This document shows positions 1 to 64,000 of a DNA stretch of 64,000 nt, piece by piece (positions within the stretch are counted from its first letter, which is position 1; the number at the start of each line of letters is the position of its first letter). The notes under the pieces are model-generated. The model did not search any database, was not told where the DNA came from, and was given only the letters and a program-made list of their open reading frames with translations. Both the position numbers and the translations under genes were made by a program. Source of the stretch: Heterohyrax brucei (taxonomy: Eukaryota; Chordata; Mammalia; Hyracoidea; Procaviidae); the NCBI GenBank assembly GCA_028571685.1, contig CM053143.1, positions 136,868,829 through 136,932,828 on the forward strand. The letters run 5' to 3'.

Positions 1-41
1 AGCTGCCACAGCACTCAACCACTACGCCATCAGAGTTTCCA
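1..41 (-). repeat. AfroSINE, cut by window edge
   Basis: This is the antisense head of a tRNA-derived SINE: its reverse complement has the A-box-like GGCGTAGTGGTTGAG. The rest lies left of the window. Confidence 0.7.
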
Positions 42-133
42 ATCAGTAAACAGTCGGGTGAAAAAATGGTACAAATGGATATAGACATAATAAAAGTGTT
101 TCTAGTAACTGTATAAACAACTAAATCACTTAC

Positions 134-254
134 TTGGCTAAGACTTTGGTGTGAGTATTGATGACATTCAAGGCTTCCTTGAAACCTCCATTCTGGATAA
201 GGCATACCACTTTACAGTGCAGGGCAGTTACATCATCCTTGTTGATCTGCAGTA
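134..254 (-). CDS. SRP72: SRP72 coding exon 2
   Basis: This 121-base exon has its acceptor at 256-255 (CTCTAG) and a donor AA|GTAAGTGA at 134/133. It completes an Ile codon with exon 1 and encodes the first TPR-like helical pair (INKDDVTALHC to INTHTKVLA). It ends after two bases of the next codon, so the next exon must begin with the third. Confidence 0.95.
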
Positions 255-2215
255 CTAGAGATCAGTTTTAGGAAAGCCATTTTCACACCTGCTCCCTTTT
301 CACATTTTTACTAATTTTCCCAATCCCCGTCTCAGGACACCAACACTGCCGATATTGAAGTGACTAGTAAAAACATACCAAAAAATGCCCGATCTTCAAT
401 TTTAATTTGATATGCTACAATGAGATGTTATAATTTAATAAACTAAATTTTTAATGAGCTAGGATAAAGATTACCAGGACACACGCACCCTCCCCTCGCA
501 CCGCACTCCCTCAAATGCAGTGAGAACAGAAAAGCTAGAAAGAAGGCATTTCTCCAGGTTTTTCACCTTGGGAAGCATACTACATATTTCATTACTTCAC
601 GTGGAAAGAGAAAAAAGTTCATGTAGAATTCGGATTCAAAAGACTGAGATTTGAAAGCATACTTTTACTAACTGCTTTAAGATCTTGACAAGTCATTAAA
701 AACTGCCAAATCTTAGCATTCTGACCTATGAGTATGAGAACATGTTGTATTTTAGAAGATTATTAAGATTAAATGAGAATACTTCGGGAAAGCCTTATAC
801 GCTGTAAAGCATAATACAGATACAACTTATTTTGCTGATGTTCCTAAAACACCATTAAAAACTTTCCTCTTCATTTAAGATAATCAAAGAGGACAATTGG
901 CCAGGTTTCAATGCCAAACAGCTGTTCAGTATGAGACTGACAAAAACAAGACCCCTAGCTCTTGAGCAAGTGCAGGAGTCCAACTCTCAGCCTAAGAATC
1001 AAATGAATTTCTACCCGTTAGGAAAGTATATACTAGAGGACAAACTGCCTTTTGCTGATTAAAAAAACTTCTGTTACTAGGTGATAACGTTGGCCGAGAT
1101 CTATCCAAGGGCTAAAATTAATTCAAGTTTTGTTGTTGTATGGTTCAAATAATTAATAGCAACTTTCCTCAATGTCTTAAATCACTAAAAGTGTGTTGGA
1201 AACACAGGTACCATCGTTCATATTAACATAGTACTATGTGGTAGAACAAAACTAGTTATACAGCTTTATAATGGTTGTTACTCTGGTACTGTTTTGAGCA
1301 GCCAAACCCCGTCTTGTTCACTCAATTTCAAATCTAACACAGATGTATCTTCAGTAGAAGACTTTAGCAAAACGGCGAGCATTAAAAAGCAAGGCCATAT
1401 CAGAGTTATGCAGTAAACGTTAAAAGAATATTGACTGTATCTCACACTAAAAAGACAGTAAAACTTAAAATTATCACTTAAAGGTCCAAAATAGGCCAAT
1501 CTTTCCTTCCGACACTATCCCCAAATGTTGGTGCTATGGCACACATTTTTCTGATGTAATGGCACTGGGGTGATTCTATCTGTAGGAACGACACGCATGA
1601 CATGTTGATCTGGTCGTATCTGTACCGCTTCCACCTTGTCAGAACTAGCTTCCAAATTACGTGTCCCAGGCAGATTCCTATCCTCGCCGAGGACCAAGAG
1701 AGCAAGTTCCCTCAGCATTACTGTCTTGATCTCTCCGTTCAAGAGGAAGGACTAAATGCAGCAATGTGCGATAGTTGCAAAATAAAGCGTGAAAGCAGAA
1801 AAAGAATCCAGCGAAAACAGTTTGGAGTAGGCACCCGGGGCTGCGGTCTCTTTAAATTGGTCTCTCTCTCCCCACGAAAGAAAGACGGGAAGTACACGTG
1901 GCTCTAAGCAACTAGGGACCCAGGGCGGGCCTGGAGAGGCAGAAGGGCTGCGACCCGAGCCAGCTCGGCGTTCGTGCCGGAGCCGGGAATGGCCAGGGTC
2001 GCTCCCCTCCCGTGTCTACCCAGAGTGGTCGCGTGCGTCGGAAAGAGGCCGCGTCCGCCCGGCGGCCCGGGCCCGCCCCATCGCCCGCTCCCGTCCTAAC
2101 ACTCACTCTTGTTGATGGTCTTCAGAGCGCGAGTGAAGTCGCCATTCTGGCCGTAACGATTAATTTCACTCCAGAGCGCAGGCACTGAAACCCCCCCACT
2201 GCCGCTGCTCGCCAT
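134..2215 (-). CDS. SRP72: SRP72, signal recognition particle 72-kDa subunit (5' part, coding exons 1-2)
   Basis: SRP72 is the TPR-repeat protein that, with SRP68, binds 7SL RNA in the signal recognition particle and helps target nascent secretory proteins to the ER. Two coding exons are in the window: 2215-2107 and 254-134. Joined across a phase-1 intron they give 76 full codons plus two bases. The N-terminus starts MASSGSGGVSVPALWSE, and exon 2 reads LQINKDDVTALHCKVVC; both are near-identical to the mammalian SRP72 start as I remember it. The start ATG is the first in the GC-rich leader. The other roughly 590 residues of the usual 671 lie left of the window. The gene lies downstream of PAICS on the same strand, as in other mammals. 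Identification is very secure; the ends are coding limits, not transcript ends. Confidence 0.95.
255..2106. other. SRP72 intron 1
   Basis: This 1.85-kb intron holds no other gene that I can support. Its left part is AT-rich and contains a weak MIR-like stretch around 630-840. The right end (about 1820-2106) is part of the SRP72 GC-rich island and includes a CACGTG at 1895-1900. Confidence 0.7.
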
Positions 2216-2335
2216 CTTGCCGGAGGGGCGGGGACGACCTCTGCCCCGGAAGTGGATTTCTGAGGGGCCGGCGCAGAGAAAGAAGGTCGCGTTTGCTTAA
2301 GCGTCGCGGGTATTGGGGGAAACTTTTTCGCTTCT
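1820..2335. promoter_or_regulatory. SRP72 GC-rich promoter / CpG island
   Basis: The GC-rich, CpG-containing stretch surrounds the SRP72 start codon. Upstream of the ATG (toward higher coordinates) are a GC box GGGGCGGGG at 2225-2233 and an ETS-type CCGGAAGT at 2246-2253. No TATA box is seen, as expected for a housekeeping promoter. A further CACGTG lies at 2497-2502. The transcription start is inferred, not seen. Confidence 0.7.
2107..2215 (-). CDS. SRP72: SRP72 coding exon 1
   Basis: This exon has 36 codons plus one base, from ATG at 2215-2213 to a donor reading A|GTGAGTGT at 2107/2106. It encodes the disordered Ala/Ser/Gly start and the first helix region (SEINRYGQNGDFTRALKTIN). The donor is phase 1 and matches the acceptor of exon 2. 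Confidence 0.95.
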
Positions 2336-3887
2336 TAAGTGTCGGAGGTTGTAATCGTGCACCCTGGTAGCGGACTGACGTGATTGATGTTGTTTCAGAA
2401 ACATCTGATCAATGCATTCTTCAGACTCTGGGAGGGTCTTGAGAAAAAGTTCACCGAACTGTTGAGCTGAAAGCGGCGTGTTTCCGGGGTAACCGCCACG
2501 TGTGAAGCAGTGTTTTGGACTCCGGAGTCAGCGTTCGTGCCGTCTTACGGACTGGGAGATCGATATGTGGAAAATAAATTAATACCAACTGGAAATCATA
2601 GGGAGTTACTGGAAAGAAAGAGGCGCGGCTTGTCGTGGTGGTTGGGAATACTTAATAGAGTAATTGGCATCTGGAGGGGTTTTTGAAAGATGATTAAGGG
2701 AATTGGGATTCTGGGGAAAGTGGTGGAGGACATTTCTGCGAAGACCCAAAGAGGAGAACTGCCCCTGTAGTGTTTCCAAGGAGGGTTGGTGGCTTCAAAC
2801 TGCAGGCCTCTGAAGCCGAGAAGAATCCCCAAGTTGGGTGAAAACCCCTTGGCTGCTAAGACTCCAGAGGCAGTAGCAGGCCTGCAAGGGAATGTATTTG
2901 GCGATTAGGATGCCCACGTTTAGTTGCTGGTTTTGTGAGTTACTAGATGGCTTACTTTGAACACGTTCTCAGAATCACAGATTTTCCGAATCTAAAATGG
3001 GAATAATACAATTTTTACCGATAAAATTCAATTCATGCATCCTGACACATTCGTGTAACACATATATCAAGTGTACCAGAGTTGAGGGACTGGGTACCTG
3101 CTGAGTATTTTTGAGAAGGACATACTATCTAATCAGGGACCCAGGATCATGTGACCATTCTAACTCGTGCTACTAGTTTTTTTTCCCTTCCCCCCGCAAG
3201 TAAGTTAGCTAACTCCTTTTCATCCTTCAATATTTCTGTGTCTTTCTTGTCCGAGGCTAAAAGTTATTTAAGGAAACGTTTGACCTTGCAGACTAAGCAT
3301 ATCCCCTTCCTATTACATTCTTACAACAGCTGTCTAAGTACTGATAATCATTTAAGACCTGTCTTTCTAGAAGGACTGTAAGTTCTGTAAAGCCAAGGAC
3401 CCTATCTTGCTCCCTGCAGTATTCCTAATACCATATTTATCTAGCACACGGCCTGGCACTTAATTGATACTCAATTTTTTAACTGAACGGGGTTTTGCGT
3501 ATTTCCTAACCTGTGAGTTCCTCAAGGGCAGAAACCAAATCCAGCTAATCGTTGACTGGTGGTGCCTGGCACATACCATGTCCAGTAAACATAGTACAAC
3601 CAGGAGGTAGCTAAAGCTCATGTGAATTCTAGATACAGAAGATAATCCGTGTGAATTAGTAGATATCATGGGAAGAGTTGTGGACTTTATTAGCTGTGGA
3701 ATTGTCACCAGTTTCAAGGTGATTATGCCTTGATTTCAAAGGGGGTTAAAAGGTTTTCTAGCTTCCATTGGATTCTCCAAGGTGTCTATCGCTCCATTCC
3801 TACGCTCACCCCCTCATGTTAAAAACCAGTGAATTAGTATTTATAACTTCAGAACATGGACTTTATATACTTATAGCCTATGAGTGG

Positions 3888-4111
3888 ATTCCAATTCACA
3901 GTGACCCTATAACAGCAGAACTGCCTATAGGGTCATCTTTTTGTCCCGAATTGCTGGATTCGAACCTCCAGCCTTTCAGTTAGCAGCTGAGCTCTTGAAT
4001 ACTGCACCACCAGAGTTCCTCTGACTTTATAAAAATCACCTGATGGATTTGAACTGCCAGCCTTTTGGTTAGCAGCCATAGCTCATAACCACTACACCAC
4101 CAGGGTTTCTT
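3888..4111 (-). repeat. Two adjacent antisense AfroSINEs
   Basis: A nearly full copy (3888-4019) is followed by a partial copy (4037-4111). Both end in the typical reverse head (CACCACCAGGGTTTCT-like) and contain the B-box region. Confidence 0.75.
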
Positions 4112-4163
4112 GGCTCTGTATGTAGGGATTGACAATATCTGGTTTGTATGTGAGCCTGATCCC

Positions 4164-4520
4164 TTATATTCTGTTGTCATCTAGTTGATTCCAATGCATG
4201 GTGACTCCATGTGCAACAGATCCTGCACCATCTTCACAGTCATTAGGTATCTTCGGGTCCTTTGCTGTGGTCATTGTCTATTTTCAGTGCCTTTCAACCC
4301 AGTGACTTGTTGTCTACCACTTTATCAGATGCTATTCTGTTGTGACCCATAGAGTTTTCACTGGCTAATTTGCAGAAATAAATTGCCAGGCCTTTCTTCC
4401 TACTTTTAGTTTAGAAGCCCCACTGAAATCCATCGCCCATAGGGGACCCTGCTGGCATCTGAAATATTGGTGGCACAGCTTCCAGTATTACTGCAACATG
4501 CAAGTCACCACAGTATGACA
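4164..4520 (-). repeat. Long AfroSINE-related interspersed repeat
   Basis: It shares blocks such as TTTTCACTGGCTAA and AGAAGCCCCACTGAAA with 10460-10690. This indicates one family, probably a longer composite of the AfroSINE type. Classification is tentative. Confidence 0.45.
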
Positions 4521-4867
4521 AACTGATGGATACCTTATAGCTTCTTGAAAATCCTCAGAATTTCAAAACGGGTAACACATCTCCCTATTTTCAAGTATTG
4601 CTATATATTCTTATGATTCTATTTCTTCTGTCATTCCGTGCAGTTCTTTAGCAAACAGGATATAAACATGTGGACTTAGTCTGCCATTTTTGAAACAGTC
4701 TTCCAAACCAGTGGTCCTTTTAAGTATATATCAGATGCCACAGTATTACCCTCAGGATAAAACAAAGTCTAGCATTTAGGGTCGTTTATGATCTGGCCTC
4801 TGCTTGTTACCTCCTTACCCCCACAGCTTTATTGTTAGTCACCTCCCAACCCCTTGTATGTTACACT

Positions 4868-5039
4868 CTGTTGTTGAGTCCATTACAATCTATAGCAGAG
4901 TAGCACTGCCCGTTGGGTTTCCAAGGCTATAATCTTTTGGAAGCAGAGAGCAACATCTTTCTGTGGAGGAATAGCTGGTGGGTTTAAACCTTTGACTTTT
5001 ATCAGCCGAGTGCTCAACCACTATGTCACCAGGGCTGCT
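4868..5039 (-). repeat. AfroSINE, inserted in an L2-like remnant
   Basis: This antisense copy has the internal extension TTTGGAAGCAGAGAGC. Flanking sequence on both sides (4740-4860 and 5040-5090) reads as one L2-like tract. Confidence 0.65.
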
Positions 5040-5487
5040 GCTTGTATGCTGTGCCCTATGTGTAGTTCCATGATGCCGTATTTCTAGGAATTTATGCATG
5101 TATTCATTCAGCAGGAACTGAGTACCTTTTACGAGCCAGTCCCAAGCATTCTCAGTATCAGTTAGATACTGAGATTAAAGACTGACATAATTAGCATGGC
5201 AATTCAACTGTTTTGAAACAGTGGCACCACCCAAGGATGTCTTTAAAATAGCCAGGCTGAGGACCTCAGGGCCCTGAGCTTTCAAAGTAAGCTGGGCCAA
5301 AGATGGGTAGGAGGGACTATGAGTGCTCCACTGCAGATCATGCTTTATTGGAGCTACGTTATATTCACTGCCCTTTTTTCATATTCTGGCAATTAAACTA
5401 GCTGATGCGAACACTGAATTCCAGCCAATTTTTTTGACATATCAATTCGATTCACACTATAGTCTGCCAAACGGGTATCATATAATG

Positions 5488-5640
5488 AATTCATGTGCCA
5501 GGTACTATTTTATATACACTGACATTTAATTCTCATTACCACCTTATAAGGTAGGTGCTGTCAGTGCAAATTTACAAATGAGGAAATAAAGGCACAAATA
5601 AATTTGAATGGCTTGTTGAAGGTGAGCCACATCACTCATT
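5488..5640 (-). repeat. MIR SINE remnant
   Basis: This antisense MIR core includes a recognisable TTTACAAATGAGGAAA segment. It is an old mammal-wide repeat. Confidence 0.6.
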
Positions 5641-5689
5641 TGGACTACATACGTTAGCTTCCCGACCAACCTCCTTGCTTCTCTGATCC

Positions 5690-6100
5690 ATATGACAGCA
5701 AGGATGAACCTGTAAACATGTCATTCCATGCCCCTCTTCAAACTTCCCAAAGGTTTTTTTGGTCACACTTCACTGTGGCCTGTAAATCTTGTGTAATCTA
5801 GCCTTTTATCAACCCTCCTTCCACTCTCACCCTTGCTCACAATGCTCCAGCCAATACTGGCATTTTACAGGTCCTTCAAAAGCTCCTTTTCACTTCCTGT
5901 TCTTTGACTGAAATGCTCTTTTCCCTGTATCTTTGCATGGCTTGCTCTTACACATCACTGCTCTGTCCTTCTGAGACCCCTTCCTTTGATCCTCATCAGT
6001 CCTCTTACCTGAATTATTCTTCATACATATTTATCCTTTTTATGGTTTGTCTTCCCCAGGGCTTTGTTCCTGTTCACTGTTACTTTCCTACTACGTGAAT
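5690..6100 (+). repeat. L2 LINE 3' remnant
   Basis: The pyrimidine-rich order of the L2 tail is present: control-of-CTGTTC, CTGAAATGCTCTT, CCTTCTGAGACCCC. It is diverged. Confidence 0.5.
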
Positions 6101-6108
6101 AAAACCAC

Positions 6109-6275
6109 AGAGCCCTGGTGGCCCAACGGGTGAGTGCTTAGCTGCTAACAGAACGGTTGGTGGTTCAAACCCATCCAGCTGTATGAGAGAAAGACCTGTA
6201 GATGTGCTTCTATAAAAGATTAGTCAAGAACTCTGTGGGGCAGTTCTACTGTGGTGCATATGGTGGCTGAGTGAA
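6109..6275 (+). repeat. AfroSINE
   Basis: This sense copy starts GAGCCCTGGTGGCCCAACGG and is the variant with an internal AAAGACCTGTAGATGTGC insert. Confidence 0.7.
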
Positions 6276-7987
6276 ACCAGCGAAAATGCTTATGGCATGA
6301 ATAGATGAAGAAAGCTTTACAGAAGAGCGTATCTTTATTTGATTGCAGTGTTTAAATTTCAAGGAGCATTAAAGCAACAGAAACTCATTACGATACATAA
6401 TTTCCTGTTTGAAGATTTCCTTTGTGTTAACAAGAAATGACAGACACTGAACGATGGCACACCACCTGGGATTTGCAAGTATTAGGTACTGATAAACTAT
6501 ACAACTGAAGACACATGCACTCTCCTAAGGAATTCATGAAAGCTTAGAAATTGATAATAGTCATTCCTAATGAGTCTAAATACTTAAAATGTCACATGTA
6601 CTACACAGAAATCTGTGGGGTCCTTGCCAGGGAAGGGGAGAAAATCTGAAAAAGCAGACAGTGGATATTTAGAAACCATAAACTAAAAGTTATAAAGATG
6701 TTAAAATCCTTCTTCTTGCCAGCTTAAGATCGAAAATTAAGTAGTACAGACGGATTATAATTCCACAGTCTCTGACAACTAGATATACATTAGAGCATAT
6801 GGCAGTGAGGGAAATGTGTAAAATTATAGTTTCTGCTTTCATGAAGCTTGTAGTCCAATGGAGAAGGAACTACTCTTGTAGCTATTCTGGCTAGAGGCGA
6901 TGAGACAGTGAAGCTCTAGTAACAATGAAGATTTTTGTGGTAGAAATGATTCTAAGAACTAAAGATACATATTGCAGCACTGCAGACACTATGAGGAAAG
7001 TGAGTTCTCTTAAAGGATATTATTGCTTCAAGCTATAGACCACAGGCAGGCATTAAGGGCATCTGTGAACCCATGGAATCCATCAGTAAATTTTTTTCAT
7101 GCAATTTTCTTGGGAGAGGGTTCATATCATTCATCTTTCAAAGGCATTTTTGAAGAAAATTTTACATCATCAACTTGAAAAAATGGGTTGAGAATGAGGA
7201 CTTTCTAAGATCAAGCAAATAACACTGAATTTGACCCTCACTTGGCTTTTGTACAGAGAATGGGGAAACAGGGTGAATTCAACCCAAAGGTCTCCAAGGT
7301 TACTTGGAGATTAAAACTGACATGACTTAGTGATGAGTTACTAATATGAAAGATGAGAAAACAGTCAAGGATGAGTTGAGCTTCTGTCTGGGGCCAGTGA
7401 GTGTAACCAGAGTTGCAGGTTGGTGGAAGATGAGTAGTTCGGAGCTTCTGAGGTTTGAGTGCCCATGAAATTAAGAATGAAACAGACAACTGAAATGCAG
7501 GTCTAGAGACATGGAGCTAGTAGTCAATAATGCTAGCTGTATCTAAGGGTGTTAATAAGCTCATCCAGTCAATATCTGTAAATAAGAGTCGAAAGTAGGA
7601 AAGACCAGTACTAAAAGGGAGAGTCTGAAAAGAAATGATTAACAATGAGGCTGCAGTATCATGGTGTCTAGGACAAAGAGTAGTTAGCTGAGTCATACCC
7701 CACGGGGATCAGGTAAGGCAGGTCTAAGAGATGCCAGCTTGTTAACGGTTTGTGTAGAAGAGGAGAAAGCGATCACAGTGAAGACCAGAGGTTAAGCATC
7801 TTGTAAAGATTTCCTCCGTGACAGAGGTTCTTATCTTTTGGGGGAACACAGCTCCCATTAATGACGATGATACGCCACAATTTAACAACAAACGAACTTA
7901 TAAAAAACTAAGCATATGTATAGACATTTCCCCAAAGATACAGGAATGCCCAATAAGCACAAGACTCAAAGTCATTAGTTATCCCAG

Positions 7988-8145
7988 CCCTCCTGGTGCC
8001 ATGGAGTTGATTCCTACTCACAACCCTGTAGGGTAGAGTAGAACTGTCCCCTAGGGTTTCCAAGGAGCAGCTGGGTGGTCCATTTGGACAGCCTAGCTTT
8101 TCGTTAGCAGCCTGAGCTCTTAACCACTGCACCACCAGGGCATCC
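7988..8145 (-). repeat. AfroSINE inside L1
   Basis: This antisense copy is complete from tail (GGAGTTGATTCCTACTCA) to head (CACTGCACCACCAGGG). Confidence 0.75.
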
Positions 8146-8211
8146 ATTAGGCATTAGGGAAATGCAAATCACAATCATAATGACCCGTCTCATTCCATCC
8201 AGTAAGTGGCT

Positions 8212-8395
8212 GCTGGAAACACTGGTGATGTAGTGGTTAAGTGCTGTGGCTGCTAACCCAGAGGTCAGCAGTTTAAATCCGCTAAGTGCTTCTTGGAAAC
8301 TCTATGGGCCAGTTCTACTGTGTTCTGTATAGTCTCATTGAATTGGAATCGACTCACTGGCAGTGGGTTTCTTTTTTGGTTTAGGTGGCTGTTAC
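8212..8395 (+). repeat. AfroSINE inside L1
   Basis: This sense copy has the tRNA-like head (GATGTAGTGGTTAAGTGC) and the tail ATTGGAATCGACTCACTGGC. Confidence 0.75.
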
Positions 8396-8569
8396 AAAAA
8401 GGTCAGAAAATAAGAGGACGTCCAAAACACGGATGAGCCTTGAAAACATTGAGATAATACCATGATGCCACTTACACGAGATATCTAAAAGAGACAAATT
8501 CATACAGATAGAAAGTAGAAGGTTACTAGGGAGAGAAGGAGAGTTGTTGCTCAACGTGTGAGGAAAAAA

Positions 8570-8825
8570 GTTTTTTTTTAATTATGATTGAGTGAAAATG
8601 TACAATCCCATACAAATTTGCATGCTTACCTATATGCAGCTCCCACTGCTCTCCCTGCCCGGTAATAGCACACTCCTCCTCTCCATTCTGTATACGTCAT
8701 ATCCTCCTAACAATCTCTTATCCCCTCCTCTCCACTCTCTCCCACGCCTCTAGTAAGAGGTCAGCAGGACAACATCCTATGGATACACAGAACCATAAAG
8801 TGTACACACGATATGGTCACTTAGA
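8570..8825 (-). repeat. L1-type 3' end, antisense
   Basis: This antisense copy of a recurrent element has a terminus that reads (reverse) ACTTTCACTCA plus A-rich tail in sister copies. It pairs with the sense copy at 8985-9265. Confidence 0.55.
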
Positions 8826-8984
8826 GGAAAAAAGTTTTTTAAATAGGTGGAGCTGATAGTTTCACATTATGAATTAATGTCTCTCTATACTTAAAAAGGG
8901 TTCAAGTGGCAATTTGGTAATATATATTACAGTAAAATTTTTTAAACAATGTAAACATGAACCTTATCAGTTTAAGGGGTTCAT

Positions 8985-9265
8985 GAACATTCTCATCAAA
9001 GTACAGAGATCTACCAAATCGTGTGGGCACTTTAAGGTTCTATGCATCCATAAGGATGTCATCCTACTGGCCGAGGAGAGTGAAGAGAGTGGAGAAAAGG
9101 GTACAGGTGATTGTTAGGAGGATATGACTTGTCTGGAACAGAGAGGAAGAGTGTGCAGTCACCGGGCAAGGAGAGCAGTAGGAGCTGCACACAAGAGGGC
9201 ATGTGAATTGAAACCAGATTGTACACTTTCACTCAGTCACAATTAAAAACATAGAACAAACAAAC
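8985..9265 (+). repeat. L1-type 3' end, sense
   Basis: It shares CACTTTAAGGTTCTATGCAT, the GAGAGCAGTAGGAGCTGC block and the terminal ACTTTCACTCAGTCACAATT with 51296-52014. Confidence 0.6.
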
Positions 9266-9321
9266 AAAAACAACAAAGTATAGAGATCTACAGGAATCCT
9301 TAAGGCTGAATACTATAATGC

Positions 9322-9512
9322 TGTTGTTAGCTACCACAGAGTCACTGACCCAGGATGAATCCACGTGTTACACTGTAGAACTGCCCCATATGATCTTCTT
9401 GGCTGTGATCTATGAAAATAGTTCATCAGGCCTTACATCACAAGAAACAAGAAGCCACTGGGTGGGTTCAACTAGCCAACCTTTGAGGTAGCACAGCGAT
9501 TTCCAAGCACTA
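9322..9512 (-). repeat. AfroSINE, diverged
   Basis: This antisense copy is recognisable by GTAGAACTGCCCCATATGAT and the long-variant middle. Confidence 0.5.
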
Positions 9513-10459
9513 GTTTATGGACTGACGATGAATTGTAATGAACATCTGACTAATGCTCAACAACAACAGCAACAACAACAAAAAAAAAAAACAGCAAATA
9601 AGGCCGAATGTTCATAAAGAAGTCTTTATTCTCTGACTACAGCTTTTCCACTTTTTGTGTGGTTTTAATGAGCTGGCACAAGTGTTTGGAACTGGTCTTG
9701 GGAAGAAGGAAATCACTGGCCAGCCATGGAATGAATGTATGAGAAACATGATGATCTTGAGACTACTGGGAAGGTGATGTTAAAGCAGAGAAGAGGCCAA
9801 CAGCGGAAAAAGATCGAGACACAGGATGGCAAAGGTTATAAACTTACGGACTCAATTTTCTTAGCATGTTAAAATCATTCACCTAAAGTACACATTTAAT
9901 TAGTATGGCAAAAAAATACTCCAGTAGGATCATTTCAGATGACATTGTGCTTTGGCTTAGACTCATCAGTGACCACCTCAGATGATGAAATTAAATACAC
10001 ATGCTCTTTATCTCTGTGACAGCTACTTTAGAAGCCCATCTTGCTAGGTACACTGACTCACTAAGAAACTAATCAACTGGGAGATCCTAATTTCCAAAAT
10101 GACAGTAGCCTGGTGATTGTTTGTATAGCTAAAATATGCATTAATAGAATTGGAAGAACTTTAAGAAGGCATCTAAAATGCCAATTTACAATTATATTCT
10201 TGTCAGTAGCCATCAAGTCAGTGTCCTAATTATGGCGACCCCCATACCAATGGAATTAAACACTGCCTGGTCCTGTCACATCGCAAGTTAAGTAGAAACA
10301 TAATGACAGAAGTATACTTTCAAAATGCTAATAATGTCCTCTTCTAAGTTCTAAAGTTACTACTTGACCTAAATATCAACTCATGTATTTTGGAAAGTTA
10401 AAACAGCTATATCTTAAAGAGTGGTAGGAGTAAGAGTCTTGATTGTGTGGCTTGCAGTG

Positions 10460-10690
10460 TTGTGAGGCACAGGGTTTCCACTGGCTAACTTTCAGAAGCA
10501 GACTGCCAGGAGTTCCCTCCCAGTCTGTCTTAGTCTGGAAGCTCCACTGAAACCTGTCGGTCATCACAGTCACACACAAGCCTCCACTGGATGATAGGCT
10601 GTGGCTGCACGTAAGGTCATCAGCTAGGAATTAACTAAACCTGGGTCTCCATAAAGAAGATGACAATCATACTACTGAGCCACCAATATG
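10460..10690 (-). repeat. Long AfroSINE-related repeat
   Basis: It has the same blocks as 4164-4520 (CACTGGCTAACTTTCAGAAG, GGAAGCTCCACTGAAACC), so it belongs to the same unclassified composite family. Confidence 0.5.
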
Positions 10691-10924
10691 ACCACATAGC
10701 TAAATAAAAATCAGCAAAGATAACTCTACTTTTTCCACGAGTAAGCACCATGACATCCATCAGAAAAAGCTTCAGAGAGGTCCTTCTGTGGCTCCCACTG
10801 TGCCCTTCCATCTTACTTCACACGTCTCCTGCTAACCCAAGCACTAGCAAGTGGCATAGTGACTAATAACCTCAACTTTTCTTTAAAACAAAATCATCTG
10901 TCTTTCTGTGCAACAACCAACTTT

Positions 10925-11572
10925 CAACCCATTGCCGGCAAGCTGACTGCAACTCACAAAAACCTCATAGTTTCCAAGGCTGTAAATTTTTATAGAAGCA
11001 GACTGCCCTTCTTCTCATGGAGCGACTAGCAGGTTTGAACTGCCATCCCTTCAGTTAGCAACTGAACACCTGAACCACTGTGCCACCAAGGCTACTTTGT
11101 TTTTCCATCATTAGAGATAACTATAAAATACATATTATTTTCTGAGATCTAACTGCAAATAAAAAAACAGGCCCTTAGAATTTTGTAAAGACCATAAAAC
11201 AAAAAGACTTACTACTCTTTTAAAGATGCAAAGTTTTAACTTTCTATAACTTACAGGCTCATTTTTAGCTCAAGCAGTAACTTTAGAGTTTGCAAAAGGA
11301 CATTCATTATAAAATGCATTTAAAAAATAAACTTCATTATATTTTCGACTCAACAATAACCACACAGTGGGTACCAAACCCAAAACCAGTGGATTCCAGT
11401 CACAGTAACCTCCTGTATTACAGCAGAGATATGATCAATAGGATTTTCAATGACTGTCATCTTTCAGAAGCAGATCACCATGCCTTTTGCCAGAGCCATC
11501 ACTCTGTTAGAACTGCCAACCTTTTTGGTTAGTGGTCGAGCACTTAATCACTTGTGCCAACCACGGACTCCT
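10925..11572 (-). repeat. Two antisense AfroSINEs in the PAICS 3' flank
   Basis: Copies lie at 10925-11096 and 11375-11572, both with reverse heads ending near GTGCCACCAAGGCTAC or GTGCCAACCACGGACTCC. They may lie within a long PAICS 3' UTR. Confidence 0.65.
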
Positions 11573-11682
11573 AGACAGTGACGGGTAAGTAAAATGGCTT
11601 CATCTTACAATGCCCATACAGTAATTTCACTGTGTATACACATACTCTACCAATCCATTAATCTACAAAACTTTTTACTCAT

Positions 11683-11688
11683 TTTATT
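11683..11688 (-). terminator. Candidate PAICS polyadenylation signal
   Basis: AATAAA on the minus strand lies about 100 bases after the PAICS stop codon (11790). It is the first canonical hexamer downstream. Mammalian PAICS transcripts often have longer 3' UTRs, so a more distal site is possible. Confidence 0.35.
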
Positions 11689-11789
11689 TGTTTTCTCATA
11701 ACAGAATCTTTTCATTTTACATGATTTTTTTCTGCAACTAAATCAGGCATCTAGTGTTTTTCTCATAAAAACAAAATGCAATCAAGATC

Positions 11790-11956
11790 TTACAAACTGC
11801 ATTCTCTGATTTTCTTATCAGCCTGCTTCAAGGAAATCCATGTATTTAATATGCTTGCTCGCAGTTTGGCCCATACCAAGTGATTGTTTAATCCAAATAT
11901 CTGAGCAGCAAACTGAGCTGATCCTTCTGGAGAAAGTATAGTCGAACAGCCAAGAC
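11790..11956 (-). CDS. PAICS: PAICS coding exon 9 (C-terminal)
   Basis: This last coding exon encodes [20 protein letters not shown] through to [10 protein letters not shown] and the TAA stop at 11792-11790. It forms the C-terminal helices that support AIR carboxylase oligomerisation. The acceptor is CTGATTAG. Confidence 0.97.
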
Positions 11957-14900
11957 CTAATCAGAAAGGAAAAGACAGAAAATCGAGGTGTCAATATCAC
12001 GTAGCAAGCATTTTTTTATTCACAGAAGTCCTGCTAGCCATAGATGATAAAATGCTACTATATCATTTCCTGTGTAGTCTGTGGAAGCCAATTCCATCTT
12101 TCCTGCTGGAGTGGTAAAGTGATTGCCAAGAGAAAAGAATTACATTTGTCATGAAAAAACATTTTATATACATCATTTATTTCCCCTTCTCAATGAAGCT
12201 ACTTTCAAAGAAATTTACTTCTCAATTTTTTCTCACACATACTACTCCTTTAAATAACTAGGGAAAGGGAACAGAAGTAAAACAAGGGACAAGATAAGTA
12301 TTCTTAAGTTTTCAGACAAACGTTTCCTATTTTTTTGATAACCTTCTAGCTACTCCATTGTCTTTGCAATTCAACTATTCTAACATTTTTTAAGTAGTAA
12401 AGTCCAACTGAAAGGATAATTTTAAGAAATGTCAGGTTAGAAATACACTCAATAATAATCTAAAAGATAGCTGAATAAGAAAGTAAAGTCCTTTTGGGAG
12501 TTGTACTGCTTGGGTGGAGTTTCTTGAGATGGTATTATTATCTGTGTCAACCAAGTCAAGAAATACTATCTTATAAATCCAAAAGCTTCACTTCCCCAAC
12601 ACTGAAATTCACCAGACTACTGGATTCTCATTAGCCACAACTGTTAAGAGGCTAAAGTCAATTTATTAATTTATATTAATAATTTTTGTGGCTGTACCAT
12701 TTCTTATATGACACTGGCCAACTTCCTTATCTGCCTGATCTATAAGATGGGAGTAACCAGTGACTGTGAGGATAAGTAAGTTAATACAGGTAATTAAGTA
12801 CTCAACAAATGTCAACCATTATCACTATACTGGGTGAAGTATTCCTATGCCAACTACACCTACGCCTGCTGCCAAGGTGCCCTTCCTGATACCAAGAAAG
12901 CTTAGATTACAAAACTATTAGGTTTATATAGTGAGCATGGCATCAGAGAAACAGAAATGAACAGTCTTGAAAAGTTTCACACAGGCCACTGTAAAACTCT
13001 TCCTCAAAAGGCTTTCCCCATCTACGTCAACCAGCATAACAAAGTTTATTCAGCAAATGTTCTGCATCCCACTTTGGTGAGTGAACTTTACTGAAAAGAC
13101 CAGACTTCATGCTCTGACAGGCTGCAGGGTACCTGGAAGACATGGCCCCGGGCTCCCTATTAGAACACAACTGAAATTATTCCCAAAGCCAGCTCCTCAC
13201 ACAAAGACTGAACTGGTCTGTAAAATATAAAATGATAGTGGTGAAGAGTATGCTCCCTGGCTCAAGTAGATACACGTGCAGAGGTGAGACAAGAGCAGAA
13301 AGGACCAGGAGCTAACTGAATGGACAACAGCAGTACCTGGTGGAGAGAACTGTGCTGTCACATTGTGGGAAGAGCAACTGAGGTCACATAAAATTGTGTG
13401 CGTAAGTTTTTATATGAGAAATGGTCTTGAGTTACACACTTTCACTTAAAGCGCAAGAAAAAAAAAGTTGTCTCTAACTCTAGGAATCACATTCTCTATT
13501 CCTCTTCCTTGGACAATGCTAGATAAACACTGCCAAATTTCTGTTTGTCACATCTTCCTTTTTCTAAGTTGTATAGATAATACCTATACCACTCCTACGG
13601 CTTAACATTTGGTTATAGCTTCATTTATTAGCTAGATATTTAACTTGAGAAGCTGACATAATCAGATGTCTAGTTAATGACAGATTAAGTGCAACATTTA
13701 TCTCCGGAATCCTATTAAAACAACAGCAGAGGGTATAAATACAGGCATAAAGCCACTAGGACCAAAGAGATAATAGCAATACAACCCCTTGGGCTCCTCA
13801 CCCTGGAAGAGTTTTCACATTTTTTGGATAAGGTAGAATAGAGTACTCTGGACTGGGGGGACACCAGGAAGGATTGCGCAGATTAAGTTTACACACATAC
13901 TGAGATCACCCGCTTCCCCTACTCAGCTTGAAAACATACTCAGTGAAAAGTCAACCACAAGAAGACAAACTTGTATGGCCTCACTTATATAAAAAAACAA
14001 GACTCATAAAGGACCTAGAATTAGATAGGCAGAAAGGCCTTGGAGTGCTCAACTAGAACATAAGGAGTAAGGTCCTCAGAAATGTGGTTTTTCAACCTGT
14101 AAGTAAAACCAGTTTCAGATACACAAGGTGTCAATGAAATTACCTCCTATATATACTTTTCTCAGGTAGTTAACAAAGAACTATGCTTCAACAAAATAAG
14201 AAACCAAGGGAAGACATGATCTAGGAAACAGAGTCAAAATTAGGGAAAGACAGAATGAATCTTCAGGATAACAGTGTAGGGAGGTTCTGAAACATCAGTG
14301 GTGCAAGAGGCCTATAGAAGTAAATCCAGACTACAACCGTTCTGTTGCTGTCATGTCAATTCCAGCACATGGAGACTCCTTGAGTCACAAAACAGACCTC
14401 CCTTCCATAAAGTTTTCAAAGCTGTGATCTTTTGGATGCAGATCACCAGGCTTATCTTTCAAGCAGGTGTGAACCACCAACCTTTCAGCTGGTAGCCTAG
14501 CACTTAACTTCTGCCCCAAACTTAGGACTTCAGAACAAGGAATAGGTCCGATGGCTCAGGTATTGAATGTACTTGACACATAAGCAAGAGCCAGTTCACA
14601 GAAGCATGAGGTAAGTCTGGGGTTTAACTGGTAGTAAGTAATAGGCAAATAAAACAACTCTTACTGAAATAATATTGACTCTCATGATTTGCAAAAAATC
14701 AGATTACATTGTAGACTATGGTGAACACACACTTCTATTATCTTATGAGATCCTGTTCAATGAGTCAACTGATACGACTTCCTTGTATGCCATTTACTTT
14801 GGTCCCCAATTTTTAAAAATTATTTTCTCTACAAAATGTAATCACATTCATTTTTTAAAATTCAATACCCTAAGCGACATTTTCTTCACACACACACAAC

Positions 14901-17900
14901 AAAGTAAAAATCTGAATGTAACTACAGTTTTCACCACCAATTTATAGAAAATATAGGAAGCAGAAGAATAGTAAATATCATCCAGGAATGTAACTCGGCA
15001 AATGCAAAAGGTGCAAAAAAAGAAGGGAGGGAAAACTGTTACAATTAAGAGACTTAAGAGGCATGCTAACCAAATGCAATGTCAGAACTGTGTCCGGTCC
15101 CTATCTGAACTAAGTGTAAAAAAGAAAACTTGAGCATAACTGCAAATTAAATGATTTACAAAAATTACTATTAATTTTCCCTCAATGTGAAAACAGACCT
15201 GAGTCTTTACTGCTTAGAGATGTGTACTTAACTATTTAAGAATGAAATGATTTGTCTAGGATGTTTCAAAGTAATCTGGCAAGAAGGGGCTAAAGGTGCA
15301 ACAAATTAGTTAATTGCTGAAGGCAGGTAACAAGTACACTGGATTTCATTACACTAGTTTCTACTGCTGTGTGCATATTTGCTGTTGTATAATGAACCAA
15401 AGAAACTCGAATCCACACTGTCCACTTGATTCCAATTCAATGACCCTGTAAGTCAGATGAGAAATGCTCTATAGAATTTCCAAGCAGTGACTGGCAGATC
15501 TGAACTGCTGACCTTTTGGTTAGCAGCCTCAGTACTTATCCACTACGTCACCAGGGTTTCCTGTATAATGCACAGTTCAAAAAAATTCAATATAACCTAC
15601 CAGTGGGTAGTCGTAGAGAAGACCACACATCCTGAGCCCCCCAGTCTGGGGTAAGAGGAGGACAGCTGATAACCGGATACGCAGTGTTACCAGACATCAC
15701 TGGTCCCAAACCATTGCTTCTGCCTGCTACTGCTACAAACACAGTAGGAACACCATCCCCTAAGAAAATGACACATTTACAATTATGCTAAATATGCAAG
15801 AGAGATTTAAAGATAGGTTTTAAGCTAAAAAAAAGACCTCTGTGCTTTAACTCCTTGATTTCTTTTTGTAGCCAGACACTCTGGAAAAAACGTAATACAT
15901 ATCATCATTTCATATATATTTAACCCAAGGTCTCTCCTGCCACTTAAATAACAAAATATCTACAATATGGTTTGCCTTCTTCAAGATCTACAGTGTGAGA
16001 TGCCAGAGTGCTGGTGAGACAATGGCTTGAGTGAAGAATGACACCATCTAAACAGGTGTGTTTCCAGCTGGGTTATCCTTCAGCGAACAAGGTATAGGCA
16101 GACCCAGTTAAAAGACTGAAGGGTATTTCTCAAAACACATTTAAGGCAACTTTAATAATATAGTACCCAAACATTTAACTACCTGATACATTTCCTAAGG
16201 TCTCTTAAACATTTCATTCTTTAATACAATTTATAAATTAACCTTGTTTCCTAAAGACATTCTTAATGTGGAGTGCAAAATTTAATGTATGTGCATTTTT
16301 CTGGTGAAGAGTTCTAGCTTTCACTAGCTTACCAAAGAGGTCTGGGACCTTTCCTTCCTTCATCCAATTTGATAACTACTCTTCTTAAGGAACTAATACT
16401 TGCTAAACAGGTTTTCCAGTTGAGAAAAGCACAGGAACATTTTGGTTGTCCCTCCAGGCCTCCATTATTTTAGGTCAATGCTATCCACATCAAGATTGTT
16501 TCTTTTATGTTCTATATTCTGAAACCATTCCTTAGAGTTTGATTGCCTCCTAAAAGAGGCTGTATTAGCCTCAGGCTTCCCATAATTGATATGACCTATT
16601 TTCTGTTAAGAGTATAGGTTCTCATAAACCTAGTCTTTCAAATCCCTTCTTACTTAAATGTTCAATTCTTTCCCTTCTTCTACAAGCTCCTGTACAGCAC
16701 TTGAAATCTTTGGAGAGACCATGAAGACCTAACATATCACATCTTTTTCTCCTCAGAAATGTGGCAATGCTCCTTTCAGCATTACTAGTCTGAAACAAAA
16801 TTTTTTTGGCAAAATCAGGAGAACGTCTTGAAATGCTCTAGTTCTCTGAAACTTACCTTCATACTCAGCTTTAATCCTCAGAGTTTCATCTGGTCCCTTA
16901 TGGGCAGATGTTACCCGAAGTTCACATGGAATGCCAAAATTTCCACAAGCCTTCTTAATTTTTTCACAGTGACCAAGATCAGAGGTTGAGCCCATCAATA
17001 CTACAACCCTGCACTGACTTTCTGATTTCAGAAGCAACTGAAAAAGAAAAACATGGACATGAAAAAGAAAAGAGGGATAAACATACGAACGCATGCTATG
17101 CCAGCTGGTTTACAGAACTAGTTTACTGTTAAATTACATCTGAACAGAATACTTTCTTAACAGACCAAACTTCAGACAAACAGAACATATGATTTGTTTC
17201 AAAACAGTCTCTCTACAGAAAGTGGTATTCATAATTATTATCTAAAGAATAAAATTTTTAATTACATCACTATAATAAAAAGCAAGGAGAAACACTCAAA
17301 CTTTTACATTAATATTCAGGAAACTATAAATTATTTCATCCTAATATTTTTAGTATATTCTGTTTAGTGGCTTCTTTTTTTCTTTTAAGTTCTTGCTGTT
17401 TTTAGTAACTGTCATTCAGCTTTCCTGGAATTACAGTAACACCACCATCATAAACTTTGAAGTGGCATTTTAAAGTCAAATGGCATTGCAGTTTTGAATA
17501 TGAAGAATCCATCCCATGCTACTGAATCTCCAAGGAGCAGTGGAAAGGCTGGTGACAATGTGAGGTCTTTTTCAGGAGGGAGAGGGAAAAGACAAAGATT
17601 CCAGGTTTACCAAACAGGATGTGGGAGGTTTTTTTGGCTGGTTTACAAGTAGGGAGTTCTGGTATACCAGTGAGCACAGTCCAACTGGTACATTTCTTAA
17701 AGGTTGCTCCCTTCTTTGAAGACGCTGAAAAAAAGAAAAGCACTATACCCACCTCTATTTTTTTCTGAAACAAAAAGATTTCCCTAGAAGAAAAAGATAC
17801 CATACTGTATGGATTTGCTACAAAAAGTTTACCTCTACTCTTTCTGCAACCCACTCGAAATTTTTCTTTACCATCTGTAGCCCTTCAGGAGTTACTTCTT

Positions 17901-20900
17901 TGAGGTCACGGTATGACTAGAAAATGAGATGAAAGGTTTAGTATATAACTTTTTCCTGCTATACAAATCTATATGGTTTGTGACTTTTGGGCAAGGATTA
18001 TCAAGAGCATGGGTATGTAATACCAGACATGTGAAAACATATCTGAATCTACAAATTCATTTCCTGAATCAGGCTAAAGGAAGTTCAGATAGTGAGATAT
18101 ACACGTATTTTCATTTAATCATGATTGCTTTTCACACTATCGATTACATTTAAGTCTCCTGGAAATTCTTATGTTGAGTCTTGTTTTACTGGTTTTTAAT
18201 AAGAACCAAAATGAAACTTAATGTCAGAAGTCTAGGGGCTGAGTCCTAGGTCTGCCACTTACTCTCATAATTGTGAAGACACTCTCTCAGAGCTACTTCA
18301 GTTTTCAACGAGCAAAATAAGGGTAACAGTTATTGTTATTGTTATGAGTCTATTAAAATAATAGATAAGAAATAGGCTTTGTAATTATAAATTTATTCTT
18401 TCCTTCAGGAGACGGAGGAGACAGCTACCTTTAAAAATAAACAATAATCAGTAAATCAGATTCCTATGATAGAGTAACAATTGTTTTCCCTTTTCCGCCA
18501 ATTCCTCTTTCTTTTCTCTCATAGGCTAATCTGGTAAAGGGCATAAATCTTGAAGCATCACCTGTTTGTCTTTCTGTTGGCTTCGATCTCCTGATGGCCA
18601 GAGTCTCCAGGAATCATTATCAATAACATCAGCAAGAACAATTTCTTTGGTGGTTACATCAACACCAAATTCAATCTAGAAGCAAACGATCATCAAAGAA
18701 ATTTTTTAAAAAACTACACTATTAATGACATTTTTCAGTTACAATCTTTACTTCCAAATCTCCTTTTAACTTGTACCTTCATATCAACCAATGTACAGTT
18801 CTGGGGCAACCATGCTTTCTCCAGTATTTCAAAAATAGCCTGCGTGGCATGACTCATGATATCCACTTCAGTCTGGCCAATAGCAAGTCCAGCAAAGCAA
18901 AACTTGGCAGCAATTAGCTGTTCCTCAGACCACTGTGGATCATTATTGGCATCATCCTGAGAATTAAATGTAAAAGGTACAATTAATTTAAAACTAAAAT
19001 CTGAACTTGCCAGGAAAACTAAGGTCTTTTTCTCTTCTGATTTCTGAATTCCTCACACATATTCACTTTCTCTAAAGATTATGGTCTAAAATATTCTGTA
19101 ATTCAAAGGAATTATCTTTAATTTGTCTACTCTTAGTAGCTACTTTAAAACTCAAAACAGTTACGAGACTATCTTATTCCAGGTCATAAAGTATTTGATA
19201 AATTCGCTCCCTTGGTATATATATCATTTTAAATACAACTTAAGATTTTTCTTTTTCCTTAGTGTCATTAAAGATGGTAAGAAGGTCAATAACACATTTC
19301 AGTCCACTAAATGTTTTCAAAATGCAATTTTCATAACCTATTGTGAAAATGGCTTGGTGGATGGTGTTTCATGTCCTTTAACTGTGCAAGAGGGGTGTAG
19401 AATAAACAAGAGCCCAGCAGTAGTGGGTACTTCCTAGACACAACCGAACACCCCATGACAATGGTTTATAGGGTTTGAGGACTTACGATCATAGTCTCAT
19501 AGAGAAAACTCAGTCACAGTCTATAAAAACAGTGTTCTACATCCTAGTTTGGTGAGTAGTGGCTGGGGTCTTAAAGCTTGTAAGTTGTCATGTAAGACAC
19601 AACTACTGGTCTACTTATTTGGTGCTAAAAAAGAAACAAGACAATCAAAGATTTAAGGAAGAAACTAGTCGACAGAATAATCTACATGAACAACTACACG
19701 CTCTTTCTTGAGACAAGAGGAACTCAAGGATGCCCAGGTACTTCAGACTGTTCTGATCAGGAACTTAATAGATGCTCCCAGACAGGAGTAAATGAAGAAC
19801 AAAATCCAAACTCTTAAAAAAGAAGGCCAGACTTACCTGGGCTGGTAGAGACTAAATAAACACTTAAGACCACAGTCCCAAGACAGTCTTTAAACTTAGA
19901 ACTGAAACCACTCCCAGAAATCATTTTCAGCCAAAAGACAGATTGGCCCATAACATAAATACCACCTGTGAGAACTCTGCTCCTCAAAATGATTGTCTAG
20001 ATGAAACTAAATGGTAACATCTACCATAGACCAAATAAGGCAAGGGGAGACAGGGAAGCTAGCTTAATGAAAACAAGCACTAAAATGGAATAATGAGAAT
20101 GCTGACATTCTGTGAAGAGATTACCAATGTTACCGAAGAATGTGCAAAAAAAAAAAAAAATTGTTAAATGACAACCTACTTTCCTGTGTAAGTTTTCACC
20201 AAAGATACAATAAAACATTAAAAAAAAAAAGTTCAATGCCCAAAGCTGACTCCTATGAGTTATACACACCTCCACCCTCCAACCCGTTCACCAATTCCGA
20301 TTCCAGCTGGGGTCCCTCCCACAGCACTTTGTGCTTCTCTGCAGGTTTGAGAATCCATTGCAATGGCCACAGAGCACTCACAGACAATAGCCACCAGTAT
20401 GGTGTTGTCAGGTAAGTAACAGGTCACAATTCAACATTAGGAAACAATGTTGCATTTCTTGTTCAGCACCCAGGTCCCTGGACCTGGCTGGCCTCTGTCC
20501 TGTTTGATCAATCCTTAAAAAATCTTTAGCTCCACCAATAAGTGCCCAAAGGCACCCTACTCCACCAGGAAACCTCCTGCCTGAAGGCACTCAACTTTTT
20601 CACTCTGTGATGGGGTGGGTGGTGGTGGTAGTGGGGTGTCAGCAAACCTACTACAGCTGCCTTGCCATGTGGACCAGGAAGCCCACATGTCATCTTGTGC
20701 TGGTCTCCTGCTACCCATTCTCTGAAGCTGCTTCTCTCGTCCCTTGCCATCTCCAATGTTAACAACCCTGACTCCTGGGCCAAGGAGATTCCAGTACAGG
20801 GCCTCTAGGTCTAAAAGATGTACTCCATTCCTGGCTCTTCTTTCTTGGTAGTAACATGCCCCTTGCTGTCACTAGGATGGCTCATTTTAAGCCGTGGGAT

Positions 20901-23900
20901 GCCAAAACTGACCAATTCTGTCATGAGGTTCCATATACCTTATTTTCCAAGTCCACCCAATCATTTGGTGGGAGTTACAAGACTATGGTGAGAAACGCCA
21001 CAAAAAATGATTTCTTGGTCCACACCTACTGACCTCATTTTTGCTAAAAACTTAAAAAAGCGTAAGGCTTTAGGGACATTGTTTTAGGTCATAATTTAAG
21101 AAACTTCACTTAAAAAAAATCATGAAAACATAAGATATTTTCATCAAGTTCTAAGTACTGCCCCAACTTTATGTGTTAAATTTACCTTTCATGATTCTTG
21201 ATTGATAATATGGAAATTTCAAGTTATGCAACTCATTGATTAAAACACTATGCTTCTTCAGTATGAGGAACATAAGCCAAAGTGCAAAGAGGAAACTAGT
21301 TTCAATAAAGAAATCAACAGAAACTCATAACCACTGACTCTTATTTCATTCTTTATACATTTCTGCTTTCAAGAGGCATTGATATACAACTTTCCTGTAT
21401 TAGATTTCAATAAGATCCTTTACAGTAGTGTTCATTGGCTAGTTTTAAGTAGTTCATTTTTTAAATCATCTTATTGCAACAAAAAATAGATTTTTGGACA
21501 GGTTTTCTTTTAAGAAACTTATTTATCCCTTGTTAACAGAAGCATACACTGTTGACAAAGTGTTGGAATGACATCTGGCAGTATCAGACATTTTAAATAT
21601 ATTTACATCTTTTGGCTTTATTTGCTGATATATTACCATATAAAACAATTACCTTGAAAAACATTTCCACTTTAGGTGGATAAAACTTATATCCTTCCTT
21701 GACACCAGGGTTTCTTTTGAGAAAAGAACCAGTTGCTATTCTTCTACAAACCCATTCAATTGGAATCATTTCACACTGGGGTGCGATGAAAGCTGTCTCT
21801 CCACTTTTTCTGGTGAAAGCAGTTTTGATACCTACATATTGATGGTAAAATATTACAATTCGTTTAAAAAGGCATATCTGAAATGCAACAAAACTGCCCT
21901 TAAAAAAAATAAAAATAAAACCTCTGTGTAGCCAAATATTCTTAAGTGATGAGACCAAAAAGAAATATAACTTTTAATAAAAGGCAAAAGCAGGAAAATA
22001 AAATTATCAATATTGCTTTTTCCTGCTTATCAAATCTATTACAAAATTTCCATTCTGAGGTTGCACAGCAAAATATATACTGAATCAGAAAATTGCAGTC
22101 CTAGTGTGTCCCTACCATTCATTCCACAAATAATTAGTAGGTAATATCTCCTTGTCACTGAGTATTGAAACTCTGTAAAAGGCACATAATTCTAAATCTG
22201 ATTTAGCTCCAGGATTCTTAAGATTCAATGGTCCAGTATTACATGATCCACAGAGAATATCAATGTACACAGAGCTATATATTAAATCTGATATTGGCTT
22301 AACTTCTAAACAATCTTTTTCTCTTAATGTATAAAGTAGCCTTTAAAAAAGATCTTCAACAGTATCAAAACACAGTGGCCAAACAAAGTATTTTTCCATC
22401 TGCTCCCTTCGCTCTTAGACTGTTCCTGGAAAACTATGATGCACAACGGACTTTTAATGTTTGGGACAGAAGTCATTCATTTCATGTGACGGCCTTGGAA
22501 AATAACAAACTTTCTAATAATCAATGTCAGGTACTATTTTAAAACACTGTAATTATTTTTTTGTTTGTTTAATACTCACAACACCAACAAAGTAGACAAT
22601 ACTGTGATCATCCAGTGAAACAGACAAGAACGGAGGTATAGCAGCTATGTTAACTAGTACTAGGAGAAGGTTTCTAACCCACACCATCTATATTCCATGA
22701 GGAGGCCACCAAACAATTATGCATACTACCTTTCCTAAATGTGTTAGTATACAAACTACAAAGTATGCTACAGAATTAACTGAAGCATGTCCTAGAAACC
22801 TTCAAGGGTTTAACATATCTACACTCACCTTCAGTTTGCAATGTGAGTGTTTCCAGTCCCAATCTAATCCTCCAATTTAAATCAACTTTTGCTTATCAGG
22901 GAAGGACTGAGCATTCTTTGTACTTGTTATTTACACATAAAAGATGTCTACAATTCTAGACTTCCTACACTATGCTGTTTTACATGTTACCTCACTTAAC
23001 CTCACAGAATTTCTGAAGTAGATATTATTACATTTAGAGTCCCTGGATGGTGAATATGGAAAATGCACTCAGCTGCTAACCAAAAGTTTGAACTTACCCA
23101 GGGGTACCCTGAAGACAGGCTTCTAAAAAATCAACCCCTGAAAACCCTACATGGAGCACATTACTCTGACACACAAGTGGTGCTGCCATGAGCTGAGTCA
23201 AATTCAATGGCAACAGGTTTGGTTATCATCACATTTTATGATGGAAAGCAGAAGTGTAAAGGAAGTAATTTCACAATACCAGATCATGTTGCTAACAGGT
23301 AACAAGACCTGGGCTTGGCCTGGCTTCACAGTCCTCCTTTTTTAGGTCTGATAATCACTAGACATATTTTCTCATTTGTCTACCCAGTTTACACAACTAG
23401 AATCTAATTCTACTGTTCTAACGTCAGGATTCGTAATACATCCCACAAACCATACTGTTTAAAAATTTTTGACAACTTAGATTTTCCTGAATTTCACAGT
23501 GTTATGTATCATATCAGAAGTCCTGGTGGTACACTGGTTAAGAGCTATGACTATTAACCAAAAGCTCGCAGTTTGAATTCACCAGGTGCTCCATGGAAAC
23601 TCTGGGGCAGTTTTACTCTGTCCCATAGGGTCGCTAACAGTTGGAATTGACTGGATGGCAATGAGCTTGGGGTTTTTTTTTTTTTTTTTGATGTGTAAAA
23701 CCTGGAAAGTATCTTCCAATATTATTTACGAATAAAGTACATTTTAGTTATGTTAAGCATGTCAGGTATCATAGTTTAAACTTAATTATTGTCATACTTT
23801 ATTTAAAGCAACCAACTGTCCCTGTCCCAGTTAGTTTGGGACGCAGAATTTTTATCTTCTACTACTTAATTGTGTGCACACGCACTGTTGATTTTTTTAA

Positions 23901-26900
23901 TAGTTAATATTTTCAAGGGGTTAATTAAACAACTTTGAAATCTTTTAATGTGGATGGGGGAAGGAAAGAGAAGATTTTAAAATGCAACAGACAACTACAT
24001 TGTAAAAGAAACCTAATATTAGTTTGATGCTCTCTATATAATCTACTCAGTTATTGGGAAGCTGCCAATCAAGCAGGTCTTGAAATAAAATCCTGTATCC
24101 TGTGATTTAGGACATAATATTGGAATCATTATTCTGTGTCCTTGAGCATAAAGAATGTGACCCAGCTGATGCTGGGCCCATAAGTACTCACAAGGACACA
24201 TCAACTGGGCCCAGACTGTATAAAGACAACAGATAAGATACTCTAGGAAAAGTGTTTTTCACGGAAACTTTCACATAAACCATTCAAACAGAACCCAAAA
24301 AGATTTTGCACTCTTATCTATTTATTGGCTCAGCGAGGACTCCCCTGACTGAAACCTGTACCAGCAACTGTTAAGAAAGATGATTCAAAACGTAAGAAAA
24401 CAGTCTTTGGTCAATCTGTGAAAAGGTGAAGCTTTCAACGGTTTTGCCGAGTAGAACCACTAATACATATTGATGGTTCTGTAATGTTCCTTGGACACGG
24501 ATATGATAGCACATTTGTCCCTTTTCCCATTCTTGCTTATTCTGTAATATTCCTTGGACTCACAAAGACACGGCAACATGTTTGTCCACTTTCCCGTTTT
24601 TATCTGTTTTGTAATACTTCTTTAGACATGGCACTGGCAAAATGCCTGTCCACATCCCATTTTTCGTTTCTGAAAATATACTGAATATACCTTTCCTTTT
24701 GGTCTTTTAAACTTCTGATGTTTTTTTCCCCTGCAATACTTGTGACTTACAAACTGTGGCAGAGCCTCTAAATACATTCACTTTTAAAACAGATTTATGA
24801 CATAGATGACAAAAATGTAAGAAAGGATATGTCCTTTCCCCTTCATTTGTTGCAAATGTCCTGTACACAATGTTCTTCTAATTTTAACTTGGTCTTTTAA
24901 ATAGACTTTTCCATTGAAAACAGTCTTCATTCTGTGTTAGAGTAGGAGGGTAGCCTGGGGATCTTTGATCTAGTTCAAATCCCTCACTTGAGGAATGGCA
25001 GGAAAGAAGATGAGAATGGTTATCTTCAACCACTTTCCAGGGCTTTCAAGTAGAAGAGAGATTTAAAATTCTGTAGTCTCCAAGAAGCAAAACAAAAAAT
25101 AAGTGTGTAGAAATTATACACAGTAGATTTCAGTTCACTAATTAGAGCTGCCTACAACTAAAATGGGCTTCATTTACAGGGAAATTTCTTAATACCGAAG
25201 ATGTCTTACACATGAAAAAGTTGCACAGGAGATACAGATAAACTATCTGATACAAACTGGTAAGATTCCTCTTAACGAAACAACACCACTAACTCCAAAA
25301 CAAGGAAAATGTTACGATGAAGTTTAAGGAGGTTTGGGGTTGGCTTAAAATAATCCCCAAATAGCATGTCATCATCCAAATATTATCGTCCCATCAATGA
25401 GACGTGTGTGTGTGTGCGCGCGTGTGTGTGTGTCTCTGCGTCAGAAGTGTCGGGAGCGGGAAGTGAAAAGGGTAGATAGCCACTCACCTGCTTCTTGTAA
25501 CAACTCAAAAATACAACTGGTAATCTTATTTGAAATTGCAGCTTTGCCTTCCAGGTGATTCCTTCTAGCTGCATTTCCTGCAGTAATCTGGTCCTTGGAT
25601 TGCAGGAGGACTTTTCCCGGACTATCTAACAATTCATAGACTTCTTTTGTTTTACCCTCATAGAGTTTTTTACCAATTTTCAGCACTGTGGAAATAAAAT
25701 GAAAATATATTAGATTTTAAGAAGAAATTCCGTGAGGTCTGTATCATTTAGAATAATGTATCAGTGAACTTTCAGCATGCCTAATAATTTTAATAAAAAT
25801 GTACTTATCTACTTAGAACCTTAAACTTTTCAAAATATTTTTACGCATACCATCACATTTGACTCACAACATTTTATGAAGAATTTTATTATATTTATTA
25901 TAGGGATTAGAAGCCTAATCATCAAAAAGGCTGAAGTCATGCAGTTAGAAAAAGGCAGGGCTGGTCAAATTCTTCTGGTGTCAAATTCTTTGCCTTTTCC
26001 ACTATCAACCTACCCCTCTCACAACAGAACTAAAATAGAATTAAAGTACACCAAAATTAAAGTAAATACTCACACACATGCTCACAATACAGTATCTAAA
26101 TTAGCTTGCTGGAAAAATATTCTGTGTATTTTTCCTGACTTCTGTTTCCCATGAAAAGCAAATGGGGAAAGTTCAGTCAGATAGATTGCTGGATTTCAAG
26201 TTAATGGACCACAGGAAGCACCTCTTAGACTCCTTTTCTATTTCTTAATCATGCCCTTACCATTAACCCTTTCTCTTCACTAATGGTTTTAGGATATTGT
26301 GAGGAAGTAAGGATAATTTTGATGCAAGTCCTAGGACCTAAAGAAAAGTAAACCCCTGAGTTAGATCAAAAACAAGAGTAGTTTACATACTTACTACCTT
26401 CAAAGGGAAAAATTATCCTGCATTTCCCAAAACACGGCTTTACTGTCAGTTTCACCACTGTCTGAGTGTGTTCGTTGCCAAGTACCGGGGATATACCAGA
26501 ATACATAACCTAGCTTGAATCTCCAAGGGCCTGAGTTTGCAGGAAGCTGATACCAAACAAGACTTCAGAATAAGTGTAACTCAAAAAATATAGTACAATA
26601 TTACATGTCCATAGCACAGCCACCTAATCTAGTCTAGACATCAGAGAAGAAAGTCTACAAGGGAGTAATGACAGGTGAAGATTCCAAGAATGGTCAAAGT
26701 TACCCAGCGGAGGGAAAGGGGTAGGCGGTGGTGGAGAATAAAGACCAGGAGGCGAGAGGACGTGGTAAAACACCGGTAGAAGAGGAACACTAGAGAATCT
26801 GGTAAGTTTACACTGCTATGAGACAGAGGAATGGAGGCAACAGGTAAAGGAGCAGAAATGACTAGAACAGTAAGAAGTTAAGACTGAAGACTTGGGCTGA

Positions 26901-29900
26901 GGTCAGATCACCTGTTAGTAGGAGTAACCATGAAACAAGCTACTTACAATTTGGTTTAACAGTTGCCATCACAGGGCACTAAACTTAGAGACCCTCAAGG
27001 AACCTTAATGCCCTGTCACAGACTTATTAACAAGGTTTAAAGGATCTTCAGAATACAGCTTCAGCTTAATACTCCAAACTCACATTCCTCTACTCCCTCC
27101 CTACAGCTCCAACAACCTTACTGCATTTGTGTGTCCCCTCTCCAGACCTTTGGACACTCTTCCCTGAGCCTGGAACACTGGCCCTTTCCACTTCATATGC
27201 CTATTCATCCTTCAAGACTCACTGAATCACACTGATTTAGAGTTTACCCTAAGAACAACCATGGGGCTTGTAAGCACTGAACTGTATTTCAGAAAGGTGA
27301 TCATGGCTGCTGTGGAGAAAATGATGTCAGGAAGGGATACATGGATCAAAACTAGAGTCTAGGAGACCAGTTAGGACGCTGCTGTGGCAATACAAGCAAG
27401 AAATGACCTGGTCTACAGAAAAAGTAAGGAACACTGATGGTTTAATGCTCACCTAACAGAAAGGTTGGTGGTTCTCTCAAGAAGACTTGGTGATATGCTC
27501 TAACAAAGATTATAGCCAATGGAAAGCCATAGGGCAGTTCTGCTCTGTCACACAGAGCTACTGTGAGTCAGAATCAACTGGAAGACCAGCACACAAATAA
27601 AAAAACAGAAGCCAGCCAAAGCCAAGTGCTGTCGAGCGGAATCCGACTCATAACAGAAGGTAAACTCATAAAAGGATGAAGCTTCAAGAACGTGGTGATA
27701 GAGTGAGCACGGAAGACAAAGGGGCTGAGTTAAGGATGTTACACAGGTTAAAGAAATAAGAAATACGTTGAGGTGAAGCCTCAGCAAAAGAAAATCAATA
27801 CCTAGTTTTCCCCTCCCTCAAGCTCAGTTCAACCAGTAACTTATTATGCAATTATTAAATAGGGTAAGAATTTCAATTAACTAAGACAAACAACCAAAAT
27901 GCCTAGTACAACCAGGTAGGTAAATTTAAAGATGGATGAGGAATAGGAACGGCCCACCACAGCCTTAGAAAGTATAGAACTTCCAGAAAAAGGAGTTCAA
28001 AAACATTCTAGGTCTGTGATGCCCAATAAGTTAGTTACTAATCATATATTTGACTAAGGTACTTACAAACTCATTGCCGTGGAATCAATTCTGAGCCATA
28101 GCAACCCTACAGGACAGAGCAGAACTAGCCTATAGAGTTTCTAAGGAGTGCCTGATGGATTTGAACTGTCAATCTTTTGGTTAGCAGCTGTAGCTCTTAA
28201 CCATTATGCCACTGGGGTTGCCAACATGACTATGGAACACCTGAAACAGTGGCCATTCAAATGTGTGAATATTACGTTAAGTATAAAATACAGCATTTCA
28301 AACACTTGATACAAAAAAATAAAAAGGATACAAAACACCCAATAACTTTCATGACAATTGCATATTAAAATGACTGTATTTTGGGTAGAGATAAATAAAA
28401 CACATAAAACTCAGTTCACCTGTCTCTTTTTTAAGGATTAGTAGGACACACTGTTCTTGTAAACCCTGGTGGCATAGTAGTTAAGTGCTGTGGCTACTAA
28501 CCAAAAGGCCTGTAGTTCACATCCACCAGCTGCTCCTTGGAAACTGTATGAGGCAGTTCTACTCTGCTCTATAGGGTTGCTATGAGTCAGAACCAACTCA
28601 GTAGCAGCGGGTTTAGTCTGGTTTATACTGTTCTCAGAGAAACAGCAAATAAAAGCAAGTATTAAACTTGGGTGAATTAACCTGACTGGAAATGTGGGCT
28701 TAGGATTCAGAACAGGGAAAACTGAAAGGGCTGAAGCAGTATACACGATGTGAATACAAGAGTCTGCAGACTGGATGTTAACAGCTCTTGGATGTCACTG
28801 GAAATCCTGGTTGGAACTGTGGTTAAGTGCTACAGCGGCTCACGTTAAAGTTAGTAGTTCAAATCCACCAGGCACTCCTTGGGAAATCTATGGGGCAGTT
28901 CTACTCTGTCTGTAGGACTGCTCTTAGTTGGAATCAACTTGATGGCAGCGGGATTGGGTTTTTTTGTTTGTTTGTTTTGGATGTCACCGAACACTTCGGA
29001 ACAAGTGCCTTTTAAAAACCGTACAAGGGAAAATTAGAAAGAGAAACTTGCCAAAGATACGTAGGCAGAAAACAAATGAAAAAGTAAAGATTTTAGAGAT
29101 TCTTTCAGTTCATCAGCTATCTGGACTGAAGGAAAAATTCTACTCCAGTGCCTTTTATTTTCCTCAATGCTTCTGTCTTACTGAGTTATTATGTGGTATC
29201 ATGTGGACCTGTTTGCTGAATCTACACCCTTCAAATCTAAAATTTCTGTATAAAAAAACACAGCAACTAGCCAACAGAAATAGTTTTGCTCACCGTAAAT
29301 TCAGAAATTAAGTGGTGTGGAATAAGCTAATGTTGTATCAGCATACCATGAACGACTTTCCCTAAGGATCTGACCACTCGAGGACATAATGATTAGTGAC
29401 AAGCAGACATGACATGAAGAAGCCCTGGAGGCACATCAGTTAAGAGCTCAGCTGCAAACCAAAGGACCAATGGTTCATCAGCCTGCTCCACGGCAGAAAG
29501 GCTTGGCAGTCTACTTTATAAATATTTACAGCCTATGGGGCAGTTCTATCCTACAGGATAGCTCTGAGTCGGAATCAACTCCATGGCAACGCTTTAGAAT
29601 TCTGGGTATACATAATGTAAAGCGAAGCACATAAATTTTTTTGCCTGGGGTCTTGGGATATCCAAAGACACCAGGGCACCAAAGCCTAAAAAAATAAAGA
29701 TCAAACTACACAAAATCTGGAAAGAAAACATCAAGATTTTTAGAAGGTTCAATTAGCAACTGAAAAACAAGAGTGAACACTAAAGCAGTATAACTGTTCG
29801 CCAAGTAAATCTTTTTGATTTCCAGGTACCTTTCCACTCCCTGGAAACGCTGGTGGCATACTGGTTAAGGGCTATGGCTGCTAACTGCACGGTCAGCAGT

Positions 29901-30469
29901 TCCAAACAGCCAGAGGCTCTCTAGAAACTCAACGGGGCAGTTCTACTCCGTCCTATAGGGGCGCTATGAGTCGGAATCGACTCGACAGCATTGGGTTTGG
30001 TTTGGTTTGATAGGGTCGCTATGAATCGGAATCGACTCCACAGCAGTGTGTTTCCACACCCTGACCACTTTTGGGTCCAACCACTCTTTTCCTCCACGCC
30101 AGTCAGTACTAGGTTTCGGACAATTCGGAGTCCTCCCGACTTCACGTGGCCCAGGCCCTGCCAGGACAGTGCGCAGGTTCCACTCTAGGTAGCGCCTAGC
30201 CACGTGTCCACGCGCTTGGCGGCCTAGGGGAGAACAGGCCGCAGGAAGGCCGGACACTGTCTGATGGCGGGGGTCGGGGACGCAGAGAGGACGGACACCG
30301 TCTGCCTGACCGCGGCGGTCGGGGCCGCAGAGCGCCGGCACATGTCTGCGCCAAGCCCGCGAGCTCCACGTCTGGGGCGGCGTGAGCACAGAGAAAAGGT
30401 AGCGGGAGATCGGCCTGCGGAGTTGCTAACGAACTCTGACCTCAGTTACTCACCCTCAGTGGTCGCCAT
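11790..30469 (-). CDS. PAICS: PAICS, bifunctional AIR carboxylase / SAICAR synthetase (complete, 9 coding exons)
   Basis: PAICS catalyses two consecutive steps of cytosolic de novo purine synthesis: AIR carboxylation to CAIR, then ATP-dependent condensation with aspartate to SAICAR. Nine coding exons (listed separately) total 1278 bases, giving 425 residues plus stop, the same length as the human enzyme. Residues 1-257 form the SAICAR synthetase half: [10 protein letters not shown] nucleotide-binding strand at 14-23, [16 protein letters not shown] at 97-112, and [13 protein letters not shown] at about 205-217. Residues 260-425 form the AIR carboxylase half: MGSTSD at 272-277, SAHKGPD at 301-307, and [18 protein letters not shown] at 329-346. 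No frameshift or stop was found. The gene shares a head-to-head promoter with PPAT, which supports coordinate expression. Coordinates are coding limits. Confidence 0.97.
12700..12840 (+). repeat. MIR remnant
   Basis: This sense MIR 3' half contains CTATAAGATGGGAGTAA and TAAGTACTCAACAAATG. Confidence 0.6.
12975..13465 (+). repeat. L1-type 3' end
   Basis: It contains the family signature CATCCCACTTTGGTGAGTGA and ends ACACTTTCACTTAAAGCG followed by an A-rich run. Confidence 0.55.
14336..14512 (-). repeat. AfroSINE
   Basis: This antisense copy is of the variant with GTGATCTTTTGGATGCAGAT in the middle. Confidence 0.65.
15412..15561 (-). repeat. AfroSINE next to PAICS exon 8
   Basis: This antisense copy ends (head CACTACGTCACCAGGGTTTC) only about 40 bases from the exon 8 donor at 15601. 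Confidence 0.75.
15601..15759 (-). CDS. PAICS: PAICS coding exon 8
   Basis: This 159-base exon encodes [20 protein letters not shown], then [13 protein letters not shown], the substrate-binding core of the AIR carboxylase domain. It is split from exon 7 within a Gly codon and ends LRLPT plus one base (CTG|GTAGGTTA). Confidence 0.97.
16857..17037 (-). CDS. PAICS: PAICS coding exon 7
   Basis: This 181-base exon opens the AIR carboxylase half: [20 protein letters not shown], then [16 protein letters not shown]. The acceptor has a long pyrimidine tract ending TTTTTCAG; the donor is GAAG|GTAAGTTT. Confidence 0.97.
17833..17916 (-). CDS. PAICS: PAICS coding exon 6
   Basis: This 84-base exon (28 codons, [20 protein letters not shown] to AERVE) ends the SAICAR synthetase half. 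The acceptor is TTTTCTAG and the donor GAG|GTAAACTT. Confidence 0.97.
18225..18375 (+). repeat. MIR remnant
   Basis: This sense MIR core has GAGTCCTAGGTCTGCCACTT and the ATAAGGGTAACAG segment. Confidence 0.55.
18562..18675 (-). CDS. PAICS: PAICS coding exon 5
   Basis: This 114-base exon (38 codons) encodes [18 protein letters not shown] and [19 protein letters not shown]. It contains the conserved Asp-rich motif of SAICAR synthetase. Intron 4 before it is only 101 bases (18676-18776). Confidence 0.97.
18777..18956 (-). CDS. PAICS: PAICS coding exon 4
   Basis: This 180-base exon has exactly 60 codons ([19 protein letters not shown] to NCTLVDMK). Both ends are phase 0, with acceptor TTCTCAG and donor AAG|GTACAAG. 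It is interrupted in no frame. Confidence 0.97.
18957..21652. other. PAICS intron 3
   Basis: This intron holds an L1-type 3' repeat (19440-20000) and A-tracts near 20145-20160 and 20220. A relatively GC-rich segment at 20260-20880 has open frames but no coding resemblance or splice pattern. Confidence 0.6.
19440..20000 (+). repeat. L1-type 3' end
   Basis: It contains TTTGGTGAGTAGTGGCTGGG and TCTTAAAGCTTGTAAG, shared with 51296-52014 and the reverse of 41600-42650. Confidence 0.55.
21653..21831 (-). CDS. PAICS: PAICS coding exon 3
   Basis: This 179-base exon encodes residues 72-131 ([18 protein letters not shown] onward to PPKVEMFFK). It contains the SAICAR synthetase signature around [16 protein letters not shown]. 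The donor is AAG|GTAATTG, phase 0. Confidence 0.97.
22525..22640 (-). repeat. MIR remnant
   Basis: This is an antisense MIR-like segment (GTCAGGTACTATTTTAAA, ACTCACAACACC). Confidence 0.45.
22960..23330 (-). repeat. MIR remnant split by AfroSINE
   Basis: MIR-like flanks at 22960-23035 and 23223-23330 surround the SINE at 23036-23222. Confidence 0.45.
23036..23222 (+). repeat. AfroSINE inside MIR
   Basis: This is a diverged sense copy (AGAGTCCCTGGATGGTGAAT to ATTCAATGGCAACAGG). Confidence 0.65.
23518..23690 (+). repeat. AfroSINE
   Basis: This sense copy is complete from head (GTCCTGGTGGTACACTGGTT) to T-rich tail. Confidence 0.8.
25402..25433. repeat. Alternating TG/CG microsatellite, Z-DNA-prone
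   Basis: This 32-base perfect purine-pyrimidine alternation has a CGCGCG core. It lies 55 bases downstream of the PAICS exon 2 donor in transcription order. Confidence 0.9.
25488..25685 (-). CDS. PAICS: PAICS coding exon 2
   Basis: This 198-base exon encodes residues 6-72 (part codons at both ends), starting [18 protein letters not shown]. It carries the first strands of the SAICAR synthetase ATP-grasp-like fold. The acceptor is TTTCCACAG and the donor is GCAG|GTGAGTGG. Confidence 0.97.
27040..27200 (+). repeat. L2 LINE remnant
   Basis: L2-like tail blocks: CTCCAGACCTTTGGACAC, CCCTGAGCCTGGAACA, CATCCTTCAAGACTCA. Confidence 0.5.
27432..27590 (+). repeat. AfroSINE
   Basis: This diverged sense copy has the tail GCTACTGTGAGTCAGAATCA. 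Confidence 0.65.
28064..28222 (-). repeat. AfroSINE
   Basis: This full antisense copy has head CATTATGCCACTGGGGTTGC. Confidence 0.8.
28461..28630 (+). repeat. AfroSINE
   Basis: This clean sense copy shows AACCCTGGTGGCATAGTAGT, B-box region TGTAGTTCACATCCACC, and GGGTTGCTATGAGTCAGAAC. Confidence 0.85.
28799..28979 (+). repeat. AfroSINE
   Basis: This sense copy has GTTCAAATCCACCAGGCACT and a T-rich end with TTTG repeats. Confidence 0.8.
29419..29592 (+). repeat. AfroSINE
   Basis: This sense copy of the internally extended variant ends GAGTCGGAATCAACTCCATG. Confidence 0.75.
29842..30046 (+). repeat. AfroSINE with duplicated tail, next to the PAICS promoter
   Basis: This sense copy's tail GTCGGAATCGACTCGACAGC is followed by a second tail unit (about 30010-30046, GGGTCGCTATGAATCGGAAT). 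It lies at the edge of the CpG island. Confidence 0.8.
30454..30469 (-). CDS. PAICS: PAICS coding exon 1
   Basis: This very short coding exon (16 bases) encodes MATTE plus one base of a Val codon, followed by the donor G|GTGAGTAA. It is too short to find by open-frame search; it is placed by its match to the known PAICS start and by phase with exon 2. Confidence 0.93.
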
Positions 30470-31243
30470 TATCTTGATTAGGCTGTGGGCACTAATCGCG
30501 CTAGGAAGAGAGGCAAGAATCTGGAAAAAAGGAGAGGACAGCGCCTTTCGATCCGAACTGAGAAGGTACGCACTGCCCACAGACACGCCCCCGTCTCGGG
30601 CTCACGTATCCGGGCCCTCCCACTGGCACTCACATCTAGCCCTACGACCGTAGTCCAACAGCTCAAATTTGGGGTAGAGCAACCTAAAGCACCTTCCTGC
30701 CGCGCAGGCGCAGCTGTGTTGTCCCGCCTCCGGACCCTCCTCGGAGCCGCTCAGAAAAGGCAAAAGTGGCGCGCACGGGCGAGCCCTTCCCGCTCCATAA
30801 GAAGTGCGTGGAAGGCGGCCTTTAGCTGCCGCTACGCAGGTTCATAGGTTGGAGCGTACCAAGTGGGATATGCTGGGGAAAAGCCTGTGAGGAGGACTAT
30901 GCTAAGCATACATTCTCTGTTAGTAAACCGTTATTTTTCTCACCTCGGCTGTGGCTAGGTAATAACGGAGGTTCCCAAGGGCAGGGAATTGAGGAGTCTA
31001 AACACCTTCCCCAGAGGGCTTGCTCCACCCCTTCCGCCTCTGGACCCACCCCGGTGCTTTCCCGTCTGCCTTCGCTCATTGGTGGGTCTCGAGAGGACGG
31101 CGCCGGGAAGCGAGGGGCGGTCTAGCCGCTGGGAAGGAAACAGCTATCTGCAGCGTCTGGGGCGTCAGGGCCGAGCAGGCAGCTGGTTGGCGTTTGGACC
31201 GCAGTCGCGGCGGCAGGTCCCGCCACGTGCTTTTGGCGGCGGC

Positions 31244-31371
31244 ATGGAGCTAGAGGAGTTGGGGATACGAGAGGAATGTGGTGTGTTCGGGTGCATCGCC
31301 TCAGGAGAGTGGCCCACGCAGCTGGATGTGCCGCATGTGATTACCCTGGGACTCGTGGGGCTACAGCACCG
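31244..31371 (+). CDS. PPAT: PPAT exon 1 (coding part)
   Basis: This coding part has 128 bases: the propeptide, nucleophile Cys12, and on to LGLVGLQH plus two bases of an Arg codon. The ATG follows the E-box CACGTG by 14 bases. The donor is CCG|GTGAGCAG. Confidence 0.97.
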
Positions 31372-34300
31372 GTGAGCAGTGGAGTAGGAGCTGGGGGCAA
31401 GAACGTGGGGGTGGCGGCGTATGTGCCTGTACGTCCGCTCAAGTCTTGCGGCAGAAGTTGGCCGCCGCGTACTCGCTCGCTTGAGGGCGGGGGTGGGGAG
31501 AGGCCGGACCTCGACTCACTTACCTGGATCTGTACCTTCCAGCGATATTCATCAGGTTGCCAGACATGTTCAAGGGCCTCCTTTTCACTCTGAATTTTTA
31601 ACCAGCATTACCCTATGACCCCTGGTTATATTTAGGGGTTAGTTCTCTGGTCCGTGCACCTCTCGTGAGCCTGACTCGTATTGTAAGACTTTGACTTGCT
31701 TGGACCGGGCCCCTGCCCAACAGTTATCTCCCAAATCCTGGATCGTGATCAAGCTTGTTGGTCGAGATCCTGCAACATTTTGAGGTGTAGGCGCGGGGCC
31801 TCCAGTCACCACAAGCTTTTGTTCCACAGGGGCGTAGTTATTGAATCGCCTTGTGGATTTGAAAGGTAGTTATTGGTGTGGGATCTTAGGGATCATACAG
31901 TGTAGACCAAGGGAACAGGACTAGTGGTAATAGCAGTGGTGAACCAAAAAGCAAACCCCCTGCCATGGAGTCGACTCGGACTCGCAGAACTGCCCTATAA
32001 GAGTATCCAGAGAACGGCTGGGGGATTCTAACGGCTGACTTTTGATGATTAGCGGCCATAGCCCTCAACCGGTACACTATCGAGGTTTCTGAGTAGCAGG
32101 TACTAGTAGACAGTATAAATTAACTGAAAATAAACCAACGACGGAGAACAGAGCATCTGGAAAAGATTCGTAGGCAAACGTTTTAGTTAATGAAAACGAT
32201 GGTAGTAGGCAGGTGCTCCAGATCGTCTTCCTTCTTTAAAAAACGGAAAAGAGGAGTAGTCCTCCTAGGTTAGGACACATTGATTTTGAAAAATGGAATG
32301 GGGAGGCGACCTTGACTTTTAAAAGTGACATGGTATCCATAGTCGTTTCCTAAAGAACCTGACCTTAGTAATTCCCTTAAGTTACCGGGTAAGAAATACA
32401 AACCTAGGTTTTACATGGTCTCTGAAAGGACAAAATTTCAATAAGGCAGTACAGTACAGTGGCAACTTCTAGAACAGTTAAGGAATTTGCAGTAATACTT
32501 AGCTGCATTGTGGGTGCAGCGTATATAAATGCATTCCAAATGATTAGGTTTCCTCACCAAACTTAGGTTAGAAGTAGTCTTTTTGCTGTTTTCAGAATCC
32601 AAAATACTTGAATTTGAGCTTCACATTTTGGGTACTCTTTGTTTACTAAGAGTGCAGAATGACTTAAAATCTGGGATGGATCAAAAAGTTGTTTTTTTTG
32701 TTTGTTTGCTTGCTTGTTTTAACTTGAATAACGTTAATCTTGGATTAATGGTGGGTTGGCCATAGTAGAGATCTTCTTTTAAGAACATTTCTTTAGACAA
32801 CACCATATATAACCCCCAAGAGAAATTAAACTTTGGTTCTTTATTGGTCCAGAGCAGTGTCAGTTTGTAGCATCCTTATGGGGGGGTTACTCTAGATGGT
32901 TTGTCAAGGGGGAGGAGTGATTTGCACAACCTGGAGATCTTTAGAATTGATGGTGGTCTGTGGAATATCTATGAATATATGAATCTCTTTTTTTCCTTAA
33001 CTGTATTTGCTTTTTAGTTAAAGTTACTTAAAGTTCTTTTCATTCACATTCTCACCTCCCCTTTAAAATATTCTTGCTGGAAAAAAAATGATTTTTTTTT
33101 TTTTTGGAAGTTAGATGTTAGCACTAATTGGAAATCTAGTATTTTAGGAAAATACTTGGTGTAGATGGTTATGGCTTTTTTTCCTCCCCAATGACTGCAA
33201 CTTTATTTCTAGATACATATTCCTGTTCTCAGCATTTGCTTTTATGTAAAAGAATTACGAGATTAGGTAACACAAAATAAGGATAATAAAGATGATTAAA
33301 TAGGATGGAAGGAGCCTTGTGATAAGCAGAGTCACCTGGCCGTTTGAACCTACTAGCCACTCCACGGAGAAAAAAACCTGTTGATCTGCCCACATAAAGA
33401 TTTACACCCTAGGGAAACACCATGGGGGAGCTCTGCTTCATCTTAGAAGCTCACTGTTCATCAAAATCACTTGAAACACAGCATATAGTAACAGTATTAA
33501 ATAGATTTCTCTGAGGTAAACTGTTTATGTGACTAAACAAGTCTTTGTTAAGAGACTGTGTTGTCTGAAATTGACTGGTATTCTCGGTTTATTTTCAGAA
33601 GCTGCCAAGAAACAGTAGCTTCTGGAGAACATATGTACTAATGGGAAACTATTTGTTAAATAAGATTTTTGTAGCCTAAATTCCATAGGCTTCACACAAA
33701 ATTTTACTCAATTTTTAATTTAGCTGAAGTCTTCACCCTTTGGAAGAATGATTCTGATTAGATGGAGAAGGAAGCTCCCTGATGTCTATAAAATATAATC
33801 TGCTGCAACTTTAAGCTGATAGGCAGGGATCAGAGAGACAACTAATATATATATGTATATTTTAAATGGCACTGCATCAAGGAGTGTCAGCTAGGAGCAC
33901 TGGAAGCCTGCATAAGGTGTTATAGCTTCATGTACAGCAGAGTCAGGTGTATACACTGTACACATTGAGACGTGCTGGTCTGCTGCAGAAGGATCTGTTG
34001 GCACACCTTCAACTACATTGACTCAGATGTTTTTACAACAAGGGTTCGTTGCTTTGTTTTGATTCATTTTGTGTGAAGGAATATCTAGCAGCTGGCATTA
34101 GAAGATGAAATTCTGTCCCTTTCACATTACTTTTGGGTTTCTTTTTGTAGTAGACCTGATCTAAAAAATTTTGTTTCAGGCAGCAGTAGAATTCCTGAAA
34201 GTTTTAGCCATTATGCATTTCGTACAAAAATGTGAAGAGTGTCAACTGTTGACAGTCATACACTAGCATACTTAATCCAAGCGGGTTCATCCATAAATAC

Positions 34301-37300
34301 CTTTTTTTTTTTCAGTAGCTGTTCTGGCTATTTACACATTCTGCCTTCTGTCAGTGAGAAAGCTTAATACTGTCACAGTTTTACCAACTGTTGTCGTGTT
34401 AGCTGTCGCTGTGTTTGCATGTTCATGCTTTTCTTTTTTTTTTTTTTTTGGTCCTGAAAACGTCATTTCACTGGTTTGCAGAGTTTTGGACAAACCAGAT
34501 ACCACCCCCTTGAGAAGCAGACATTTTCATCTTTAAACTACGGTGATATGTTCTGGAGAGTAAAATGGCCTGGATACATTTGAAGGCTCCATGAAAGAAT
34601 TTACTACAAGTTCACATATTTAGCAGATAAATTAGCTAGTCAGCTCTTCCTTAGTTAGGAAATGAGAATATACTGTGCTGTTCTGGATTAAGAATCAGAC
34701 CCTACAACAGCTGAACATTCCTTTACGTCTTCTAAGTTAAAATTTGAGATTTACCTGAGGAAGCTGGGTCAAATAGTGGTGCTCCTTTTTGCAGAAACTT
34801 TCTGTAGAGTCTTTTGGTTCTCTTATGTTTTGAGAAAACTGATTTGCAGAAATATTGGGAACAATCTTCTTGGATACGGAGACTGGTTCTGCATACAGTA
34901 TATAATGTTATCACTGGAATAATACTCATGAGAGAGATAAAAAGTTATTGTCAGTTTGTTGGAGAACACAGAAGTAGGTTGTCAAACTTGCTTTCACTTG
35001 CCAAAGTAAGGCTGGGTATATCTTACTGTATTTTCATTTATTAATAACCATATACATAAAATCTGCATACTGTTTTACTCTTATACCCCCCTTAATCTAT
35101 ACCCTGTGTTTAAATTGGAGTCACGTGGAGCAGCGGTTAAAGGCTACAACTGTTAACCTCAAGGTCAGTCTTTTGAATCTACCAGCTACCCCTTGGTGGC
35201 GTAGTGGTAAAATGTTATGGCTGGTAACCAAGAGGCTTGCAGTTTAGATCCACCAGGCGCTCCTTGGGAACTCTGTGGGACAGTTCTGACTTACAGTAAG
35301 GTTGATATGAGTTGGAACTGACTCGACAGCACCTAACAACAATAACAGCCACTCCTTGACAACTTTATGAGGCACTTCTGCCCTACCTGTAGGATTACTG
35401 AGTTAGGATATACTCAAAGACAGGTTTGATTTGGTTTATATTTAAATCAACTAATTTTAAGTTGAGGAAATGACTTATTTTAAAAGTGCTCTTGATTACT
35501 GCTCCAGTCTTTGATTTGTAAAGACTTAATTCAGTAACCTTTGTAATCTTGTAATTTAATGATGTTTGATTTTAAATTGGTTATGTTTTCAATTTTGACC
35601 AGACTTCCAATATATCTATTTTTGAGAACTTTATTATTTATTTACTTTAGTCTGAAGCAGAATTGATCTACCCCTAGAAAAGAGAAACCATGGTGGTGTA
35701 GTAGTTAAGTGCTGTGTCTGCTAACCAAAACGTCAGCAGTTCAGATCCATGAAGTGCTCCTTGGAAACTATGGGGCATTTCTACTCTGTCCTGTAGGGTT
35801 GCAGTAAGTCAGAATCAACTCAAAGGCAACAGGTTTAGGTTTTTAAAAGAATCTCAGTGGTACTGTTTATCATTCTAGTTAATACTAGGAGTATCTGTTG
35901 AACAGATCTGTTGTCCAGTCCCAAGTTTCTCAGTAATATTACTTTAATCTTGGGTCTGTTTTCTTTAATCTATCTGGCTGGATATATTTATGATCCTTTT
36001 CAGTGCTCAAATTCAGTAGACTGGGATTAATATATTTGTGTATTAGTAGTTGTGTGATGTCAAATTGATTCTGACTGATAGCAACCCCATAGGACAATGT
36101 AGAAGTGCTCCAGAAGGTTTCCAAGGCTGTAGTTTTTAGTAAGGCAGTAATGTTGCCCTTTCAGCAGTTGTGGCTTTACAGCAGAATGCTTAACCACTGT
36201 GCCACCAGGGCTCCTTTTTGTTTGGTTTACCTGTAGCAATTTCCCTGTTGAGTAGCATAGCCACTAGAAGGCATAGAAAAAAGAGCTTAAGCTAAGGGAG
36301 AACTCATCAGATTTGCAGTTTGTGTCCCAAAATGAAAAGATTAGATTTCAGTTCACTGGAGACATTAGGAAAGCTGGGAGGACAGAGAAGAAGGGGAAGA
36401 TTCCTGCTATTTTCTAGTACTTCATTTAAAAAACATTTGTGAGCATCTGTTGTATACATGCACGGCATTGAGGTGGATACTGGGAGTATTGTACCACACA
36501 GGGCATATGGGGTCCCTGCATTCCCAGCAATACAGTTCAGCCAGTTGATTGAAAACACAGACCTCTCTATGCCTCAGCATCCTGATCAATAAATTAGGAA
36601 TAATGATGGTACCTCCCTCATAGAGTTATGCTTTAAATACTTTAATGTATTTAGTATTTAATAAAGAGTACATAGTACCTATATATGTTGTGTATGTCTT
36701 GGCTTATACAATGATGTTTGTACTATGGTACTGGAAATAAGAATATACAAATAACTAAAACTGGGATGAATGCTATGAAAGAAAAGTATGGGATATGGAC
36801 TGTTTACACCTAATTGCATGGTTACTGTTCATATGACATAGCTACTGATGAATGAACAATCAATAATCATGTTCTTTTCACTCTTTTTTATCTCTTCTGA
36901 TTCTGATCTGCTGATAGTAAGAGGAGAAAAGAGCACAAATTACATCTTTGTGATTTTGTTGGCAAATAGTTTGTTAGTAGCTAGTTTTCTTTTATTCTGT
37001 TTTCCTAAGAGATAAAAGGAGTTGGTTATACTGGTGTTAATTGTTTTACACAACTGAAAAACCCGGTTGCTTTCAAGTTGGTTCTGATCCTTGATGCCAG
37101 AATAGTAGAACTATGCTCCATAGGGTTTTCACTGGTTGTGGTCATTCCTGTTTCCTTCTCGTGTGCATCTGGGTAAATTTGAACCACCAACCTTCAGCTG
37201 TTAGCTGATTGCCTAAATATCTGTGCTGCCTAGGGAGTCAGATAAGCTGTAAGTTATAGAAAATTACAGCAGGGAGAACCTTATCACTGTAACAGTTTGC

Positions 37301-40300
37301 CATAATCTACTGTTGGTTTTGTTTCCCACTTGTGTTGCAAAGAATTGTCCATTGAAATAATTCTAGTAGAGCAATAGATACATCTGTACTAAAGTCACAT
37401 AATTATTATCTTCAGTGTTTGAAATTGGAATGCCAAAAGGGTATTTGCAACAAAAGTAAAAATGAAGGCCTGGTTGGATCAAAAAAGAGGTAGCTTCTCT
37501 AGGAAATTCTTTATTTAAAATAAAGTTCTTATTTAAGAAGAACTTCCCAGAGAAGCTCTTTTTTTGATCCAAACTGACCTGCAGTAGAACTGATCATGAT
37601 AATAACAGAAAAATTTTTGAGTACTCTAAGAGCTTTCCATGTATTAACTCATTTCGATTTCATAACAACCCCATGATGTATATAAATTGTGATCACGTCT
37701 GTTTTACAGATCAAAAAACAAGACACAGAGGTTAAGGAACAAAAGTCACAGAACTGGTCTATCTTGGAGCCAGGTAATCTCATTCTGGATTCTGCAGCTT
37801 TAATAACATGGATCAGGTGTAGACTAAAAGCAGGTCTGCTTCTTGTTTGTGTCTGGAGATTCATTTGTTAGGACCTTGTGCACTGAGACTAATACAGTTA
37901 AACCTTTGAGAGCTGGAACTTGACAAGACTGCCTGGTATTTCAGGGTCTTTCAAGTTTTTTGAGTTTGACAGGGTACAGTCTTATTAATTCTCTGTCACT
38001 TGTTTTGGTGGAAAATATTTGACTTTTCCTCCTAACGGGTTTCCGCCTTACACTGTTGTCAGCTCTCACAGGTTTATAGAATATCTGTACTAACAGGGGC
38101 AAACCCAGGTTTGATTTCGTGGCCAGTGCCCCTCAGGTGCAGCTGCCACCTGTCAGTGGAGGCTTGCTGCTGGGATGCTGAGCAGGTTTCAGCAGAGCTT
38201 CTAGACTAAGATGGACTAAGAGGAAAGACTTGGCCGTCTCCTGGAAACCAGCCATTGAAAACTCTGTGGATTACCATAGTCTGAATCTGTCATGCAAGTA
38301 GTCACCAAGAGTTAGGGTAGACTTGACAGAAGCTAACAACAAGAAAAACTGTAATAATTCAACTACCAAAATGGTCAGTAAGTGACTTTGCTTCTTTCTT
38401 AGCATTGTTTATACTCTGGGCCTCATCTACCCCAAAGAAATCACTGGACTCTTTGATATATAAAAAGGAAAAGCTCGCCATCCATGCCCCTCCCAATTTA
38501 TTCCAATTTTTTTTGTAAGTAGCAATGCAGAGTGTCAGAGAAAACATTATTTGCTTCATGCTGATATGAAAATAGGTGAGTATGACTCAGTGTTTCTGGA
38601 AATGGTTAACCATCTGAATGACCAGAAATACATGAAATATGCTCAGTATTATTGTCTGCCCTCTCCTCCCCACCGCCCCGCAAAAACCTCATTGCCTTTA
38701 AATTGAGTCTGACTCATAGCCACTCTTTAGGGCAGAGTGGGATTGCACCATGGATTTCAAGGAGCAGCTGGTGGATTCAGACTACGGACCTTTAGTTAGC
38801 TTTTAACCTCTGTTCCCCCAGGGCTTCTGTAAGTGTAAGGAAGTCAGAATAGTGGTAACCTTTATGACATGATTACGGACTTTAAAAAAACATAGAAACT
38901 ACACTTGTTACCCGTGAGTCCCTTCCTACTTGTGGTGACCTTGGCTGTAATCTTTACAAAAGCAGATCTACATGCCTTACTTCCAGCAAGCTGGATTGAC
39001 AGCACCAAACTTTAGGTGAATGTAGCCCAACACAAACTTCTTGTACCACCCGGAGACCACCTGGGGAGTCTTGTTCTTGTGTGCCTTATCGCCTTTTCCA
39101 GCTTAGTGAGTTTATAGGACAGAATAGAACTGCTTGATAAGGTTTCCTAGGCTTTCATTTTTGCTGGAATGGATGGCCAGGTGGTAGTGGGTTTGGTCTT
39201 TTTTTTGGTTGGCTAGTGGGTTTGACCCACCAACCTTTTAGTTAGCAGCAGACAGCTTAATCATTGTTCTACCAGGGCCCCTGTGGAGGCTTTTGGGCTG
39301 CTAGTAATGTTTTTTGTCTTCATTTGGGTGTGTTCCCTTTGTTGAACCCTTCATTTATTTCTCTTTACTCAAAAAACAACTCTATTTGTGTATAAAATGC
39401 TAAAACTGGATTACCCTAGAAATTCAGGGAAGTTCAGTGGCTTGCTCTGTGTCCAGGTGTTCTGATTTGCAATCCAGTGCTTTTTTGTTTATATGCTGTC
39501 TTTTTTTTTCCCCTTAATGTGCTAATATTACATTATATTACCTTTTCTTGTTCCTGATGGGTGGATTTGGAATTGTAGCGTACTAACTAGGTTGACTTCT
39601 GAATTCGGTTTATCACAGACTTGCTATATAACACCCATTACTAACTGCCTTTGGAGAAACCAAAAATCAGCTTCTTAATTTGTAGAGTTTTCATTTTGTT
39701 TTTTACATCCTAGTCTTACAGCAATCACTGTAAAGTGCAATTTAAAGTCCCGTATTAAAGGCACAGTTATGCAGACACTATTTGGCACTGGGAAGTTTCT
39801 GTAAACTCTAACTTCCCTTCTTAAGTAAGAGCTGTGAGGTAAATCATTTATCAGCCTTCTCTACATTCATAAACAATATGTTTAGTCTAATTTGTCAAGG
39901 ACAAGAGTAAGCGTCTTTGTTATCAGGAACAAGCAACAGAACATTTTCTCATTCTGGAAACATTTGGCATTTCTCAGGGTCTTACCATCTTCATGAGCTT
40001 TTCTCTTGATGTTCAACATTCCTGGGTATTTGGTATGACCTTCAAGTAATTCTTAGAACAAACAAAAAACGTGAGAAAAGATCCATTATATAACATCATT
40101 TGAAATGCATTAAAGCATTCAAGTACACTATAAAGGGAGACCATTGAAGCAGTTGGGTAAATAATGAGTTAAAACATAAGAAATTAACTCTGTTATATAA
40201 TTTGGAAAAAGATTTAAATGATTTAAATTAAATATTTTGCTGGCTTCTTGAGTTATTTGAATATATAGCAGTATTAGGGTTTTGTTTGGGTTTTTTTTCA

Positions 40301-43300
40301 CCAAGTTAAAATGCAAAAGGGAGACTTTATAGATTTTTAAGTGAATTCCAAGATTACCTTGTTTCCATCTGGCAGTTCTGAGAGTTGATTGCCTTAGGAT
40401 GCAGTCCACTTCATAAAATGTCATTTTCCTCAAGGATTGCCATTTTTCTTTTGTAAAGCTTTGTATTAATATTTTAAATTTTTATGTTTGGTATGATATT
40501 GTTTCCATTCTGTATTTTAAACTGCATTAATCTTCTGGCAGTTTCTTCAACTATTTCTTTGCTTCCTCTGGCCCCTTCAAGCATTTGCTTAATTTTTGCA
40601 TCAGACCAAATGTGTATCAGTGCTGTGACCTCACTGTCACACCAGTGTTTTCCAGCCTCTCTGTTGTTCACTGTTAGGATCCGTAATTGAATTTTAGCAT
40701 CTTCTAAAGGAACATAATTGCCAGTGAATCAACATGATTTACAGTTATTCAAACTTAAAGATAGATCTTGTATTTTGAAGTTCTGTTAAAATGCCTGAAT
40801 TATATTCATAATTTCAGCAGTAGGATCAAGCAATTTTTATACATCCATAGTCAAAGGAAATATTAAACATTATAAGGCACAATTAAAATACATTAGTATT
40901 ATATTATTAGTGTGAATAATTTCATCAGTAGGTAACCTTCATTGGATATTTAGGAATATGGAGAAGCTCAGTGCTTACTGATTTGTTTTAGTAAGAAGTG
41001 AAGATAGGTATTTTCCTTCCTCCCCTACTATTTTCTCTACAAACTAAGGTATAATAAGGAAACACCTCGGGTAATACACAAGAGGGCTCTAACCTATAAC
41101 TGCTTACATGCTATAAATGAAGACATCAGATTTCAAAATAATTTTATAGTTAATAATTTAGACCCTGTACCTGACTCAGTGATAACCTTGTACTGCTGGG
41201 GGGGCCACCCACACCTTTTGAGGTAGTACTTACGGTGTCTCCTGCTGTCAGAAAATGAAGAAAAGGACCGATTTAAATTTGCTGTCTATAACATTCTAAT
41301 TTACTTTTGCAATTGAAGATTGTCCTGGAAAACTAGTATACTGGATTCTAGCATCAGAACTATCCTTGACACCAAGAAAATTTGCCATCTAATCAAATTT
41401 AAAATGGCCTTGTGGAGTTCACCTCCTGCAGAATCTTGGAAGTACTCCATTTGAAAAGTCACAAGGCAGTGTGCTCTACTTGGGAGTAGGAGAATATCTT
41501 TAGATTCAAGTTAATAACATGTTTGAATGCTGTAGTTTAATGTTGACAGGCCAGCCAGCCAGCCAAGTGTCGTCGAGTCGGATCCGACAGTGGGTTTTTT
41601 TTTTTAATTGTGCTTCATGACACGGTTTACAAATTAGTTTCTCATAAAACAGTTAGTACACATATTGTTTTGTGACACTGGTGGCCAGCTCTGTGGCACA
41701 TCAGCACTCTCCCCTTCTAGACCTTAGATTCACTATTACCAGCTTTCCAGTCTCTCCTGCCTTCTCATTCTTGCCCTGGGCTAGTGTGCCTGTTTAGTCT
41801 CATACATGTGGTTGAGCTTCGTCTATTACTGTGTATTTTGTGGGCTTGTCTAATACTAGAGTGAACAGCGCACCTCAGGGGTTACAAAGGGGTGTCCACA
41901 GGCCATACTCTTCAGGGTTCCTCCAGTCTCTGTCAGATCAGTGTGTCTGATCTTATTTTGTGAGTTTCAGTTTTGCTCTACATTTTCCTCCTGCTGTGCC
42001 TGGCTCCTTCTAATATAATCCCTTTCAGAGCAGTTAGTGGTGGTAGCCAGGCATCACCTAGTTGTGCTGAACTCCGTCTGGCAGAGGCTGTGGTAGTTGC
42101 CGTCCATTAGTCTTTTGGACTCCTCTCTGGCTTGCATTTGGTTTTCCTCATTCTCCCGTGCTCCACACAGGATAGAACAGGTAGATGTACCATATATGGC
42201 CATTCACAAGCTTTTAAGACTCAAAACACTACTCACCAAAGTAGAATGTAGACCATTTTCTTTATAAGTTATGTTACACCAGTTGAGCTGGACAACCCGA
42301 GACCATTGTCTCCAGCTCTCAGCCTAATAACTCAGTCCTTCAGGGAGTTTGGATGTGTATATGAAGCTTCTGTGACATTGCCTTGGTCAGGTTGTACTGA
42401 CTTCCCTGTAGTATGTGCTATCTTAACCTGTCACCGAAGTTACCACTTATCAATTGTTTATTTAGGGTTTTTCCCTCCCTACCCATGAAGGACTGAGTTT
42501 TATAATACGGTCCCATACAATATTTACTCTTTTGTGATTGACTTATTACACTCAGCATAATGCCCTCCAGATTCATCCATGTTGTGAGATGTTTCCCAGA
42601 CTTAGCATTGTTCAACCAAGTTTTTGTGTATGTCTTATCTTTTGATTCTCATCGTAGCTAAGAGTGATACATAGTGTAAGACTTAGTGGTCTTAGCAAAT
42701 TTCCCACTAGACATTAACAGTCTGTAGTATTGGTGCAAGAGAATTTCACTAGAGCAAGGAAGACAACCAGAAGGTGATAAACATTTTAGGAAATGAGGAT
42801 GTTCAGTCTACTAAACATAATATGAATTTATTCTAGTGTGCCAGTGTGTGTATGTAGTATTTACAAGTCATTTGTTCATAACTTGGGAGAAATTGCACCT
42901 TATAAGTAAATGGTAGACTTGTGTTACTGAAAATAGTAATGTGGTGAGAGTAACCTTTCATAGCAGTAACACTACCCTGTACTTGGGGACATTTTTTAAA
43001 AAAGCAAACTTTTTTTTTCACCAGGTAGTTGGAACAGTAAGGTTGTCGTGCAATTGATTGCGATGATTATTGTAAACTAGAAAAAAATTTTTATTAATAG
43101 ATCAGTGAGGAAAAAGGTGGTTATAGAGCCCATAAGCATAAAGGTATTTGAAGAGTTATATCAGGATAGGGCCAAAACTTATTAATGACATGTTTGTTCA
43201 GTGAGACTGGGGTGAAGTTTAGGTTCCCCAGATAGGGAAATCCCCAAAATAAAGGCAAAACACTGAAAATAGGGGCACAGTTGTCATTATGTAAAAGATG

Positions 43301-45750
43301 ATAACATTGTCACAAAAAAGAGGAATTTAAAAAAATGTACTCATAGATCTTCCATATAGAGAGAAAGAGCTAAGGTGATGTGAAGAATTAAAGACTGATT
43401 TGAATTCAGAAAATTAGGAGCAAGTATTAACGTAACCAGAAAAGGAAATTTACAGTCATACACATCAAAATAAAAAAAACAGGAAAAGATTGGAATCTCA
43501 GCAAATACAAAACCAACAAGAAGAAGTATGAAAATGATTCAGCAGAGAAAATTAAGTGGAGCAAAGAATTGTCTACAACACACACAAAAAAAGATACCAA
43601 AATGACAGCACCAAACTTCTACCTATTAATAATTACACTGAATGTAAATGGATTAAATACACCAATAAAGAAATGGAGAGTGGCTGACTGGATTAAAAAA
43701 ACCCATGATCCATCTGTATGTTGCCTACAGGAGACACTTTAGACTGAAAAATGAAAAAACTAAAATGCAAAGGATGGAAAAAAACAGCATTCAAAAATAA
43801 GTAAGAGTAGCAATATTGATTTCTGATACACTACTTTGAATAAAGAAGGACACTATATAATGATTAAAGGGTCAGTACTGCAGGAGGCATAACCATATTA
43901 AATATTTATGCATCCAATGATAGTGCTGCAGGATACGTAACACAGACTCTGTCTGTGTTAAAAAAAACATAGACAGCTGTGCTATGATGGGAGGAGACTT
44001 GAACAGACTACTTTTAATGAAGGACAGAACATCCAGAAGGAAGCTCAATAAAAACATAGATCTGAATGCTACAATCAACCAAATTGACCTCATAAACATT
44101 TGCTTTTCTAGCATATATAGAACATTCGCCAGATAAGACTACATATTAGACCATAAAGCAAATCTTAATAAAATTCAAAGTATGGAAGTATTATAAGGCA
44201 TCTTCTCAGACCATAAAGCCATAAAGATAGAAATCATTAACAAACATAAAGGAAAGAAAGTTAGACACCTGGAAACTGACCAGCACCTTGCTCAGAAACT
44301 TCTGGGTTATAGAAGAAATCAAGGACAGAATAAAGAAATTCACAGAATCAAATGAGAATGAAAAAACACCCTACCAGAATCTTTGGGACACAGCAAAACA
44401 AGTGCTCAGAAGTCACTTGATCTTAAAACACACAGACATACAAAAAAGAAAGGGCCCAAAACAAAGCATTGACCCTACAACTCAAACTAGTAGAAAGGGA
44501 ACAGCCCTTGGGGAACAGAAATACAAATAAAAATAATAAAAATTAGAGCTGAACTAAATTACAGAAGACAAGAATGTGCGAAAGAGTTAAACAGATCAAA
44601 AGCTGGTTTTATGAAAAGGTCAACAAAATTGACAAACCATTGGCGAAACTTACAAGAAAAAACAGGAGAGGAAGCAAAAAACCTGAATAAGAAATGAGAT
44701 GGGCAATAATCACAACAGACTAAACTGAAATTAAAAAAATAAAAAGATTAAAGATCATTACTGAATCATTACTGATTCTAGATGGAGTCCAAGAATTCAC
44801 ACTGTATACCTGTTTAAGAAGGGTAGCCATAGAACCTTACTTTCACCAATAATTTGCTCTTTCCATTTCTGTAATTTGTAAATATGAACATTATCCAACA
44901 TAATTACATAATGTTATATAATAATCTCATTTTCTTAATGTGGCACCTCACACAAAAAATAAAGACTTGTTTTTTACCTCTGTCAGGACTTTGTTTTCTG
45001 TCTGTATGTCTTAGGTCTTCTGACATGTTGCTAGCAGAGTCATCTTCAGGTGTATCTCCAGCAGTGACTATGAACATAATGGGAGATAAAGTAGCTTGCA
45101 TTTTTATTCAGTTTCATAATTTAAACTCTTTAATGCACTGTTGTCCATTTTAAAAGTATTGTGATGGTTTGCTTTTTGAGAATTTAAATTTCCCCACCAT
45201 TAAAAATCTTTTTTATCAGACAGCCGTGATGGGGCACACAATGTTGATTCCCTATGGCATCATGAGAAGAAGAGGGGTGCAGACCACAGCTGAAGGTCTG
45301 ATGGCCTGGGGGATCCCCTGGGAGTATTGTCCCTAGACTTGCTGTTGTCCCTATCCAGAAAACACAACTGAGGTCAACTCTTTGGATGAAAATGGAGTGG
45401 ACTTGTAGACAGTTTGACCATATGGTGTGTGTACTTTATGGTTCTGTGCATTTATAGTTTATACTGTTCTACTGATCTCTTTCTAGATGGGAGAAGAGAA
45501 GGTGGAGAGGAGGGGACAGGAGATTATTAAGAGGATACAACAAGTATAGAATGATTGAGTAGCCTCTTTAGCAGTTACTGTGTGGATATAATTGTGTCCC
45601 TGGTGTTGGACTACTTTCTCAGAAGTCAGTTTACATTTTGATTTTAATGAGCAGTGGTATAGTTCTCCAGTAAGTTAGTTTCTTCTCTTGCCCATCAGTG
45701 AAACATTTTGCTCTCTTTCCCTTCCACTTCTCCTCTAGTCTCTCTCTCTG

Positions 45751-45783
<33 letters not shown>

Positions 45784-48700
45784 AATACTTGTAAAATTAG
45801 CAGTGTACCTTTTAGGCCAGATATTAAAATCTAGAAACCTCTTGGTAGTAGATGTCTTCAATACCATCTTCCCCATTCCTGCCATTTTATGGAGTTAAGT
45901 TTAGAAGAGAGACTTGGCTTGGTTCAGGGGTACATAGTGACTGAGTTAGAACTTGAATTTCCTAACTCTGGCATAGAACTCAATTTCTTTCATGCTGTGT
46001 GTCTTTGTGTGTATGTATTATACCTTAACCTGGTGGTAATTTGTTTTGAAGAACAGCTTTGTGGTATCCCAGATAATTTACTACTTCTGAAACTCAAGGA
46101 TTTCGTATTTTTCTTCTGTCTTTCCAATACTTTAACTACAGTTGGTGTCAAAACTTGCTTTAGCTTCTGCTATTTGGTTTGCATATTTGCTTTTTAAAAT
46201 GGATTTATTTTTAAACCTGATTCTGAAAATCCACTTTTGCTTCCTTAGTGTATCTTTGTGTTGTTATCTCTGTCCTGGAGAAGATCAAATACAGTCAGTA
46301 CTCCCCTCCCCCCAGTTAGGAAAGTCTGACTCACAATACATATTTGCCCTTGAACATCATGTAAAGTTTGCCATCTTGGAACAATTGAACCAACCCTTAC
46401 AACAGATTCTTCCCAACAGTTCACCTTCACGTGCTGCATATGCAGCTTTTAAATCACTGAAAAAGCTTTCAGCCTTTTCTTGACACCAAAAAATAAAATA
46501 AAACCCATTGTGGTCAAATGGATTCTGACTCATAATGACCCTATAGGAGAGAGTAGTGGTTCCAAGGAGTGCCTGGTAGATTCAAACTGCTGACATTTTG
46601 TTTAGCAGCTGTAGCATTTAATCGTTACACTATCAGGGTTTCCATTTCTTGCATCAAAACCAAAAACCAAACGAAAACCACTGCCATTGAATAGATTCCA
46701 ACTCATAGCAACCCTATGGACACACCAGAGTCAGGCTAAGAAAGAACCTTATGCGCCTGCTTTTACTTCCCCTGCAAATTTTACTTAAAGACAAAGGAAC
46801 AGATCTCTCTAGGTAACCCGGGGACTACCCATATACATACATTAGGTTTGTTGCCTGATTAATTTGGCTATTAGCTTGCTTAACATTTAATGTAGCCTAT
46901 TTAACTTAGACTATATTAATCTTGATGTGCTTGTGAACATTTTTATGTGATGAAGCAAGATGCTAGGATAATTTTTCTTCACTTCCTACCTGTCTGGTCC
47001 TCTTCTGTTTTTATATGGGTATATTCTGTGACTTGTTCTCCGTTTTGGAATTGCTGTTCTGGTGACTTTCCTGCTTTATTGTGTCTCAGAATAGCATCCA
47101 ACTCAGTAAAAAATTTCATACACTTAGTTATGCCTAGGTCTTGAGCTGTTCTTACAATCTTGTATTCGTGTTTTAGGTTCTTGTACTTTGTTCTACACTG
47201 CTTCCAGTCTCTCTCTATTCCAAATTTCTGAAGCTTGGCAGCAATTTGTTCAAAAATTCTTTTATTTCTCACTGTTCCCTCTAGTTGTTGTTGTATGCTT
47301 TTATCAGACCAGATGCTTATGAGAGCTTTGACTTCTGGCGCGGTCCAGTGTTTTCCTCCTTCATTTGCTACGGTTGGAATAACAGTTGGATTATTAAGAG
47401 GTTCAATTAGTGATGTTGAGTCACCTGTATGAGACAGAGAAAAAGAGAGATGACATGTACAGGTTACATGCAATGTATAAGATAAGTAATTGGATGGAAG
47501 GTTATTAAAGAAAGTTATTTTCTCCATAGGATATGGAATTAACAAGTCATAGCTAAACTTTGGGGAAATTAATTACAGAATGGGAATCTGTTCGTTATCA
47601 TTACATTCATGATAAAGTTGTGTCTTTAATTAGTCACATTTCGGTAATCCTTTTTTCTCTATTTCTCTTCCATCCCTCTTTATATATGTGGGACATGTAT
47701 CAGTATATGCTGAAAGTCGAGTGTATAGTTTCATAATGTTTGTTGACAGAGTGTTTAGAAGAGCGTGACAGATGAAATCAAATATGTGTCTCTCACAAAA
47801 GAAATGTGAATTAAGGCCCAAACTGATCCTGCTGGCGTTGGTGAGGCATTGTGTTTCAGTGGTAGAGTTCTTGTCTACCATACCAGAGAACTGGGTTTGA
47901 GTTCTGGCCAGTACACCCCCTGTACAGTCACCACCTGTCATGGACTGAATTGTGTCCCGCTAAAAATGTGTGTAGTAATTTGACAGGGTCAGGATTCCCT
48001 GTGTTCTGTGATTGCCCTCTGTTGTGTGATTTTCTCATGCTGTAAATCATAGTCTCTGCCTGTGGTTCACAGAGTGGATGATGTTAGAGAGTATTAGGTG
48101 GGACTGTAAACCTCTTCCTAAGGTCACCTCCCTGCTCCATTGGGGTTTCCCGTAAGTGTGACTTGCACCACCTTTTATCCTACAAGAGATGAAAGGGAAG
48201 CAAGCAGTAAGTTGGTAATCTCGTAGCATCAAGAAAGCAGCACTAGGAGAAGAGCGTATCGTTCAGACCTGAGGTTCTTTTGCCAAGATGCTCCCTGAAC
48301 AAAGACTGATGCAACACAAGGACTTTCTTTCCTCCAAAGCCGACAAGGGGAAAGTCTTCCCCATAGAGCAAACATCCTGAGTTTGGACTTGTAGCCTATC
48401 GGACTATGTAAGAATAAACTTGCGTTTGTTAAAACCATCCACTTGGTGGTATTTCTGTTACGGCAGCACTAGATGACTAAAACACCACCCATCTGTCAGT
48501 GAAGACTAGTGGGTTGCTATAATGCTGAAGAGGTTTTATCAGAGCTTCTAAACTAAAACAGACTAAGAAGAAAGGCCTGGCAATCTACTTCTGAAAATCA
48601 GCCAGTGAAAACCCTGTGGATCTCAGTGGTCCAGTCTGCAGTGCCATGGGGATAGTGAAGAACTCAGCAGCATTTCATTTCATTGTGGATGTAGTTACCA

Positions 48701-51700
48701 CGAATCTGGGTCTGACTCAGTGGTAGTAACAACAATGTGTAATTTTAGCCATTAGATTTCTTACTGTATTTAAAGAGTACAGGCTAAAATTAGAGGACTA
48801 ATATTTTAAGTAATTTACACTTGTTTAAGAAATCATTTGTTTTAGAAACTTTTTCCTCCCCAGTATATATTGGTAAAAGGAGGGAAACAGATTAATCCTA
48901 AGCATTTCTACCAGGTAAAACCCATCTTTTTCCTCAGATTTACAACCAGTCCTGCTTTCTGATTTGAAAGTGGGTCTGTTTTACTATACTGTACCATTCT
49001 ATATGATATGAATACTGTAAGGTGCTAGTTTTATTACTGTCATGCAGTACCTAGTTGCAGTGGTCTCACATGAGAAACCAAAAGTAAGGGATTCTGGGAG
49101 ATGTCTTCTTCCTCCTCTGATGCAATAGACATTTTGCCTGGAAAGAGAACAGAGATCCTTTTGAATACAGGAACTAAACAAAATAAAAATTATGTTTACT
49201 GGTAATGCTGGTGACAAGCTAGATTTGATCATATTCATGAAGGATTATAGATACCATGTTTTTAACCAAGTGGTATAGAGTGGTTTAAATAAGTATATAG
49301 ACATCTTATTTTTTTATACCATTAACATGATCTATTTTGATCTTCTACTAGAATTGTTCATTTTGTACATTTTGAGGAAAGAGACAGTTGTGGTTAATTT
49401 TTTTAACAAGTTAACATTTTTTTTTAAAAGATGCTTTTTGTGTCCTGGGTCCCTTTAACAAAGTAGGCACTTGATAAATGATGTTGTATTTAATAATGTA
49501 ATGTTTAAGAGGGATTCTGCAATGAGAGAATTAGTGAGAAAATCATGCTTTATTGGCAAATGTCAAATAGCTTAAGGTTTTAATTAGTAATTGTCATCGA
49601 TTGAATTGTGTTCCCCCAAAAACATGTGTAGCAATGTGGCTAGGACATGATTCCCAGTTTCTTGTGATTGTCCTCCATTTTGTGATTTTCCTGTGTTGTA
49701 TGTTAAAGGATTAGGATGGGACTGTAAATCCCTTCGTAGGATCACCTCCCTGCTCCACTGTAAGGGAGTTTTCCCTGGAGTATGGCTTGCCGCACCCTTA
49801 ATCCTTTCATCCTAGAAGAGACAAAAGGAAAGAGCAGCAAGCAGAGAATTGGGGACCTCACACCACCAAGAAAGCAGCACCGGGAGAAGAGCCTGTCCTT
49901 CAGACCTGAGGTTCCTGCGCCAAGACATTCCCTGGACAAAGACTGATGCAATACTTCACTTTCCTCCAGAGCCAACAAGGGGGAAAACCTTCCCCTGGAG
50001 CAGAAATCCTGAATTTGGACTTGTAGCCTACTGGACTGTGTAAGAATAAACCTTCCTTTGTTAAAGCCATCCACTCTATGGTATTTCTGTTAGAGCAGCA
50101 CTAGCTGACTAAAACAGTAATTAATCCATAAATTTATTAGTGTTTCCAGAATTCAATCCAGATGCACTAAGGAAAGTGTTATTGAAAGAGCTGTGCCAGC
50201 CTTGGGAAATGGGAGAAGTTCCTCCCTCCCTGACTGACTTCTTTTATGCTTGGAGTATCTTTATATCGTTTTTCATTAAATGAGGTATGGGCTAGTTTTT
50301 GAAGTAGTGAAATGAATATAACCCCGTTGTCACTGACTTAATTCCGACTCATAGTGACCCTATTGGGCAGAGTAGAGCTGCCCCATATAGTTTTCAAGGA
50401 GTGCCTGGTGGATTCAAGCCACCAGCCTTTTGGTTACTGGCCCTATCAGTTAATCTCCGTGCCACCAGGGTTTTCCAAAGGAGCATTATATTGGACAAAA
50501 AGTAGCTTTTCAAAGGATCTCAGCATGTGCTAGGATTGGGAATACAGTTGGCACATGAAGTTGAATCATAACAACTCTGAAGTTACTCACTAAGCAGGAT
50601 GATGATGTAGTTGTGTGCACTTCGATTGCTCTTTGTAATTTTCTTTTTTATTGTAATTGAGTGAAAGTGTACAATCCAGTTTAAATTTGCATGCCTGCTT
50701 ATCTGCAGCTCTTTCTGCTTTCCTTGCCCGGTGACAGCGCACTCCTCCTTTGCATTCTGTATATGTCATATCCTCTTAACAATCTCCTGTCCCACCCTCT
50801 CCACCCTCTGCACTTCCCTCTAGTAAGAGGCCTGAATTAAAGATTTGTGTGTCTTATTGATCGTATCATCTCCGTGTATGTTTTCCAGGTTTATTTTACT
50901 GAATAACAGACATACCACTGTATTTTACATCAGGAGATCAAATGTTGGGTGTGATTTTAATGGCATAAACATTCGTTTCAAATTAGGATTCACAGTTTTA
51001 TTTATAGTTATTACCATTAAAGAAAAAGGACTGCTGCTCATCATTTTTAAAATTTTGTTTGTGATTTTTCTACTAAACTAGGAAACTAAATGCATGGGAA
51101 ACACAAAAGCATCACTGTTTGCATATGGCATAATTGTATATTTTTAGGTTCAACATAAAAATTTTTTGAAATTTAAATCAGGTGTTACAATCTCTTGAAG
51201 CTAAATTGCAGTTAAGGAATGTTTTGCCTTAAGTTAGGAATATGCATTTGTCTTTGGGAAAATAAAAATCTGAAGTTATGTAAGAATTCTCTTTAGAGCT
51301 CTCTGCACCCCACATTGGTGAGTGGCGTCTGGGGTCTTAAAAGCTGCCAAGCTGCCATCCAAGGACACAGCAAATGGTCCCAACTCAGCAGGAACGGATG
51401 CTCAACGAGGGCCAAAACGGCATGCGGTAAAGACAACCGAGAAGACAGAGAGACCCACAAGAGTGAGTGCCTACATCGACTTGGGACCGGAAGAACCGGA
51501 TGGTGCCCAGCCACCACCAGTGATAGCCATGACGGAGCTCACAGAGAGGAGCCTCACTGGCAACACAAGAATAAAAAGAGGTGCATCATGAGATCTCCAC
51601 TAAAAGACCTCAATTGATGGTCCAGCGGTTTTGGGGTTCCTCTGAGAGCATGGCCCCCTTCCCTGATGCTGCCCTCTCCCATAAATTATAACAAAGGTCC

Positions 51701-54700
51701 ACTCTTTGGACAGGAATGGATTGGACTTGGCAAGGCAGAGTGACCATATATTGGAAGCACTTTATGGTTCTATACATCTATAGGATATCATCTTGCTGAC
51801 CTCTGGCTGGAGGAAGGGGAGTGGACGGAGAGGAGAGGAAAGGAGACTGTTGGGAGGATGAGACAGGTATGGAGCAGAGAGGAATAGTGTGCTGTCACCA
51901 GACAGGGAGAGCAGTGGAAGCTGCATATAGGGGGGCATGTAAATTTACATGTGAATGTACATTTTCACTCAGTTATGTTAAATAAAAATTAAAAAATTAA
52001 AAATTAAAAAAAAAAGCTCTTTAGACAGATGTGAGGAAGATACTGATACAATGTTCTGGTCATTTTAATATCTTAGTTTGATTATGAGAATATTAAGGAA
52101 AAGCAGGGTTTGCTTTTGAATTATCTGGTTTAGGACTTAGTCTTATTTGGAGCTAAACATACATGTGAGAGTGAAGAACAGGAGCTTTTTATACAGTCCC
52201 CTCAGGAACTTTTTGGGGGGAAGGTATTCCAGGTGTGAATCCCTAAATCTCTCTATGCTGTGGAGATTTTAATCTAAACTCTTAAGTCATTACTACTAAT
52301 ATATTTGTATAAAGTTAAGATGAAGGAGGTGGAGTGGAAACTTGGTCACTAAAGAAATGTTTCAGGAACAGTAGGCCAAAGGTTTTCTGAGTTTCAGGGT
52401 CATTTACAGTGACTAGGACATGGAGCCTCTAGAGCTGGGCAGAGGTTTATTTGGGTCCTGTTTTCAGGCTACCTGCTGCTTAACAGAGGGGACCAGATAC
52501 CCTCACTTGCATGAGGTGGATGCTAACAGTGGAAAACACACATTATCTTCTTCCGTTTACCATATACCAACAAAAATTCTGCCCATTCTGCCATAGAAAA
52601 ACTAGAAAGCCTTATAAATACATCAGACTGGAAGAAAGGAGGGCTTTCTGTCTTAGAAAAGAACTGATAGAGTAAAATCTTAGATTTCTGTAGGTCAAAT
52701 AAAAATCAGCCAAAATTGTAAAGCCAGAGAGGTCATGCAAATTTCTAAGACCCCAATTAATACAAACAATTTGTAAAAGTGGAGAAAAGTATTTCATATC
52801 GCTAGTAATTAAACAAATACAAAATATTTATTAAATTACCAAAGTGGTTATTTCAAAGTTAATTGAACTTGCCCCCCAAACTGAACTTCAGGTAGTCTAT
52901 CCTGAAGTAATGTTAAATCTGGATTCAAAAGGTATTGATTGCAACATTATTTGTACAAGTTGGACAAAGACTTACACTGGGTATATGCCCCCAAGTAAAT
53001 ATTTTGGATTAAGAATTAATATTTAATCCTCAATTATGATTAATTCTGAGTAAAATATAAATGTTTTTAAAAATGCAAACTAAATGTTAAAATGCTTGTA
53101 ATTTTATAATTTCAAAAAAAAAGAACCACCACTAGTAGCATTGTGTAAGATGAATAGAAACAAGGCTTAAAACCAGAGATCAGTTAAGAGTCTATGTTAA
53201 TAGTCCACGTGATACTCAAGGTTATGGGAAATATAGAGGGACTGTAAGTGGGTTGGATTGTATACCAAATGATTTATTATTGATCTGTAAACATGAAGTT
53301 CTGCTAAGCCAAATTAACCCAAGTGTAATCTAATCCCAAGTGTAACCTCCTTCTTGCTTGGTACTTTTATTTACCATTTTTATCTGGGTAAGTTATGTTT
53401 ATCATGGATTCTTATATAATTTGCTTTGTTTTACACACTTGAGTGTGTGTATCTCAGTGCCGTGCACATGGTGCATACAGACGGTGGATGCTACAAAGAC
53501 TTGAAGTGAACAACTCTATACCTGAAAATAGCATCTGTAATCCTGGGGGCTATGTGACAAATCTCATTACTGCTGTTGATTTTCCCCTTTGCCTGGTGAT
53601 GAGTGCACCTCTGTAGACCAGAAGCAGATTTCATGTCAGTGATGTTGGGTTTAACAATACAGAAGGTCAAGCACCTTGTTTTGATCTTTAAATCATTTGC
53701 TGATTTTATTTTACTTGTGCTTAAATTGAAGTGGGTTTTTCCAAGTTAATAATAAGGAAGTATTTAATCTGTGCTTAGTACTTTAGTCTTTCATTTATAA
53801 AATCAGGAAAATAAGAACATTAAATAGAGCTGGAAATTTCTGTATTATTGGGAGTTGTCTTGGATTGTTTGGGAGGGGGCAGGTCTTCTACACTGAAAAA
53901 ATATTTTCCAAACCCAAATCTTTATTTCAGAAACATTTCAGACATCTTTAAGGAGCAGTTGACATAAGCAGTTAATGTCATTGTAATGTGAGCTTTCTGT
54001 GTGTTACAGATTTAAAAACTGATGGTACTAAGCTTTTTAAAATTTTTCTACCCTATGCAAAATAGCATAGCAAGTCATTTTTCTCTACTTTCATATTTCA
54101 GGCAGTGTTTATTGTATGGACTTAAAATTTAAAAGTTCTGCATTCTTACAGTTTACTAGTTAAAAACCAAAGAATAGTACTTTTTCTTTTTACCTTCCGT
54201 GGTCTCTGGGGCTGTGCTTTGGCTGAGCATTGCCAGGCACCTGCCGCTCTCAGCCTCCTCCGTTAATCGTGGGGCAGGTTCATGCCTCAGGATGGCATCC
54301 AAGTCGTGGAAGAACTTCATAGTTTAGAGCCGTCTCCAGAGCTATGGGCATATTTAACTATTCTGTATTCATATTTCAGATTTTTATACTTTGCCCGGCA
54401 CTGCTTCCAATCTCTGTACACACCTAATGCTTGCAGCGTTTTAGCAATGTAAATAAATAGTCCTTTATTTCTCAGCCTTCCATAAAGTTGTTGTTGTATG
54501 TTTTTTTCTGCCCAAACACTCAGCAAAGCTTTAACCTCCTCTTCCGTCCTGTGCTTTCCTGCTCCACTCTCCATATTGAAAGTGACCTGGAAATGATTCA
54601 CTATTTCCAGCCAAGGTTTTGTTTCCTAGGAAACCAGATGGCTGGTTGTCAATAAACTCCAGAGAGCTAAAGGGATTTCCTTTAACTGGTTCAAACTGCC

Positions 54701-57700
54701 TGAGGGGAGTAACTTGAGAAACTGCCAAATAAGCGGGCTTTGTGATTAAAGAGGCTTGGACTTAAAAAGGATGCCTAACCTCATTCCTTTCTGCTTTAGG
54801 GAAGAATTACCTTTGAGACAAAAGGGAAAGAAAATCACTTTTAGTATTTCTTTTCTTATATACTTTGCTTTGTTTTACTAGAAGGTTGTTGATTTTTAAA
54901 ATTGTTCTGGAAATGATTAGCAGAGAGTCCGTCTGCCCTGGTGCTTATACTTTATGTATTTTTTTCTCTTGATGTAAATTACCTAGTCTAGCATCAGTAA
55001 ATTTAAGGACCGTATGATTTCACTAAATAATTTGTTTACGCTCACAGAGACTGCATTATTAAGCGTATCTATTTGTAGCATAGTATTCAATACACTGATA
55101 AAATCATTTTCAGTTTGATTTTTTTTAATGTTAACTTTGCAAATACATTTAATACACTGCAGTTTTTCTTGTTGAAATGCTCGAGCAATAATGCGTAATT
55201 TTGAAAACATTATTACCAAATAACAAACTGATACAGCAATTTGTTAATATGTATATACATTTCTGGTAGAGTTTAATTTTCATTTCTACCCTGATACATA
55301 TTCTTTGGAACAAAAGTTTATCAAGAAACATCTAATATATATAGCACTTGTTCAGAATTATCAAAAGTTGTTGAGCAGTTGGCATCGCTGCATTCCCTGG
55401 TGGGCAGATCCTCCACATATGTGAGTCTGCCTCCAGCCTGCCTTTATCTTTCTTCTGTGATCATCCCCTAGAACACTAATGTATGAAAGAAGATACAGGA
55501 TTCGAACACACATGGGACAGGTGCCAAGTCAACCTAGCACTTTTAGAGTCAGCAGGTTTTTTTTTCCTAGTAACAAAAGTTGATGGGTATTTGTTGGAGA
55601 AATTCTGAGTGATAATGAAAATAAATTTTGTTCATAATTCCTAGTAGCCAGAACTAAGCATTCTACCTGCTTTTATGTTTGGAGATTTTCATTTACATAC
55701 ACATACTCATCCTACTGAAACCATACATAGAGGTCATATGGAATCATATTGTCTGAGTTGTACTCCTGGCGTTGCTACCTGCTCTCTGTGTGCCTGACAA
55801 GTTTCTTAACTTCTGTCAGTGTCTTTTTCTGTAAAATAGGGATGATGATGATGATGATACCTACTTCATAGAGTTGATATGAAGCTCAATTACATGATTT
55901 ATGTGAAGTATGTGGGATAGTGCCTGGTGTATAAATCCATTGCCATGAAGTGGGACAGCCCCATAGGGTTTCCAGGGAGTGTCTGGTGGATTCAAACTGC
56001 CGACTTTTTCACTAGCTGCTGTAGCTGTCTGTAGCTCTTAACCACTGTGTCACCAGGGCTCCTTGACATATAGTTAGAACTATATCAATAATAGCTCAGT
56101 AGGACCAGATCATGTGCTGTTAGTGCTAATCATTATTCTCATCGTCAGTAGAAGTGGTGCTGACACTAGTAGCTTTGAAGGTGGTGTCTGACTCAGTTCG
56201 TAGATGCTTGTTGAGAAACCCAAAACTGAGAAAACCAAACCCAGTGCCTGTTGAATTGATGCTGACTCATAGCAACCCTGTAGGACAGAGTAAAACTGCC
56301 CCCATAGAGTTTCCAAGGAGTGCCTGACAGATTTGAACTGCTCACCTTTTGGTTAGCAGCCATAGCGCTTAACCACTACACCACCAGGGTTTCCTTGTTG
56401 AGAAAGGTATGTTTAATCAATTCTTCAAGAAGCTTATCAGTTGGGTGTATTTAACAGTTGGCACATTTTTATGTTCACAGGGGCCAGGAGAGTGCTGGTA
56501 TTGTGACCAGTGATGGCGGTTCAGTACCAACCTTTAAAACGCATAAGGTACATTTGAGCATTTAAGGAAATTGATCATAGAGATAACAATAGCTAGGTGA
56601 TAACTAGTATATGGAGGTGGGGCAGGGTTTTAAGAAATAATTTCCAGTTAGAAGTCTTGTTTTTTTGATCAGCCGTTTCAAACTTGCAGTTCTAACGTTT
56701 GTCAAGTTAGGATGAATTTCTCAGTGGTAGTTCACTGTCTGGAGCTGACTTAAACAGGTAATTTACTTAAATAAGATGCTTTCATTTTTTAAAATGCAGA
56801 TTATTTGAGTTTATATTTGACAAATTTTATGTTGAGAACCTGTTTTATAAAAGCTAAGTGCTTCTCATAGTTAGACTGGCCTTTGTAAGACTGTGAGGAG
56901 CAGAGAAATTAGTGAAGTGCTTTGTCTGATTTGGGCTTTCTGAAGCAAAGGGCTGGCTTTTATTACTTAATCTCTGTTTTTTTCCTAAGATGTGCTTTTG
57001 CTTTGACTTTGTAAGGGAATGGGTCTTATAAATCATGTGTTTACCGAAGACAATTTGAAGAAATTATATATTTCCAATCTTGGAATTGGACACACGAGGT
57101 ATGCCACTACAGGAAACTGTGAATTAGAAAATTGTCAGCCCTTTGTTGTTGAAACACTTCATGGGAAGATAGCAGTGGCCCATAATGGTGAATTGGTCAA
57201 CGCTGCCGGCTTAAGGAAGAAGGTAAGTATTTTGGATATGCTGTTTTCATGGTCATGATAGTTAATGAAGATATTGTTGTAAGAATATTTTCTCTTGCCA
57301 CCTGTTGTCCAGCTGCAGCAAACAGTTGCATTAATGTTGCCTGAAGTGCTTGTTATAATTATAGATGTCACCTCAGATCCTCTGTGTGGGGTGGGGATGG
57401 GCTGAGAGGAATGTGTGTGAGAGTCTGCATTTTTTTATGCTCAGAAAGTGATTTAGAGATTTGGTAAAGGTCTATTGTTGATGTTAGAAGCACAGAGATA
57501 CTAGAGCTGCTGTCTCTTTAACTTTGTCCCTGTGCTGAAAGCATAAGAAAGAATAGATAATCCTTGAAGATGACAGGTATGAGAAAAAAATGTTTTGGGG
57601 ACAATTACAGAAAACGAAAGACAGCCTGGAAAGGGACTTGTGTTCACAGCATGTTTGTGGGCGCTTTCTTTGTTAGTGATTTCAGTTTTGAGCCTATACC

Positions 57701-60700
57701 GTCATCATCTCATCTTTCTTTTTTTAATTGTTGTTGTTCCTGATTGCTTGGCATCTTTTATATTCCTTTGACGTCAATGAGTTTTTCGTTTTTTTTTTAA
57801 TTCCTGGTAGCTTCTTATGTATCCATTTCGCTGTTCATTAGTTGATGTCAAATTTCTTCAGTTTATTAGATTCCACTGATCTTGGTTTGGTAACCTCAGA
57901 ATCAGGTGGTGTTTAACTCACAGGATGATGACGTGCACCCCACACTATTAACTATTACTTCCTTAGATTCTAGGTCTAGGCATTTCACAGAGGATAGTTA
58001 CAGAAGTTAAATGATGATGAACTTGTAAGTGGAAGACCCAGAACCCAGTCTTCTGTACTACTCATTCTTCCATTTCGGGTTCTAGCTTTGGGGTTCTCCC
58101 AGAGCTTTGCCTGCCCTCTTCTTAGGTTATGGCATTATAGTGACGATACATTCTTTTCTTCCCTTAAGTGAAAAACTGTTGTGGTTCATTAAAAATTAAG
58201 GCAACCCCCAAAGTATAAATATGAAGTAAAAATTACTTTGAGAGAACCACTAAGAGTTCAGCTCAGTCGTTGTCTTACTCGTGATTTGTACACATAATCC
58301 TTTACCCATATGCTCAGGTTTACCTCTGCTTTGCCTCCTGAAAATGTTTACTGCGTTCAGTAGTCAGTTTAATTAGCCTGTGCATGTCAGTGTTGATGCT
58401 TTTGTGCCAGTCAGTCTTACTCAGAACTTCGTAGCCATCATAGAACACATTGAACCGACATTTATTTCTTCTACGTGTAATTAATTAATACAGTCAGCTC
58501 CTTTCTTCACACTATGAGAAACAGCCAGTGAGGTAGGGTAACCACTGTCGTCACTATCACCACCAAACCCAGCTTGAGAGTTACCACTATAGTGTGCCAT
58601 TCTTTCTTAATGGGAGTCTCTCCTGTTTGTCAGGGTTTTTGAGAGTAGGAAAAGGTAGAACTGTAATCCACATCATTATAGCTCCTTCATTCCTCACCTC
58701 CATTCCAAGTCTACATCCTTTCAAACTTTTCAAAAGCTTTCCTATGAAAGGTTCTTTGTTGTTGCTTGAAAACTTTCGAGACTTTCCATTGCCTCCAGTA
58801 GTGTTTCTCAGTTATTAGCAGATATTTCCCCTTAGTGGTAGGCAGAATTTTCATAAGCGAGTACCAACAGAAAGCCTAGAGCTTCTCCTCTAATGATTAA
58901 ACCCTCTTCCTTTCTAAACAGCTTCTGCGTCATGGTGTTGGTCTGTCAACAAGTTCCGATAGTGAAATGATTACCCAATTACTGGCGTATACCCCTCCTC
59001 AGGAGAGAGATGACACTCCAGACTGGGTAGCAAGGTAATTGTAATCTGGACTAAACTTGCAGCTCTAGTAATGAGAGGTTAAATTTGAATGTGTTTAGAC
59101 TTGAAGTTATTCATTCAATTGTTTAATTAATTTCAGGATTAAAAACTTAATGAAGGAGGCGCCCACAGCATACTCCCTGCTTATCATGCACAGAGATGTT
59201 ATTTATGCAGTAAGAGATCCTTATGGAAATCGTCCTCTATGCATTGGTCGTCTTATTCCAGTATCTGATATAAATGAAAAAGGTAATGACCTTCAGAAGA
59301 GATATAACTTCAGAATATTTTCCAGAGGCATTGTACTCTTGACATGCTGAAATTTTTAGGTGTAAGAAGTTTATGGATAAGGAAGGACATATAGATGAGG
59401 AAAAGATTTACATTTTCATAAGTATTTCTGAGGATGAGGTGCTTGTCATGTGATTATTGGATGTCCTATTTTTCTGAATTGCCTGTTTGCATTTTTTGTT
59501 CAGCTTTTTATTTCTATGATACCATTTTGTTTGATTTTGTTTCTGACTTGTCAGATGATTTATTAAAGCCATGGAATCATGTTAGAAGAAATGTTGAGAG
59601 ATTACTTACTTTGTCTTTGACACCAGCCCGGTAATAAACTATGTTCTCTTAGTCATAGAAATGGATGTTTTATGAACTTTTTCATCTGTTTGCTGTTTAA
59701 AAAGTTTTCTTGAAATAGAGAGCAGCTTTTAAAGTTTCTTAAACTGAATTCGTTGTCCTATGATTTACAGGTAAAGACCCCTCAGAAACAGAAGGATGGG
59801 TGGTGTCTTCAGAATCTTGTAGCTTTTTATCTATTGGTGCAATGTAAGTTTCACATTTAGCATGTTAGTTTTTTCCCCATTGGTAGTGGCTTTTCTTTTG
59901 ATTTTTATGTGGAAGTCTTTTTTTGATGTTAGCAAGGTAGCATTCATGAATACCATTTCTTATATACATTGTGTTCCACAGTTGCAATGATTTTAAAGTC
60001 CAGTAAAACCTTCTAATCCTGAAACTGGCATCTTTCTTTCAAAATGCTAGGATATTTTAGAAAGAAAGGATCTATCAATAAGGAAATAGAAAATAGAAAA
60101 ATGAAAGACAGAATAAAAATGTTCCCATAAGAACACAATGTAGAGTCCCTGATGTAGCACAAGAAAAAGAGGTGTGCAAATTAAGAACCCTATTAAAAGA
60201 CCAGAATTGATGGTCCAACAGCCTGGAGGGTCCCCTGAGAACATGGCCCCTAGACTGGGGGCTAGCCCAGTACTTGAATCAATATTGAAGCCAACTCTTC
60301 AAACAAAGAATGGACTGAATATGGAGTCACAGAGTGATGCATGTGGTGTGTGTACTTTAGGGACAAGTATTGATAGATACCAGAAGAGTGAAAAAGAAGA
60401 GTGTGCTGTCACAGGGTGAGGAGGGCAGATAGAATTGCAGAGAGGCAGATATGCAAAATTGACTGGATTGTAAACTTTCACTTAATCACAGTTGAAAAAA
60501 AATGTTCACATTAGCCTTTATTCTTTCAAAATCAGTAAAACTTAGGCTCTTTATAAAAATGTAAATGGTAATTTATGGGTAAGAAAAAGATCTATAGAAG
60601 TTACTGCTAAAGGCATATTCTCTTTTTTAAAAAAATTTATTGCGCTTTAAGTAGAAGTTTACAGTTGAAGTCAGTTTGTCACACAAAAACTTACACCCTA

Positions 60701-63512
60701 CTGTGTGACCCTCAGTTGGTCTTCCCACACTGTGACAGCTCAGTCCTCCTCTCTACCCTGTATTTTCTCCTCTCCATCCTGTGTTTCCCATATCCATTCA
60801 GCCAGGTCCTGTCCCCCTCTGCCATCTCAAATCACCTGTAAACAGGGGCTGCCCAGTTAGTCTCGTGTATCTGCATCAGCCAAGATGCACATGTTTTATA
60901 GTTCAGTGTACTCTTCATCTGAAGAGTTGGCTTCGGGAGTGGCCTATTCCTACCCCACCTTTTTTTTTTTTTTTTTTTTAAAGAAAAAGGCCGTCTCTAG
61001 ACTTTTGTGTTAAACTAGGCCATTTTCTCTCTATAACGGGGTAGGGACTCTGTTTTATAATACTTGTTATTATAAGTCTGAAAGACTAGTTTGTTAAAAG
61101 TCTATGTTTAATGCTTTCTTCCAAGATATCACCGTGAAGTCTTGCCTGGAGAAATTGTGAAAATATCCAGACACAATGTCCAAACACTTGATATTGTACC
61201 AAGGTCTGGAGGAAATTCAATGGCTTTTTGTATCTTTGAATATGTTTATTTTGCAAGACCAGATAGTATATTTGAAGGTAAGGGAAATTTTTCTTTGACT
61301 ATTGTTACATTTTTAAAACAAAAATCCTCACAGTTGGATCATGATAAGCAATAGCAGCAACATCATGATAAACCGAGGCAATATTGAAGTTGTCAAGGAT
61401 TTCCTTTTACTGCGATCCACAGTCAGTGTCTATGGAAGCAGTAGTGAAGAAATCAAACCATATATTGCACTGAGCAAACCTCCTGCAAAAGATGCTGTTT
61501 GGAAAAGTGAGGTGCACCTGACCTAAGCCATGGTTTTTTCAGTAGCCTCATATGCATGTGAAAGCTGAACAATGAATCAGGAAGACCAAAGAATTGATAC
61601 CTCTGAATTACAGTATTGGTGAAGAATATTGAATATAATATGCAAAAAGAAGGAACAAATCTGGATTCATTTGAAGAAGTATGGCCAGTAGGTTTCTTAG
61701 AAGTGAGGATGTTGAGACTCTGTCTCATGTACTTTGGACATATTATCAGAAGGGATCAGTCCCTGGAGAAGGACATCATGCTTGGTAAAGTTAGAGGGTC
61801 AGCAAAAAAGAGGAAGACTCTCAGCTAGAAGGACAGACAAAGTGCGTATAACCATGGGCTCAAATGTAAGAACTTTGAGGATGGCTCAGGACTGGGCAGG
61901 GTTCCATTCTGTTGTTCATAGAGTCTCTGTAAGTTGGAATCAACTTGATGGCACCTAACAGCAACAAGAAGATTGCTGATAGAATTCTTATTTATCTCAT
62001 TGAAACATGACTAGTTTTGGCCTAATGGTTATCTGGCACTCCAAAGGCCCATATATATGTTATGGCTATGGAACTGAAGTTGAACATCATTAATATTTCC
62101 TTTTATTCATCTCTTGACTTTTGTCAAGTGAATTCTCCAATTCCTATTTATTTTTAGTCTGTAGAGTTCTAATCACAACTAGCATTTAGAGTAGCAATAT
62201 AATATTAAGTCATCTGTTTCTTTTTCCAAACAGGTCAAATGGTTTACACGGTAAGGTACCGCTGTGGTCAGCGGCTGGCGATTGAAGCACCTGTGGATGC
62301 AGATTTGGTCAGCACGGTTCCAGAGTCTGCCACTCCTGCTGCTCTTGGTTATGCAAAAAAGGTCTGTTCTTTTAATTAACAAGATCCCGTGAATTGTTTT
62401 CCTCAGTGCGATAAGAAATCCTTGTCCAGTAAGAGAGAGATTTACCAATTTATTGTAAGGGGAAGGAAGATTTGAGGGTTAATTTTTGTTTGTTTGTTTA
62501 CTTCTTTTCCAGCTTTGTCATTCAATGCTTCTTTTTAAGTAAAAGCACAGAAGGGTCCACCCAAAGACTTGGAGTTTGACCTCCTACTCTTCAAAAAGAC
62601 AACATTGTGAAACTATATATAGTCATAATATTTACATATTAAAATCTGTTTCTTTAAGTACCTTCATAAGTCACTGGTATATTCCTTACTGAGTATAAGT
62701 AATAATAAAGCTGCTTGTATTTGTTTTTAAAATTATGTTCTTAGTACTATATTAATCTCTTTTGTTCATAACTAATAGCATAGCTTGATCCTAGAGTATA
62801 CCACACAGCATTCACTACCTTCAGTAGTTTTATTGGCTTGTAAAAGAAGTAACAAACATTTTAAACAAGTAATGAATACCTTGATAAATGAATAAATAAC
62901 CTCCTGACCCTCAAAAGCACATCTTTTGCCTGCTGGTTTTAATTAATTTCTTGCGGCTGAAATCTTCTGATGTTGGTGAATTTTTTTTACCATGTCTCCA
63001 TATATTAGTACTCTCCTCTAACATAGAATAGTATTACTTTTTTAAGACTGAGCATTACAAATTCTAGAAAAGTAAGTTGGTTTACTCACCAAGTATATTT
63101 AAATGATTTTCTTTTTGCCTCCCCCCCAAGATTAAATAGTGAAAGAAAATTGTAATCTGATGATAGAGAGTATAGAGTAATAACATTTTGAAATTCTGCT
63201 TATATACCATAGTGATCTATGACATACAGAAAAATAGGACTCTAGAGGAATCTGTATATTGCTGCTTATTGTCCTTTTTGTCTCCATCAGTGTGGACTTC
63301 CATATGTGGAGGTGCTATGTAAAAATCGGTATGTAGGAAGAACCTTCATCCAGCCAAACATGAGGTTAAGACAACTTGGTGTTGCAAAAAAATTTGGAGT
63401 ATTGTCAGAAAACTTTAAAGGCAAAAGAATTGTTCTTGTAGATGATTCAATTGTGAGAGGCAATACTATCTCACCTATAATAAAATTGCTTAAAGAATCT
63501 GGTGCAAAAGAG
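31244..63512 (+). CDS. PPAT: PPAT, glutamine PRPP amidotransferase (exons 1-9; 3' part beyond window)
   Basis: PPAT catalyses the committed step of de novo purine synthesis in the cytosol: PRPP plus glutamine gives 5-phosphoribosylamine. Nine exons total 1236 bases (412 codons of the usual 517), all in phase. Residues 1-11 ([11 protein letters not shown]) are the propeptide whose removal exposes catalytic Cys12 (CGVFGC). The Ntn glutaminase domain shows GHTRYATTG at 90-98 and HNGE at 121-124. Cys280 in [10 protein letters not shown] is at the position of a 4Fe-4S ligand in this family. The PRPP loop [13 protein letters not shown] is at 385-397. Intron 1 is unusually large (25.1 kb) and hosts an antisense nested gene. 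The last about 105 residues, with three further cluster cysteines, lie outside the window. Confidence 0.97.
31955..32091 (-). repeat. AfroSINE
   Basis: This antisense copy starts CATGGAGTCGACTCGGACTC; it lies 580 bases after PPAT exon 1. Confidence 0.7.
33326..33455 (+). repeat. AfroSINE, degenerate
   Basis: This partial sense copy lacks the head. It has ACCTGTTGATCTGCCCACAT of the extended variant. Confidence 0.45.
35116..35430 (+). repeat. AfroSINE with a second AfroSINE inserted in it
   Basis: The outer copy is split at its ACCAGC-CACTCC region by an inner sense copy (about 35189-35352) ending GACAGCACCTAACAACAATA. Confidence 0.75.
35685..35850 (+). repeat. AfroSINE
   Basis: This clean sense copy runs from ACCATGGTGGTGTAGTAGTT to the tail TCAGAATCAACTCAAAGGC. 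Confidence 0.8.
36050..36213 (-). repeat. AfroSINE
   Basis: This antisense copy has head CACTGTGCCACCAGGGCTCC. Confidence 0.8.
36535..36685 (+). repeat. MIR remnant
   Basis: This MIR 3' half has CTATGCCTCAGCATCCTGAT, TACCTCCCTCATAGAG and a late AATAAAGAGTACATAG. Confidence 0.6.
37075..37235 (-). repeat. AfroSINE, long variant
   Basis: This antisense copy has GGGTTTTCACTGG in its middle, as in the composite family. Confidence 0.5.
37466..37580. repeat. Imperfect palindrome (hairpin-forming)
   Basis: Left arm from 37466 (AGGCCTGGTTGGATCAAAA) matches the reverse complement of the right arm ending 37580 (AGGTCAGTTTGGATCAAAA). The arms continue through AGCTTCTCT and AAGTTCTT/AAATTCTT blocks, so nearly the whole 115 bases can fold on itself. 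No known element is recognised; it may be a small MITE-like relic. Confidence 0.75.
37600..37760 (-). repeat. MIR remnant
   Basis: This antisense MIR has TATTAACTCATTTCGATTTC and TTTTACAGATCAAAAAAC followed by AGAGGTTAAGGAAC. Confidence 0.65.
38085..38341 (+). repeat. tRNA-Gly-type SINE (second afrotherian SINE type), partial
   Basis: It shares CAGTGGAGGCTTGCTGCTGG, GAGCTTCTAGACTAAGATGG and the tail GACAGAAGCTAACAACAAG with the copy around 47843-48752. The tRNA head is mostly lost. Confidence 0.6.
38359..38450 (-). CDS. Nested gene exon 7: candidate terminal exon
   Basis: The frame joined from exon 6 reads [20 protein letters not shown] then KSLTDHFGS and a TGA stop at 38361-38359. The acceptor (CTTTTTATATATCAAAG) is moderate and phase 1. 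The AHEDE-SSDFFG join looks protein-like, but this is the weakest exon and might be chance. Confidence 0.35.
38692..38827 (-). repeat. AfroSINE
   Basis: This antisense copy lies 240 bases before the candidate last exon of the nested gene. Confidence 0.7.
38908..39283 (-). repeat. AfroSINE fragments
   Basis: One diverged partial copy (38908-39070) and one better copy (39100-39283, head GTTCTACCAGGGCCCCTG). Confidence 0.55.
39986..40051 (-). CDS. Nested gene exon 6: short basic linker (candidate)
   Basis: This 66-base candidate exon is [20 protein letters not shown] plus D, with a strong acceptor (TTTGTTCTAAG) and donor GATG|GTAAGA, phase 1 both ends. The KRK cluster could serve nuclear import. 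No homologue is recognised. Confidence 0.42.
40358..40703 (-). pseudogene. Nested gene exon 5: degenerate Myb/SANT-like module 3
   Basis: The exon opens (acceptor CCTTTAG, phase 1) as [20 protein letters not shown], then [20 protein letters not shown]. Near 40508 a 4-base loss relative to module 2 shifts the frame. The next frame still shows [13 protein letters not shown], followed by an in-frame TAA at 40468-40466 where module 2 has Glu. A second 4-base loss restores the frame for [12 protein letters not shown] and the donor CAAG|GTAATC. These multiple independent lesions mean the module cannot be made in full. Confidence 0.75.
41553..41600 (-). repeat. AfroSINE tail fragment
   Basis: Only the tail (GTGTCGTCGAGTCGGATCCG) is present, directly next to the L1-type element. 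Confidence 0.6.
41600..42650 (-). repeat. L1-type 3' end, antisense, long copy
   Basis: It starts with a T-run (reverse poly-A), followed by the family sequence; at about 42230 it has the reverse of the ACTTTGGTGAGTAGTG signature. TCAGCATAATGCCCTCCAGA near 42555 is L1-typical. Confidence 0.6.
43400..44780 (+). repeat. L1 LINE fragment, ORF2 endonuclease region, degenerate
   Basis: One frame around 43620-43740 reads [20 protein letters not shown], then [12 protein letters not shown], the L1 ORF2 endonuclease start with its Asn and Glu sites. Downstream frames are broken by many stops and indels. It lies between nested-gene exons 4 and 5. Confidence 0.75.
44978..45067 (-). CDS. Nested gene exon 4: acidic linker
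   Basis: This is a candidate 90-base exon reading [20 protein letters not shown] then TDRKQSPDR, with acceptor TTCATAG and donor AGAG|GTAAAA, phase 1 at both ends. It is similar in length and acidity to exon 2, as expected if module-plus-linker pairs were duplicated. The polypyrimidine tract is weak, so the acceptor position is less certain. Confidence 0.5.
45215..45570 (+). repeat. L1-type 3' end
   Basis: It shares GTACTTTATGGTTCTGTGCA and GACAGGAGATTATTAAGAGG with 51296-52014. Confidence 0.55.
45738..45783. repeat. (TC)n microsatellite
   Basis: A nearly pure CT run of 46 bases, with two TCTG interruptions. Confidence 0.95.
46497..46735 (-). repeat. AfroSINE plus adjacent partial copy
   Basis: A full antisense copy (46497-46643) is followed by a tail-only antisense copy (46660-46735, CCATTGAATAGATTCCAACT). 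They lie 250 bases from exon 3 of the nested gene. Confidence 0.7.
46990..47424 (-). CDS. Nested gene exon 3: intact Myb/SANT-like module 2
   Basis: This exon has 435 bases with 144 full codons and no stop. The module spans about residues 25-115 of the exon: [19 protein letters not shown], then [20 protein letters not shown], then [14 protein letters not shown]. The tryptophans expected in helices of a Myb/SANT-like fold (KHW, IW, DW) are all present. A Gln/Glu-rich tail ends at the donor ACAG|GTAGGA. The acceptor is CATACAG. Both ends are phase 1. It is the best preserved part of the nested gene and the clearest coding sequence in the intron outside PPAT itself. Confidence 0.8.
47843..48752 (+). 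repeat. tRNA-Gly-derived SINE split by a solo LTR
   Basis: The head at 47846-47914 resembles tRNA-Gly (GCATTGTGTTTCAGTGGTAG, B-box GGGTTTGAGTTCTGGCCAG). It is interrupted at 47935 and resumes at 48485 (CCACCCATCTGTCAGTGAAG), ending near a SINE-like tail at 48752. It is not a functional tRNA: the anticodon arm is mutated and it is part of the longer repeat. Confidence 0.7.
47936..48484 (+). mobile_element. Solo LTR 1 (ERVL-MaLR-like)
   Basis: This 549-base element starts TGTCATGGACTGAATTGTGT and ends GACTAAAACA. It is flanked by the 5-base target duplication CCACC (47931-47935 and 48485-48489). It has an AATAAA near its 3' end (AAGAATAAACTTGC). It is the same family as 49592-50116. No internal retroviral genes are present. 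Confidence 0.85.
49051..49137 (-). CDS. Nested gene exon 2: acidic linker
   Basis: This is a candidate 87-base exon in the frame that continues from exon 1: [19 protein letters not shown] to VRPLQL. The acceptor TCTTTCCAG is strong and the donor is CTAG|GTACTG. Both ends are phase 1, exactly as needed to join exons 1 and 3. The glutamate run is typical of linkers between DNA-binding modules. No homologue is recognised, so the call rests on splice signals and phase. Confidence 0.5.
49592..50116 (+). mobile_element. Solo LTR 2 (ERVL-MaLR-like)
   Basis: This 525-base element starts TGTCATCGATTGAATTGTGT and ends GACTAAAACA, flanked by the duplication GTAAT (49587-49591 and 50117-50121). It is collinear with solo LTR 1 over its full length, so each is an independent insertion. 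No internal genes are present. Confidence 0.85.
50322..50477 (-). repeat. AfroSINE
   Basis: This antisense copy has head TCCGTGCCACCAGGGTTTTC. Confidence 0.75.
50635..50830 (-). repeat. L1-type 3' end, antisense
   Basis: This is the reverse of the terminal 190 bases of 51296-52014 (ATTGAGTGAAAGTGTACAAT at the start). Confidence 0.6.
51296..52014 (+). repeat. L1-type 3' end, best copy in the window
   Basis: This sense copy is 719 bases, running from CACCCCACATTGGTGAGTGG to TTTTCACTCAGTTATG and an A-rich tail. It serves as the reference for the other copies of this element. The GC-rich first half has open frames, but these fit an ancestral element rather than a host gene. Confidence 0.65.
54194..54574 (-). 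pseudogene. Nested gene exon 1: Myb/SANT-like module 1, one-base frameshift
   Basis: A plausible start ATG (54574-54572) begins [20 protein letters not shown]. The module continues through [20 protein letters not shown], then hits a stop after GDGSKL. One missing base near 54321-54323 explains this, because the next frame immediately resumes [17 protein letters not shown] and runs to a good donor GAAG|GTAAAA at 54194/54193. The first conserved Trp (KHW in the other modules) is Arg here. The 381-base length is one short of the phase-consistent 382, agreeing with a single deletion. An assembly error cannot be excluded for this one base. Confidence 0.72.
55755..55930 (+). repeat. MIR with (GAT)n
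   Basis: This sense MIR has TTTTTCTGTAAAATAGGGAT, a six-unit GAT expansion (55841-55858) and ends GATAGTGCCTGG. Confidence 0.65.
55931..56063 (-). repeat. AfroSINE
   Basis: This antisense copy inserted directly at the MIR 3' end; head CACTGTGTCACCAGGGCTCC. Confidence 0.75.
56231..56394 (-). repeat. AfroSINE upstream of PPAT exon 2
   Basis: This well-preserved antisense copy (ends CACTACACCACCAGGGTTTC) lies 87 bases before the exon 2 acceptor. Confidence 0.85.
56481..56547 (+). CDS. PPAT: PPAT exon 2
   Basis: This 67-base exon completes Arg43 and encodes [20 protein letters not shown]. The acceptor is TTCACAG and the donor CATAAG|GTACAT. An antisense AfroSINE ends 87 bases upstream. Confidence 0.96.
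56548..57015. other. PPAT intron 2
   Basis: These 468 bases of AT-rich intron contain nothing recognised. Confidence 0.6.
57016..57222 (+). CDS. PPAT: PPAT exon 3
   Basis: This 207-base exon (69 codons, residues 66-134) carries glutamine-binding motifs GHTRYATTG and [10 protein letters not shown]. The acceptor is TTTGTAAG and the donor AAGAAG|GTAAGT. Confidence 0.97.
57223..58921. other. PPAT intron 3
   Basis: This 1.7-kb intron has no identified repeat. A full CRE palindrome TGACGTCA occurs at 57769-57776, but a single 8-base match is weak evidence of function. Confidence 0.5.
58922..59034 (+). CDS. PPAT: PPAT exon 4
   Basis: This 113-base exon encodes [19 protein letters not shown] to TPDWVA plus two bases of Arg172. 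The acceptor is TAAACAG and the donor GCAAG|GTAATT. Intron 4 is only 102 bases. Confidence 0.97.
59137..59282 (+). CDS. PPAT: PPAT exon 5
   Basis: This 146-base exon encodes residues 173-220 with the conserved strand [17 protein letters not shown] of the glutaminase domain. The donor is AAAAAG|GTAATG, phase 1. Confidence 0.97.
59771..59843 (+). CDS. PPAT: PPAT exon 6
   Basis: This 73-base exon encodes [20 protein letters not shown] and IGA, then two bases of a split codon. The donor reads AAT|GTAAGTTT, so the last exonic base is T rather than the usual G. The split codon becomes ATA (Ile) where human PPAT has Arg, as I recall it. Confidence 0.95.
60135..60500 (+). repeat. L1-type 3' end
   Basis: It has CCCTGAGAACATGGCCCCTA, CAACTCTTCAAACAAAGAAT and the terminal AAACTTTCACTTAATCACAG. 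Confidence 0.6.
60640..60975 (-). repeat. L1-type 3' end, antisense
   Basis: It starts AAATTTATTGCGCTTTAAGT like the start of 41600-42650 and ends in a T-run at 60961-60979. Confidence 0.55.
61126..61277 (+). CDS. PPAT: PPAT exon 7
   Basis: This 152-base exon encodes [20 protein letters not shown] through to Cys280 ([14 protein letters not shown]) and SIFE. The acceptor is TTCCAAG and the donor GAAG|GTAAGG. It seems to carry several replacements compared with the human protein as I remember it. Confidence 0.96.
61330..61975 (+). repeat. RTE-class LINE 3' end (broken ORF and tail)
   Basis: Broken frames show [30 protein letters not shown] and [18 protein letters not shown], the C-terminus typical of RTE/BovB-like ORFs. 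The 3' end, AAGTTGGAATCAACTTGATG followed by GCACCTAACAGCAACAAG, matches the AfroSINE tail. Frameshifts and stops show it is dead. It sits directly after PPAT exon 7. Confidence 0.75.
62234..62361 (+). CDS. PPAT: PPAT exon 8
   Basis: This 128-base exon encodes [38 protein letters not shown] and YAKK. It includes the linker into the phosphoribosyltransferase domain. The acceptor is CCAAACAG and the donor AAAAAG|GTCTGT. Confidence 0.96.
63291..63512 (+). CDS. PPAT: PPAT exon 9
   Basis: This 222-base exon (74 codons) contains [20 protein letters not shown] and the PRPP-binding loop [12 protein letters not shown]. The acceptor is CTCCATCAG and the donor AAAGAG|GTAAGT. It is almost unchanged from the human protein as I remember it. 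Confidence 0.97.
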
Positions 63513-64000
63513 GTAAGTGATATTAAAAGATATCCTGAAGCACCAGTAATTGATAATCTTGTCATAAAAATTGTAATTAAGTAGAGTGAATCAAAAAGAT
63601 TAGTTCAGTATAACAAGTTTACGTTTTTTCAGTCTACTTCGTTTAGGAATAGCTGTGGCAATTTGAAAAATATATAATGAAATAAACCCAGTGCTGTCAA
63701 GTTGAACCCAACTCATGATTACCATCATTATATTATGTGCTAAATTTAATCCTTAATGGATTTAAAAACTAAATATAAAAGTTTAAAAAATATATAACAT
63801 TAATTAAGAGACTGACATAAACCACAAAGTTAGAATATATAATCTTTTGTAGAAGAAAGCAGAATGGAAAGCAGAATGAAAAAAATGTGTATATAATGTT
63901 TCAAGGATAATTGTAATTAGGATTTTCCAACACCCTTAGGATTATGATAATCTTACTCTTTGGACTTTATTCTGTGGAAGTCATATAATAGAAATAAAGA
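63513..64000. other. PPAT intron 9 (start)
   Basis: This is AT-rich intron sequence at the window edge. Apart from a short antisense AfroSINE fragment (63683-63725) nothing is recognised. The remaining PPAT exons are beyond the window. Confidence 0.6.
63683..63725 (-). repeat. AfroSINE tail fragment
   Basis: Only a short antisense tail is present (CAGTGCTGTCAAGTTGAACC). Confidence 0.5.

Follow-up and report, generated by a model that had tools for sequence, protein, structure and literature searches.

Trihelix (Myb/SANT) exons antisense within PPAT intron 1 of Heterohyrax brucei and their predicted joining to PAICS

Myb/SANT exons between PPAT and PAICS

The window, the whole stretch of 64,000 nucleotides that was analysed, contains real, spliced Myb/SANT (trihelix, PF13837) exons of Heterohyrax brucei, which lie antisense within intron 1 of a gene that we take to be PPAT from its protein motifs. 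As a first-pass annotation of the same DNA had claimed, PPAT exons 1 and 2 on the plus strand flank all Myb exons, which are contained in intron 1 (31372-56480). PAICS follows on the strand of the Myb exons, about 4 kb downstream of the last of them. The features are as follows:

31244..31371, plus strand: PPAT exon 1, coding part
56481..56547, plus strand: PPAT exon 2
54194..54574, minus strand: E1, first coding exon, with Met start and module 1
49051..49137, minus strand: E2, acidic linker exon, phase 1-1, carrying an in-frame Met
46990..47424, minus strand: E3, module 2, open and conserved
44978..45067, minus strand: E4, linker exon, phase 1-1
41171..41241, minus strand: E5, linker exon remnant of 71 nt, not a multiple of 3, frame uncertain
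40358..40721, minus strand: E6, module 3 remnant, a broken copy
39986..40051, minus strand: E7, basic exon with KRK, phase 1-1
34755..34888, minus strand: true last Myb exon, placed by homologue alignment, with a GT donor after CAG
30454..30520, minus strand: PAICS exon 1 from an internal acceptor (CCTTTTTTCCAG) that agrees with the predicted fusion
11793..25685, minus strand: rest of the PAICS coding exons, introns included

Four phase-1 linker exons had been proposed. E2, E4 and E7 do have AG/GT splice sites, join in phase 1 and are multiples of 3 in length, but the terminal one was wrong and the exon at 41241-41171 had been missed. The proposed terminal exon (38426-38359) drew no match from five aligned homologues at E below 5 and was rejected, the last exon of the homologues, where matched, falling at 34888-34755. 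A frameshift near the end of this last exon, suggested by the alignment, was ruled out: there is only a length difference after the donor. Read past the donor without splicing, the exon runs into VNLKF-stop, a stand-alone form. Together with the next exon, E7 provides a candidate nuclear localisation signal. In PAICS exon 1, 17 in-frame codons separate the internal acceptor from the PAICS Met at 30469. No CpG-rich stretch was found near E1, so that an upstream promoter is not evident there, and an Rfam search of the whole window gave 0 matches at gathering scores. The first-pass annotation had also overlooked the run of the gene to 34755, the same-strand PAICS downstream and the in-frame PAICS of 142 of 216 homologues.

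Trihelix modules, homologues and kinship

Three modules of the same type had been described on the minus strand, and for two of them this holds at the Pfam gathering score of 27: the Myb_DNA-bind_4 profile matches module 1 (exon at 54.5 kb) with 51.8 bits (1.1e-13) and module 2 (47.3 kb) with 70.2 bits (2e-19), whereas the module 3 remnant (40.6 kb) stays below it with 18.4 bits (0.0029). The motifs reported for all three modules are only partly there; GKH appears as GKHR in module 1, only modules 1 and 2 have an intact DWKQC, and the LDAILRH of module 1 sits in another frame after a frameshift. In the predicted structure of the homologue P0002, three folded helical trihelix units stand out (pLDDT about 69-93); the whole model has a mean pLDDT of 55.8 and a pTM of 0.26. 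The top PDB match in Foldseek was GT-1 (TM 0.67 by target, E 0.37), and none was found at 0.001. As modelled, the modules have the predicted trihelix fold of Myb_DNA-bind_4 (PF13837), and they share Pfam family and predicted fold with the DNA-binding domain of Arabidopsis GT-1 (2JMW, 2EBI). They differ from it in that this locus has three copies, in a vertebrate, joined to a metabolic enzyme.

That the modules are chance open frames or separate retrocopies is hardly credible, and nothing was found in its favour. At the module sites, a module query scored 145, 126 and 44.3 bits, while the best of 50 shuffled windows reached 25.4 bits, which refutes chance. The retrocopy reading is refuted by a genome DNA search (common words skipped), which matched nothing beyond exons 3 and 1 of this very locus, and the splice-flanked exons follow the same order as in the homologues' protein.

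Three homologue searches gave 191, 456 and 151 matches, and the best 120 of each were listed; among these, the best E for the window model was 4e-211, to a rhino protein. Homologues occur in placentals, marsupials, birds, reptiles (turtles, snakes), frogs, lungfish, gar and sturgeon. In the tree, the module 1 rows form one group (99/99), as do 14 of the 15 module 3 rows (99/99), and both groups span fish and tetrapods, which argues for an old three-module gene and not for retrocopies. The earlier idea of an old, spliced three-module Myb/SANT gene is thus borne out from fish to placentals, and the orthologue search that was proposed along with it does turn up intact homologous proteins in other vertebrates, their position being deduced from the PAICS fusion. 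From its sequence, we read the hyrax copy as a decaying mammalian remnant of this ancient vertebrate gene with a triple DNA-binding module.

The vertebrate SANT proteins ZSCAN20 and ZSCAN29 carry SANT/Myb_DNA-bind_4 modules as well; a second SANT domain is described for a ZSCAN20-like protein (PMC3706607). With the Pfam family shared and several matches named ZSCAN20/29-like, the modules might be a copy or part of that family, which we nevertheless regard as very improbable. Eight further Myb-domain matches from the hyrax genome, which we read as ZSCAN genes, are just 26-32% identical to module 2. Seven of them (the eighth, L013, gave no alignment and was left out) are without the DWKQC...KYKNLK pattern and group by themselves (100/100), with a branch length of 2.71. 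Moreover, neither SCAN nor C2H2 zinc fingers were detected at E 1e-5 in four scanned homologues (P0190, P0067, P0122 and P0200). Membership was rejected on identity, tree grouping and the absence of these domains from the four homologues.

Predicted fusion to PAICS

PAICS, a bifunctional enzyme (AIR carboxylase / SAICAR synthetase) that acts in de novo purine synthesis, has been studied extensively. PAICS motifs are present in 142 of the 216 collected homologues and absent from 74, a count shaped by the length limits of the search, in which only in-frame joins would appear as fusions. Among the 135 proteins with the SAICAR-synthetase start motif, 129 share a common junction by a loose pattern (the Gln of the last exon, 7-23 codons, the PAICS Met) and 6 do not fit it. 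The junction uses an acceptor within the first exon of PAICS and keeps the frame of the PAICS Met, and it takes the same form in the models of sturgeon, snakes, turtle, birds, a marsupial and placentals. In chicken P0190 and sturgeon P0122, Pfam finds three Myb_DNA-bind_4 domains followed by SAICAR_synt and AIRC, while NCBIfam recognises the PAICS part only. The predicted fusion thus has the whole enzyme, including its usual Met, and differs from PAICS by one to three added trihelix modules from exons in PPAT intron 1. In the window, splice sites and an open frame lead from the Myb exons to the PAICS exons on the same strand. Nearly all fusions are gene-model predictions, often several isoforms per species and hence not independent, and it is from these models, rather than from genomic DNA, that the position of the homologues beside PAICS was deduced. 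One entry, P0200 (source 'lgn', which we read as assembled sequencing runs), encodes E2 through PAICS in 683 aa on a contig of 2,978 bases with no introns. It is probably a spliced mRNA because a fusion of this length sits on an intronless contig, although a processed retrocopy is conceivable as well.

In the literature matches listed, which took in few subscription papers and no preprints, no paper pointed to a Myb/SANT-PAICS fusion and nothing paired PAICS with trihelix proteins; one source treats PAICS and MSANTD3 as separate proteins (PMC4297426).

In our judgement, the exons probably belong to a Myb/SANT-PAICS transcription unit of bony vertebrates, of which they form the upstream half with a promoter of its own, and which also makes a stand-alone protein. 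The grounds for this reading are the anatomy and conservation of the exons, the in-frame junctions of database proteins and the one intronless fusion contig. Against it stand the predicted nature of nearly all fusions, the 74 homologues without PAICS motifs, the 6 proteins that miss the junction pattern, the lack of a CpG-rich stretch near E1, and the overall scores of the P0002 model and of its GT-1 match. Transcription would start at a putative promoter within the first intron of PPAT and run antisense to that gene. Where the RNA ends after the last Myb exon, a stand-alone protein with one to three trihelix modules and a basic stretch would result. Where it continues through the PPAT/PAICS promoter region, the last Myb exon would be spliced to the acceptor inside PAICS exon 1, yielding a complete PAICS enzyme with a predicted N-terminal DNA-binding arm. 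Such products may bind DNA and enter the nucleus; their most likely role would be to place PAICS, or a regulator from the same locus, at chromatin.

In conjoined (read-through) genes, likewise, a single transcript combines exons from two neighbours on the same strand, and read-through between such neighbours is common. It is therefore conceivable, if rather unlikely, that there are two genes here, the Myb gene encoding a stand-alone nuclear factor and the PAICS joins being occasional, functionless read-through that annotation turned into protein models. Besides the commonness of read-through, this would fit the stand-alone models in many species, the 74 collected proteins without PAICS motifs and a last exon that can come to an end when read beyond the donor (the window has VNLKF-stop, baboon P0043 has VNLINF). 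It sits poorly with the constancy of the junction from sturgeon to placentals and with the existence of P0200. The locus also differs from conjoined genes in that the in-frame join recurs among the protein models all the way from sturgeon to mammals, and in that a divergent promoter would lie in the path of the transcript.

Decay of the hyrax copy

The hyrax copy appears to be without working modules 1 and 3. In this one assembly, E1 has a frameshift before TMKFF, and Trp9, invariant in 17 aligned vertebrate homologues, is replaced by Arg. Module 3, earlier described as one of three exons of the same kind, has TG at the expected acceptor AG, two frame shifts and one stop. Without any base change, a single reading frame stays open through E2-E3-(E4)-E7-last exon-PAICS exons 1 and 2. 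A one-module form, consisting of module 2, the basic stretch and PAICS with a start in E2, is thus still open in the hyrax.

We see about an even chance that the hyrax upstream unit is a wholly dead pseudogene, in which the open module 2 frame is a chance leftover; this would fit whichever view of the gene holds for other species. Apart from the lesions in E1 and E6, it draws on a longer end branch of the window (0.16, vs 0.053 for its sister P0067, in a tree of 30 rows from a larger aligned set, which had 40 rows before near-duplicate removal, with two marsupial rows added). Residues unique to the window are raised in E1 (7, others mean 1.36) and also in E3 (6 vs 2.18) and the tail (5 vs 1.33), counted over 59, 34 and 34 rows; these sets and a further one of 17 rows were picked by identity thresholds and de-duplicated, the E1 set including some non-placentals. 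However, the window is not first by this measure (4th, 4th and 2nd, respectively). E3 breaks just 1 of 63 otherwise invariant columns (other rows mean 0.39, maximum 3; P0067 breaks 2), against 3 of 56 in E1 (mean 0.28, maximum 3), and about 290 codons from E2 into PAICS form an unbroken frame.

The Myb gene appears to have stood beside PAICS for more than 400 million years. We tentatively propose, with more doubt than confidence, that PAICS has had a second form since the bony-vertebrate ancestor, in which as many as three DNA-binding modules, along with a basic nuclear signal, would hold it at chromatin. Its promoter would lie inside PPAT, and transcription crossing the shared PPAT/PAICS promoter could regulate both genes; placentals would be losing the modules one by one, the hyrax keeping a one-module form. 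If true, a conserved long PAICS that carries DNA-binding modules would tie purine synthesis to the nucleus and account for the persistence of the Myb gene beside PAICS.

As the first-pass annotation had stated, no named gene is known here: the matches listed, many with incomplete names, held no curated one. Their automatic labels include LOC..., 'trihelix transcription factor PTL/GT-2', 'ZSCAN20/29-like', 'ADE2 isoform X' and 'CRACD isoform'. A deeply conserved vertebrate gene thus goes under at least six misleading automatic names (trihelix PTL, GT-2, GTL1, ZSCAN20-like, ZSCAN29-like, ZKSCAN2-like, CRACD).

Position and fold of the Myb/SANT exons

The Myb/SANT exons on the minus strand are a real, old and uncurated gene, and in this the first-pass annotation stands, while the extent it gave falls short, as the fusion to PAICS was not seen. 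Three of these exons code for Myb/SANT-like modules (Pfam profile PF13837, cut-off 27 bits), of which module 1 (54.5 kb) scores 51.8 bits, module 2 (47.3 kb) 70.2 bits and module 3 (40.6 kb) 18.4 bits, below the cut-off. A module query reached 145, 126 and 44.3 bits at the three sites versus at most 25.4 bits in 50 shuffled windows. All Myb exons lie between the two PPAT exons, antisense to PPAT, and share their strand with the downstream PAICS exons. The PPAT exons were identified by their protein motifs.

Features of the locus in the window
31244-31371, plus strand: PPAT exon 1 (protein motifs)
56481-56547, plus strand: PPAT exon 2 (protein motifs)
30520 to 11793, minus strand: PAICS coding exons
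41241-41171, minus strand: E5, linker exon added from the homologue alignment
40721, minus strand: expected start of E6 (module 3), with TG where an AG acceptor is expected from join positions in homologous proteins, not from homologues' DNA
34888-34755, minus strand: last Myb exon (homologue alignment)

The terminal exon previously placed at 38426-38359 has no support in the homologue alignment, which puts the last exon at 34888-34755. Between linker exons E4 and E5, a plus-strand open frame (43431-43742) resembles the start of L1 ORF2 (endonuclease-like NVNGLN...CLQET) and marks an old LINE insertion. Several copies of a SINE-like repeat of an afrotherian type occupy the minus strand at 56400-55900, 50500-50330 and 46760-46500.

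The model of the sea lion homologue P0002 contains three helical units (pLDDT about 69-93) joined by disordered linkers (whole model: mean pLDDT 55.8, pTM 0.26). The Arabidopsis GT-1 DNA-binding domain is the closest solved fold, both by sequence profile (1.8e-7) and in a Foldseek search with E 0.37 (probability 1.00, TM 0.67 by target); the predicted modules resemble it in fold, and DNA binding here is putative. Of 15 amniote rows, 12 have a KRK...KK stretch after module 3, which is a candidate nuclear signal.

Probable joining of the Myb/SANT exons to PAICS

We consider it probable that the Myb exons and PAICS form one Myb/SANT-PAICS unit, with the Myb exons as its upstream half. PAICS is carried by 53 of the 120 best homologues listed among 191 found in the first search; searches from the gar protein and with the window's own frame found 456 and 151 proteins, each with 120 listed. 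Among the 216 distinct homologues collected from these listed matches and scored by motif, three modules occur with PAICS in 78 and without it in 50, two modules in 42 and 22, and one module in 22 and 2, tallies that do not count species, because the 216 are cluster representatives with several isoforms per gene, shaped by search length limits that let fusions of about 1,000 residues appear only in the gar-protein search. The listed matches include gar, sturgeons, paddlefish, lungfish and frogs; turtles, snakes, lizards and many birds; and marsupials, rhino, carnivores, ruminants, whales, primates and a squirrel. Among the matches listed in the window-frame search are weaker ones from teleosts, such as P0210; the six named teleost matches list no PAICS domain, fusions of about 1,000 residues being outside that search's length limits. 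The humpback whale fusion P0078 bears the name CRACD (capping protein-inhibiting regulator of actin dynamics) isoform 6, a third gene's name attached to a Myb-PAICS fusion.

At the join, the Gln closing the last Myb exon is followed by a few codons of the PAICS 5' region and then by the PAICS Met, an arrangement present in placentals, birds, a turtle, snakes, sturgeon and one marsupial (P0101), whose Myb part is identical to the Tasmanian devil protein P0061. By a loose pattern, 129 of 135 fusions have this common join; the remaining six either have a different join or escaped the pattern. The matching acceptor in the window reads CCTTTTTTCCAG and lies 17 codons ahead of the PAICS Met (30469). 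The path E2-E3-(E4 optional)-E7-last exon-PAICS exon 1-PAICS exon 2 is an open frame with zero base changes.

The main rival, namely that the Myb gene and PAICS are separate and the joins represent read-through, appears rather unlikely to us. About 1.7 kb of CpG-rich sequence spans the first exons of PAICS and PPAT, and no such stretch was seen around E1 in the window. The homologue P0200 runs from the E2 Met through the end of PAICS, in the layout of the window, on a contig of 2,978 bases, whereas the window introns over the corresponding layout exceed 20 kb; the contig has no room for these introns, so it represents spliced RNA, with a retrocopy as the less probable alternative. Our confidence in the joined unit and in read-through was set lower than at first, since the two readings are mutually exclusive and length limits shape the fusion count.

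Age of the layout and decay in the hyrax

In a tree of 54 modules, module 1 forms a single group (16 rows, 99/99), as does module 3 in 14 of 15 rows (99/99); many forks are open, because the alignment has 100 columns. The third module of Hymenochirus (P0099) clusters with module 2, which seems to have been duplicated there, with module 3 lost or unannotated. Module 2 itself does not form one group, since the paralogues, which sit on a long branch, are placed within fish module 2; paralogues from the hyrax's own genome share 26-32% identity with module 2. Given these groupings, the layout of three modules is most likely older than the split of ray-finned and lobe-finned fish. Dallia, the sole teleost in the tree, has a highly diverged first module (end branch 5.75).

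In the hyrax, the upstream half of the Myb/SANT-PAICS unit is half dead. E1 carries a frameshift ahead of TMKFF and an Arg in place of Trp9, which is invariant in the 17 aligned homologues, and E6 has two frame shifts, one stop and a lost acceptor. In a leave-one-out comparison, the window row departs at 3 of the 56 E1 columns that are otherwise invariant (other rows: mean 0.28, maximum 3) and at 1 of 63 such columns in E3, the module 2 exon (mean 0.39, maximum 3). The window has 7 residues of its own in E1, against a mean of 1.36 and a maximum of 12 in other rows; E3 has 6 (mean 2.18, maximum 14) and the tail 5 (mean 1.33, maximum 8). The open exons, E3 and the tail, are thus somewhat raised too, with other lineages higher still.

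The window row and P0067 form a sister pair (99/97), with end branches of 0.16 and 0.053, respectively. P0067 has intact modules 1 and 2 and PAICS, without module 3, which is also absent from several placental fusions; its loss was therefore probably repeated among placentals, the alternative being exon skipping in gene models. P0079, with two modules and PAICS, has Trp at the invariant Arg of the DWKQCR motif in module 1, which may be weakening there as well.
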